Source: Pseudocercospora fijiensis CIRAD86
Taxonomy: Eukaryota; Ascomycota; Dothideomycetes; Mycosphaerellales; Mycosphaerellaceae
Direction: 5' to 3'
DNA length: 64,000 nt
NCBI RefSeq assembly: GCF_000340215.1
Contig: NW_006921542.1
Coordinates: 115,614-179,613 of the forward strand
Positions 1-64,000 of the stretch are shown in pieces. Position 1 is the stretch's first letter; the number at the start of each line of letters is the position of its first letter. The notes beneath the pieces are model-generated. The model was not told the DNA's origin. It searched no databases and saw nothing but the letters and a program-made list of their open reading frames with translations. The position numbers were made by a program, and so were the translations under genes.

Positions 1-8
1 GGCGCTCA

Positions 9-31
9 GTTGTCATCAAAATCGTGACAAC
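9..31. repeat. Dispersed palindrome, copy 1
   Basis: Inverted repeat with 7-bp perfect arms: GTTGTCA at 9-15 and TGACAAC at 25-31, 9-nt spacer. It belongs to a dispersed family in the left arm whose fullest form is TTGTCACG-N5-CGTGACAA. Confidence 0.7.
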
Positions 32-684
32 CAAACCACGGAGGAGGGAACATCTAGGCTGCTTCATTTTCGACGTGTAGAGTGCCTAGTCGGCATATCA
101 CAACTTCTTACTTTCCACTCGTAACAGCCGAAACTTCGCGACGAAGATGTTTCGAGACCTTGGCGCATAATTGTCCCCGAAGTCGTGATAACCGAGGAGC
201 TTTGCCGCGAAGTTGGGTATCAGGGTGTTAGGGCTTGACGCTTGGTTGTCACCGAGACGTAGAAGACAGAGCGTTGAGTGTCCTAGTTTGGTGCTGTCGC
301 GTGAATGTTCGCATCGGAACTGTTCTGTCGCACGCCGGCAGACGAAAGACACTCTTGATCATTTGTCGTCGCCGCAAGTACCGCCGCACGTTCCGGAGGA
401 CAGTGATACGTCCCGTGGTTCAAAAGGAGAGATAATGCAGAGGTAGCAATCAGTGAGGCCTCCCCGGTTCCCGCATGGATCCGGTGAAACATTCGACCGC
501 CGCCAAAGCCATCGCACAGGCTGCTCACCGCCACTCTGGACCTGAATAGTACCCAACAAGGCGGCATTCAAGAGCATGGATGGGATCTCTGCTTTCAAAT
601 GGGATCTGATGGGGCTGCACTCAAGAACATGAACGAGATCTCGGCTTCCAAGCAGGAGGGATCACATGAGACTGTATAAGGGAG

Positions 685-1160
685 TATATGAATTGTTCCT
701 GCTTTTGTGAGCGAATTCACCTCGCCCGGCATCTCCATCAAGAATTTGGGCGTACCAAACGCGTATAAGGTGCTTGGTGCCGCTCTTGGTTTCGAGTGGG
801 ATCTGCTGAGGCGGCGCTCTGAAGTGTATGAATGTTCCCTGCGTCTGTGAACGGAGTCGTCTCTTCCGATGTGGCGATCGAGCATGAAGGCATGCAAAAG
901 ACGCACAAGCTGCTCAGGGGCGCTCCAAATCCGACGAGCCTGTACGCTGTAGCATATAAGTGATCCCTGCTTCCGTAGGCGGATTCGAATCTCGCATCTT
1001 CGGGCGCCTCGTCGCAGAATCAGGGCATGCCGCTCTGTCGAAGGTGCCTTTTGAAGCTTATAAATGCTCCGTGCGTTCTGCAAGAAAATTCCACTCGCCC
1101 GGCACCTCGTTGGGAGTGAACGTATGTCCAACGCCGTGTGCTCATCTCCATGTTCGGTTG
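685..1160. repeat. Degenerate tandem repeat, about four units
   Basis: Four related blocks begin near 687, 827, 955 and 1059. Each opens with a TATRA-type motif, then a GTTCC/ATCCC/CTCCG-like core, then 'TGCNTNYGTNNGCGNATTC', and each passes through a CTCGCC/CTCGCA-type segment. Spacings are 140, 128 and 104 bp. The units are well diverged, so unit boundaries are approximate. An open minus-strand frame of 238 codons spans the array and is probably a by-product of it. Confidence 0.5.
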
Positions 1161-2592
1161 GTAAACAAGGAAGTTGAAGGCCTTGCAGTTGTACCACAGC
1201 TGGTAAGTCTCGATGACACACGGAAGTTGTTCTCTGGAGCAGCAAAGACAAGAAGGCCCGCATTTGGGCTGAGTTAAAGTGAAGATAGAGCGACGGAGAA
1301 AGGGTCAGCAAACTTTGTTCAGTATCGGTAGTTCTGCACGATGCTGAAGGTACGCGATGAGAGATTCGTCATGCCATTCGATCTCCTTTGCATATCATGC
1401 CGTGCGCGACAACATATTGCGTCCGAGATTTCACCCTCGGACTCGGCTCCTAGTACAGACGCATTTCCTGCTTGTCAAGAGCTCTATAACGTGACACCGT
1501 CAATGGCGTCTCACCAGGTCGTAACCAGCATTGCGTTGTGGAAATCTCGCCCTGGGAGACGTCCTTGTCGCTTGCCCTACAAGTCGCTAGATAGTCGTGG
1601 CACCGCTATGGTGGTTTGCGCAGAGGATATGAGCAGAGGTAGTTGCAGGGAAAGGTTTCTTGCCCCCGGGGTTGCGGTGTAGTGTGTACCGTTTCATCGA
1701 CCTCCGAAGGGCGGGTGGGATATGCTTGCGAGAGAAATGGGATCCAGTTGGATCAAAGGTCTCGTACTCCATCACGTCAGAGTTCGCTGGATCGAGCTGA
1801 GGTATAACCGTAACCTGGAGGTCACTAAAACCCAGTGCTAGACACGCATCGTGAGGAGGCAGACGCCATTTGCCTCTGGCCGCGCCATAGGTAGCACCAC
1901 TTGCGGATCATCGACTTCGAACGATGTGCCCATCTCTCACCAATCCTCCGTCTCATTGGTGGAGCGAACGAACTTGGTCATCTGTGGTCGGGCATCGACT
2001 TTGTTCTTCCGGGGCATCAATCACAGCTTCCAAGAACATCACTGCAGCAACTGCAGCTGCATTCCTGATTCCTGATCGACCGCACGTCTGGACAACTCAC
2101 GCTCATCTTACAGGTGTAGGTGTGGCATTGTCCCTCGACATTATGCACCTCGTGGTCTCCACTCACTCCGCCTTCACCGCATATGCAATGATGGTGATGA
2201 ACTGCATGGTGGTTTCTATGCTCGTGCTGACGATGGTGGCAGTCGCCACTTGTCAGGCGCGGCCGTTGCGCCAGCCCAGGTGTCTTCGTCGGAGATGGCG
2301 CGTCTCCGGCTGCAAGCCTCTTTTCCCCAAGCTCCTTCGCAGCACTTATCGTCTGGGGGTCACTTGCATTTGCAGGCGGACGGTCGGCGTAGACGAAGCG
2401 ACATTGTCCTTGGCTCCCACATGAACAGCCGCATTGGTGCTGAGCGCCTCGAATTCATGAAAGAAGACAGTGATCTGGGCGACGCAGCCGTCCGCGGCCC
2501 TTTGCTTTGCATCGCCTGCCTCTTGTCGGAGCCCAGCAACTCGATCCCTGGTGCGGTCGGCGTGGCGCTGGTCACAGGACACCACACTGTTG

Positions 2593-2811
2593 GCACAGTG
2601 AGCCAGGAGTGCTGAATCGGCTGTTGCCTGCACAGTTGACCAAAGGTGTGCTGAGTTGGCTGTAGCCTGCACAGTTGCCCAAGAGTGCTGCATCGGCTGT
2701 CGCCTGCACAGTTAATGTGGAATTGGACTCTGCCCGCACAGTTGAGCAGAAGTGCTAAAACGGCTGTTGGCTCCACAGTTGAGCAGAAGTGCTAGATCGG
2801 CTGCTGCCTGC
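2593..2811. repeat. 37-bp minisatellite, about six units
   Basis: Units beginning with (G)CACAGTT recur at 2593, 2630, 2669, 2706, 2736 and 2773. The period is 37 bp in most units, with one of 39 and one shortened to 30. Each unit carries a GAGTGCT...TCGGCTG-type core followed by CCTGCACAGTT. Short open frames on both strands across this region are translations of the repeat. Confidence 0.75.
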
Positions 2812-3882
2812 ATGTGCGTGATTTGCCCAACCGATGTTGCAAGGCGACTGAGGAGTTCGCTGAGTGAGCATCGGTGTCCATGTATGTATATCTCGCTTGA
2901 GTTTGCCGGAGGTGTCTGCAGCAGTTAGTACGACGACGTTTTGCAGTCATAAAGATAGCAATCACTAGACGTCAGCTGAGTCAGGTTTTCTGATCGTATG
3001 GCGCTCATCTCGGGGCGATGATTTGGTTGATCGGCTTTCACGAGCGTTACCTATACGACGACTTGGGTGGGTAGTGGAAGTCCTGCTAGCGGTTGCGTCT
3101 CCTTTCGCCTTTCTTTACCGAGGCCTACTTACTCTCGGGCATCTGTTGCTGAGAATTCCTCGTCGAAGTGCTCGGCAAGCATGAACAATTCCAGTCTAAC
3201 ATTGGTGCTGGGCCGCCGTGTGGTTCGGTTATGCTTGATTCATTGCCAGAAACTATGGGGAACTTCGTTCTCTCCGCTAGCACTCCAGCACGACCCGAGT
3301 TGCTTTCCCCCCTACGGAGCTGTTAGCAGCTCGAAAGTCCACTGCTGCTGGACGGATGAGTTTGAAGAAGTTAACGGCGAATGTGGGCAGAATGGGTAAT
3401 CGAGCTCACGGCGGAAGCTAGAAATTGTCGAGATTGACGAGCAGCTCACCGTGGTTTGGCGCCAATGGAAGAGGGTGGCTTGAAGGCCGACATCCTCGTC
3501 AATCCGGAATAGAAGCCGAGAATGAAGGAGGAGAATGCGATACCTACCCAATAACGAATAGAGACTTGGCCAATCATGCACGTAGGAAGAACCAATTCCG
3601 TAGCAAGTAACGTCCGACCAACTCGCGCTGATATGAACCCACCTCCTTTCGTTCTTTGTTCTATCTCGGTCCTCAGATGCAGAGCAAAGCAAGATGCGAG
3701 CTTGCGAAGTCGAAGCGAAGCTCGCTGTCTTGAAATCGAATTGGAACATAAACGAGGGGCTTTCGGAGATGAACGTGCACCGGACAAGTTCGCAACTCTT
3801 CCCTTCAAAACCTCGCATATTGCTTGACCACAGTGATACGCTGCATCCTGCGGGCGTGCTCGTGCGGTCGTGCTTACGCGAT

Positions 3883-3965
3883 CGTGCTTCGTGCTTCGTG
3901 CTTCGTGCTTCGTGCTTCGTGCTTCGTGCTTCGTGCTTCGTGCTTCGTGCTTCGTGCTTCGTGCT
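3883..3965. repeat. 7-bp tandem array (CGTGCTT)11
   Basis: Eleven exact copies of CGTGCTT run from 3883 to 3959, followed by a partial CGTGCT. Both flanks hold degraded copies (3855-3880 and 3966-4010). Because 7 is not a multiple of 3, three frames on each strand stay open across the array, which explains the long chance reading frames here. The unit is not the usual fungal telomere repeat TTAGGG. Confidence 0.9.
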
Positions 3966-4778
3966 GTCGTACTGTCGTAGGATCTTGCGAGTCATGCGGT
4001 CGTGCGATTCTAGAGGCGTGAAATGTCTTCGCTCTAGGAAGCGGTAGATGAGACATTGCCGTGTTGTTGGAGGTATTGCGGGCAAACATTCGCAGCGGTC
4101 ATCGGAGTGCGACGCGAGGTGCTGCGCATTGGCCAGGCTCGGGATTTGGACTTGGCGCTTGATTGTCACAGAATGAAAATGACTGGGCGCGGATGGCTGA
4201 ATTACAAGTTGTGCTTCGCGGTTATCCATTGAGAGGCAACCATGTTCGCCGTGTACAAATGCCGTGTTGTTTGATCGTTCAACCTCTGGCCTCGGGATTC
4301 GAGGCGTGGCTTGGCGCTTGAACCCCCGACGGCTGGAAGCCAGCGCGGAGGAAGCTTGAGGCTTGGTTGTCACAAAAGAATCCTTCAACTTTCCCTTGCA
4401 TAGAAAATTCAGTACACACCTTTTTGACTCCAGAGAAAGCACAGAATGTGGAGTGATTCCGGACTGTTCCCCGCAGAGTTCAGTCAAAGAGGCGCCTGTA
4501 AACAGCCTACCTTGGCTGCCATTCACCCACCACTTCGTGAAATGGCACTGCGTAAAGCGAGTCGCTGGTATCGCGGCCGATTCATTCTAAGATTTTACAA
4601 GCCTTGCAGAAACATTGCTCTTGGCGAAGTTTTGGGCCTAGCAATCCAAGGAGAAACACGAATTTTGCTCATTTTCTACGAGTGGATGTGTGAGACTGGC
4701 TGGCTGCTAGAAACACAGAGAATCGCGAATCATGATCAGGTCAGCGCTCGAAGGCGTCCGAAAGTGCATTCGGCTGAT

Positions 4779-5459
4779 TCAGTTCATTACTCGAGAACAA
4801 GGCTTGCCGCTCCGTGCATAGGAGCTCAACTCCGGTTGACTGCATGGCTCCGCTGCGCGGTACTGCTCCAACCTCTCTGTATCCTCTTGTTCAGAGGTCT
4901 TGTCTTCCGATCTGCGCCTTTTCCTGCCGCCTTCGCTCTGCTACCCGTCTTCTTCTTCCTTTTGTGCCTTTTGCTGCCCGACGGAAGTCCTTGTCCATCC
5001 AAAACATGTTCACCCAACACACTCCGCATCCTATACGTTCTTGGGAGCTCTAGAACCATAGACGATCTGCGCAAACATATGCTCTTCGCATTCATGTGAG
5101 ATCTTGCCCTTCTATGCTTTTGCTACCGCCTCCGCCGTGCTACGCTCCTACCTGTCCGCTTCCGCGCCCTTTGCCTCTACCAACTTTTCTTTTCTCTTGC
5201 CCTTGGTCGCGGTCGCAGTAGAGCTCCCAATTCCCGCAGCTTCGACGCTGTCGCTCGGAATGGCGCTTTGCTTCAGTTTGGGATCCTCACTGCGCCCTGG
5301 GTGCTTTCGGAGGCATCTGCATCTCGCCGTCTTCGCTGCAAGGGTGTACTGGGAGGGCGCGGGTTCTGTCCACAGCCTGAAGGTGGCCGCTTCATCTTTT
5401 CTACGCTTCGTGATGCTATGGTTGATATCGGTCTCGGTCTTGGTCGTGGATGGAGGCAT
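4779..5459 (-). pseudogene. Decayed basic low-complexity protein gene
   Basis: One minus-strand frame of 227 codons runs from an ATG at 5459 (context CAGCAATGCC) to a TGA at 4779-4781. It has coding character: a start segment MPPSTTKTETDINHS, then Lys/Glu/Ala-rich stretches and a final EDKTSEQEDTERLEQYRA segment. Five internal stops break it, four TAG and one TGA. Two of them fall inside a plausible 63-nt in-frame intron (GTATAG...GGGCAG, about 4954-5016). The remaining stops are TAG, which light CAG-to-TAG mutation would give. I recognise no domain. It could be a mis-split real gene with several introns, a pseudogene, or a chance low-complexity frame. Confidence 0.35.
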
Positions 5460-5797
5460 TGCTGCGGGCGATGTGATACGGTGAGCTCAAGCCATGTCAC
5501 TGCGAGGCGGGAGAAACCGATTTCAGCCCCCAAGAAAAGCAAATCCGCCGATCGCAGCCGCGAAGAACTGGATTCCCACATGTGCAGTCGAAGTAAAGAT
5601 GACCTTAGCGCATGGAGAATGTAGACGTATCTGCGAAGGTCGTGAAGTCGTGAAGAGTAGATATCAGCGCAAGGCTGCATTTCTAGCTGCCGTACTGCTG
5701 ATCTGCAATTGTACCCGACGTTGCTTCGTGAGTTTCGTGAGGGTGTTCTCGGTCAGTGCTTTCCGGTATTCGTTGCAGCTTCCGTTAGGTCTTGAAT

Positions 5798-5815
5798 GTT
5801 ACGAGTTCCGTGACA
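5798..5815. repeat. Dispersed palindrome, copy 2
   Basis: TGTTACG at 5798-5804 faces CGTGACA at 5809-5815 across a 4-nt spacer, with one mismatch. It lies about 130 bp upstream of the start codon of the 957-aa gene, within its likely promoter or leader. Confidence 0.6.
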
Positions 5816-5869
5816 ACCGGCAATCTCGGTAACTCAGGTTGCGTCAGTCACTCTCGCAACGCGACCCTT

Positions 5870-5944
5870 CGCGCGCACACACCAACCGCCGACGTCTCCC
5901 CACCGCGCTTCGACTCTCCTCCTCTCCCGCCGCTTCACAATCGG
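5870..5944 (+). promoter_or_regulatory. Pyrimidine-rich leader of the 957-aa gene
   Basis: The 75 bases before the ATG at 5945 are rich in C and T (CTCTCCTCCTCTCCCGCC at about 5913-5930). CT-rich tracts just before the start are common in filamentous-fungal genes. This is the main reason for choosing 5945 over the earlier in-frame ATG at 5792. Confidence 0.45.
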
Positions 5945-8875
5945 ATGGCACGACTCAAAACCACCCCCAGCAATGTTCGCTTCATGGATGCGGCACAAAA
6001 ACTTGCAAGCTGTCACGATGCTGCCGGCCAGATTGTAGCCAGCCTCGACGGGCCTTCTGTCCTGGACGAATACAGCGCGGCCTGGCACTCCTATGCCGAC
6101 GATGTTGATGCGCCCGTCACTTCACAGCTCGATTCAGTTATCGATTCTCAGCACCTCGACACACTGGATCACCTCGTGTACACGATCATCCCCGAATATG
6201 CTGCAAAGTTCATGAAGAGTTGTACTCGCAAGGGAAGGTAGAATCTTCGTGCCTGTACAGCCTTCGCACTTTTTGGACGAGATGGGATGCAGAGCGCCAA
6301 GTTCATTGAGGCCTTGAATACAATATCGCAACACCAAGTCACGCTTTCCGAAGCGTTGAGCGCGCTACGGGAAGGGCAAAACGAGCGTCTTGTCCTTAAG
6401 AAAGGGTTCAGAGTGTCGCGAACGAAATCTTGGATCCCATGGGATGCGGAGGAGTATGCGCTTCCGAAAATATGCAAGGATCAGGACTGCTCCCATTGCG
6501 CAACCCTGCGAAGAAGGGCTGGGAACAAGAAGAAAAGAGCCGCGAACAAGACGGCTGTTTCTGCCAGGCCGCTCACTGGCGACAGTGGTGATGAGATACA
6601 GGTTGCTCCAAGAAAGCGTGCTAAACCTTCAATGGAGGGAGAGAAGGATGCGGCAGCATCTCCCGCGGATCAGAACAACGAGCAAGCATCTTCTGCGGGT
6701 GGGAACAACGAGCAAGCATCTCCGCATGTGAATGACGAGGATGCACATACAGATGAGAGTGATGCTGGGCCATCGAAAGATTCAGCAGATGGAGGAAGCC
6801 ATGGAGAGTGTGCTGAATCTACACTGGAGGGAGAAGAGGATGGGGCAGCATCTTCTATCGATGGGAACGATGAAGGAGCATCTCCTGCGGATGAGGACGG
6901 GATCGGACTGCCTCCCTCAGGCGAGAACGGCGAGGATGCATCTCATGCGGTCCATGCCGATGATGGGACACCTCCTGCAGATGAGAATGACACTGGGGCA
7001 TCAAAGGATTCGTCAGATGGTGGACAAGAGAACCGACGAAGAGAAGGTTGTAGTCATGGTTGTCGGCGCGTGATGGGTTTGGACTGCACGATTCAGCACG
7101 ACTCCATGCAGGAAACTGCCGGCAACGCCATCTCGTCAGGCCAGTTCGAGAACATATTTCAAGCCGATTTTCTGCATAACGGCGGGATGCAATCTCCATT
7201 ACGGCCAGCGTCTCGCGCCGCCGACTGCTCTCCCGCCATCGAACAGCCCCGAGGTCCGATGTTTGCGCAACCTATGGACCACTGTGGATACGACAGCAGC
7301 GATGACGACGACGATGAGCACCGCATTGACTCCAGACATCCGGACCACGATGCATACGAAACTTTCAATGGTGATCGCGGTAGCTTCCTCTTTTACCGTG
7401 CAGGAGCAGGTGCCGCCAAGCCAGGCAACACCTTCAGCAGTCATCCCTCCCCACGCTCTGACTTCACAGCATCGTCATCTCCGCTGCCACTGCCACTTCC
7501 TGACTTCGATTCACATCTACAGACTTGCGGCATGTACAATCACAATCAACAACTGGCATTAGTGAAACCTTCTCGACCGGCAACCAGACGCTCGGTCTCC
7601 CAATCGTCGGCAAAGGAGACTGCCAACCCCCGCAAACGCGCCCGCACTGGCTCCCTCGCCGATGACACGATGAGCGATGGCACGAGTTCCGAAAGCATCG
7701 CTGCGACGATTCAAGCCGCATTCAACCTCTTCTCAACTGCTGCCGCCGCCGACGCGTGCCTGCCGCCAGCCCATGCTTCGACTGTCGCCCAGCCAAGCCC
7801 ACCGGCTGCAGCTGTGCTTCGCGGCACCAGAGATGGCGACGCACATGTCTTCATTGTGTCGAGTGGGATTGCGTCGGGGACATCTGGCTGGTTCTTGACC
7901 ACATGTCGTACAGGGAGCGACGGGTCGCATTATCTATCCGTGTGCTCACACGAGCTTGCGATGGAAAGAGAAGATGCCGAGAGCTATACGCAACGTGCCC
8001 TTGAACAAGTCCTGCAATCCATCAATCTCGACATCGAGAGCACGACCAACGAAGTGCACGTTATGACGAATGAAGTACGCGTCGACGTATACTCGCACGA
8101 CACCTGGCCGTACGTACTTGCGACGGCAGCCCTCTTGCAACTCACCAAGACCATCAACCCAGATGAAGGATCGTCGCGTGTCCTGGCAGCATCCGTGTGT
8201 GCTGATGCAATGGGGAGTGCCGCGCGACTCGCCAACTCCTTGCATGAAACAAGCCCTTCCGAGCCTTGCCAAGAAGCACGCAGTAGGAATGTGGAACGGC
8301 TGCTGAAGACATTACCGCCTGTCAATCCCAACGTCGCACTCGACAGTCCGATATCCGAACCATCAGCCACGTCTCCGATTCTGACCCAGATTGAATTCAG
8401 CCTACAGTCGCACATGCTTCGCTGGAATACCGAGATTGCCGCCCATGTGGATGCCTACACCAAACATGCGGAGCACCTTTCTACATACATCGCTACCACT
8501 ACGGAGATTCGTCATACCGCCGTCCAGTGGTTCCACGCCGTCCGAGACAGGGATGTCGCAAAAGATAGGGAGCAGAAGGACGACGCAGAGAAGAAGCTCC
8601 GCGACGCACAAGACATCCTGAAAACGATGAATCATGACAACAGCCACCGAGAACTCATCATGGGGCTCGTGAGCGACACCACTGCACAGGTGGACTTGGT
8701 AAGCGGTGCGCCACCTCGATCCAACCATCAAAAAGCCCTGGCCTACCTCCGAGACGATCTCGCTTGCTACAATGCCGGGCTACAGGACGAGTTGGGCAGA
8801 GTGCAGGCGCTGCGAGACAAAGCTGAGAGAAAGCAGGCTGAGATAGAGCTTTGGGTGAAGAGTGGCACCTCGTGA
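5945..8875 (+). CDS. Hypothetical protein, about 957 aa, nuclear-type low complexity
   Basis: This is the only substantial gene of the window. The proposed model starts at 5945, splices out 6238-6294 (57 nt) and ends at the TGA at 8873-8875, giving 957 aa. The frame is identical before and after the intron; the only obstacle is one TAG at 6239-6241. Visible parts: an N-terminal helical region (residues 1-150); a Cys cluster CKDQDCSHC near 160; a basic segment RKRAKPS near 204; acidic imperfect Asp/Glu/Ala/Ser repeats (about 210-346); a DDDDDE run near 435; a second basic segment RKRARTG near 546; and a charged, probably coiled-coil C terminus (about 800-957). The basic segments suggest a nuclear protein. 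No known family is recognised. It has no neighbours within 4 kb that look like genes. A nonsense mutation at 6239 is the alternative to the intron. Confidence 0.6.
6238..6294 (+). other. Proposed 57-nt intron
   Basis: It begins GTAGAA directly after AAGGGAAG and ends GCAGAG. Length 57 is a multiple of three, typical of fungal introns, and removal joins Lys-Gly-Ser-Ala-Lys in one frame. Without splicing, a TAG at 6239-6241 stops translation. The GCAG two bases earlier is a better 3' site, but using it would shift the frame. No strong branch-point motif is visible. Confidence 0.45.
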
Positions 8876-8996
8876 GGCATGACAATTTGCGTGGCAATTG
8901 GGGTGGAGGACAACGCCAGGCTCGCGAGATGAAGGCCATGGGACATCTTTCGGTGCTGAGTGGCACCTCATGGCGTGACAATGGCAATTTGCCTTG
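8861..8996 (+). repeat. 98-bp direct repeat at the gene's 3' end
   Basis: AGTGGCACCTC occurs at 8861-8871, overlapping the stop codon region, and again at 8959-8969. Each is followed by GTGA/GCATGACAA and GGCAATT-type sequence. The second copy lies in the 3' flank, so the end of the coding sequence has been duplicated downstream. Confidence 0.6.
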
Positions 8997-10223
8997 AAGC
9001 ATGAGATCACACACGTTCGCGCATGTTATGGTATATGTCTCTACTGCACAGTTGTTGGAATTACTCGGTATTGTATGATCTTGGGCGCGCTGCATCATGT
9101 GTCTCTCTCAGCTCGCCACGTCGACTGGAATCTTAGTATGTGGATTGTCAGAAACCCGTACGTTCCCTCTTTCCTCGTTGTCTTTGGATGTTGTTTGGGG
9201 TGGGTGGAGGGTGCTGCGCAGGATGAGGTTTCCGGTTTCGAGACCTCCAGCATATGGGAGAGAGGTCAGGCGGAAAAGGGCAGCTGCTGACATGTTCAAA
9301 AACTTAAGAGCTGTAGCTTTTGGTGTCGTGGTGCCTGGGGTCTGTCGTGGTACCTTTCTTTTTTCTTTGAGAGATTGGCGATGGGGAGTGGGGTAGTGGT
9401 TGTGAGTAGGGAATCGGAATTGATGAAAGGATTGCTGTTTCATGAAGGAGGTGGGATGGTTGGTATGCGTGACGCACTCTATGGCTTCTGGTGTTTTGTC
9501 GCCTGCTACTCAATGGCAGTCCTCCAAGTCTTACCATTCTACGTAGGCGTGCTTCACAGCCCCATGATCTGCGTCAGCTATTGGCATGGTGACTGGAATC
9601 AGGAAATTGATGAAATGATCATCATTTCACAAGGGAAGCAAAAACTTGGCTGTGCAGGACGTCCTCTCTTGGGGCCCAGAGTTTTGTTTGTGGATGGTCT
9701 ACTTGGAAGATGTAGGTTTGTGCATTCTAATACATGTCGTGGGGAGTCGCTATCGTGAGTTGTTTCTCGTCTCGCGTGCCTGCTTTTTTATGTGTCGACG
9801 TTCATGAAGACCTTGGGCTTGCATGACGGTTTGTTATCAGCCGGGTGAACGCAAGATCACGCTTCGATGCATGTCGGATGTCCATTGAGAGAAAAATGGT
9901 ACTACTCGTGGAGCCAAGTGAGTGGAATTTCATGAACATTGATGATGAAACGGGCAGGAACAAGACATCTCTGACTATGCCAATACGGCCAATCTCCTTC
10001 CCTGGGTCTTGCCAATCATCATAAGTTCTTTGTAGTAGTGATTCCCTCGGGATCAGAACCCCATGCTTGGGCGTAGACGGCCCGAGACCATGTCCATCAC
10101 TGCTTCGGGAGCAAGCTGAACGCTTTCATGCTGAATCATCTGCGCCCTTCTCGTTCTATGTTTACCGTTCTCTTGGCGTGCCATTCCTCCTCGCAACCAC
10201 ATCCCTTGGATTTGAACTGCTTT

Positions 10224-10334
10224 AGTCGGCCAGGTGGGGGAGAAGCAACCTGAATGCTCCTATGCGGAATTTTCTGCTTCAGTCGGCCAGGTGGGAGAGA
10301 AGCACCCTGAATGCTCCAATGCGGAATTTTCTGC
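10224..10334. repeat. 57-bp tandem duplication
   Basis: AGTCGGCCAGGTGGG starts at 10224 and again at 10281. The two 57-bp units differ at only a few positions and both end GCGGAATTTTCTGC. Confidence 0.9.
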
Positions 10335-10854
10335 GCGCTTCTCGTTGTCTGGTTCGTATCCGATTCACGTCACATTCCTCTCTACAATCACATCACTCGG
10401 GTTTGGACTGCTGCCGTCGGCTCGACAATTACCTCGAGAAGCTGGAATGGATGGCATACGTAGACTGTTCTGGGATTTTTGGGATGCCTGGCGCGCTCGT
10501 AGAAGATGGCGCTTTCTTTTGAGGTAGCCGTGAATGCCCTCGTCTCTTGCACAAAAGAGTCTGAATGTCATCTTCTGCTATGCTGCCTCTTCTCAATAGC
10601 TCATTGATGCACGAATGTAAGGTGCACCGGGCTTCTTGTGTCTGCAATGTCGCGAGGCGTCACGCTGTTTGATGTCGTCGCGCCACTGACTGTGTGCGCT
10701 TCGTTGGCTGTAGTCTACGCGCTGAGTGGATCGTGATGTCGTAATGTTGTGAATCCCACATAGCGTAGTGGAAGAGGGAGAGGGAAGACAGTTTTGTAGA
10801 GAAGTGAGAGAAGTGTCCCCGCTTTGAACTGCAACGGGTGTTAGCTGAGTGCTC

Positions 10855-10879
10855 GGTTGTTACGATTTCAGTGACAACC
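10855..10879. repeat. Dispersed palindrome, copy 3
   Basis: GGTTGTTAC at 10855-10863 faces GTGACAACC at 10871-10879 across 7 nt; 8 of 9 positions pair. Another half-copy, CGTGACAA, lies about 25 bp downstream. Confidence 0.75.
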
Positions 10880-11049
10880 GACGGTTTGCGGTGAAGGTAG
10901 GTCGTGACAATCGAGCTTCGGTGGCATCCAAACTTAGTACACCTTCTCGCATATGAAAGGCACAGTGAATGATGAATAGAGTTGTCAGACTGCTTGCATA
11001 CAGCAGAATGTCAATGAGAGGGCTATTCTTATCGGGAAGGCTGGTCATA

Positions 11050-11072
11050 GTTGTTACGATATTGGTAACAAC
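11050..11072. repeat. Dispersed palindrome, copy 4
   Basis: GTTGTTAC at 11050-11057 faces GTAACAAC at 11065-11072, perfect 8-bp arms. A half-copy GGTTGTCAC follows at 11081-11089. Confidence 0.75.
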
Positions 11073-11901
11073 TGCCGTTTGGTTGTCACTCAGATCGCGG
11101 AACCTGAAGCTCTGAGCTTTGCTATGCTTGATTGAAGCACGCCAAAACAGGTTGAGTCAAAAGACAATACTATCAGTATTAGACAGTAGGGTACCATCCC
11201 ATTTCGCGGCTGGTTGTTCGAGTTTTTGGCGTTCGATTATCAGCAGTATCGTGACACCCAAGTTCTAAGCCGTGCCGCAATTTTGTAAGCTTGAGACCGT
11301 GTTATATGTGAAGGAGAGCTTTGCCATTTTCTCTGGGCTAGACATCCGTGCGAATTGTATTTCTAGAACTGACTGCACTCTCCACTCAGATGAGACCTCA
11401 CAACTGTCAATACCCGGCACTTCCAGTGGAGCTGTACATCGAAAGCGCCACCACACGTCCTCTCAGTGCTGATCCAGACTCGAGGCGCGGAACCTCACTT
11501 CTCTTTTCTAGACATCACCACTGTTCTATAGAATCTAGGCCAGGAGTTCAAAAACTCTCGACTCTGCTTAGCAGGAATCATTCATGGGTCCGGCGTGGCT
11601 GATACTTCCTCGCTGTAGTTGGGGCAGATTATCCAATCCAGCTTGTCTAGGCGTCCCATCCCAAGTGCTGAACTTCTGCCTAGATGCATTCACATTACGG
11701 TAGAGGTCATGAAATGGGGCCTCTTAGCCGAGCTTTCATTTGACGATATGGCTGCTGCCTCTGTTATGCACGTTGTCATCCTTCCCTATATCCGTAACAG
11801 CCTCCCACCGCAAGAGCGATTCTAGCCATTGCTGAAAGAAGAGGCTTCTTGCTTGACATTCTTATATTTTTTGCCGTGCTGGAATCCTCGAGGAGCGACA
11901 A

Positions 11902-11922
11902 TTGTCACGTATTTCGTGACAA
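11902..11922. repeat. Dispersed palindrome, copy 5 (best copy)
   Basis: TTGTCACG at 11902-11909 faces CGTGACAA at 11915-11922 with a 5-nt spacer. Both 8-bp arms are perfect, and CCGAG follows, as it does at several half-copies in the arm. Confidence 0.8.
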
Positions 11923-12809
11923 CCGAGCATCAAGCCACAGGTCTCGCACACTACCCGCCCATTGACCTTTCACGAGGTCACGACCTTCCAAGGCACACGC
12001 GATATCGACCATAGCCAGCATTCGCAGCATGAAAATGGCCACGAGCAGCCCCGAGAGCACATTTTGCCATGGTCGCAGTGCATGCAGGCTTCGACGCATG
12101 CACAAATGGTCCCAGTAATTTCATCTCAGCTGCCTAAATGCGTCCATCATTCGCAGTCATTCCACTCATGCTGGGCAGCTCAGTCTTGGTTCCCCAGTGT
12201 GAATGGCTACCTGGGCAAGCACTGGAATGCAAACAGTCCGCTGGATGCAGAAGTCGAGTTCTTCAGCTCACTGTTCAACGTGGGACATCACTCGATCGAG
12301 TCCTGCCTGTCCTTGCTCCGGTGGATGTATACCAGACATTCATTCATACGTTTGGTTCAGAACTGCCACATTGGAATGTCGAACGTTTGCCATGTTTGCC
12401 TCCCCGAGGGAGCCCCAAAATCATTCCTAAATCGTCCCACAAACTCAACAAGAATAATGCTGTGGAACTTACGCCAACGGATGAAGATGGTGTCTAAAGT
12501 GGTGTTGCTGGTGCTCCAGCGTGGCAAGGACGAGAGGCTTTGTGACGATAGTGATTTGTGTCGCTGATGCTGTAGTGTGACATTGACATGAAATCGAGTC
12601 CTTGATGCCGTACCAGAATTGACGCGCGGCGCTGTGGCAATGTTTTGTTACCATCTGTAGGCGAACTGGCATTTGGTGTCTGTAGTGGCGCAGTTGGTGC
12701 AGATAACGCACCCCTAAGGTGCTGTTTTCCGCGAAGGAGTCACTAAATCTCCCCGCCTGGCTTCTATGCGTTGCCTAGCCAAGTGGTAGGGATGTCGAAG
12801 GTGTTTTGT

Positions 12810-15800
12810 TCTTAGACCTTATCTTTATTAGATTAAGTAAGGTCGGTAATTAGCTTCTAATAGTAACGTTTTTCTTTACTCCTATAACCCTCTTAATACG
12901 CGTTATTTTATAGATCTTTTTAATAGTCCTTATAATACCTTCGCTAAGATTAAAGTAGAATACCTACTTACTCGCTATAGGTAATAGCATTGCCGTAGAT
13001 TAGTAATATTCTCGTAATCCGAATAGCTCGTAAATTAAGGAGTAGGTAGGTCGAAGAAGATATCGTCTACTTAAAGCGTTAGTACGAGGTTTATTATAAC
13101 GTCTTAAGTAAGATAGGTCTTTAGGTATAGAGAACTAATAGATATTATCGGTTTGTAATAAATGTGTAGCTTAGGAGTTAATCGAGACAATAATTACTAT
13201 AAGGTTAATTAGAGTACTAGCTAATACCTTATACTAGATTAGTTATACTCTTTAGTTATTAATACTACACCTACTTCCTATACCGATATTACCCTTAATA
13301 TTAGGTAGCGAAGAAATTAGAATATACCCTTAATATACGAGGAGTATAAATATTATTAGGGCAGATATATCGCCGGGAAGATAAAGAAAATAACGTAGTA
13401 TACTACTCTAGAAGTTAGGCTACTTTTCTCCTACTTAGACGATTCGTAACTACTATACTTAAGCTACGTAAAACTAGTATAAATATTCGTAATATACTAG
13501 GAGAGTAGATCTTAGGTATTATAGCGACTAGTCTATACGATCGACGAAGAATATTATCGTAAGTTCGAGAACGAGAGAGTAATAAGGAGTATATAAATAC
13601 CCTCCTTTAATAATTAAGATTCTATAGGCGCCTATAGATAGCTATAGTAGCTAATAGATACCGAATAGCTTAGTAGAGATTAGTAAGTCGAGTAGAGGTA
13701 AGGAAATTAAGCGGATATTCTACGAGTTCTATACCTTTAAAACTAATAACCTCGAGTATATACTTCGTAATATAACGGTTTAATTATAGGTTAAGTTCTT
13801 AAGTAGGTTATAGTATTATTAAGATATTTCGCGGGAGAGCGATAATCTAATCGGCGAACGAGAGTAGTAATATTAAGTACTCGTCTTCCTCTATCTAAAG
13901 CCGACCTATAAGGAGTTAGGCTATAAATGCTAGTAAAGAAACAGCTATATAGATATAAAGCGGTAGATATTCTCGAGATCTCGTACGAAGTATATATTTA
14001 CTAGCCTCTAAAGGGAGATTACTAGTAGTAACCGGTAGAGAATAGTAGGCTACTCGAATTCGAGTCTTTCGTTAGGTAGTACTTTAATATTTACGTATAT
14101 ATTTACTAGCCTATCGAGGCGTAGTCCTCCTAGTAACCGGGGAGAATAATAAGCGGCGCGTATATAAGTACTTTATTAGGCGATATACTAATATACCTAT
14201 CCCTAGAATAGGAACTCCGAATACTAATATTAGGCTTTAAAAGAAAGTATATGAGCGCTAAGGGGAGGACGCTAAGAGAAAGAATATAGTACGATATATA
14301 CTCTTAGCGCGTCTTAGCTTACGTAGCTAAGGGTTAGGGCTACTAGGTACCCTAGCGAATAGAAGCTATCGCTAAATTCCCTAAACTACCCTAGTAGAAA
14401 GACCGTTCTATCTATCTCGCTTAGGAGTTAATCTTTATATCTTTAAGTTCGAATAGGCGACGCTTTAGTATCTTCGATAGAGACTAAGGCAAAGTCTCTA
14501 GCGATATATCGACAGACTCGATTACTATTCTATAGGTCGACTTAGTAGGCGTTATCTCAGGTTAGGCTTAGATTAAGTTTATAAACAGGACTCTATCGAA
14601 TAAGTAAGTTATAGCGTTACGAGTAACCCTTTCGAGGCATTAATTATACCGTAGAGAATTTTAGGAATAGCTTTATTCTATCTTTTAGGTATTCTAAAAA
14701 CTATACTCGCTATATTAAGAGCTAGTACTTAATATACTATAGGACGCTATACCGTAGCCGAAGGGAATCCTCCTAGTCTAAAGAGAGATCTTCTAGTAGA
14801 GTAGAGTACTATCTTATAGGATTACGCTGCCTTCTCTACTATATCTCGTTCGCTCCCTAGCGAGTAAGCGAAGCAGGATTAATTTCGTAGACCCTATCGT
14901 AGGCCTTCTTGGATTAAAAGACTTTAGAGTTAGGTAGATACCTCTAAGTATAGTTATACTACCGCTACGTACCGCTTTTCGAAGTAGGTAGCTTAGTTAT
15001 AGAATTAGTAATAGTAACTAAGATATTAAAGCCAGGCGGGAAGCACATCTTACGCTAATTAAACTTTTCTCGTAGGCTATATTGTTTTAGAAGCTCCGTA
15101 GATACCTCGGGCTCTACTATAGTATCGTAGCCCTCGCCTTCTCTAACTGCCTTACCTTAGCTACTACTATTTCCCTCTCTAGCTTCTTCGCTAATACTAT
15201 TGTTACACTTATTACTACTATAGCTATTCTAACTCTTATTCTCGTTTCTATTATAATTTTAGCTATCTTTATTTATCTTCTTTTTCTCGTCGCTATTATA
15301 GCTATTTTTATTCTTATCGCGTTTAGTATAATTGTCTTTCTCTATACTAGTATAGCTATTCTCGTTATTATAATCTCTATTTGCCTCCCTTTAAGGAGTA
15401 TCCCTAGTAACGAATAGGCTATTACCGCGAGATATAGATCCCTCGGCTAGAATTATAGGCGTATCTATAGGTAATACGCGGCGACGACTCTATATTAGTA
15501 TAGGCGGCGGTCGGTTAACTCGGTTTCCTAGCTAGCCGCCGCTATTCTCTCCGTTATAGCGAAGGAAGGCGATTAAGGATAGGTATTAGGCGGCAAAGAT
15601 AGGTAAAGCTATACTAACTTAGTAGCGATACTATCTTCTAAGAACCCCGATACTTATTCCTATATTCCTATAAGCTAGTATTTAAACCGAGATATATCCC
15701 TTAACTAATCGACGCTAAGCAATATACGCTAGAGCTATATACCTAGAATAATAAAATAAAATCCTAAATTATAGTATAGGAACCAAATGTAATAAATTTT

Positions 15801-18800
15801 CTTATAGTTTACGTACCGATTTCTTATAAATTTACTTACTCTAGCCTTAAAGACCTTTTCTACTAAGAAAGGCGGTAAGCTAAGAGTAATATAAGCTCGC
15901 TACTATTAGGCGTATAGCCTCGTAAGAACAATATAATATCGAGATATTCCGGTCGTTAGAGATATATCTCCCGGTCTTAGAAGAAGCTAAAGAGGAGATA
16001 AGAGGATTAACTTAACCCGATATTACTAATATTAGAGATAATATAGGATCGAGAGGCACCCCTAAGGGAGATAAAAGGATTACCTTAACCGGATATTCCT
16101 AGGGTTAGAGACACTTGTCCTAGCTTAAGAAAAAGATCTAGAGAAGATAAAAGTATTATCTCGAGGTATAGAGGTACCTAGGCGGTATATTTCCTAGCTC
16201 TAGTATAGAAGACAGAATATTACCGTATTACTAATGTACTAGGTTCTAGTAAGTATAACTTTATTATCCTATCCTAAGGTTTAGTACTAAAGTACTATAG
16301 AGGCTTCCGCTATATTTACGACCTATTATAGATTTATAGTTATTCTATAAACAATAGTATCCCTAGGAAATATAGATCTATCCGCTACATTGTATTTAAC
16401 GATATCTTTAACAAGGTTAGTAGCTTCGGTAAGGGTACGATTACTACTAAATAAGACGCTAAGGCGGCCTTCTATAAGATACTAGTATTCTTATATTAAT
16501 AGTACCTAGTAGCCTTTAAATAGTAGGGCCGCTTCTATAAGGACCTTAGGCTCCTATTTAGCCTTAGATATAGCCTAATATTCGAGGTACTATCTAGATA
16601 GATAACCGTTCCGCCTTCTACGTCTTCTTAGGGTACTCTATTAATACTAAAGTAGGCGTTAACCTCCTATACTAAGCGCTTTTTCTATCCCTTAGTTATA
16701 ATATTATTATAATAGCTTAATAGCCTTATTCTAATTATAATAGTATTTCTAATGCCCTCTTACGCCTTAGACGTTAGACCGCTAATACTTATTCTATTAC
16801 TTATACCTCGTACCTTTTCCTATAATATAGAAGATCCTAGCAAGTTGTCTTACAGCCGGTCTATTAATATGCCCCTTCTAATTTCTATTATACTAGGTTC
16901 TCGCTCTAGCTTAGCGACTCTTGCTTTAATACTAATAGTTCTAGGGCTAGAAGACATCGAGCTATAAGCTTGTATTTCGGCTACTTCCTTTATATATACG
17001 CGTAAGCGCGAATCGAGTATTAAGTCGCTTCTACTTCCCCCTCTAGGCACTTAGTATAGTAGTATTCTATAGCCTAACCTATAACTAATCTTAAAAACCG
17101 TAGAGTATACTTCTAGTATCGGCCTATATAATCGCCCTAGTCTTTTAACGTAACTTCTCCTTATCTTTATCTCCTCCGTATTAGAGTTTACTAGATTTAT
17201 ACTGCCTCTAAGAGCCTATATTACCTTAGTCTCCGCTAAGTACCTCGTTACCTAGAGTCTTAAGGTAGTTAGTTAGTTTCTTAATTAGTATATAATTAGA
17301 GTTATATACTAAACTAGTAAATATTAATTTCTATAGATAGTAGATAGGCTAATATTAGATATAGGGCGTAGTAACATATAGTATTAACGGTCTCGTTAGC
17401 GTACGGTATATATACTACGTAGGAAAGATCTTCTATTTAGTAGCAATCTATACTAAGAAGCTCTATCGTACATTGAATTTAAGTCCTTAAAGCTAGGACG
17501 TAGGTAAGCTCTATAAAATGTCTTGTCGCTAATAGTATATAATCAAATAGCGCTAAAGTATAATATGAATTCTAGTTAACCGGAGCCCGAGATAGTAAAG
17601 TCTACTATTAGTCTAGGATAATAGAGGCTCTAGGGCCGTATACTATTTAGCTACGGGCTAATATCTCTTATTACGAGAAGTTAGTACTAGAAGTGAAACA
17701 AGTCTCTTAAGGTTTAATAGAATATATATTTAGGGCGGAATACTAAGGTTCTAGATAAATCGTAGTAGTATATAAGCTTTATATATATATAATACCTACT
17801 AAAAACTCGAGAAGGTAATAAAGATAGGATAGAGCAAACGTATAACGGCAATTTCTCGCGAATACTTCTATTACGGTTAATCCTAATTCGAGCTTACTAA
17901 GTAGTACGCTACGCTACTACTAGGTTCTATAGCTCTAGCAAAGCTATAATCTTTAAATTTAGGCCTAGGAGTTACCCCTTAGGCACTTATAGCAACTCTT
18001 ACTAGCTCTTTAGGATAGGTAAATCTACTAGAACTATTACGACTTTTCTCTTTAATACTACGATATTAGCCTATCTCTAAGTATTTTATAGATAATATTA
18101 GGCTAGATATCTATAGTTATAGCCTTTACCTCGGGGGTTCGTAAAGGATAAGCCTAACTAACGCTTTAGATAGTATCTTAGCTTCCTAGATTTGTTTTAG
18201 GCTCTTCTATTAGTAGAGTAATCCGTAAAGCTTAACTAGTAGGTTATATACTAGCGCTTAACCGATAATACTTCTCGAATATACCCCCGTTATAGGCTTT
18301 TAACTTAATACTACTAGTTATAATTACCTCTTATACTCGGTTAGAACTAGCCTTTACGGTTATTAGCCGTAACGTCGCTCCTAGAGCTTAAGGTAGTACT
18401 ACTACTTATTAGAAGTCTTATAACGAAACTAAGCTTTTACTATTAATAGCCTATATTGTTTATATAAGCAGTCTAATATTTATACGAGTAGAGATATTAT
18501 AAGCGTAATAAAAATTTACGAGACTTCCCCTTCCTTAGCGAGTATTAAGGACGATTACTAGGAATTATTATAATAGTATACTTCTCGAGATTAAGCAAGA
18601 TCTAAATAATATTCTAAACATTGAAGTTACGCTAATCTAGATACTAGTATCGCTTTAAGCGCTACTAGTTAACTAGGGGAGGCTACTATAAAGTAGTTAA
18701 GGATATACTTCTACGAGATAGGTTATAGATATCTATAAATATAAGTTCCTAGAGTACGTAGGATAGGGAGCTAGCTACTAGTAACGGCTATAAAGCATAT

Positions 18801-21800
18801 AAAGTTAGATATAATATTTGCGTTTCCGGAAGTAGCTAATCTCTACGATAATCTCGCCTAGGAGCGATTTTTTAATAGTATAATCTTAGACTAGAGGAAA
18901 GCTTAGCCTCTAGAACTCTAATATTACGGAGTCTAGAAGATTCGGAATGAGTTTTAAACTATCGCTAAGCGCTCGATATTATATATTATTCCCTATTATA
19001 GGTAAATAGAGCGTTAAGGTCCCGTTAAGCGCTTAGCGTTACTATATACTCGAAAAAAACCCTACTTCTCGGCGAAGCCCTTTAGTTCTTATTAACTAGG
19101 ATCCCTCGATAAATATTCTATTCCTAGGTACTCCTCCTAGTTAGTATAAGATTTAGACCTCGGACTTATCGCTTTAAATAGGAGGTACTTTAAAGTATAA
19201 GGCTATAGGATCTCCTACTTATATAATTAGCTTTGTTTTTAGAGACGTAGAATATACGATAGCTAAAGGGTAAGGCTATTTTTCTAAGGTATTTACTCTT
19301 TAGTATAGGTAGGCTAGAGAAGGTAGTATCTTTTAGACTATAATAGAGCCTTCTAGTTAAAGGCCTAAAGATATAGCTTACGAGCTTCGTATATTATATA
19401 AGAGCTATCCTAAAATGCTATACGCTTTATAACTACCCTTATACTCCCTATTAATATATATCGCGTAGGTACCTATCGAAGGTTAGACGGTATAAAGATT
19501 ATATTAATCGGACTAATACCTCTTTAGGGCTCTTATCTAGTTCTATCTTTAACGAATTATACTTCCTACTATTTTTAAGCTATATAAAGAATCGTCTATT
19601 AATCGTCTAGTTAAAATAACGATATTAGTTTTATATATAGAAGTATCGTTAAAAGTATATAGGATATTTTTTAACGCTATAAACTATAGATAGTAGGCCG
19701 TAAGGGGTAACTATAGTAAGATACGTAGTATATATAATTATAGTCTATTATTCTCAGTTCCTATCTAATTAGAACTACTTCTTCTAGTACTACTATTAGG
19801 TAAGTTACTTGTCCGCTACTAATAAAACGATAGTTGCTATAAAGTAACCTTTCTAGGGCGCCCTTAGAGTAAGTATTAGCGGACTTCTATAAGAAGAGTA
19901 GGCTTAGTAACTAAAAGTTGTCTCTGTACGTAAACAGCTCTTTATCTCGTACTACGTAGTTCTTTATATATATAGTTCATTCCAGACGAATTTTAAAACT
20001 TTACTAATACCTCCGGTCTTCTAATCTAGGATATCCTTTTATTCTTCCTCGGAAGGAAAAGTTGAAAATATATATATACGTTATACTAATTAGCACTAGG
20101 CTATATAGTAGCTTATATTCTCCTTATAGAAGTAAAATATTCTAGCGTTCCCTATACGCTATAAAAGATTGCCTTCTACTTTAGAGCTTAACTTATTTAG
20201 AACTAGATATAAATAAGTATAGTAGTATATTACTATCGATACTATCTATATAGGCGTATTAAGACTATAGTAGTAGAATACTAGGACAGAAGGTAAGAAA
20301 AGCTCGAGAGGTACTAGGAGACTTAATACCCTCGAGAGGAAGTAGTATACCGAGTAAAGTAGTATATATAGAGAGGCTTTAAGTACTTGTAGCTCTAAGC
20401 GGCTATTAAAAGATATAGCGACCTCCTAGAGATAGACTTTCTTATTACTATATAAGTAGAGACTAAAATATTAAGTAGTACTTTTCCTCTTTCTTCCTAG
20501 TCCCTACTTTCCTAAGTTTAGTACTATAGTCCTACGTTCTCTCTATTCGTATTTCGGCGGAGTTAGGGGATCTAGGTCTACTAAGAACGTCGGAAGAGAT
20601 TCCTAATAGAAGGACAAGCTATTTTAGAAGTAATAGGACTACGTATTAATAGTATTAGTTCTAAGTAGGATAGACTAATACCGAGTAGTAGAAGGATTTA
20701 ATTCGGTTATAGAGTAGCTCGAGCTTATTTTCGTAGAATATACGTATATTATTAAGCTTTTCTTATTTTAGGTTATTAACTCTACCCTATCCCTATAGCT
20801 TAAATAATATATTAACGGGATATAAAGTCTCTTACCTAGTTCGCGGGTTCTTCTTAGGATCGTAAGGCGTATTAATATTTAATAGATCGTTAGTAGATAC
20901 TCCTCGTAATATTAAAGGATACGGGTATTTTATATATCGTTTAGTATCTACGCAATTTATAGCTAAGGGGACTTTATTAAGGAAGGGTTAATAAGGCTAG
21001 ACTATTAGTAGTAAGATAACGAAAGCAATACGTTAATATAATAAATCGCTATTAATCCTCTGCCTTATAATTATACCTTATCTATTTAAGTAAGAATTAG
21101 AATATAGGTAGAAAGGTAGCCTAATATACCTCGGGTAGATATAGTATTCGGTAGGGGCGGTAGCAATATCGTTTAATAATAGAGTACCTTTTCGCGAGCT
21201 TTTATAATATAATAGGCGATAGGGAAAAGTATAAAACTAGCCTCTACGTAGAGAGACTGCGATCTTATTAAGCGTAGGTATAGATACTTTATTACTAGGC
21301 AAAGGCCGTATACGTATAGGAAACGTCCTTATTAATCGGGAATCGCTTAGTTTTACTCCTACTAAAGTGTTCGTCGTTAGAAGAATCGTTTAAAAGGGGC
21401 GATCCTATCTATAGCTACTTATCGCCTACTATACTATATTTAGATAGTAGAGGTAGGATACTAGCGTACTCTAGCGTAGTAGGCTTCGTAAAGTACTCCG
21501 GCTAGATCTATTTAACGTCCGTATAATCCGGTGAATTTCCTAGACTTACTATATACTAACGCGATAAGCGACTAAAGAGTAGAGTAGGTAGTAAGTAGCT
21601 CGACGATTGTATTCGAGCGCTACTTAAAGAGAGCTAGTATACCGTACTAGGAATAGGAGACTCGTATACTTAATTAATATAAAGACTCCTTCCGATACTT
21701 CCTTAATATACCTTCTCTAGGAAAAGGTAAGATTCAGTTAATTAAGAGAGGTCTCGAGCTTTTTATTAGCTTTTTATTCGTAATCTTACTAGGGACAAGC

Positions 21801-21990
21801 TCTTAGCTAGTAGTAATATAGGTATAGAACGTCTTTACGTCGGACCTCCTAGCGGTAGTAAGAGCTTTAGTTTATAGCCTATCGCGCCTATTAAACCCCT
21901 AGACGATCGGATATTTAGAGAAGTATAGTTATTAATTATTAATTAATTACAATTATATAGTAAATATTACAATTCGTTACGGAAACTTTT
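12810..21990. repeat. Unclassified RIP-degraded DNA
   Basis: Heavily RIP-mutated. Frames broken only by TAG/TAA are visible on both strands: a plus-strand frame around 13,560-15,700, and a minus-strand frame around 19,670-20,050 with a SGQVTYLIVVLEEVVLIR segment. They suggest former genes or element proteins, but I recognise no reverse transcriptase, integrase, transposase or other domain. I could not find terminal repeats. Confidence 0.4.
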
Positions 21991-21995
21991 TTACC

Positions 21996-22079
21996 GATCG
22001 CGACGATCCTATTAATAGGATCGCTTAGGATCCTTAGGATCGTACGTTAAAGATCTTGTCTAATAGGATCGTCGCGATC
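21996..22079. repeat. Perfect 19-bp inverted repeat
   Basis: The 19 bases 21996-22014 (GATCGCGACGATCC...) are the exact reverse complement of 22061-22079. The 46-bp loop holds further TTAGGATCC-type palindromes. It survives perfectly in heavily mutated DNA, partly because the arms contain no CA or TG for RIP to attack. It may be an element terminus or a recombination or hairpin structure. Confidence 0.75.
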
Positions 22080-22399
22080 TAGAAATTCTAGCAAATCTAA
22101 TCGTAGTTAGAATTTTATTCTTCACCGTCCGACTCGTATATCGAGTCGGGCTTAAGTCGTCGTAGGTGCTAGTACTAGCATTTAAATTATATTTTCTATC
22201 GGATCTGTATATTATACGATTGTTGCTTCTACTAATATCTAACGTTTATACGTATACTCGGGTAACTACTAGCATTTGTATATGTCTACTACGTATACTA
22301 AGTTAGTACCGACTTAGCGACCGACTCGTATAGTATTAATAGATTTCGTTATATTATATAGGGCAACTATTTATTACGGTTAATAAGAATGTATTCTAT

Positions 22400-23400
22400 T
22401 CGTCCTCTACGGCTATATTAAAGCGATATACCTCTATCTTCTTTCGTTTGTTTCCTTTTAACTTCTTCTTCTCTTTTACTATATACCTCCTAATTCTTCG
22501 ATCCTACGTCTCCTCGTTAAATGCTATCTCCTCAACTTTGCCGCCGTCCGCCTCTATATCCGCCTACTATATCTACTCCCCCTCTTCTAGCCCTAATATA
22601 TCCCTAATGCGATTACTCACCGCCGCAAATAAAGTCTTATCTATTATACAAGACTAGTTAGAATACCTGCTATTCTTATAGTAATTAACGCGCAATTCTT
22701 CCCTATTATTATTACCGCGGTATATCTATACCTTTTATATTAATTGTCTTCGGTTCTATTATATTCTATTATCTCGGTTGCACTTATACCGTTACCTCCC
22801 TATACCGAAGCAAATAGATTAGCAGCCTCCGTCGGCTCCTAATCTATCGCTTAGAAACTGCTCTATAGTATAGGTAGTCTAATATCGTTTTTCTTAGGTA
22901 GGGCCTCCGCCTCCGCTAACTTATCTATCGTATTATCGCCGGCTTTAAGTTGTTTACTTAATTGTTGCCCGGTAGACGCTTTAGGACCTATCGATTGTAT
23001 TAGTAGGTAAGAGAAATATAGCGCTCGTAGACTACTCTTACTATAGCGCTCGATCGATCCGCCTTTATCGTCGGAATCTAAAACGACGTCGATTGCTATA
23101 AGTATATCGATGTCGCTACGCACGCTCTCGAAGTTATTTATTAATAATTTAGGGGTATCCTATACTCTACCTATATACCGTACGTATATCTTCTACGCTT
23201 TCGATAACCGAAGGTTACGAGTAGCTTAATCCGTCGTATTCTACGTAGTTATCCGATCTAGGAACGGCTAGTATATTAACTTGTAATCTAAGGCTAGCTA
23301 GATCGCTTTACCTCTAACTCTAGTTAAATACGACTCTATCGACTATCCGGTTAGTATTCTACTAAGTACCGTAGTAGTAGATAATATTATAAAAGGGGTA
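22400..23400 (-). pseudogene. RIP-decayed protein gene, unknown family
   Basis: One minus-strand frame runs from about 23,400 to 22,450, interrupted only by TAG/TAA. Its longest open piece is 22,863-23,123. The translation looks like a folded protein: segments include LLINNFESVRSDIDILIAID, SDDKGGSIERYSKSSLRAL and DNTIDKLAEAEALPKKNDIR. I do not recognise the family. The frame seems to continue upstream towards 24,400 with charged sequence. It may be a protein of an unclassified element or a gene caught in repeated DNA. Confidence 0.4.
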
Positions 23401-26302
23401 ACTTTGTAGTAGTACTATTTAATATATATCTTCTAGCCTCGCCGATCCTACCGGAGTAGCATACCCGCTAGATATTTATATATAAGCTTACTAAGGTAGC
23501 GCGTAGCATATATCGACTATTAGCTATTATCTAGTAACTATACTATTTTAGAGAGGGTCTTACTAGTTTCTCGTCGTAGTACTCGAAGATTTAGTTATCG
23601 AGTATCCTCTTAGCGTATACTATCCTTTTTAGAGTATCGGTTATTGCGATTAGTACTTAGTTTATTAAGGTCGATCGGATATAGGTATTAATATAGCCTC
23701 GCTCCTTTCGTATAGCTTCTCGTAACTATTCTAATATTAGTCTCGATGCTATTAAATTAGGATCTCTACCGACTACTTAGACTACGTCTCTCGACGGTAT
23801 ATAGCTACCCGGCTATAGCACTATTATACGTAAAGCTAGTAATCGATCGTAGTTTTTACTATATACCTCCTTAATTGTTTCGTCTACCTATACTAGGGTT
23901 TAGGTAGTAGGAAATATCGTCTTATATCCTCTAGCCCTAGTTAACGTAATAGCGAATAGTTTACGACGCGTCTCGTTATATAAGATTTACTCCCTTACTT
24001 CGAGTAAGCCCTTCTTTCGATTTAAACGTTCTTTACTAGAAGTCGTTAAGCCTTTGTCTCGCTTCTTACGTCGTTTTAATAGCTTTATATCGTCGCTCTA
24101 ATCCGCCCTATCGTCGCCGTACTTCTATTTTAGCCTTGCCGGATCTTTGCTATTCTTGCCCTTATAATAGTTACGTTAGTCCTCTATCGCCGTACTCTAG
24201 TATACGTTACCTTTATAAATTTCGATCTAATGCTAGTCGCTATATATAAACGAGTCTCCTCCCTATTTTCTTCTTTAAATCTAGTATTCCTATCCGACTC
24301 TATTAAATTAGATAACGACTTAGTTCTATATTTATCTTCTTCGTAGTTGCGACCTATCCTAAGTATACTATAACGAGTAGTAGTATTGTTACGAATCTAA
24401 CGTAGTATATATTAGACTATACGCGTCTTCGTACTTGTTTACTCTATAAAAAGGGGGGTATTAAATTGCGGTTTTATCTTCTGCTCCTATATAGACTGCC
24501 CGAGTCGCCGTCTATAATCGCTTATTAGTCCTGTCGGATATGCCCCGCTAACGCTAAAGTATAATCGTAGCCTATAGACTATAACCTATTCGCTATTTTC
24601 GTACCTTGTCGACGCTAGCCCGATTCGGTCGCAAGTCGGATTCGGGAACTATTAATCTAGCGCTATTATTAGTCTAGCGGTAATTATTGCAGTCTATACC
24701 GACGGTATATAGTAATACTATCGATATTATACTAAAGCAATCGGCGTATTTAGACTATTTATTCCTCGCTCGGTCGCTACTATAGTATATATAAATATAT
24801 ATTCTTTATTAGTAAACTAGTGTTTATATAGCTCGAAGAGCTATAAGTAAAGGGCGAAGAGCTGTAAGTAAAGGCTAAGGCGACGAGCGGGGTAGGGTAA
24901 GCTAGATTCTAGAAGATTCTACGGCGGCTGTTACTATGCCGCGCTAGGTAATAAGGCGGAAATCGTTACAAATCGCACTTTTTAAATCGCGCGCCTTTCT
25001 AATAACAACTTCTTCTACTTACTACTACTTCTACTACTACTACTTCTACTACTACTACTATCTCTACGACTCGTTACTACTCCCTCTACCTTCCCTAAGC
25101 TAGTAACTATATCTATCCGCTATACTAGCGAGTATAGACACTCCTAGTAAGATCTCGAGCGCTACCGGTAAGTTTAATATTATCGCTAAACCTTTATAAC
25201 CGCGTCGCTAATAGTATTAGTCGCTTAAGTATTTAAGGGTAAGGAGGTTATCGATCTCGCCGGTACGTCCTCTAACGAGTCTCCCCCTCGCTCTACGAAG
25301 CGAGTTCTAGTTAAAAAGACCGGCTCTAAGAGGGTCGCGACTCTAGTAAGTCTCGTTTATAAATATATATTGCTAGATATACTAACCCTTAAAGCTCGTT
25401 ATAGGCGAAGTCTTCGTACGTTTTGTTAGCGGCGTAGTACGCCGCCTTACCTTTAACTATACTATCGTCCTCTAAGAGGGCGCCGAGACGATCGAGTACT
25501 AGTAGTCGCTAGGTACCTCTACTATTAACGCCTAGTCGTACGCTACCCTTCTAGGCTCGGACTTTACTCGCGACTTCGGCGCTAGCTCCCCCTTCTTCTA
25601 GATAGGACCTAGTAATCGCTTTACTATAGGAATCTATATCGCCGCTACTCGCAAGAACGCGATAATCTAAGAATAGTATACTAATTAAGAAGTTGAAAGT
25701 TAGAAAACGCGATAGGAAATAAGATAAGATATACTATCTACGCTATAGGGCGCGGACCGATATATATACTCTACGGAGGTTAGTTAGCCCTCCGTAAAAA
25801 ATGAAATCTATAAAGTAACTTATAATCTTCTCCTTCCTATTTTTATCTTATCTACCTATATAATAGATATATACTAGGCCTATAATGTCGGTCGGCGAAG
25901 CTAGTAATATTTAATCTCGCGTTTCTTAGTACGTTACCGCCGTTGTTACTATTCGTATCGTAGTCGGTTTGAAATATATACCTAATCTAGTTAAATCTGC
26001 TCTACTGCCGCGACGACTCCTATACGAGCTCGCTTATTGCCTGTTTTCCGTATATAACCGCTTACAATCTCGCTAATACTCTCGTAATATATATCTCGAA
26101 TATACTACGTCGGAAACGTAGGAGAATTAGAATATAATAATTCCGCTAGAAACTCGAAGAGTTACTAGAGCTATGCTTTACTTATACTTCGCCTAAGTTC
26201 TTCCGCTTTCTAAGACACGTCCGGTATAAAGCCGTATTCCTACTAGTAGCTAGCATCCTCGGCGGAGATAGTCTCTTAATGTTCTAGGGTGCCCTCTTCC
26301 TA
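23400..26302. repeat. Unclassified RIP-degraded DNA
   Basis: No recognised domain. A plus-strand frame around 25,100-25,700 has coding character (starting ILASIDTPSKISSATGKF) but no family match I can name. A 21-bp direct repeat (GAAGAGCTRTAAGTAAAGG) occurs twice at about 24,836-24,880. Confidence 0.35.
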
Positions 26303-26622
26303 TTCGTACTTCGTAGATAGAGGTCGAGTATTCGATTTCGAAGCCCGCCCGCTATCTTCGAATTCTAGTAATACTACTCTCTTCCGGTTACAGTTTATAT
26401 AGCTAGTATAGCTCCTAGGATCTCCTCTATAAGCGCAATTACTATATAGTAGCTTTAGCGCTAGGTTATAGGAATAACGGCACCCTTCGAAATAACTATA
26501 GTTAGATTCGCAAGTTCTATATTTCGAAGGAAAGGGACAGTTTAGTATAGCCCAACTTCTAGCGTCTATACCGAGGATATAGACTAGCGCCGCTCGCCTC
26601 GCTCTCTTATCGGTACCCTTCT
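26303..26622 (-). pseudogene. RIP-decayed Cys-rich protein fragment
   Basis: About 107 codons on the minus strand are free of stops, with no start ATG left. The translation is Cys- and aromatic-rich, with cysteines spaced as in NCPFPSKYRTC, FEGCRY, SNCAY and NCNRKR. Some Tyr residues may have been His before RIP, so a zinc-binding module is possible but not shown. It lies just beyond the C-terminal end of the Helitron helicase. Whether it belongs to that element is unknown. Confidence 0.4.
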
Positions 26623-28029
26623 ACGTTACGCCTTTTCCTAGTATACGTATATAGCCCTCTCGAAATACTAGATCTCGCCCTTTACCGCTTACGATTTTCT
26701 TTACTAGCGCGTAGTCCGTAGTTCTAGTTTCTTAAATTTCACCTTTTTAATATACTTCTACTACTACTTATACGAACTATTGCGCGTAGTCCTTTCCTAC
26801 TTTAGGTACGATATTAAGGCTCGATATTGTATTAGCGCTAAGAGTATAGTAGAGAATCCGAAGAGAAAGGAGGATAACTAAGAGAACTACCGGGAACTTA
26901 GCTTATATAGATAGGGGTTAAGCGGCTAAATAACAAGGTTCTTAGTACTTCGGAGAAGTAGTAATACGCTAACCGTATTTAGGTAGCTAACCTCTATACC
27001 TAAAGAGAAAAAAATGCTACTATAGATAGAGAAGTTTTGTATATATATATTATAGAGAATAACTACTAATCGCAGCCTAAAAGTCTTCTATATCGAAGTC
27101 GAGATCTGCGTCTTAAAGCATACTAAGGATCTTAGCTTCTTATTTATATCCGACAACCGGAGCCTTTCCCTTAGCAACGTCGCCTAGCCTTAGAGTACGA
27201 GGTAGCGTTAGAGCGTATACTATCGAGGTTAGAGTAGAGTCTTAAGTACGGGATATAGGCTTCGAGAGGAATACGGATTGTCCGGGTAGTCGGTTCCTAG
27301 AGAATAAAGGACCTAGAATAGGCGTAGTATCCTTAGAAATCTATTAGATTATACGCGCCGTAGATACGGAACGAGGTACCGGTATAGGTACTAGCGTAGG
27401 TAGTATCGATAAGGTCTTAGTTAGATCTGCCTACGTAATCTCCTTCGAAGGTGTTATTTTAGCCGTAACTTATATTATCTATTAGGCGTTACTAGGACCC
27501 GGGGCTAAGTTCTAGAGGTAGACTAAGGAGTCGTCTAGTTAGTATCTAGGAAGTTCTATAAATAACGGTCGGCGCGAAGTTTTCGCTAGTACTATAGTTA
27601 GCGCAGTTTCTCGCCGGCTTAGCTATCGTCCGACTCTAGTATCTACTAACGTCCTATCTTCGTCGTTATTTAGTACGAATGCCCTAGGACCCCTTTCTAC
27701 TCTACGCGGAAGGCTACTATCGCTACCTACTTCGCGGTCTAGACCCGCAAAGTTTCGAGTATACTAGTTAGGCTCGTCTTCGGGTTCTATAGCGTCTCGA
27801 GTAGAACCGGTAGGCGGTTTAGCGATTTCGGGAATATACGCTTAAGGTACGTAGTTAAGAGTACCCTACGGGCGTCGCGGTTGCTACGCTAGTCTAGTAG
27901 AGCTAGTAGGTATAGCGTATATCGCTCCGCGTAATAGGACGTTAGAGGTTATATCTATAAACAGATTGCTATCCTTAAAAATAAAGTCGTAGAGACGCTT
28001 AGGTAGATATAATAGAGCCGAGCGAAACA

Positions 28030-31000
28030 CCTTATTTAGGGAGTCGCCGCCCTACGTAAAAGTATACTTTCCGTTAATAAGTACGCGGAGGTTATATACG
28101 TCCGTAACGCGTAAGAATACTACGAAGAGTTAGCCGTAGCTAAATACAGGCCGTCGAAGGTCGATACCGATATATACTAGGGATTAACCCTAAGATTTGT
28201 TTATTATTATTGCGAAACAAGGTCGAAGCGGAAGTTAATATCGCTTAAGGGTAAACGGCAGGCCTTTATTCGAATATATCTAGATTCGCGGTATCTAGTA
28301 CACTTCCTAATTATCGTCGTCTAGTAGTTTCCGAACTTTAATCCTAAACTAGAGTGTTTTTACGACGACAATCCGCGTTCCGTTTACGAGTTCTACCGTC
28401 TTATAGATATTCCGTATAATTATTATTAGTATACCTACCCGGATCCGTAGGCAAGGAATCTAGAGCTCGGTATTCTAGATAGATTTTAAAAGGCTTAAGA
28501 TTTCCGGAGGCTAGTCTTTATCGCTAGGTAACTTCTCTATCTTATCCTCGTAGCGATATTCGCGAATTGTACCGTACGGTAGGTCGTCTACGATACGTTC
28601 GTTAATCTCGTAGGCGGTGTCGTTCGTTATATAAAGGATAGCTCGAGAACGATAGAATACTAGGTCGTGCTTAGCCTTAATAATACCCTATCTTAGAAAA
28701 ACGAAATCGATAAGCTCGCTAAGGTCCTAGACTCTTCCGACGTATATTAGTAGCTTAATAAATCGATCGAATACGTCGTCGTATATAATATAGAGGGTCT
28801 AGTAGTAGAAGTCGACGTTCTACGGATTGCTATCTATAAGCCGTATATTTTGCTAGAGATAGAGCATCTTAATCTTATTCTAGATTAGGAAGGCTTTAAA
28901 TGTAATCGCTATTACGTCTACTTCCTTCGAAGACTTCTTATACTCGGGAAGCACTAGAAGAGTCTATACCTAGTCGCCGCCGAATACGACGGGGACTCCC
29001 GCGAAGAATAGTTCGTTGCCCTAGCCGTTACTACCTAATCGTAACTTATAAAAGAGTCGATATATAGCTATAATATCGCGACTATTCTATATCGCGGCTT
29101 CGTCCTAAATAACTAGATAAGTCTTTCGGATTAGCTTAGCGTCTATTATATCTTGCGTAATAGGATAGTCCTACCGCCCGGTATTACTTAAAGGAAGTTT
29201 AAATCGGGAGTGCGCTATACGACTACTAGGAAGCAGCTATACGGCGACACCTAAAGACGCGACATATAATACGATAAGGCTACGTACTCTATAGGTCGCT
29301 ACGAGTATACGGTATAGGAACGTCTTCCCGTAGCCTCCTAGACCTTAGATAAAAAAGTGCGCCGTTAACGGATTCTAGTCGATATCGTTCGTAATATCGG
29401 TAAAGGCTCGCCTTTAACCGTTATTAAGAAGGTAGGCGTTTTGTTAAACGTAGAGTTTGTTCTTATCTTCGTTTCCTATATCGACTAACGCTTCTTCTTA
29501 AGCGATAGCGTCGTTACTACTACGCATTTTCGCCTACGAAGGATCGGGACTCGGTAGTCTATAGCCCGATACCTTATATCCGTTAGTAACTAATTCGGTA
29601 TATAGCTACTACTTACTATAACTTTTAGTAGTAGCATTTATCTCTTTACACCTTCCTACGTAGCCTCCGCGCCGTAGTTCGATATATAGATCTTTATATA
29701 TATCCCTCTATAGAAGACTCTACTATCGCGTAGAGTCGGCTCCGGATATCGTATCCGTTAGGATAAGTAGTACGAATATAAGACGCAATTATCGGGAGGT
29801 ATATATCTTCTCGGCCTCCCGGAATGTATCTAGCTATTTATCTTCCGATCTTATAAGACCGGATACAATCGCCGCCGCTCGAAAGCTCTTATATATAGTG
29901 CCGCTATATGTCCTTAAGTCGCGGACACATTTAGTACCCCGAACGATATAGAGCGATTTAATTAAGTATAGTATCTCGCCTTTAGGACGTAGGGGCGGGT
30001 TAAGACGCGCAATCGAGTATACTACGCGCCTAGAACGTTTCTTCTACGCTTTATTATATAGCGTATAGTATTTTAGAAACTTAAGATACGTTAAGCGCCG
30101 GTAAGATACGTCGTTGTCTAGTAGTAACGCGTTATACCGAAACTATATAACGAGCGTAGTACGTTGTCGTCTATCGCCGCGTAGGTCTACTATCGTCGCG
30201 TTATAGTTAAATACGATATTACCCCTAGGGCGCGGTAGGTAGACGTCTAGTCGAATAACCGCGGGCTATTCTTTATAGCGCTTACCTCCTAAGATATTGT
30301 ATATCGCTATTGTAGGACTAATATATCGTATATTAACGTAGTTAGCGATCTTATTACCGGGAATCTCGAGGTAGGTAGTCGTACGGTCGGCGCCCTTATA
30401 GACGTACTTATTAATGTATTTAATCGCTCGTAATAAGCGGACCTGCTCGACGTTAATATAGGCGTTAAACCGCTTTAGTAGGTATAGATTGTACGGTACG
30501 ATATAACGATTGTCGAAGAGGAACGCGCGATTCCTCCTCTTGTTCTATATCCTCCCGTTACGGCGTCTACGATATTTCGGAAACGCGATATTAGTTACTA
30601 CCGTCTCGTCCGAGAACTCTATAGGGAATCCCTTAGAATACGTCCCTTCGGAGTATCGAGGTAACTATATATATAGGACGTATAGAAAGCCCGCGCTATA
30701 AGGTCTATAATATATGTGTTCCTTAACTAAGTTCGTTACGCTACTATCCGGGTCCTCGGCTAGGCTCGGAAGCTTAGCGCGGATAAAGTTATCGATCTTA
30801 GATATAGTATCTAGCGCTTAATTAGGCGCGATCTATAGCAAGAGGTAAAGGTAGGGGAGGCTACGCTTCTAGTATTCGACCGTCTAGCATCTCGCGATAT
30901 AGCGACCGAATACGTTCCTATAGCAGACCTCGTATAGAAACTCCCTAGCTTTCTAAATAAAGACCCTTATCGTAATATCTAGGCGGTCTATCGCGTCCTA

Positions 31001-33476
31001 ATAGTCGAACAAATAACGCGTAATCTCCGGCTAGTTAGGGTTAGCTATAAACGTAATAAAGTACGTAGAGACGCCGAAGTAGCCGATAATAGCTATAGAA
31101 TCTCGGTAGTACTATAAAATCTACCGATCGCCGCCGACGTACGAGAACGGGAGAACTATTCGTAGAGCTTATAGGATGCTATCGGATAATAGAGCCCCGT
31201 TCGTAGGGACGACTAAACGGTTCTACTATAGTAAACTATAACGTAAGCTTCCCTCGCATTCCCCGTACTATGCCTTAGTTCGAAGAATATCGTAACGTAG
31301 GTCTTCGCCTATCTATCGAGACAACTCTCGTTAGATGTCCTATCCGTTCTTATTGCCTAATAGTACGCGGGTACTACGCTATTTCGGTTGTTTTAAGTCG
31401 TACGTATCCGCCTATACTTCTTTCTAATAGTTGCCTAGGAAAAGTAGGTCGTTTAAGTCTACTATAATATATACGTCGACGTACAATTGTTATAGGAGCT
31501 AGCGACCGTAGAAGATAGTAGGAAATTAGTTTAGTCGATAGTGTAAAATGTACCTAAAATAATCCCTAAGCGTAACGTGCCTCCTACTACGCGTACGAAA
31601 CTAGTTCTCCTACGAAAACCTAGGAGTTCTAGCCGCCTAGAGGAGGACGTAATATATAGGGAAGTAGTATAGATAGTAGCGATTTATACGATATAGAGTA
31701 GTAGACACCTCTTCCGTACTTAACCGCTCTACTACTATAAAATCCCTTATTCCGCTAATAGCTTCTAGATCGTAATCCGGATAGAGGGCGGCTACTTCGT
31801 TTACGACCGGCTTATTATATCGACGCGCGTCCTATATACCTTCGTAGACTAAACTAAGGTCTATAGCCTTAAGAACGAGGCGCCTAGGTCCTTAGGAGGA
31901 TATAAACATTTCCCGAGCCGCGGCGAACTTATAATATAGCGCGTTATATTACGTAATTATCTTATATAACGCGATTATAGTGCCGTAGTCTAGCTACGGC
32001 GATAGTACAGATTTCTAGTTCCGGCTAGTATGTCTACGATCGCCGGATTTCTATATACGCCTCTTAGTAGTATATACGGGGTCGTAAAAGTATAGCTACG
32101 CGTATTAGGGATCTTCCGTCGGAGCGAAGAGACCGCCGCCTAAATAATACGCTTCCTTATAGATCTAGAACGAACTATATCCTAATACCCGTATATTACG
32201 CTTAGCTATAAATAAAGTTATTACGAGGCAGTAATTATAGGCTCGAATATTCTCCTAGAACGTTCTTGCTTCTATATCCTTAGATAGGTCTATAGTAAGC
32301 AGTCGCTATAGTAACGGAGGTAGTTTAGGGATCGGAAACATACCTTTTACCGCGCTACTACTGTAATATATTATAAATACTATACTATTCTTGTCCGTAG
32401 AAGAAGACGGTTTGCTATCTACTCGGACGTTCGATACTTTACAAATCTAATACTTAGCTTAATAGTATTAGCAGGTATATACTATGTCGCTAATATTAAG
32501 TATTACTGCCTTATATAGTATCGAGATATACGCCTTAGGAAGAGTAGACCTCTCCGGGCGTAAGAGGTCGGCGTTAGTAGCCTACGATCGACCTAGGCTA
32601 CGGTACGCTTCGGCGACCGCCGTAGGGAGGGTGTTATAATCGTTTAGATATTTAAAAGATATCCGCCCTAGAGAAGGCTAACTAGCTCGCACTTAAGGAC
32701 TAGAACCGCTAGCTCTAGCCCTACTAGTAGGGGTAGTAGTAGTATCCGTCGGTATTACTCTAGGGGTAAAAGGAAGGCTCGGTAGAAGTAGCGGTTAGAT
32801 AGGCCCTAGCGACGGAGCTCTAGGCGCGATAGAGCTACTATTCTTAATTAAACTCGCAGAGTTAGCGTTATAGGAAGGCTCCGTAAATTTAACGTCTATC
32901 GGTCTAGAAGGATCGAGAAAGTCGCCGAAGTCGTAGTAATTATCGAAAGCGTCTAGACCGTATTTATTAGGAACCTCTATATCCGGTAGCGTCGGACCTT
33001 ACCTCTCGGCGTTCTATATAACGGTATCTCTAGGTAAGACAGACTAATCGTCCTAGTTATAGTCGCGACCTATCGGACTTAGTAGAGTATAGATACTAGA
33101 AGCGCCGCTTACTAACGTAGATATAGAATCGGACCTATAACTAACGCTCGGAATTGTAATAGTAGGTAAACTCTACGCTAAATACGACAAAGAAGATAGT
33201 ATTAGACGTAACGGGTCGATAGTATATAACTCGTAGGTAGGCGGAGTATAGGGACGCTTAGTAGAAGAAGATATATAAAAGAGGGAACGATCGGATAGCG
33301 TTTTAGATAAAACACCTTATATATATAGCGATAATACGCTAGGGAGGTCGCGCGTCGTCCCTAACGCCTCTAACGTATTATTAAAGATAGGACTTGCTCG
33401 ACGTAACCTAGGTAATAGTCCGGTAGATACGTCGTCGTACGCTAACTATAGATATATAGTATTAGAATCGTAGTTG
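28030..33476 (-). pseudogene. Helitron Rep/helicase, main part
   Basis: Encodes most of the single large Helitron protein. Recognisable parts, reading leftwards: a Helitron N-domain segment (about 31,300-31,550); Rep motif FITFIANPN*PEI (31,022-31,063); the HUH catalytic site, where both His are now Tyr (PYLYLLL*I, Tyr codons 30,845-30,847 and 30,851-30,853); helicase Walker A GLGGYGKT (29,321-29,344); helicase segment VVFGGDW (about 28,952-28,995); and C-terminal helicase segments NGTRIVVVK, INKS*G*SL and LRRPVF...LFVVF.RVTDV (about 28,080-28,370). Stops are nearly all TAG/TAA at expected Trp or Gln positions. The protein would nick, unwind and transfer a DNA strand; this copy is dead. Confidence 0.85.
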
Positions 33477-33481
33477 CTATA
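33477..33481. repeat. Target-site duplication of Gypsy, left
   Basis: CTATA, repeated exactly at 40555-40559 beyond the right LTR. Five-base duplications are usual for Ty3/Gypsy integrases. Confidence 0.9.
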
Positions 33482-33678
33482 TGTGAGAAGGGTTATGTTA
33501 GCAGGTAGATAGGGTAGTAGTAGGTATAGGTAGTATTCGATAAGGATCTAGGAGGAGAGGGAGGAAGGTAGGAGAGTTGGCCTAACGCTAAGCGCCAAGC
33601 CCTGCCTAAGGCACTAAGACCCTAGCTTTACTCGGCCTAATTACATACCAATTACGTATAGCCTCTTTAGCTCTAATA
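33482..33678 (-). repeat. 3' LTR of the Gypsy element
   Basis: Starts TGTGAGAAGGG and ends CTCTAATA (CA changed to TA). It has the same length, 197 bp, as the right LTR with 13 differences, all transitions in CpA/TpG context. Confidence 0.93.
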
Positions 33679-33690
33679 TACGCTTCCCTT
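33679..33690 (-). promoter_or_regulatory. Polypurine tract
   Basis: On the minus strand AAGGGAAGCGTA lies directly next to the 3' LTR, where plus-strand DNA synthesis is primed in LTR retrotransposons. The purine run itself is AAGGGAAG. Confidence 0.6.
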
Positions 33691-34849
33691 CTAAAGGCCG
33701 CGCCCTCGTAGCCTGTCTATATTCTACGACCTCTATTGCCGCTAACTTAGTAAGTCTAATAAGCTGCTTAGCCCGCGCTAAATTAAACACTTAACTACCT
33801 AATTATATAACTATATTAAACCTCACCTCTAAACAATATAATATACAACTCTAACTACGCTATCTCTATATACAATAAACTATAAAGTGATATATATCTA
33901 TAAGAATTGAGGGCCTTCGACTAATTATAATACGAGCGCGTCTTCCCTACTATAATAGGTAGACGTACGAGGTATTGCAGCACTGCCTCCGTTCTAAGTA
34001 ATGTCGTATCGAGTTCTTTACGTCTACTCTTAAAAGACCTAGCAATGTCCGCTTCCGAGGGTTTGTCCGTTTCCGAGGGTTATTGTTCTTATTGTTCGTA
34101 GTTTCGCTAGCCCTAATTAGCTAGGTTTGGTAGCCTTTAAGTGTTAATCTTATCTTATCTTTTCAAAAAACACAGCTCGTCTAGTTTCTATAGGTAAAGG
34201 CTATTGTAAGTGCAGTAGTAGAGATTCGCCTCGCTTAAAGGGTTAGATAGATCGAGGAGTAACCTATTGTCCGCAAGATCGACCCCGGCTAGCTTAGCTC
34301 TATAGTTTTGCCCTTAGTTAGTCTATTAGTCGCTCAATCTTTTAACTTAGTTAAAGTTTTAACTTAGCCTTAAAGTTTTTTAATCAAACCTTTAATAGGC
34401 TTAAAGCTTTTAATCAAAGTTTTGATTAAAGGTGCCTTAGGCTCGTAGTATAGGTAAGGTTGTATCCGTAGGCGTAGCGACAATAGCAAGTAATATTGAC
34501 AATAGTAGCGCTAGTCGCCTTAGCGCTAACTTTACCTTCTTCTAATTTCCTTCTTCAACTAATAACAACTCGGCAACACCGTTACTAATATAGCCGCGCC
34601 GGCCGCGCCGTCCTTACCGATCGCCTAGGTCTCGAGACCCCGATAGAATAAAGGAATAAGAGGGGGACCTACAGGGCGCGTTAGTAAAGAGGTAGAGTCC
34701 TTAAAAGAGCATACGATTGATTGATTAACGCGTCGTAGCGCGCCTAGTATAGTCTTATTATCCTTTATTGCTAACACTTGCTTGTCTCTAATTAGTTAGC
34801 TTAATAGTACCCCGGGGGTAGCATTGTTCCTAGGCCTTAGTAGTGACAT

Positions 34850-37800
34850 TATAAGCTTTTAGCCTTCTTCTTGTTCTTTACGCTAGTCTAATACTTATCT
34901 AACAACTCGGTTATGTCCTTAAAGGAGTCTTTAGCTTCCTATAAGTCCTATTCTAGTGAATAGCCTTGCTATCTTAGTAGGTACTCCTTCTTGCCTTACC
35001 TAGTCCGGTGCTTTAGGATACGTTCTACAGACTACAGCTCTTTACTATCCGCTAGTATGTCTTCGTATTTAGTAGGGGCTTCATCCCCCTCGCGTAGGTA
35101 ATATAGCTTAAGGAGGGATATATAGAAGGTGTTATAGATAGTATAATAAGGAGGAAGCTATAACTAATAGGCCTATGCGGAGGAGCCCTTAACTTCTCGA
35201 ATGCGGAATAGACTAATGTACCTTGGTGCTAGTTTAGGGCGTGTTTTGCTATCAGGTAATAGGTATTTACGGATGCGGAGGTTCTTCGTACTAAGCATAA
35301 CTATATCGCCTTGTTTGAAGGTTATTGGCGTATAGTGTTTGTTATAGTAGGCCTTCTAATAGGCCTAGGCCTTTGCTAGTTTGTTAGCTATTATAGCGTA
35401 AATTTCTCGTATCTTTTGAACCCTCTTAATAGCCGCTAGCGTCTTAGGTATTGGTACTTGACGCGCTTCCCTTTCCTTACGCTCGGCCTCGAGCGAGGTA
35501 AATAGGTCTTATAGTAAGGCGGCGTTCTAGCCTATTATAGCTATATATAGTAAAACCTTAGTAGATAAGTGTACACTGTTATTATATACGAATTCTATAG
35601 GCTATAGGAGGTTAACCTAGTCGTTAGGGTTCTCGTTAATATAACTGCGCAGGTACTGCTATAGGGTAGCATTCTGCCTCTCTGTTTAACCGTTAGTCTA
35701 TAGATAGAAGGCTATTAATAGCCGATGCTTTAGTCTTAGCTATAGGCATATCTCGCTCTAATAATAGGATGTAAATGTCGTGCCCCGGTTAGAGACTATC
35801 CCCTTAGGGGTTCCCTAATAGGTATAGAAGATGTTGCTCTATAGAGCCTCTACTATGTTAATAGCAGTCCAATCCTTCCGTGCCGGGATATATCGAGCGC
35901 CTTTAGTGAACCGATCTACTATAACAAGGATAGCATCGAAGATGTCCTTGCTACCCCTACGTTTAGTAGGTAGAAGGCCTATAATGAAGTCTATTATAAG
36001 CTCTGTAAATGGCTTGTAAGGGATTGGTAGTGAGGACAACTCGCTAAAAGGCTGATGTTTTAGTGCCTTAATACGTTAATATACGGTATACGTATTAACG
36101 TATTCCTTTATATCCCGCTTACTATTTAGCTAGTAGTATGTGCGCGATAGTAGCTCGTACGACCTCTCTATGCTATAGTAACCGGCAAGCTTACTATTAT
36201 AGTGTCGCTTAAGAAGCTCTTGTCGGATCGAATGTTTAGCGGGGACATAGTATCTACCCTTAAACTTTAAATAACCTTTGTTATCGATCGACCAATTGTT
36301 ACTCTTACTAGGTCGAGTCTTTCGCCTACTTACAAGCTTATCGATACGTTTAGTAGCAAAGGCGTCCCTCTGCTAAGCCCGTAATAGCTTATCTATAAAC
36401 GATTGACTATCCCTATTTATAAGGTTATTTAATAGTACCCTCGCTATTAAACGAGGTACGCATTATATACATCTAATAGCACTAGTAGCCGGATTAACTG
36501 CAACCTCTTCTGCAGTGCTATCGCTATAGATAGCAATATCTTTAATCGAGTCGTTATAGCTCGAGCGATCTACGTCCTTTTTGACGTACACTAGAAGAAC
36601 GACAACTCCGCTATAGTATTTGTTGCCGCCGCGGGGTCCGGAAGTCCGCTTATCCTACGCCTACTTTATAGCAAGGTCTATAGCAATCTTATACTGCAGG
36701 GTTAGAAACAGAGAATTAATATGTTAGGTTTCGCTATCGTAATTAGGTCGCCTCGATAGGCTATTAGCAGGGTTACTTACGCCTAGCCGATATAATATAT
36801 TAAAATCGAACCCGGCGAGGTAGACGGCCTATCTAGCCTATCGACCTATAACCCTAGTAACCTTCGTAATTCTACGGAGGTTGTTATAGTCCGTATAGAC
36901 CTAAATAGGATGCTAAGCACTATCGAGATAATAGCGCTAGTGCTTAAAGGCTTCTACGATTGCTAGGAGCTCTTACTCGTAGGTCTCGTACCGACGTTCT
37001 ACGTCGATTATCTTCCGTAAAAAGAAGGCAATCGGGTACTAATAGGTATTATTAGCCTGCTGTAATATAATAGCTAATATAGCGAACTGTAAAGCGTTAG
37101 TTTCAATTCGGATCTGCTTGCTTAGTACGAAATAGTGCAATAAGGGGATATTAGTAAAGCGTTGCTTTAGGCCGTTAAAAGCGGCTTGCGCTCTATTAGT
37201 CCATTTGAACTCTCTAGTTAGGTTGGCCTTAGTTTTGGTAAGCTTAGTTAGGGGCATTATATGCCGTAAATAGCCCTCAATAAACCGATAGTAGAAGTTA
37301 GCAAAACCTAGGAATAATTGAAGCTCTTTAATAGACGTAGGAACGGGCTATTTAGTAATTGTTTTAATCCGGTTAGAATTAGCCTTAATACCCTTAGTTG
37401 AAATAAGAAAGCTAAGGAATAACACCTCCTTAGCAGTAAAGGTGCATTTAGAAGGCTTGTAATATAAGCTATAGGCCCTTAGGCGATCGAGTACCTTACG
37501 GACTATAGCCTAGTATTCCGCAATATTAGGAGAGTATATATAAACTAGGATGTTATCTAGGTAAACCATACAGAGGTAATCCAATAGGCCTAACAGGGCC
37601 CGATTAATATAGGACTAGAATGTAGTAGGGGCATTAGCTAGCCTAAATAGTATAACTAAGTACTTAAAATAGCTATAGCGAGTACGAAAGGCTGTCTTCT
37701 ATTCATCGCCCTTGCGAATACAGATGCGGTAATAGGCGTCCTTAATGTCTAATATAGTGTAGTAGTAGGCACTAGAAAGGCGATCGAGGGTCTTATTAAT

Positions 37801-38790
37801 AAGAGGAAGTAGATAACGATCTTTAATAGTAACAGCATTGAGTCTACGGTAATCGACGTATAACCGTAGGCTACTATCCTTCTTTGGAACAAATAGGATT
37901 AGTATACTAGTAGGGCTGTTACTATACCGAATGCGACCGTTAGCTAGATTTTCCTCTAGGTACTTACGCAATATAGCGAGCTCTCGTTTACTAAGGTTGT
38001 AGAGGGGACTAAAAGGAACCTCTTTGCCCTCTATAATGTTAATCTTATAATCTGTCTCCTTGAATATAGGCAATGTCGATGCTAAGTAGTGTTTAAATAT
38101 ATTAATATAGGTCTCTCGAATGGGCTCTAGTATACGTTCGAGCTGATTAGAGTCTATACTATTAGGGGGCATAGGTTCTTTGTTATCCCTACCGAGCAGG
38201 TCGGCAGTCGGATTAGCTAGGGTTAGGTTGCTAATGAATAGGACCCTAATATCGTTAGGGTACTCGCTAATATCAATGTGTTTAATGTCCTCTTTCCTAG
38301 CGATTCTAAATCGCTACTATTAGCTGCCTAGGTCTATAACTATAGCGTAGTACTTAAGAACAGGGTTACTAATAACAATATCGGATAGGAGGCTGTCTAT
38401 GTCTACCGCGTAGGTAGTGAAGTTTAGTAGGCGTTCATTTCCGAGGTCGTCTTTTAGAACTATAGGAACATAGTAGGCTCTATAGGTTAAGTGCCGAGCG
38501 TCATTAAACTAAGCAAGGGTTAGTAGGTTAGTCTTCGGCAGTTGTCGAAGGTCTAATTGCTTAGCTAGGTAATAGCTAATAAGGGCGCTAACTGAATTTC
38601 CGGGGTCTAGTATAACCTTTGCCTTATAGTTAGTATCGGGCCTAGATATAAGACAGGTACGTATAATAGCTAGCACAATGTCGATAGTCTTACGCCGTAT
38701 AAGGCTAATAGTTAGTGCGGCGCTTACTCTTTTTTCGACTAATTAAAAGAGCCGACTAGGGTAGTATTAGCGGCTGAAAGATGTTTCCTA
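34850..38790 (-). pseudogene. Gypsy pol polyprotein with C-terminal chromodomain
   Basis: Domains in reading order: aspartic protease with active-site-like DPGNS (about 38,610-38,640); RT (38,172-37,540) with [34 protein letters not shown] and [10 protein letters not shown], and the catalytic box now YLDNIL (37,552-37,563), with Asp changed to Asn; RNase H starting FKWTNRAQAAFNGLKQRF and including RIETNALQFA, also Asp to Asn (37,257-37,039); integrase core IIDFIIGLL...IVDRFTKGARYIP (36,039-35,839); and a chromodomain ILKHRTR*GKKEYLLR*QGYS (34,861-35,025) with two lost Trp codons. Many TAG/TAA stops separate the open pieces. A GAC-to-AAC change after T is what RIP on the opposite strand produces. 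Confidence 0.92.
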
Positions 38791-38799
38791 TACTCGGCG

Positions 38800-40140
38800 G
38801 AAGTACGGTCAATTCGGGCCTAGTCCTTAGATTTGTCGCATTAGCCTAGTAGATAGCTAGTACTATTACAATTGAAGCACTTCAATCCGGTTAGTAGACT
38901 ACCGTAGCTGTTATTACTATTGTTAGCCGAGCGGTTAGCATTGTAGGGATACGAGCCCCTTCTATAGCCCCTATCGCGGCCTCCTCTATATAGCCGGCGG
39001 CTACGGCCTCTTCTACGGTCGTTGTTACTATTCCTACTATTAGCGTTGTTGTCCTAGTAGGAACCTTAGTTTCCTCCGCGGCTACGGTTGCTACGGTTAG
39101 TACTAGTTAGTCGGATCCTTAATTCTAGTCGTTATTAGAGCTAAACAGCCCGTTCGGCTGTTTCCACTTCGACTATAAATTGAATGCGTATTAGATTAGC
39201 TTGTTCGAACACACGGCGACGGTCCAATTCGAGGATAAGCTCCTATCGCAATTTAGGGCGTATTTCGGAAATCTAAATAGAGTCGGTCTTAGCTAGTAAA
39301 TCATCCTCGAGGGTCTTTAAATAGGCCTTAAATAAGCGAGCCGATTAATTAGTCTTTTGTTTAGCTCGAAGGTATTAGTCCTAAGCGTGTTGTTGCCTTA
39401 GTATAGGGTTTCTAAGGGTGTCTAGCATAATAGTCTTGTAGTCTTGCTACTAAACAGCGGTCTAATTAGTAAGGGAATCGAAATGGTTATCCTAGGTGCG
39501 CTTTAGGTCGCTATTAATATACTACATCGCGTAGACAACTAGTGAATAGTTATCTAGAAGAGCCCTCGGCGCATTTCGTTAGTTAAGCTTACAATCGCGT
39601 ATGTAATTATTATATTGTTTGCGACTAGAGCCGTTAAATACGGTACAGTCCTTAAGCTTAGCATCCTTCTTTTAGATAGGGACGGGTAGTAAGGAAGGCC
39701 CTGCTATCGGCTTAGTAGTAGTTGTTAGGGCTTCCTATAGACGGCGAATCTCGAAGAGATTATCCTTTAGCTGTTGTTCTTAACGCAAGGCAGTAAGCCT
39801 GTTTTAGGTAGCTTCCTAAAGTCTCGCTACTAGTTAGGGACTAAAGGCTAGCTAGCTATATCGACGGTTAATAATATTGTTAAGAATGTCGTCGATAGGC
39901 AATTCTAGGTCGTTACCTAGAACTGCAGGTTCTTCTTTAGCAGGTCCTATAGTAGGCTCTTCGGTAGGAGGCACTTTAGTAGGTGCTCTAGTAGGCACTT
40001 TAGCAGGCACTGTGCTACTAGCATTGTCGTTGCTAGCGCTACTAGCGGCAGCACGGTTATTGTTTCGTAATAAGCCGGCTATTGTAATAGGGGGTAACAC
40101 TAATAATGTATTGTTAGCCCCTAAGATGCGGATGTAGCGG
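38800..40140 (-). pseudogene. Gypsy gag with CCHC zinc knuckle
   Basis: The capsid protein precursor lies upstream of pol. The first open piece (40,100-39,852) is Pro/Ala/Thr-rich (VPAKVPTRAPTKVPPTEEPT); the rest is charged and helical with TAG/TAA stops. A single zinc knuckle is readable at 38,879-38,838 as C-x2-C-x4-Y-x4-C. The metal-binding His has become Tyr (CAC to TAC), and a TAA stands just before the last Cys. The start codon is uncertain. Confidence 0.8.
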
Positions 40141-40345
40141 AATTAGTAGGTATTAGTCTAGTGCGATTGACTTAGTGTAATAGGCCGTATAGAAGGCCTT
40201 GCTTAATGATTGGTACGGTTGTTTCGATAGAATAGTACGTATAGGTCCCGTTCTTAGGGCGCAATATAGTTAGATTAGTCTTATTCGTAGCTATACCGCT
40301 AAAAGCTTGAAATAAGGACTATCTAGCTACTACCCTTAAAGGGTA

Positions 40346-40357
40346 GATCGAATACTA
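40346..40357 (-). promoter_or_regulatory. Primer-binding site, probable self-priming
   Basis: Directly adjacent to the 5' LTR, the minus strand reads TAGTATTCGATC. Eleven of these bases are exactly complementary to the element's own transcript within the LTR (plus-strand TAGTATTCGAT at 40407-40417). I recognise no tRNA 3' end complementary to it. This is the arrangement of the Tf1/sushi group, where the RNA 5' end folds back to prime reverse transcription. Confidence 0.65.
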
Positions 40358-40554
40358 TATAAGAAGGGTTATATTAGTAGGTAGATAGGGTAGTAGTAGG
40401 TACAGGTAGTATTCGATAAGGATCTAGGAGGAGAGGGAGGAAGGTAGGAGAGTTAGCCTAACGCTAAGCGCTAAGCCCTACCTAAGGCACTAAGACCCTA
40501 GCTTCACTCGGCCTAATTACATGCCAATCACGTATAGCCTCTTTGGCTCTAACA
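40358..40554 (-). repeat. 5' LTR of the Gypsy element
   Basis: 197 bp, starting TATAAGAAGGG (TGTG changed to TATA) and ending CTCTAACA on the plus strand. If the self-priming model is right, transcription on the minus strand starts at about 40417. That makes 40418-40554 the U3 promoter region, which has a CT-rich tract (minus strand) just upstream of the start. Confidence 0.93.
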
Positions 40555-40559
40555 CTATA
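40555..40559. repeat. Target-site duplication of Gypsy, right
   Basis: CTATA, identical to 33477-33481. Removing 33,482-40,559 rejoins the interrupted Helitron sequence. Confidence 0.9.
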
Positions 40560-41110
40560 GGCAGAAAGTTAGGCTTTCTATTAAAGTTAGGGAATGTTAT
40601 CGCTCGAATACTAACCTACGCGCTAATATACTACTAGAGTATAGACCCTATAGAATCGTCCGTTCTTCCTCTAGAAGTTAGATACTAGTTTAACGATCTA
40701 ATAGAATTTGTATTAACGTAGTTCGACTACTAGTCTAGGAGCGGGACCGGTAACGGGAATACGGTTATATAGAAACGATAGCCTAGCGGAAGATTAGGAG
40801 ATACCCGCTTTATACCTCGTCTCTTTATCTCTATATAATATCGTTTAGAACGGATTATCGTCTTATACGACGTTTATCCCCGTCGATATTTTAACTAGTA
40901 ACGGGGAACTAGATCTCCGCTTTAGCTTCGGCTATCGTCGCGAACGCCGCAACTTAGATAGACTATCGTCCGATATTAGGTTAATCGTAAAGTCGGGCGG
41001 TATAAAAGAGCTAGGTATCGCTCGCTTCTTGCCTTTCCTCGCGCTCTCTATATCCGGTAGCGTAAGTATCGGGCGCTTAGATCTAGAAGAAGATAGAGTA
41101 GATAGAGAAG
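40560..41110 (-). pseudogene. Helitron protein, N-terminal part
   Basis: A minus-strand frame from about 41,100 towards the Gypsy insertion reads LSSSRSKRPILTLPDIESAR, then basic and Ser-rich sequence, with only TAG/TAA stops. It appears to be the upstream continuation of the Ser/Pro-rich N-terminal region seen left of the Gypsy element at 32,600-33,476. Low complexity means homology cannot be judged by eye; the assignment rests on position and frame character. Confidence 0.5.
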
Positions 41111-42244
41111 ATATTTTAGGTAAGGAAGAGCTAAGCGAGTACGCCGTACTATAGAGTTCGAAGAATCGCGGCCTTTCGTACGAAAAGCGAGGTAATTACG
41201 ACGTACTATTAGTAGACCGACGATATCGAGGCGTCCTTATATACTACCTCTCGGAGATAGGGACAATTCTAAGAGCAAGCCGTTGTTTTCTCGTAGAAAT
41301 CGTCGATAATATAAGCGTTAAGGTACGCCTCGGAAATTAGGATCCTAGAGCGATATAAGGTATACGAATCGTAAAGAGTCGATATTAGGGATCTCGGTTA
41401 GGAGGGACCGCGGCTATTAGCCTACCTACCTCTAATGCTTACTAGTCCTAAGTTGTTTATAGATAGAATAGCTAGATGTTCGATATTACGAAAGAAGTCT
41501 AAGATCTAGGGCGGACGAATCGTAAAGAATCGATAGTAGAGAACCTAGTTAGGGGGGCCTATACGATTAGTGCTTACTTACGAATCGTAATAATTCGGAA
41601 ATTAATACTAGGAAGTTCCTTTAACGGAGCTAGTTAGATTATTAGAATCCGTAGATTAGAAGATTCCTAGATCCTAAGGTAGTATTAGCGGAGTATATAG
41701 ATTAAATAAAGGTTACCCGGAATACTACTCCTATACGAGCCCTCGAGATCTAGTTTAGACAAATTATCCCTAACTAGTTAATTAAATCTAGGGTATATAG
41801 TTTGCGAGAGTAGTAGGATACTCGCCGGCCGAGATTACGGAGGAGGACTAAGTACGAATAGTAGGTTCGTATAGGGTAGTTCGTATAGAGGGGAGAGAGA
41901 GAGCGAGAGTACTCGGTAGATAGGCGCCTCTTTAACCGATCCTAAGAAAGCTCTACGTTTACCGGCGTAATCTAGTCTTACGTAGTATCGATCTCGTAAT
42001 TTCTCGACGCGGAAAGGCTATAGGTACCCTATAGAGCGCCTAAAGTTAGGAGACTAGTAGGATAGCTACTAGATTCCTTAGGCGTTAAGTAGATTGCTCT
42101 ATAAGGGTCCTACCGGGAGTACTATCCTCTAGTCGCCGATTATTAAAGAGAGATACGTATATAGCTAGAGGCTATTTAGAAAACTAGATCCTACAAGAGC
42201 TAGTAGTGTTAGTAATAGCCGATTAGAGATATTAGGCGAGGACG
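41111..42244. repeat. RIP-degraded flank with a direct repeat
   Basis: No recognised coding domain. A roughly 50-bp motif beginning CGAATCGTAAAGARTCGATA and ending GGTTAGGAGG/AGTTAGGGGG occurs near 41,367 and again near 41,518. It may be the Helitron's 5' flank or another element. The hAT transposon inserted at its right end. Confidence 0.4.
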
Positions 42245-42252
42245 CCTATAAC
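42245..42252. repeat. Target-site duplication of hAT, left
   Basis: CCTATAAC, identical to 51852-51859. Eight-base duplications are typical of hAT transposases. Confidence 0.88.
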
Positions 42253-42272
42253 TAGACCCCGCAGTAGTTCGG
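42253..42272. repeat. hAT left terminal inverted repeat
   Basis: TAGACCCCGCAGTAGTTCGG. It differs from the right end only by C/T at position 10. It is followed inward by repeated GTTTAGTTTAG-type subterminal sequence. Confidence 0.88.
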
Positions 42273-42439
42273 GTTAGTTTAGTTTAGTTTACTAAGCCGA
42301 AACTCTAGTTTAGTTTAGGTTAGTTTGCTAAGCAACTATATAAGTAGCTAGTTCGAACTATATAATTTATCGGTTTTTAAGAAGTGTACGAATGTATACG
42401 TAGCTTTAAGCAAGCCCTTTGTAAGACTTAGTAGTATAG

Positions 42440-42460
42440 CCGGCAGCGTAGCCGGCATTT
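42440..42460. repeat. TAGCCGGC repeat pair
   Basis: Two copies of TAGCCGGC with a short GTAGCG-type linker. First of about a dozen clusters of this motif confined to the hAT element. Confidence 0.6.
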
Positions 42461-42684
42461 TTAGTCCTTAGTACTTATAGAATTTTCGAATCCTACTTAG
42501 GCTACGTAGTTGTATAAAGGTACTTATATAACCTCAAATCTATAGACAATTAGCTAAGGGCACTAACTAATCAAAAGCATATACATATATATATAAGGCA
42601 TTATAGTTTAGTTCGGAAACTGCACTCCTTAGGTATAAATTTCATCCTTTCGTTTACGGTTCAATTCCCTAACTGCTTAGTAGA

Positions 42685-43134
42685 ATGTCTTTATCTAGAT
42701 CTAGGTAGAACTTATCGATTTCCCTAGAAGTCCTCCTCCTTAAGAAGTTTATATACTTTCCTACCGAACTATTCGATAATATTAAGTACTAGGATAGCTC
42801 CTCCCTCGGTATTAGCATAGTATATAAAAGAGCTATAAGGCAGCTCTATAGAACGTTCTACTAGTTACTCGCTATACTAAGGCCGAATGCTAGTTCGTTC
42901 CTTAGAACTCTTAGTTATTTAGGAGATATAAAGGGTAGGGTAGGTAGTAACTTCGTATTATATAAGGAGGTAGAGGCTGCTATAGAAGAGGCCTTCAACC
43001 TATAGAAGATAGTAAAAGATATAGAGGCAGCTATAGGTCTAGGTACCTAGTTGAATTTCTAGTAGGTAGAGTATAAGGATATTTAGAGGGAGTATTAGGT
43101 AGAGTTGCGAAGGCAGGTATATAATATGCTCTAG
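42685..43134 (+). pseudogene. hAT cargo frame 1, about 150 codons
   Basis: A plus-strand frame opens with ATG (MSLSRSR) and reaches a TAG after 149 codons; the final TAG may itself be a lost Trp. Its internal stops are all TAG/TAA. The sequence looks helical (YKEVEAAIEEAFNL, VKDIEAAIGLGT) and has no recognised family. Orientation is opposite to the transposase, so it would need its own promoter. Confidence 0.45.
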
Positions 43135-43269
43135 AAAACAGGGATAGTGCCTATAACTATAACTATTAGGCTCTTTAACCTTCCTTATTTTTCCCTGTTT
43201 TCTTTTTATAAAAATCTAAACTAATACAAATCAACCGGAATGTCTATCTTCTTTTAGTTCTTTGAAAAA

Positions 43270-43322
43270 CCTAGCAGCGTAGCTAGTAGCGTAGCCGGTA
43301 GCGTAGCCGGTAGCGTATACGG
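43270..43322. repeat. TAGCCGGTAGCG repeat cluster
   Basis: Four units of about 12 bp (GTAGCCGGTAGC and relatives). Same family as 48843-48919. Confidence 0.6.
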
Positions 43323-43469
43323 CCTTTTTACTCCTTAGTACTAACGGGATTTTAGGAGACTTCTATTCCGTACGGCAAATAAAGTATACTATACTATATA
43401 TATATACTTAGAGAGTATTTAGAGCGCGGTATACAGCGCCGTATAACAGCGGCTTATTTCGTATATAGA

Positions 43470-43960
43470 AAAGCTTATAGATAACACTACGAACATCCTT
43501 TCTACTAGAACATCTATCCTACCTAGCACCGTGTCGAATATAGACATTCTAGCCTTTTAGAATCTAATCGAGTACTTTAAAATCCTTGTCTATAATCGTT
43601 ATACCCTTCGCGTAGATAGCTATAAGGTTGACCGCTAAAATAGTATTAGTATAGTCCGAAAAGAGGTAGAAGAGAAACATACATTCGAAGATACGAACTA
43701 GGTAGGCTTCTATAGCCTCTTAAAGGGCGCCTATCGCGGAGGCTTAGAAGCGAAGGTCCGTTCTATAATCCTAGGCAATTTCGCGAATAAGTCGTTAGAA
43801 AGGAGCTTTACGGATTAGGAGCTTAGAACTCTTCTAATACTGCCGAATCTAACGGAGGGCTACGGCTAAAGAAGGATTAGTAAAAAGACAGTAAGAATGC
43901 CGGCTACGCTACCGGCTACGCTGCCGGCTACAAATAGGACTTACTTCCTAGGCGCTATCG
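43470..43960 (+). pseudogene. hAT cargo frame 2
   Basis: A plus-strand frame with only TAG/TAA stops reads VSNIDILAF*NLIEYFKIL, then a charged segment (SIVRKEVEEKHTFEDTN), and ends with Pro-Ala-Thr repeats that are the translation of the GCCGGC motif at 43,894-43,935. No known domain is seen. Confidence 0.4.
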
Positions 43961-44220
43961 ACGCTTCGTACGATTGCTACTAGTAGTAGAAGCGCTAGTT
44001 GTCGTCTTACGTAGAGCCTTGCCCGCTATTGTCTTACGCGGAGCCTTACTCGCGACGCCCTTTCTAGTACCGGAGCTAGCGGTAGTAGTAGCAGCCCTCT
44101 TACGTTAATATACTATACTCGTTCTACTATTTCCGGTCTTATTGCGACCCGTAGAAGTACTAGGTCCCTTCTTGCGAGGCGTCGTAACTTAGTTAAGTAG
44201 ACTCGCTATTATAAAAGTCG
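43940..44220 (-). pseudogene. hAT cargo frame 3, Lys/Arg/Thr/Ser-rich
   Basis: A minus-strand frame reads VTTPRKKGPSTSTGRNKTG and SGTRKGVASKAPRKTIAGKA, with stops TAA/TAG only. It is strongly basic and low complexity, like a chromatin-protein tail. No globular domain follows in the visible frame. A link to the histone-like gene 1.3 kb away is speculation. Confidence 0.4.
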
Positions 44221-45501
44221 TCGAATTAAGGAAAAAAGTACGTTACGAAGGTATATAAAGGCGCGCGCGGAGCGAGGGTATTGCGGAAGTAGTAGATATA
44301 GAGCGTAGAGGTATAGGTATCGATACGAAGGTTGAATATAGCGGTAGTATCGCGGTATCGCTAGGTAATAGAGTAAGCTTCGCGTAAGCCTATATTATAG
44401 TAACGTTAGAGCAAGGAAAGAAGGCAGGTACGGCTAAAAAAGGTAGGTACGGCTAAAAAAGGCAGGTACGGGAGACTTTGAAATATAGCCGGTATATATA
44501 GCCGGTATAGTAATAGGCGAAAGCCTCCTTTTAATGAATAGCCGGCGTAATAATAGTATCTTACTATAGTATAGATATTCTTTAGTAATGCCTTTACTAG
44601 CTATAGTAATCTTATAAGTAACCTAGGCCTATTACTAGAAAATATAAGAAATATTAGGTAGGCTATACTAAACAAGCTAGTTATTTAGTAGGAAAAGGCC
44701 TACTACCGTCTCTATATACCGGCTACGAGTGCCGGCTATCGCTCTAAATTTAACTCCGCCCTATCTCGGAGGCTAAGGTACCGAGCGGAAACCCTATAGC
44801 TTATATTTACTCGGTTGTCGCGGAGCGCTTATAGGTAAGGTATTAGAAAAGAGTATAAAAAGTACGAGAAGAGTATCCTAGGATATAGGTCGTAAGTAAA
44901 TAAGAGTAGTACGCCTAGTTATTTATATAGTACGTTACTCTATACGACTAAGAGCCTATATTATCTTATGCTTCGCTTATAAGACCTCGACTCTACTAGT
45001 ATACTATCGATCTCTTCCTCGGTCGCTAATACGCTATCTTAATTCTTCTTCGAGTTGCCGGACTTAGTACGTATCTATAGCTATACAATAGCGCTACGTA
45101 TTATAGAGAATTTCTCGTTAAAGTTTCTCTCTCGTAGGCTTGCTATCTACCTCGTAGTATAGAGGATCAAAGTGCTAATACTAAAGAATCTCCTTATAGT
45201 TAGAATACTAGGGCTCCTTAGGACCTTTGTGTTTTAGGTCTAAATAGAGACGTATTATAAACGTTCTATCGCCCTTTCGCTTACTACCCGCTAGGTCGCG
45301 ATATACGAAGAAACTAATCTAAATATAGCTCGTCTCTGTAATAGCCGGGTAAATATAGAGCGCTAGGTTTCTACTTCGTACCTTAGATTTAGGGACGGCG
45401 CGGAGATAAAATTAGAAATATAGCCGGCACCTATAGCCGGTAAAAGGATGCGAAAATAGGCCTCCTCCTAGGTTAATCTAACGACTAAATACAATTTCCA
45501 A

Positions 45502-46095
45502 CTAATCCGCTATAAACCGACGCCGAATTTTAGCTAGAAGCTATATATCTTTATTTTAAAGAGTAACCCGCTTCGTATAGATAGTAAGGAGGTTTAAAAG
45601 CTTAAGCTCGGTTACGAGAAATGCCTCCGTAGCTTCCTAAAGAGCACTAATCGCCTTAGCCGTAAATCGCATACTAGACCGAAAATCTAATGTAATTTCT
45701 CGGACGAGTCGCTAGAAGGGAGTCTTAGGGATTAAAAGCTCGGTCCCTCTTTTGTTTTAGAAAAGCCGGATCTAGCGAAGGGCAATAGTACCTAGTTTAA
45801 AGCGCCGCTTCTTTGTCGTCGAGTCCTGCCTTATTCCCTTTCTTTTAATAGAAAGATAACTTTTCTTCGCGATAGTCTTCGTCCGCCTACTCTTTTTAGC
45901 CTTCTCCTATCTACCTATAGCCTTCTTGTTTTTCGGTACTGTTTTCCGAGGAACCCCCTTCCTTCGTATATACTACGGAGAGCCTTACTCTTCCGATATC
46001 TCGTTCTCGCTACGGTCTCCCTATACTTAGCTTGCTTTACCCTTGCCCTTTAGCCTCTAAAGATATTTATCTACGCGTTTAGGCGACGAGGGCAT
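45502..46095 (-). pseudogene. Histone H3-like (possibly CenH3-type) cargo gene
   Basis: One frame runs from ATG 46095 to TAG 45502-45504, 197 codons. Residues 97-197 are a histone H3 fold without frame breaks: FKLGTIALR, then TELLIPKTPF*RLVREIT, then ISAL*EATEAFLV, then IYTKRVTL*NKDI*LLAKIR. Twelve internal stops occur, all TAG or TAA. Four of them replace Gln residues invariant in H3 (in RYQ, PFQR, LQEA, DIQL), as CAG/CAA to TAG/TAA mutation predicts. Residues 1-96 form a long Lys/Arg-rich tail; RRTKTIAKKS at 70-79 weakly recalls the canonical H3 tail. Canonical H3 is about 136 aa, so the tail is about 55 residues longer, as in many centromeric H3 variants. There are two extra residues between the N helix and helix 1; loop 1 has canonical length. 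It lies downstream of the hAT transposase on the same strand, inside the TIRs. The intact form would package DNA in nucleosomes. Confidence 0.85.
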
Positions 46096-46559
46096 ATCGG
46101 TAGGACCTAGAAAATTAATAAGTATATAATCGTAAGGAGACATTAATGCTTCTTGCCTTCTAGAACAAATAGTCTTCTATTAAACCGCCTTAGTAGGTCA
46201 TCGTTAGATTCGAATAAAGGATAGTAGCTTAAGGAAGGGGAGGTAGCCGGCTTAGGAAGGCCCGAAGAGCCGAATCCTTAAGGCATATTTGTCTTTAAGA
46301 ATATAGGGAAAGGGAAGAAGGAGAGGAAGAGCGAATAGAGAATTAGAAATAGTCCGTAGGTAAGCGGGGTCGGTTGCTATAGCAACTAGTCTGTTTAGGT
46401 CCTAGGAATTCGAAACACATTTCGGATATATACCGGCTATATACGCCGGCTATATTACCTTATATATAAACGCTTCGTCTCCTTAAAGCTGCTCTAAGCC
46501 TATATACGTTTCCGCTTCTCGACCCGGTATCGCCTTCTACCTCCGCCCTCCTCCTCTTT

Positions 46560-48640
46560 ATTATCGCTAATTAGGGTTTCGCTTAGACTAAATTTCGTAT
46601 TCTCTTCGCGCTCCTAGGTTTCTTCGATCTTAAGGTTTTCTAATTCCTCGATTAACTCCTTTAGTATAATCTTTAGTAACCTGCCTTAGCGATTCTAGTA
46701 GAGGAGATAGTATTAGAATACTATAATAGATTCGAAGGTAGTAGGCGAGTATATTCGATTAAAGCGGCCCTAGTAACGAGCGATACTAAAAGACCTCTTA
46801 TAGCCTATACCTACGCTCGGGATAGCGAGGACGTCCTAAGCGACCGACGCTATCGTTAGAAACTTAGGCTCTAACCGCTGCTATATAGCGAGAATATCGT
46901 CTCCGAATTCGTCTAGAAGACCGGTAAGATCTAGAGATTATTAGCCCTCTTTCTAAGCCTACGGGTTTGTACTTACTCGCGCGCCGATAGAGATCGAACT
47001 CTTCTTTATTTACTTTAGTAGTTGCTTCCTCTTCTACCTCTACTTCCTACCTACGAAATAGGTATAATATCGGAGCCTTCTAAACCTTCTTTTTCTTTAT
47101 AGGAGCTGTATTTAGACTAGTTTCTTTCCGACGCTCGTAGAACATCTTTTCTAGAATAGTCTAGTAATGCTTCGGCTATACCTCGTCCGCCTTCTATTCC
47201 GGCCTCTACTAGTATATATCCTTTTCTACCGGGTTAAGCAAGTACGTAACGCTATAGATATCCCCGAACGAGTTAAAGGTAGTACTGTAATATTTATACA
47301 ACTTAGTATAGGAGGTGTCTATAGCTTTCGTTATAGCTACTTTCTAGGGAACGCTCTTCTTAGCTAGCTTAGCTACGGTTTCCTCGAGCTCGTTAAAGAG
47401 CTAGTTATAGTACGTAAAGACAAGGTAGATCGTCGGTCCTCGGGTTCTTCTAATCGTAGCAGTAACCTTCGTATAATGCTTACTAATATCGACGAGATAC
47501 TCTGCTTAGCGCTATTCGGCGGCGGTAAGGCCGAGCTACTTAATACCCTCGGAACTCTAATAGATCTCGAGAGCGGTACGTAAAGTACATCCCCTCGTAA
47601 CTATATAGAAAGTCGAATCGAACCGGGTCTTAACGTCTTAGGTAAAACGGAGTAGGCGCTAAGGAGGCCGCTTTTGCTATCGCTTATTCTATGCGATATT
47701 CTAGGCATCGGTTTAAGGGCGCTCGATTAGGTTCTTTTAAATAGCCTCGAATCGGTTATATCTCTATAAGCTCGAGTTCGTATATATTGCTAGACGACGA
47801 AGCTAGAGAAAAAGAGTTAGAACTATACTAGGTTGCCGGCTATAGGTACCGGCTACGGACAAAAGTTATACCTTATATAAAACGAGAGCGAGGCTCTCTA
47901 CCTTATCCCGTCTTATTACTATAGTAAGTTTCTCGACTTTCGACTTTGCTTTATCCTTATCTAGGATCTTCTATTAGTCGTCGTTTAATAGTGCAATTTT
48001 AAGCGTCTTAAAGAGGGCTCGGATCGCGATTTGAACTATATAAGCGAGGTAGGGAAACTTCTATAGGGATGCAACTAGCAACGACGTCGGCTCCGATTCG
48101 TTAGGGCTAGGGCTATTAATAGGCTCCTCTTTATCGTTATTATCGTACGTATTATCGTACGTATCCGGAATCGTAGCGAGCTTAATATTCGGAAGATTAA
48201 GCTAGATTATAGACCTTATAATCTCCTCTACGTACTCGACCCTATCGATATAATTAGTAATTTCAAAGATATATACGAGTGAATTGTATATACAACGCCT
48301 TATATAATGTTCGATTATTACTAGCGTTGTCCGCGGTAATCGAGATTAGTTTCGTTATTACGCTAACCCTATCTATTGCCGTATAGACAAGCTTCGCTAT
48401 ATCCTTACTAGTATAGGAACCTAGAATTTTAGGGAATCCGATTATAAGTTCCTAGAGTTTCTAATCCGAATTAATAAAGTATAGTATAATCGAGAGGAAG
48501 GAGGCTCTTATAGTCCGGCTTAACTAGCTATCGATAGCAATAGCTACTCGGCGAGTATTACGGAGGATCTCTTAAATATCGTCTAACGTAGCCTCTTTGT
48601 TCTTTTCGAATATAATACGCTAGGTTGTCGCGCCGAGAAA
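46560..48640 (-). pseudogene. hAT transposase
   Basis: Catalyses cut-and-paste movement of the element in the nucleus. Two diagnostic regions are readable. The RNase H-like core at about 48,620-48,300 contains RRVAIAIDS*LSRTIRASFL, INSD*KL*ELIIGFPKI and ISITADNASNN, which match the hAT core (D-x-W-S-S, W-K-L-hydrophobic, T-D-N-A-x-N-N). The C-terminal dimerisation domain at about 46,920-46,680 contains FLTIASVA*DVLAIPSVGI and RSFSIARY*GRFN. Stops are TAG/TAA at expected Trp/Gln sites. The N-terminal limit is uncertain; a frame continues to about 49,270, but no BED finger can be confirmed. Confidence 0.88.
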
Positions 48641-48842
48641 TAGGGGAGGGTAGTTTATAAGATATAGGTATGTCTTCTATATAGACTCCCTTTCGTAGAA
48701 GTCTTCCGGAAGACCGTTTGTAGCTAGTATTTCGTTTGCTAGTTGCTTAAAGTCTTCGGGGGAGAAATCGGTAGCCTTTAATCCTAGAGCTTCCTTAAGC
48801 GTAGCCTATAATAATTAGCTAGACCTCTACGGTTGATTCAAG

Positions 48843-48919
48843 TAGCCGGAATCTATAGCCGGAATCTATAGCCGGTAGCTATAGCCGGCAGCTATAGCCG
48901 GCAGCTATAGCCGGCATTT
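48843..48919. repeat. 13-bp GCCGGC minisatellite, six units
   Basis: TAGCCGGMATCTA/TAGCCGGCAGCTA units start at 48843 and recur every 13 bp to 48908. This is the longest of many clusters of the same motif within the hAT element (42,440; 43,270; 43,894; 44,480; 44,720; 45,420; 46,430; 47,833; 50,283; 50,850; 51,520; 51,665). Confidence 0.85.
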
Positions 48920-49714
48920 TAGAAGACGTACCTCTTTCTAGAACGCTATATCTATATTAACTCTCCTCTTTCCTTAAGATTCCCGATACCGTTTAGAATA
49001 GAGATAGTTCGTAGGCGATAAGTTCCTATCCCCTAGTTTCGGGTGTTTTAAGATTGAACCGTAGAAGTTATAGACAATTACTAGTTAACCTTTAAGTCGA
49101 GAAGTCGTATAACGGTATAATGCCCCCTCTATAAAGAACTTCTAGAATGTATCCGTTCGCTCCTTACTCCCCTATCGCATCGAGTACTTCCGGAGTTTAT
49201 ACTCCTTCGAACGTAAGTATAAAGGGAACTATATCTTATAGACCTATTAATTAAACTGCTCTATATACTCGGGTTTCTAAAGATACGCCTAGCTAGCCTT
49301 TTCGAAGATTTCCGGGTTAATACTCGATATTCTTATATCTCCGAACAACCTTCTACTTAGACTCCGTAAAGGTAAGGACTAGGTGGTAGTACCCTATAAT
49401 GAATTCCTACTACTAGGATTCGGAGAGGATGAATCTAGCCCTAATCGTCGTCTAGGACTCGATAGGCTCGAAGGTAAGTATACGACCTCCTCTCGACGTT
49501 GTCGTAATCTTGCTCGTATACTAGACTGTTTCGACTGTCGTCTCGTTATTACCCTTCCTAGTATAGCGCCTAGTATATATACAATGTCGGTCGGTATGTT
49601 TTAAGGTTTCGTACGGTAAGGTAAGGACTTAGGAGTAGTAGATATATACTAGTAGCTATAGGGAAACACCCTTTCTTTTATAGTATCGTATCGTTAGGAA
49701 CAGCTAGGCAGTAA

Positions 49715-49834
49715 ATAGCTAGCTACCTTTTTTTTTTGTTTCCTAGCTACCTAACTACCGGATTTTTTTTCCTAGCTACCCTAGCTAGCCTAACTACTAG
49801 AATTTCTTTCCTAGCTACCCTAACTACCTAAATT
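49715..49834. repeat. Poly-T / CCTAGCTACC minisatellite
   Basis: Three units, each a T-rich run (up to about ten T) followed by CCTAGCTACC...TAACTACC-type sequence, with a period of about 40 bp. It lies between the transposase frame and the next cargo frame. Confidence 0.65.
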
Positions 49835-49859
49835 TTGCCTTCTATACGGCGGCTCTCTC

Positions 49860-50270
49860 CTACTAACGGAACCGAGCTACTATACCTAACGAATCTAAGC
49901 TCGTTTTTAGTCTTAATCTATCCTCTTTCGGTATAAGATACTCGATAAGCAAATGCTTAGGCCGAGTCTAACTACGAAACCTAAGACTAACTAATAGCTC
50001 TATTAACTAATCCTAATCCTCGAACTCCTTCCGCTTCTTAGTAAAGACCTTAAAGAGCGCTCGAGCTTCTTCGGGTGCCTATAGAGTAGTCGAGATAAAG
50101 CCGTATCGCTAAAATAGGTAATCCTTCGGAGGCTTATATAGAGATTTAGAGAATTCTAACGCTAACCTATCCTACTAGCAGCTTAGATTCCGGATATAAG
50201 CCCTCTCTACCTTAGTAAAGATTTTATATAGCAGTAGCACTCTGCCTTCGAGAAACGCTTTCTATTTAAC
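49860..50270 (-). pseudogene. hAT cargo frame 4, helical
   Basis: A minus-strand frame with TAG/TAA stops only reads GRVLLLYKIFTKVERAYIRN, ISTTL*APEEARALFKVFTK and RPKHLLIEYLIPKEDRLR. Charged and helical, with no recognised family. It lies upstream of the transposase in the same orientation. Confidence 0.4.
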
Positions 50271-50899
50271 TATTAGTATCTGCCGGCTACGAACGCCGGC
50301 TATATATACCGAGTATAGAATAATTACCTATACCCCTTCCTCCTATAGTAACACTTCTACCGTCCCTAGATACCTAGCCCCGATCGCATTAATCGCAAGC
50401 TACTTTGCCTTTATAGACGTAAAGGCTTCGCTCTAATACTAATAAAGAAACTTCTACTCTATATCGAGGATATAAAGACGACTAGTCTCGATTCTAATCC
50501 TTGCTAGCTTTTCGTAGTAGCTTTAACTATAATTTTCTAGATTAATAGGACTTATACCTTAGCCCTTTACTAGTATCTCGTCTCTTTAACTATACTCGAT
50601 CTACTCCTAGCGCTTATCGTCTATAGCGTTAGGCCCTAAGACTGTACCTGTTACTAGATCGACGTATAGTATCTCCTCGCTTTTTTTAGTTCCTTTATTC
50701 GTAGTATTAAGCTCTGTCGCGGCATCCTAAACTCTAGTATTATTGTTCTCGGCTATCTAAACATCTCCGTTACTATCGGTCGTATCGATAGAGGTAGCGG
50801 CTATAGGTCTAAATACTATTAGTTAACGTATTAAAGAAAAATATGCCGGCTATAGCTGCCGGCTACGGCTGCCGGCTATAGCTACTAGCTACGGCCGCT

Positions 50900-51240
50900 A
50901 GCTAGATTGACTTACGCTGCTAGAACTTTACGCTCGAAAACTGGCCGCAATTCTTTCCTCCTCTTAGCCTTCTCTTAGGTTATCTTCTTATTCTAACCTT
51001 CACTTTTTTCTATAGGCGCTAGCTATCGATAGAATGCCTCATTCCGCGCCTTTCTTCTCTTATCCTTAGCTCTTTTATCCTTATCTATCTTGTCCTTTCT
51101 CTCGCGGTCTCGTACGGAATTCTTCTTCGTAGAGTACTCCTCTTTAGTCTTACGCTTTTTAGTTAGACGCTTAGGTAAAACAAACTCGCGGTCTTTAGTT
51201 CTATCTTCTGTTTAGCGCGCGGCGCGCTTCTCTCTTACTA
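50900..51240 (-). pseudogene. hAT cargo frame 5, highly basic
   Basis: A minus-strand frame reads SVRDRERKDKIDKDKRAKDK and then RRKARNEAFYR, with TAG stops further on. It is rich in Lys, Arg and Asp, like a nuclear coiled or linker segment. No domain is recognised. Confidence 0.35.
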
Positions 51241-51377
51241 TTATAAGGGAAAGGAGCGGGGGCGTAGCGTATAGTAGTTATTATCGGTATAGGTATAGAG
51301 GAAGAAGTTAAAAGTATAAGAATGTCGCGAAGCCCTAATTGTTGCCGCCTACGTAACGTTATATAGGTAAGCTTTCG

Positions 51378-51631
51378 CAACTACGGTAACTACGCCCCGG
51401 CAATAGCAACTACGCCCTAGCAACGGCAACTACGCCCTAGCAACGGTAACTACGCCCTAGCAACGGCAACCACGCCCTAGCAACGGTAATAAAGCGTAGT
51501 AAATACAACCTAGTAACTATTATAGCCGGCAATCGTAGCCGGCAGTCGAATAAGAGTGTCCTTATAGCAAAACTACGCCCTAGCAACGGCAACTACGCCC
51601 TAGCAACGGCAACTACGCCCTAGTAACGGCA
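51378..51631. repeat. 20-bp minisatellite in a duplicated block
   Basis: CAACTACGCCCTAGCAACGG is repeated five to six times (51378-51487) and again three times (51571-51631). Each array is followed by a nearly identical block (AAAGCGTAGTAAATRYAACM...GTGTCCTTATAG), so array plus spacer is itself duplicated. CA is frequent here, unlike the flanks. Confidence 0.85.
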
Positions 51632-51809
51632 AAAGAGCGTAGTAAATGTAACAGAGTTACTATTATAGCCGGCAATCGTAGCTAGCAGTCGAATAAGAGT
51701 GTCCTTATAGTAAAACCAATATAGTCTCTAGTTTAAACTAGGAATCTATATAGTTCGAAAAAACCAAACCGGAACTAGGGAGCTAGTTCGCCGCTAAGAA
51801 ACCAAACTA

Positions 51810-51851
51810 TATACGTTTAGTAGTTCGGAAACCGAACTACTACGGGGTCTA
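51810..51851. repeat. hAT right terminal inverted repeat with hairpin
   Basis: The outer 20 bases (51832-51851) are the inverted match of the left end. Just inside, TAGTAGTTCGG faces CCGAACTACTA, so the right end alone can form a hairpin with arms of about 11 bp. Confidence 0.85.
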
Positions 51852-51859
51852 CCTATAAC
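51852..51859. repeat. Target-site duplication of hAT, right
   Basis: CCTATAAC, matching 42245-42252. Confidence 0.88.
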
Positions 51860-52957
51860 TCGCCTTTAAGCGTCTAAGACATTAGCTCGCTAAACGATAG
51901 TCCGGTATGTCTAGAGATAGTATCGTAGGCGGCGGATATAGAGGATTTTAATATAGAAGAAGGTAAAGAAGCTACAACGGTGCCTACTATACCTAAAGGA
52001 AGGCAGATCGCGGTTAAATATATAGACTAAGCGCCGGTTAAGACTATATATTCTAGGAGGGCAATTTCGGTATTAAAGGCCTAGATTAGCGATATAGCAC
52101 GTATACGCTAGCTCGGATAGTGTATTCCTCGGCTTAATTTCCCGTACTCGGCGCTCTTAAAGAGCGATATTCGTTCGGGTAGTATCGCGTAATTCTAAAG
52201 ACCTTTATTTCGAAACTCCCTAGTCCTAAGTGTATCTCGAAGTAACGTACGCGCCGCGTATACGTAGCTGCCTGTTTGTTTATATACGTAACGCGATCTA
52301 GAAGTAATATATTAACGCGATTATTAATACGAACTTAGAGCGCGATACGGATATTAACCGTTATTCTATCGACCGCCGCCCTTCTATACACTTCGCGTAG
52401 TCTAGTATAACTATTTCCCCCTCGATTTCCTTCGCCGATACTATTATATTAGCGATTAGAACGCGCGCGATAGTAGACTAGGAGGACGTCGATTTTATAG
52501 CTATTTAGTAGTAGGAGCTAAACTTCGCCGCTAAGTCGCTCCGTAACGAGAATAATAGCGTTAAGCCGGAGACTAGCCCTATCTTCGATCGCCTAAGGGA
52601 GAACCGTAGAATAGGCCGGTAACCGGATATAGCGCACTACGATAACCGCCGCTACGATATATATACTAACGAGATCGTAATAGCGGTTAATAGAAGGATA
52701 AACGCGAAACTAGATACTAAGTTTGTAAGTATTAGCGCCGCGTATAGATATCGAAACTAGAGCTAATAGTAACTAGACGTACTAGTACGAAATAGTAGAC
52801 GGCGGCGTAGTCGAGCTTACCTTTTAGCCGAAGGACGATAGCTCTCCCTACCCCTTCGATCGTTATAACTTCTTAGAGGCGGATAGTAAGATTCCGGCCC
52901 TAAAGAGATTCGTAAGTTAGCCCGTCGGGAAGGATTGCCTATTTTTAATCTCGTACT
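51860..52957. repeat. RIP-degraded flank of the hAT element
   Basis: Heavily RIP-mutated and continuous with the sequence left of 42,245 before the hAT insertion. No domain is recognised. Coding-like stretches lead into the frame that starts near 52,958. Confidence 0.35.
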
Positions 52958-54121
52958 AACCTCTATAGGCTCGGATAGGTATATTAGGGCGAGCTCCGTT
53001 TCTAGACTATCGCTATAGAAGACTACCCCCTCGCCGAATACCCCCTTCCGCTTCTCGTATACCCTATCCTCGACCCGCGGTCGCCTTCCTTCGAATTAGT
53101 AGGTAAGGTATAGCTATTCTATACCTTCGACCCGAGGTAGCTAAGCTATATCTCGACTAGCGGACCCGGTACTAATCTAACCCTACCTAGCAAATAGGCC
53201 CGCCTATTCTATTTTCTAGTAGAAGGCACTCGAGGCCTCTAATATAATATTGCGTTCCGCTCCGTATAAGATAGGGAGAATAAGTATCGGCCCTAGATAT
53301 TAGAGAAGGCGTAGAATAAGGCTAGCTTTAGATATACGGACTAGCAACCTAAGATATTATAGAAGTAGGGAGTTAGCGACGTATACCTAAAGGCTATTAA
53401 CGAGCTAGAGTTTAGAGGTAATTAACGGCCGTATCTAAAGATATCGCGATTCCGGTAGTACCTAAATCGGTAGAAATAAAATAAAAATAGTCCTACTCTT
53501 ACCGTCGCCCGTATCTAACTATATATTTTACTTTCCTCTCCTATACTCGCTACCGCCGCGAAAATTATACCGACCGCGTACGCCGCTAATCCTCTATTTA
53601 CTCTCTACTCTTTCGGCGTCGCGAAATACTAGTAAGACGTATCGATCCGCGCTATCCTAATAGCGAAAAGGGAGTCCCTCTTCTAAACCTCGCCCGCTCC
53701 TCGCGTCGTCTCCGCTAGTCGTCTATTTACTATCTACGCTTTCGTCGTCGCGAAATGCTAGTAAGACGTATCGATCCGCGCTATCCTAACGGCGAAAAGG
53801 GAGTCCCTTTCCTAAACCTCGCCCGCTCCTCGCGTCGTCTCCGCTAATCCTCTATTTACTCTCTACTAATACTATACGTACTCCTATAGCGAAGAAAGGC
53901 GAGGTTAGATAGGAGCGGCTTTCTAATACGTAACTAGAGCTAAGCAAGCGGGGACGCTTATAGCCGCTACGTAAATAGAGACCTCTAGCTAATTAGGTAG
54001 TCCTAAAGGTTATACCCTCGCTAGTTATTTAAAGCTAGCCCTAGTTAGCGAGATACCGAACTATATTCGCTTAAATATATTAGCCGACCGTACCTTTAAG
54101 GGTGCGGTAAAATTAGTATAA
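52958..54121 (+). pseudogene. RIP-decayed gene with 43-residue tandem repeats
   Basis: A plus-strand frame of 388 codons with TAG/TAA stops only and no frameshift. It includes FYTFDPR*LSYISTSGPGTN, ILEKA*NKASFRYTD and VYLKAINELEFRGN, then a tandem repeat of 129 bp that keeps the frame (43 codons: LFTLYSFGVAKYQ-like, then ...SIRAILIAKRES...TSPAPRVVSA). The end is a TAA at 54119-54121. The start lies upstream and is not defined. I do not recognise the family. The tRNA-like sequence at 53,986-54,178 overlaps the end, so one of the two calls may need trimming. Confidence 0.45.
53583..53868 (+). repeat. 129-bp tandem repeat, 2.2 copies
   Basis: Units start at 53583, 53712 and 53841. The first two are near-identical; differences are mostly C/T or G/A. 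Period 129 = 43 codons. Confidence 0.9.
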
Positions 54122-54178
54122 GGCGATCTACGATCTACTAGATCGTCCAGATAGAGGGTTTAATTCCCTTATTAGCTA
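53986..54178 (+). other. tRNA-like sequence, copy 1
   Basis: It starts with TAGCTAAT and ends with a T-arm-like GAGGG-TTTAATT-CCCTT followed at once by ATTAGCTA, which pairs with the start. Nine T follow at 54183-54191, like a Pol III terminator. At about 190 nt it is too long for a tRNA, so a tRNA-derived or degenerate element is more likely. Confidence 0.3.
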
Positions 54179-54224
54179 CAACTTTTTTTTTAATCTATAT
54201 AATTATCTATATTCTATAACCCTC

Positions 54225-54346
54225 TAGCTAATTAGATCGGTTCTAAATAGTAAGAGTTATTCGCTCGTAGTCCTTATAGAGACACGGGGTAGCGACTAGC
54301 GAGGATATAACTTTTAGTATTAGAGGTTCGAATCCTCTATTAGCTA
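54225..54346 (+). other. tRNA-like sequence, copy 2
   Basis: It starts TAGCTAAT and ends with a perfect T arm AGAGG-TTCGAAT-CCTCT (54322-54338) followed directly by ATTAGCTA. The B-box GGTTCGAATCC is exact. It is followed by TTCTTTT. About 120 nt, longer than a normal tRNA; no clear D or anticodon arm can be drawn. Confidence 0.35.
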
Positions 54347-54349
54347 TTC

Positions 54350-56802
54350 TTTTACGCTCGCGTAAGGCGGTCGGCTATAGCCTCGAATTCTAGAGTTCCT
54401 ATACGTAATTTTCCCCGTATCTAGGAGCTACTACGCTAAGCGGGAGCGCCTACGTATTTTAGGGATACTAGAACTTTATATATATAAAAAAAAACCCTAG
54501 CCTTCTAAGGTACGTGCTTTCTTATCTATACTAAGACGAGATAGAGACTAAAACTAAACGTATCGGTCTATCTAGGGCCTCTAACTTGTCCGGTACCGCC
54601 GCCTATTTAGAGAGCGTATTGTCTTTACGCGTAGTAAGAACGAGATATAGCTTTAAATGCACCCTACGCGCTACTACGCTATTAAAGACGTCGCGTAAGG
54701 GCAAATTACAGCCTAGAGACGATAATAAGTACGGAAAGTTTATAGACTAAAGGAGATAGATTGCTCTACCTACGATACCGTACTTAGGCTCCTCCGCCTT
54801 CTTTCTAAGTTATAATAGCGTCTGTCTCTAGGGCGCGAGCACTATACTTATAGTAGTCCTAAGGAAACGTACTACTCTCCCGTTCGTATATATATCTCTA
54901 GACGATAAAACTCTCTATTCCTACGCCCTATATCGAGGATTACTATCGCGTCGTCTATATCGATTTAAGTATAACCGAAATTAGTAGCATTCTATACTAA
55001 CTATAGCCTCCTTTTTATATCGAAGTCCCTTCCTACCTCTACGTCGAAGAAGTCGTAGTATTTAATATAGCTATTATTTCGCGGGAAGTCGAAGGGTTAG
55101 TTATATTATAGTAAAGCATCGATAGCGCTAGGAAGACAGATTTCCTCTAACAACCGTAGGTCGTACCTAACTAGGACCCTCTATACGAAGATACTATCCG
55201 TTCGGCTCGTTATAGTAGGATATATGCGTAAAGGAACGACGACGAAGCGATCTATACCGAACGGCTTTATAGTAGCAAGCTTTATCTACGCGAATTCGAT
55301 CTAGAACTAGTTAGTAAAAGCGCTATATTCTTAGAGTACGCGACGGATATACCTAGCGACAATATCGAGGAAATAGCGAGTTAGACTTTTAGAGATATAG
55401 TATTAGCTCGAACTCGTCGAGTTTGTCGAGCCTATTAGTATTCGTATCTAGATTAACGTAGACGACAGACCCTTCTATTTGCTCTTCCCGTTGCGCCTAA
55501 GTAGTAATAACGTTAAGGTTACCGTCTAGGTACTTATTCTACGACTACTTAGATATAGAGATCTATAGGAGTTAGCTTTCTACTACTATATACTAGACGA
55601 TATACGAGAATACGTACTATACATTCTTCGTCCCGAGACTCTGTCCGCTAGTAGATCTTATTTATAACTAGAGATACTAATCTCGATATATGCCTAGACG
55701 GCCGGTAATCTATAACGCTATAGTACGGAGGTTTAGGAGAGAAGCCGTTATTCTTATCTATATTGCGGTTCTCGCGTACGTAGCGTAATACCTCCTTAGT
55801 AACTAGCTTATATATATCTTATAGCGCTTCTTAATATACCGGGGCCCGGCCTATAGCGAGCTATTAGCGAAGTCGTATAGAAGCGCGGAGGTGCTTAATC
55901 TCGGCTATAGCGCGATTTAATTCCTAATATTAAAAGGCTCGCTACGGTATACTACGTAGAACGTCTATCTCTATAGCTCGATATTAGCGAAGGTAGCGTA
56001 CGGCGACTAATACGCTAGAGACTTACTATTAGGGAGGGCTATAGCAGCTAAGACCGTATAAGAGGGGCGCCTTTATCGAGGTCGCTACTAGTAATATCGA
56101 TAACTAGAAGGAGGTAGATATAGCTACGTAGAAGTAGTCGCTATATTAGTTATTATAGTAGTAATATTTAGACGACGCGTAACGCCGCAATATTACTGTT
56201 TGTATACGTAACCGTCGCTGCGCGCTAAGCCTATACTAGCTAATAGATATAAAGCGACGATATAAAGCGACGATATAAAGCGACCCGCGATAACAATAAC
56301 GGCCTCTCGCGACGCGACGACGAATACGCGACCTTGCGGTTGCTACTCTAGCTTAGATCCTACTACTATAACGTCGGTATCGTCGCTAGGGAGGTATTAA
56401 TATAAACGAAGTCGTTAAGGACTCGAGTTAAGGCGAAGGAGCTCGTCGTCTGCCTCTAGCGGTATAATCTAGTAAGATATATCTTCTAGAGCTATAAATT
56501 TATATTATATCGAGGGATATAAAAAGATGTCCGTTAAGTAGATAGTACGCTAAAAATTACAACAAATATACTAAGATTATCGTAGATTTCCTTCCGTAAC
56601 CTCCCTAAATACTATATTCTCCCTTATACTCTATACTACGATTGCCCGCGCCTTAGTTTATTATAACGCTCGACTCGCTACGATACTCCTCTAGCGGGGC
56701 GAGACCGAATAATAATAATAAAGGCTTTCGCCGGATAGGAGCGCTATATATAGTTAAGAGACAACTCTACGTCGCTACCTAGTCGAAGCCTATACTATTA
56801 CG
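54350..56802. repeat. Unclassified RIP-degraded DNA
   Basis: Heavily RIP-mutated with no recognised domain. TAAAGCGACGATA is repeated three times near 56,250-56,285. Confidence 0.35.
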
Positions 56803-57279
56803 GAGGAGCCGGAAATAGTCTAAGAAGTAGGTTATCTTAGCGTACTTATCGCTAAATAGGGCCGGGAGCTATACCGTCCGTTCCTAATCGCGAGTAGTAC
56901 TCTCCGAGAGCAAGGCGACGCTAATACTATAGCCGGATATTATATCGAATTAATACTAGATCTCGAGGACCTTTATAGCCGCCTTATTAGCGACGTTGTT
57001 ATAGAAAAGGCTAGTAGCGATATAAAACACCTTAAGAGGCTTCGCGATAGTCGATCCTTCTACTAGCTACGATTCGAATATCTGCCTAAGGTCTAGCTTC
57101 CGAGGGACGATACTAAACGAAGGAAACAAGCCGAACCGCCGTAGATCGAGAATCCTCTATAGCGGGCTAAGTAGTAGCGAGTCTTACTATATCTTCGTAA
57201 AGAAAACTACCGACTCTTGCGGTAATTCCTACCGAGTACTATAAACCTCCTCGTACTAGAATTGTTAGCCGCTATATCG
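56803..57279 (-). pseudogene. RIP-decayed protein fragment, unknown family
   Basis: A minus-strand frame with TAG/TAA stops only reads LDLRRFGLFPSFSIVPRKLD, TIAKPLKVFYIATSLFYNNV and ISGYSISVALLSESTTRD. It looks like a globular protein, but I cannot assign it. Neighbouring sequence on both sides is also decayed. Confidence 0.35.
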
Positions 57280-60200
57280 GAGTACGACCGCTACTATACT
57301 ACTTACTATAGCTTTCTATACCTCGGACCCTTTAAGACTATAATCTTAAGCATACGTCTTCGCGAGTATTACGGTAGGCCTCGAGAGACTACGATAGGTA
57401 GTTAGTAGCGGGCCCTCGTCAGATCTATACCGGGACGACGCGAATAAGTACCCGGCGGCTAGGGGAGTTAGATCGAGGTCGGTTCTAGTAGAGTCTATAA
57501 TAGTTGATTGCGATATTAGGTTATTATAGTAGTAATTAATAACCGCGCGCCTACTAAAGTCGTTATATCTCTAGACGTAGGCGCGTTATACGCGGCTACT
57601 ATAGTCGTATACGCGACGCGCGCCTTCCTTAGGACTCGCGAGCGAAGGATACCGTAATTTCGTATAGCTTCTCGAAGGCCGTAGAGGTCGATAGAGCTAC
57701 GATAGCGACTAAGAGGGTCGATAGTGTCGCATTTATAAGACCCCGATAGCGGAGCTCGCGATAGTAGGGCCTCGGCACTAGTCGTATATACTAAATTACG
57801 CTTCCCGTAAGGCTACTAGCGCGATCGAGTATACCGCTTCGAGTAAACACCGCCGGATAAGGTATATATAACGAATACGCCCTTTTCGAGACTACTATCG
57901 AAGTTATAGCTCGTCGCGGTATATACTACGACGTCTACGCCCTTCCGAATCGCTAAGGTATTAACGTTCCTCGCGTCTACTAATTAGAGGCCGCGGTTAG
58001 CCCGTTTTAAGCCGCACTAAGCCTAAAGGGGCCCTAACTTTTGTTAAGTTGTTATATTTTTAATTAATCGGCGTTAGCTAATCCGCTAGGTCGAATATAT
58101 ACCTTCGAAGCCGCCTCGTAGTATTACGGGTTAGTTAGAACTATCTCTATCGGCGTATTTAGCTAATTCGAGGTTAATAATACCGTAGAGGCCCTATACT
58201 CGATAGATACAATTCGAAATAGATTAGCTAGAGATATACAATCTACCCTAGCCTAACGACTACTAGTCGTAGCCGATTTAGCCTTTCTTTAATTATCGCG
58301 CTACCCTAAGTCCGCTATCGCTATAGCGCGATTAGGGTGCTTAAATATAGGCCGAGATTAAATAGATGAAGGAAGAGATCGCGGCGCTTAAGACTGCTAT
58401 ACGTAATATACTTACTATATATTAGTATATATCTAAGATTAAAGCGTAGTGCTTATCGTAGCCGGGGTATCTTGCCTTCCGTTTAATAAATAGATTAGTG
58501 CCTATTACTATTAGAGTAGGACTTCTATATCGGACTTAGTAAAATTAATTATTTATCTTGCTTTTCTACGTTTATATTTACGCTCGTTCTACCTCCTTAA
58601 TTTGCCTATAGATTATAAATCGTAGCTACAGGCCTCTACCTAGTATATCGGATAGACTAGCCCTCTACTATCGCTCGTTGTTAATTCGAACGTGTCTATA
58701 TTAGTCGCTTATCTAATATAAGGCGTCGACTCTAGCTTCGAAACTATAATCTACCCGTAGTATCTTAACTAATCGTTCGAGGTCTATATTATCGACTCCT
58801 ACTAACGCGCGGCCTCTAACTATAGGCTAGCGATAATCGAGTTTATATAGTCGATATACAGGTTTCACCTTCCCGTTCTACTCTTATACTACAACTACAC
58901 TCTACTATATATTATCTAGCACGCGGTACAGCGGCACCGCTCTAGATCCTTCTAGTGTCGCTAGTCTAGTATCCGTAGATATAGCAATTTCCGCGTAATC
59001 GCTAGTATCGCCGACTCTACGCGTTATTACGCGTACTGTTTTTCGTCTCGTCTGTCGGCGATAATTAGAACAAATCTTATATACTAGGTACCTAAACGTA
59101 GTCTATCTCTCTACTATACGGATCTGCTTTACTACCTTAGGGAACTCTTCTTCGTATTTCTCGTCTATTAATACTAGGTCGTATAGGTAACCTTGCGTCC
59201 TTCGGCGTTCCGGCAATAATAGTAATCGGAACGTACTGCTAATCTAACCAGACTCCTAAATTAACCTCTCGACGCTAGCGTAAAATGCGCAGTATATCGA
59301 CGGTAATAGGCTAAGGCTACGGGCAATACCGCCTATTAAATATTAATCGCGAGGTAGTTAAGTACGTAGCATTCTCGAAGGCGGTAGTTGTATATATAGC
59401 GTAATAGAAAGTCGACGTTAGTTAGTAGCAGAAACTAGAACTACTCTAGTCGCGGGGTTTGCTAATACCGACTCGGGCCCTAATTCGGTATCGAATCGGG
59501 TACTAAGCCTACTAGACAACTTCTATATCCTCTATTACTAACTTCGGTAGTAGGTTCGGCAAATTACGTTATCTGTTATCTCGCTTCTTAACCTTACGCC
59601 TAGTATATTATATTGCTACGGATTCACATATAGTCGTTTATTCGGCCTCCTACTTAGACCACTACTCTAGTATACGATCTATAGAATATTTCGATTGTTT
59701 TATGCCTTTGTTTGCTACTCGTTATAGCTAAACATGTACCTTTTCGCCGCCGATAGAGTTAGTAGCATTTGTAGAAAACATACTATCTTAATCGTTAGCT
59801 CGAACTATTTATATACCCTGCTCTCGGGTCCTAAGACTAACCGCCTTACTAGCCTATACCCTCGTACTATAGCGGGTCTAGTCTACTCGCTATCGTATAA
59901 TAATTGTTAGTTACTATAAGGATATAGATCGGTTAATTTAGCCACATTACGCAGCTTATTAATACTCGCGTCTCGCGCCGGCGATCGTAGTCGCAACTCT
60001 ACTATAGATAGGCTTATATTTATATTACTAACTTTCGATTACTTGTTACGTAGTACTATATTTACTGCGACTTATTAGTCCTATATCTAGAACCGTCTAT
60101 CGTATAGGGGTTTATACTATAACGATTATCTATAGCCTTATTACTTCGGTTACTAGTTACGTAACTAAACTATTATATACTTAAGCGCTAGATGCCTTAC

Positions 60201-60744
60201 TTCGTCGATTTATTAGCTAGTTAGGCCCGACTCGCTAACCGACCCGGTTACGAGGTAGGTATTTAAGGTCGTTACCTTTCCCAATTACTGCCTTCTTTAA
60301 CATTTACTATTAACTTGCACTAATATACCTGTTCTATATATATATACCCTCTTACTCTCCCTATCGTACGTATAGTATATCGTTTCCTTCGCTAATGCCC
60401 TATTCTAACTTATATATAGGCCGCACTATGTAACTTAGCCGTCGTACTCGACTAGCGTTAAGCTAGTATATATAGACACTTATTGCATAACGCAACTCTA
60501 ACGGCTCGCGTTAGGGTCGGCGGATATAAGTAGCTCTCTGCTCCTATTCTTACCTCCGCCGACCCTAACGTATAGCGAATTTTACTACCTCTATTAGCTT
60601 TTCTACTACTCTCGGATAGTATACGTCGTTATCGATCTATAGTCTCTAACCTCTGCTATATAAGTATTACTAATTAGTATAACCTGTTATATACTAATAC
60701 TATATACTAGTTACAAACTCGTCGCCTACTACTTTTACCGAAAT
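57280..60744. repeat. Unclassified RIP-degraded DNA
   Basis: No recognised domain. It holds a perfect 16-bp inverted repeat at 60,509-60,570, described separately, about 200 bp before the SNF2-type frame. Confidence 0.35.
60509..60570. repeat. Perfect 16-bp inverted repeat
   Basis: CGTTAGGGTCGGCGGA at 60509-60524 is the exact reverse complement of 60555-60570, with a 30-nt loop. As at 21,996, the arms contain no CA or TG, so RIP would not have damaged them. Confidence 0.8.
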
Positions 60745-63700
60745 AGTAGTCTCTACGAATGTCGAGGACTAGCTAAATAACAACGAGCTACTAATTAAAG
60801 CCTTAAATAGCGGCAAAGACGTCCCTAAATATATTATACTAAACCTATATAGCATCGACAAGCCTCTTCTTACGTTAGTAATAAAAAGGCTCCTTCCGTA
60901 TCTAGAGAAACATTTTTTATTTAACTAGTTAAAGAGGAAGTAGCTTCGCTAGCCCGTTAAGGGGTATCGTAAGGAAGAGAAACGTATAGTATATGCTATT
61001 GCTAGCAACCTTAACTATTCTACTAAACCTAGACGTAGGCTATTAATGCCCGAATAGTACTTTAAAGATCCTAAATAGGCTCCGAAGTAATACGTTAGGG
61101 GAATGCTTCCGTAGGACAATGCAAATAGTCCGAATAATTAAATTTAGAGGTCTATAGTCTACTTAGTATACCGCCTTATATAGAAGGTTATAAGGGACAA
61201 GTTTACCCTACCGGCCGGTAATAATACTAAAGAGGAAAACGTATCCGAGAGCGAGACTAATAGATTCCGGTAGACTACGCCCTCTATACCTAAGCGTAGA
61301 GTAAGTTCTACCTCTACTAGTAAGACTAGCAGAGCCGGTCGGGTATTTAAGAGGATAACGCTAGGAGATTCGTACGGTAGTAAGGATACTAATCTAGTAA
61401 TATCCGACGCGCTACGCCCTATTAAGCTAGACCGGGCTAAGATTACGTTATAGTTTAGTATTATCGACTAGCGGTTACCTTTAATAGTAGACTACGATAT
61501 GTTTAGCTTAAATTAGTCTATCCTACAATCGAAGACTTCTAATAATATTAGTGCAAAGGATTTGTTACGGCTTTAGCTCGTACGAGAGTTATTACTATCG
61601 CCCGAATAGTAGAAGTACGAATTCTTCGTAGTAATCGATCTAGCTCGCGGCCCTAAAGGTCTTTCTAAATATAAGACTAATCCGATATTCTACTCCCTAG
61701 CTGTAGAGATATATAATAGCTTAGATACTAGGAGTTCTACTAGACTCGATTTCCTCGTTAGCAAAAATATAATAGACTATACTAGGATACCTTCTATATA
61801 TCGTCGACCGTCCCTACTAAAGGCTTCTAGAACTATCGACCTAACTTAGTACGGTGCTTCTATAGCCGGTAATCCTACCGAAATTAATGTCGGTTAGGGT
61901 CTATAGTCGCCTACGAAATCGGCTATTAAGCAAGCTAAGGACGACCGACTCGCTCGTAAGGATCGCGCCGATTACGAGCGCTATAAACAGGTTATCGTAG
62001 ATAGATTCCGGAGGATATAGGAAGAGTAAGAGGCAGCCCGGTAGGCAGCTACGCGAAAAGCTATAGCCGACGTCGCTACAGATATAATAGCGATTTAGTA
62101 GGCTATCGATAAGGTAGTTAATAAGGTACTCCGCGATAACGGTTATAATAGGAATACTACTTTACTTCTAGTCGCCTTTAACGATTCGGTTTAAACGGCC
62201 GTCCGTTCTATATAGCCCGATACGATAGAGTATACGGTAAAGGCCTATATTACTTCTACTCTACCTAAGATAGAGCTACCTTTAAATAGACTAGCACTAT
62301 CCCTAGCACAACCTCCGGCGTAGATAAATGCTAGTAATAATACTAAGGACGATAGAAAAATTAAATCGAGTAAAGCCGATAATACTAATAGTAAGAAGGC
62401 TAGAGATATAATCGACTTAAAGCGAGATCGAATTCGCTAGAAATAGATCGAGTCGTTACCGAGTTAGATCGTATCGCTACTAGATCCGAATAAGCCCGAA
62501 CTCGCCGTACGACTACCGGGTACGTAAGTAGAAGTCTAAGCCGACCCTCTACTAATCTAGACGTTAGTAGATTTTGTCGATTAGATCTCGTCGGCGATAC
62601 CTAGCTAGTCGATAGATTTAGATATAGAAACCGACGTCGAGAAGCAGTTGTCTAGTAACGTATACTTCTACCTTAACGCTAAGAACTTTAAGTTAATATA
62701 CGATTTTAGACTACTCGATCCCTCTTAGACTTCGCCGTATATAGGCGTTATTTCGCCTAATTAGAGATCGACTCGTCTATTAAAGTCTTACTAATTCTAT
62801 ATAGTTACCTAGACGCTTCTAGCTTCCGTTACTAGCGCGGACTTCTATATCGGCGGTATAGACGTAGGTATAGGTAAGACGGTATATACGTTAGGGTACG
62901 TCGCTATAACCTCGATATAGTAGAGGGTATAGAGTAATAACGGGCTATTAACTACTAACGCCTATCCTTTTCGGCTATCTAATTTGTCGGTTAATCTAGG
63001 ACTTCGGCTAAATAAGAAAATTACGTTCGATCCGTAGGTATTAGCTAGCGGTATAAAGCTAGTTATCCGCCCTAGCGTTTACGTTATCTGTATTCCGAAG
63101 TAGCTAGCCGAAAACTAGATATATAAGATCGACAACTTTATACTATCTAGAGCTATATTCGTATATCTTATAAAAGACTCTAGTAAGCTAACGAAAGATA
63201 AGAGACATAATAGAGCTAGTCCGTAGAACTATAACTAGGTCGTATATATCGATAACGTTCTTTATCTCGATTATATAGCGCTCCCGACTCGGCTAGAACT
63301 AGAATAGGTATTCGGTATAAAGGTTATAGATAAGTAGTAGTTAATAAAAGGCGTCCCGGTATGCTTATTGCTTAAACACGAGGATATAGAAGTACCCCCT
63401 TGTTTATAGTACTATAAATAGATCGTCCTTACTACCTCGACTATAATATCTAACGTACTAGATTTTATAACGTACGAACGAGCTAAGAAATAGAAGTCCT
63501 AGATACAGTCGGACAAATCTAATTCGAAACCGCCGCTACTTCGTATACTAGCTACGACTATTATCGTCGATAAGTTTTCTATTACTAAGACATATAGCGC
63601 TAAAGAGTAGACTGCCGTCGCTAGTCTTATAGGCTATCCTTTCGTTCTCGGCCTAAGTAGTACCCCCTTTAGCAAACTATCTAATTTAGCTATTATCGCA

Positions 63701-64000
63701 ACTGCCTCGGTATAGAGATACGTTAAGGCCTACGATATAAAGGGGTACCTCTGCCCTATTTAGTCGCCTTCTATAGTACGGTTTACTTTCGTCGACTAAT
63801 CGCTATTAACTAAAGAGACGCGCGATATAGAACGTAACTTCTAGTTTAGCAATAATAGTAATATCTCCGACTTAGCTAGGTATATTAGTAATTAGGTTTC
63901 TAAGTACTTACAATCCGAATACTCTAACGCGACCGTAGGTCGAATAGAACTAAGTATTACAGATAAAGATACTTAGGCGCTAGACAAGTTTCGCCTCTAG
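60745..64000 (+). pseudogene. SNF2-type ATPase, RIP-decayed, cut by window edge
   Basis: One plus-strand frame with mainly TAG/TAA stops runs from about 60,745 to the end. The first 2 kb is charged and low complexity (KRITLGDSYGSKDTN, KQAKDDRLARKDRADYERYK). From about 62,770 SNF2 N-lobe motifs appear in order: Walker A GIDVGIGKT (62,864-62,881; the Ile may be a RIP-changed Met), motif Ia-like VICIPK*LAEN*IYKI (about 63,090), a motif II position YIDNVLYL (about 63,245), and a motif III-like LGLSSTPFS (about 63,650). The C-lobe would lie beyond the window. Such ATPases remodel chromatin or translocate on DNA. It may belong to an unclassified element or be a host gene copy caught by RIP. Confidence 0.6.

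What the first reader, a model, noticed from the sequence alone, without database searches (positions are those of the whole stretch)
45502..46095. Histone H3-fold gene carried inside a hAT transposon
Between the TIRs of the 9.6-kb hAT element, next to the transposase and on the same strand, a 197-codon frame encodes a clear H3 fold with a 96-residue basic tail. Four of its stops sit exactly at Gln residues invariant in H3. I know of no described DNA transposon family with an H3 or CenH3 gene as cargo. A mobile element with its own H3 variant could affect nucleosomes at its insertion sites or at centromeres, or escape silencing. The function is inference; the H3 identity is seen directly.
Basis: partly seen in the sequence, partly recalled or inferred. 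Interest (0 to 1): 0.9.

Follow-up and report, generated by a model that had tools for sequence, protein, structure and literature searches.

The report
Broken jumping gene carrying two histones
A mutation-broken copy of a jumping gene, likely from the banana-disease fungus Pseudocercospora fijiensis, carries two histone H3 genes; this cargo has been in print since 2019, but predicted introns in one of them suggest that it was likely not picked up as a bare transcript, as that paper proposed.

Summary
On the minus strand a 197-codon frame (46095-45505) reads as histone H3 (86.6 bits, cut-off 26.4). It lies in a 9,599-bp element (42253-51851) with TIRs and an 8-bp target duplication. Of 20 near-identical copies fetched, 15 have both TIRs, all 15 with 8-bp duplications, 14 of them exact. 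Of 150 scored histone matches in the genome, 148 hold stops.

It is not new. Dhillon et al. 2019 (PMC6710886) describe such an element in P. fijiensis: about 9.5 kb, 20-bp TIR, 8-bp TSD, one or two H3 copies, all RIP-broken. Manning et al. 2013 (PMC3538342) describe an H3-carrying hAT in Pyrenophora.

What this work adds: the second H3 gene (44209-43549) holds two predicted introns; one, 48 bp, appears to be the paper's "16 AA insertion". Both also occur in a diverged copy. This conflicts with the published transcript-capture origin for that gene. H3-A falls into three subfamilies and has a predicted 5' exon. Neither gene groups with CenH3. Evidence that they were selected as working genes is suggestive for H3-B, inconclusive for H3-A.

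The parts
42253..51851 (.). hAT-type element, 9,599 bp
   Evidence: TIR pair, 8-bp TSD; 15 of 20 copies align up to 42247-42253 and stop there; 15 of 20 copies have both ends
42253..42273 (+). left terminal inverted repeat
51831..51851 (-). right terminal inverted repeat (2 mismatches)
42245..42252 (.). target site duplication CCTATAAC, left
   Evidence: read directly
51852..51859 (.). target site duplication CCTATAAC, right
   Evidence: read directly
46157..46286 (-). H3-A, predicted 5' exon
   Evidence: aligned among subfamilies I, II and III; joins in phase to exon 2; L054 covers only part of it
46107..46156 (-). H3-A, predicted intron (50-51 nt)
   Evidence: GCAAGA..CTAG in the window, GTAAGA in L052-L054, TTAAGA in L051; a 1-nt indel between subfamilies
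45502..46106 (-). H3-A exon 2: basic tail and H3 fold
   Evidence: exon-2 indels among five sequences all multiples of 3
43945..44209 (-). H3-B, tail exon (start uncertain)
   Evidence: read; 27-nt in-frame length difference in 3 of 16 rows
43866..43944 (-). H3-B predicted intron 1
   Evidence: GTAAGT..TACTAAT..TTTAG in all 16 rows; kept in subfamily III; 3 nt from a host H3 intron, same phase
43683..43865 (-). H3-B fold exon
   Evidence: second Histone stretch
43635..43682 (-). H3-B predicted intron 2, 48 nt
   Evidence: GTATGT..TACTAATAC..TTTTAG; no transversion against subfamily III
43549..43634 (-). H3-B last exon
46683..49555 (-). transposase-like region in several frames, with predicted introns
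   Evidence: Dimer_Tnp_hAT E 0.012 at 46683-46982, below cut-off; intron-like site at 46976-46931

Best explanation
The window holds one stop-riddled copy of a 9.6-kb hAT-type DNA transposon that carries two different histone H3 genes; [quoted passage not shown] Shown: TIRs, 8-bp duplications, hundreds of dispersed TIR ends, depletion of CpA and TpG, and stops in 148 of 150 scored histone matches. Inferred: the host is P. fijiensis and this is the published H3-hAT family. Inferred: the two H3s were ordinary spliced genes of the element and made basic-tailed H3-fold proteins while it was active, probably entering nucleosomes as divergent H3 variants. No intact element copy was seen among those scored, so a present-day protein function is unlikely.
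For: H3 identity. Element limits and TSDs. Copy number: 412 and 440 first-look candidates for H3-A and H3-B DNA, 40 of each scored; 772 histone candidates, 150 scored; 269+267 exact TIR ends, control 0+0. RIP: CpA observed/expected 0.21, TpG 0.22, TpA 1.66 in the element against 1.2, 1.23, 0.52 in 1-12500; 1,153 transition columns against 73 transversion columns among 9,589. Host match: 73.9 Mb and a three-exon host H3 on C6 against 74 Mb and scaffold 6 in the papers. Introns: a strict donor-branch-acceptor pattern occurs at exactly two places in the element, both in H3-B; of 300 shuffles of that strand none had two. Intron 1 signals stand in 16 of 16 rows. In intron 2 the donor reads GTATGT in 4 rows, GTATAT in 5 and ATATGT or ATATAT in 7, as RIP of TpG would make it; the branch reads TACTAAT in 12 and TGCTAAT in 4, and all 16 end TTTTAG. 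A diverged copy keeps both sites.
Against: No transposase domain was found above cut-off, and the transposase protein search gave no relative. No direct comparison with the published consensus was possible (supplement look-ups capped at 0). The 48-nt insertion is a multiple of 3 without an in-frame stop, so a 16-residue insertion is not strictly excluded; its donor is GT in only 9 of 16 rows. Selection tests are mixed: H3-A subfamily transversions show no excess of synonymous changes (p 0.46) and fold against well-aligned non-coding gives p 0.07; H3-B gives p 0.021 and p 0.006 for 2nd against 3rd positions against host H3, but after allowing for the host's own constraint P is 0.02-0.15 for H3-B and 0.09-0.46 for H3-A.
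Confidence: 0.88

Rival explanations
1. Passive transduplication: the element picked up a transcript or retrocopy of host H3 once, came to hold two copies of it, and carried them as dead weight until RIP (close to the published view).
For: H3-A runs uninterrupted through the position of host intron 2. A+B sit together in the best tree, support 78/68, not starred. H3-A subfamily transversions look near neutral (p 0.46).
Against: H3-B holds two predicted introns, one 3 nt from a host H3 intron in the same phase. H3-A has its own predicted 5' exon and intron and a tail unlike host H3. Its exon-2 indels are all multiples of 3. H3-B shows protein-level constraint between subfamilies (p 0.021).
Confidence: 0.3
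2. The 48-bp segment in H3-B is a coding insertion of 16 residues, as the 2019 paper describes for its second copy.
For: Multiple of three, no in-frame stop, no transversion in 48 sites against 34 in 270 exon sites (p 0.004).
Against: It begins GTATGT and holds TACTAAT 7 nt before the closing TAG, and its removal restores a gapless H3 alignment. The conserved letters fit splice signals and a pyrimidine tract.
Confidence: 0.08
3. A one-off host fragment or chance frame, not cargo.
For: None found.
Against: Same gene in 20 of 20 fetched copies, at dispersed sites with different TSDs in the 15 complete ones.
Confidence: 0.01
4. H3-A is a CenH3 (centromeric) variant.
For: Long basic tail; a tree joining H3-A and CenH3 is not rejected (p-AU 0.221).
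Against: No loop-1 insertion, unlike host CenH3; H3-A is a separate clade (98/99); the window copy is 54% identical to host H3 and 50% to host CenH3.
Confidence: 0.04

Closest known systems
H3-carrying hAT family of Pseudocercospora fijiensis (Dhillon et al. 2019, PMC6710886; abstract, Results, Discussion and Methods read)
   Same: Full-length elements of 9.5-9.9 kb, 20-bp TIR, 8-bp TSD, one or two H3 copies, the second with a 16-residue length difference, RIP-broken copies, average identity 96.5%, original H3 on scaffold 6.
   Different: The paper reports no introns, a captured transcript, one repeat family and no dimerisation domain. Here two predicted introns in the second H3, a predicted 5' intron in the first, three H3-A subfamilies, a 373-bp TIR-bearing derivative and a weak, below-cut-off dimerisation-domain match are seen.
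H3L hAT element of Pyrenophora tritici-repentis (Manning et al. 2013, PMC3538342; passages read)
   Same: hAT with transposase, a further ORF and an H3-like gene between TIRs.
   Different: 5.6 kb (and a 2.3-kb form), one H3L, 26 very similar H3L genes of which two alleles are frameshifted, ESTs present. The 2019 paper states that the hAT consensus sequences show no similarity to it. No protein comparison was made here.
Pack-MULE type transduplication in plants (as cited in the 2019 paper)
   Same: DNA transposon carrying host-derived coding sequence.
   Different: There gene fragments; here two H3 genes with a whole fold, one of them kept in frame in three element subfamilies.

Membership tests
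hAT superfamily | 8-bp target site duplication | tested here: met
   Window copy, and 15 of 15 fetched copies with both ends, 14 of the 15 identical and one with one mismatch
hAT superfamily | short terminal inverted repeats | tested here: met
   21 bp compared, 2 mismatches
hAT superfamily | hAT transposase domain | tested here: inconclusive
   Dimer_Tnp_hAT E 0.012, 15.9 bits against cut-off 21.4; no relative
P. fijiensis H3-hAT family of 2019 | length, TIR, TSD, two H3 copies, RIP bias | tested here: met
P. fijiensis H3-hAT family of 2019 | sequence identity with the published consensus | not testable with these tools
   the consensus is in a supplement; no supplement look-ups allowed
P. 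fijiensis H3-hAT family of 2019 | no introns in the H3 copies (a described feature, not one the paper uses to define the family) | tested here: not met
   H3-B introns; read here as a correction of the description
histone H3 | histone fold of H3 type | tested here: met
   Pfam and PDB sequence matches; four helices in the fold part of a low-confidence model (mean pLDDT 55.9)
CenH3 | loop-1 insertion and grouping with host CenH3 | tested here: not met
   joining H3-A or H3-B with CenH3 is not rejected (p-AU 0.221 and 0.44)

The most novel reading that the evidence does not exclude
The element did not ferry a stray copy: it owned a pair of H3 variants, intron-bearing and kept under protein-level selection while its subfamilies parted, and used them to build its own chromatin until RIP broke its copies.
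Probability: 0.3. Interest if true: 0.75.

Novelty: already known. Interest (0 to 1): 0.3.

Why it matters
The element itself is published, so the finding mainly confirms earlier work. The new point matters because the printed origin story (capture of a spliced transcript) rests on the absence of introns, and one of the two H3 genes appears to have two. If they are real, the element likely carried working histone genes, which makes the question why hAT elements in two fungal lineages carry H3 directly testable in lineages with intact copies.

Tried and rejected
Rejected: the inverted pair at 40499/49974 as TIRs (copies end at 42253 instead). CenH3 identity. Strong purifying selection on H3-A between subfamilies: transversion density in the fold is lower than in tail or flanks, but against well-aligned non-coding sequence p is only 0.07 and synonymous changes are not in excess. 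The very small p-values for fold against flank used a flank with poorly aligned stretches and are not relied on. Led nowhere: Pfam on plus-strand frames; the transposase protein search (none of 7,995 scored candidates at E 0.001 or better); H3-A relatives (364 at E 0.001 or better, 120 listed, 12 sequences read, which look like ordinary H3s, extended H3s and one CenH3-like protein; their genomic surroundings were not looked at, so transposon origin was not tested; P0008 aligns into the tail but at 42% identity); the structure model (low confidence). Searches for print on transposon-carried H3 (one search listed 20 of 86) showed the two papers above, a 2026 paper that repeats the 784-copy count (PMC13041039, passages), and among others a 2021 review (PMC8616336) that holds the words Dhillon, histone H3 and hAT but was seen as a listing only.

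Full report
Observation. The frame at 45502-46095 is open on the minus strand apart from 12 internal TAG or TAA codons. Read through, it matches Pfam Histone at 86.6 bits and solved H3 chains. All six frames of the element were scanned with stops read through. Only one family passed its cut-off, Histone on the minus strand, with two separate stretches; weaker matches there (CENP-T_C, E 0.019; BK_channel_a, E 0.26) are below cut-off, and the plus strand gave none. The second stretch is a second H3 gene, H3-B.

Element. The ends at 42253 and 51851 carry matching TIRs and the same 8-bp flanks. Twenty of the 39 other copies listed were fetched. Fifteen have both TIRs, four only the right one, one neither; all 15 complete copies have matching 8-bp flanks, 14 exactly and one with one mismatch. 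H3-A is full length in 20 of 20. H3-B is full length in the same 15 complete copies, partial in three, and not found in two. Genome-wide there are 269 and 267 exact TIR ends on the two strands, and none for the reversed pattern. Of the first 100 ends listed (of 536), 34 are plus-minus neighbours; 16 of these span 9.4-10.0 kb, one 5.2 kb, four exactly 373 bp, and 13 more than 15 kb. One 373-bp copy was read: it shares about 90-100 bp with the element at each end, and its middle does not match the element.

State. CpA and TpG are at about a fifth of expectation and TpA is high in the element, unlike the first 12.5 kb of the window. Among the window copy and 20 others, 1,153 columns vary by transition and 73 by transversion, of 9,589. 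This is the mark of RIP. In the histone search of the own genome, 150 of 772 candidates were scored; 148 contain stops, and the two without are host genes: H3 on C6 and, by its loop 1 and sequence, CenH3 on C5.

Literature. PMC6710886 (abstract, Results, Discussion, Methods) describes such an element in P. fijiensis. PMC3538342 (passages) describes a hAT with an H3-like gene in P. tritici-repentis. The finding is already known.

What differs from the printed account. The paper says that the second H3 copy differs by an insertion of 16 residues and that no introns are present, and concludes that a transcript or retrocopy was captured. In H3-B the H3 alignment is broken at two places. The first break is 79-103 nt in the 13 of 16 rows measured, starts GTAAGT, ends TACTAATCCTTCTTTAG, and varies by 12-bp repeat units. 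The second is 48 nt. It starts GTATGT in 4 of 16 rows, GTATAT in 5 and AT in 7, which is what RIP of TpG would leave; it holds TACTAAT (12 rows) or TGCTAAT (4) and ends TTTTAG in all 16. Removing both restores an alignment to H3 without gaps. Forty-eight nt equals 16 codons. The strict pattern occurs only at these two places on either strand of the element; no shuffle of 300 had two. A looser pattern occurs four times on the gene strand and never on the other; a third site lies at the junction of two transposase-like frames (46976-46931). The first H3-B intron lies 3 nt downstream of host H3 intron 2, in the same phase. The one subfamily III copy read keeps both (L056). H3-A has no intron in its fold, but an aligned 5' exon and a predicted 50-51-nt intron with a 1-nt indel between subfamilies.

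Relations. H3-A occurs in at least three subfamilies (window; L053 and L054 at 88-89%; L051 and L052 at about 80% DNA identity). In a tree of 25 fold sequences H3-A (98/99) and H3-B (99/97) are separate clades on long branches, apart from CenH3. They are neighbours in the best tree without firm support (78/68), and joining either with host H3 or CenH3 is not rejected (p-AU 0.069 to 0.494). One or two captures cannot be told apart.

Selection. Only transversions were counted, since RIP makes transitions. H3-A between subfamilies I and III: 11 in 303 fold sites, 21 in 272 tail sites, 30 in 443 well-aligned non-coding sites (p 0.07); synonymous share not raised (p 0.46). H3-B between I and III: 34 in 270 fold sites, 12 synonymous and 22 not, p 0.021; that rate is higher than in H3-A. 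Against host H3, second positions change less than third in H3-B (9 against 24 of 90, p 0.006) and not clearly in H3-A (p 0.06-0.19). After allowing for the host's own constraint, P is 0.02-0.15 for H3-B and 0.09-0.46 for H3-A, by the share assumed. This is suggestive for H3-B and inconclusive for H3-A.

Function. Inference: an active element likely expressed both H3 genes as spliced messages, and the proteins likely entered nucleosomes as divergent H3 variants. Nothing here tests expression. The copies seen today are broken.

Noticed in passing
window 42437-51672, many places: TAGCCGG or its complement occurs 34 times in the 9.6-kb element and 11 times in the other 54.4 kb of the window, as arrays of 12-13 bp units, several in predicted introns and gene spacers, often in inverted pairs; unit number varies among copies. 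The longer unit with 2 mismatches allowed is only modestly above chance in the whole window (28 against 15.6, 2 of 100 shuffles as high). Possible binding sites or leftovers of nested insertions.
   Followed up: partly
L055 (373-bp element at C2:581713-582085): Short TIR-bearing derivative whose middle does not match the element; four of exactly this length among the first 100 TIR ends listed.
   Followed up: partly
window 45363-44743 minus; 43182-42679 plus; 51250-49950 minus: Further long read-through frames inside the element without a Pfam match above cut-off; they may be more element genes.
   Followed up: partly
window 37699-38172 minus: Unbroken frame of 157 codons with a reverse transcriptase match just below cut-off (E 2.1e-6, 28 bits against 29.6), in an otherwise RIP-like region.
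   Followed up: no
L050 (C5:605900-607300): Host gene read as CenH3, with a longer loop 1 and an intron in the fold; the main text of the 2019 paper does not mention CenH3.
   Followed up: partly
H3-B, fold exons against intron 2 (window 43549-43865; L056): Exons of H3-B carry 34 transversions in 270 sites between subfamilies I and III, more than H3-A (11 in 303, p 7e-5), while intron 2 has none in 48; the element may be a mosaic of subfamilies.
   Followed up: no
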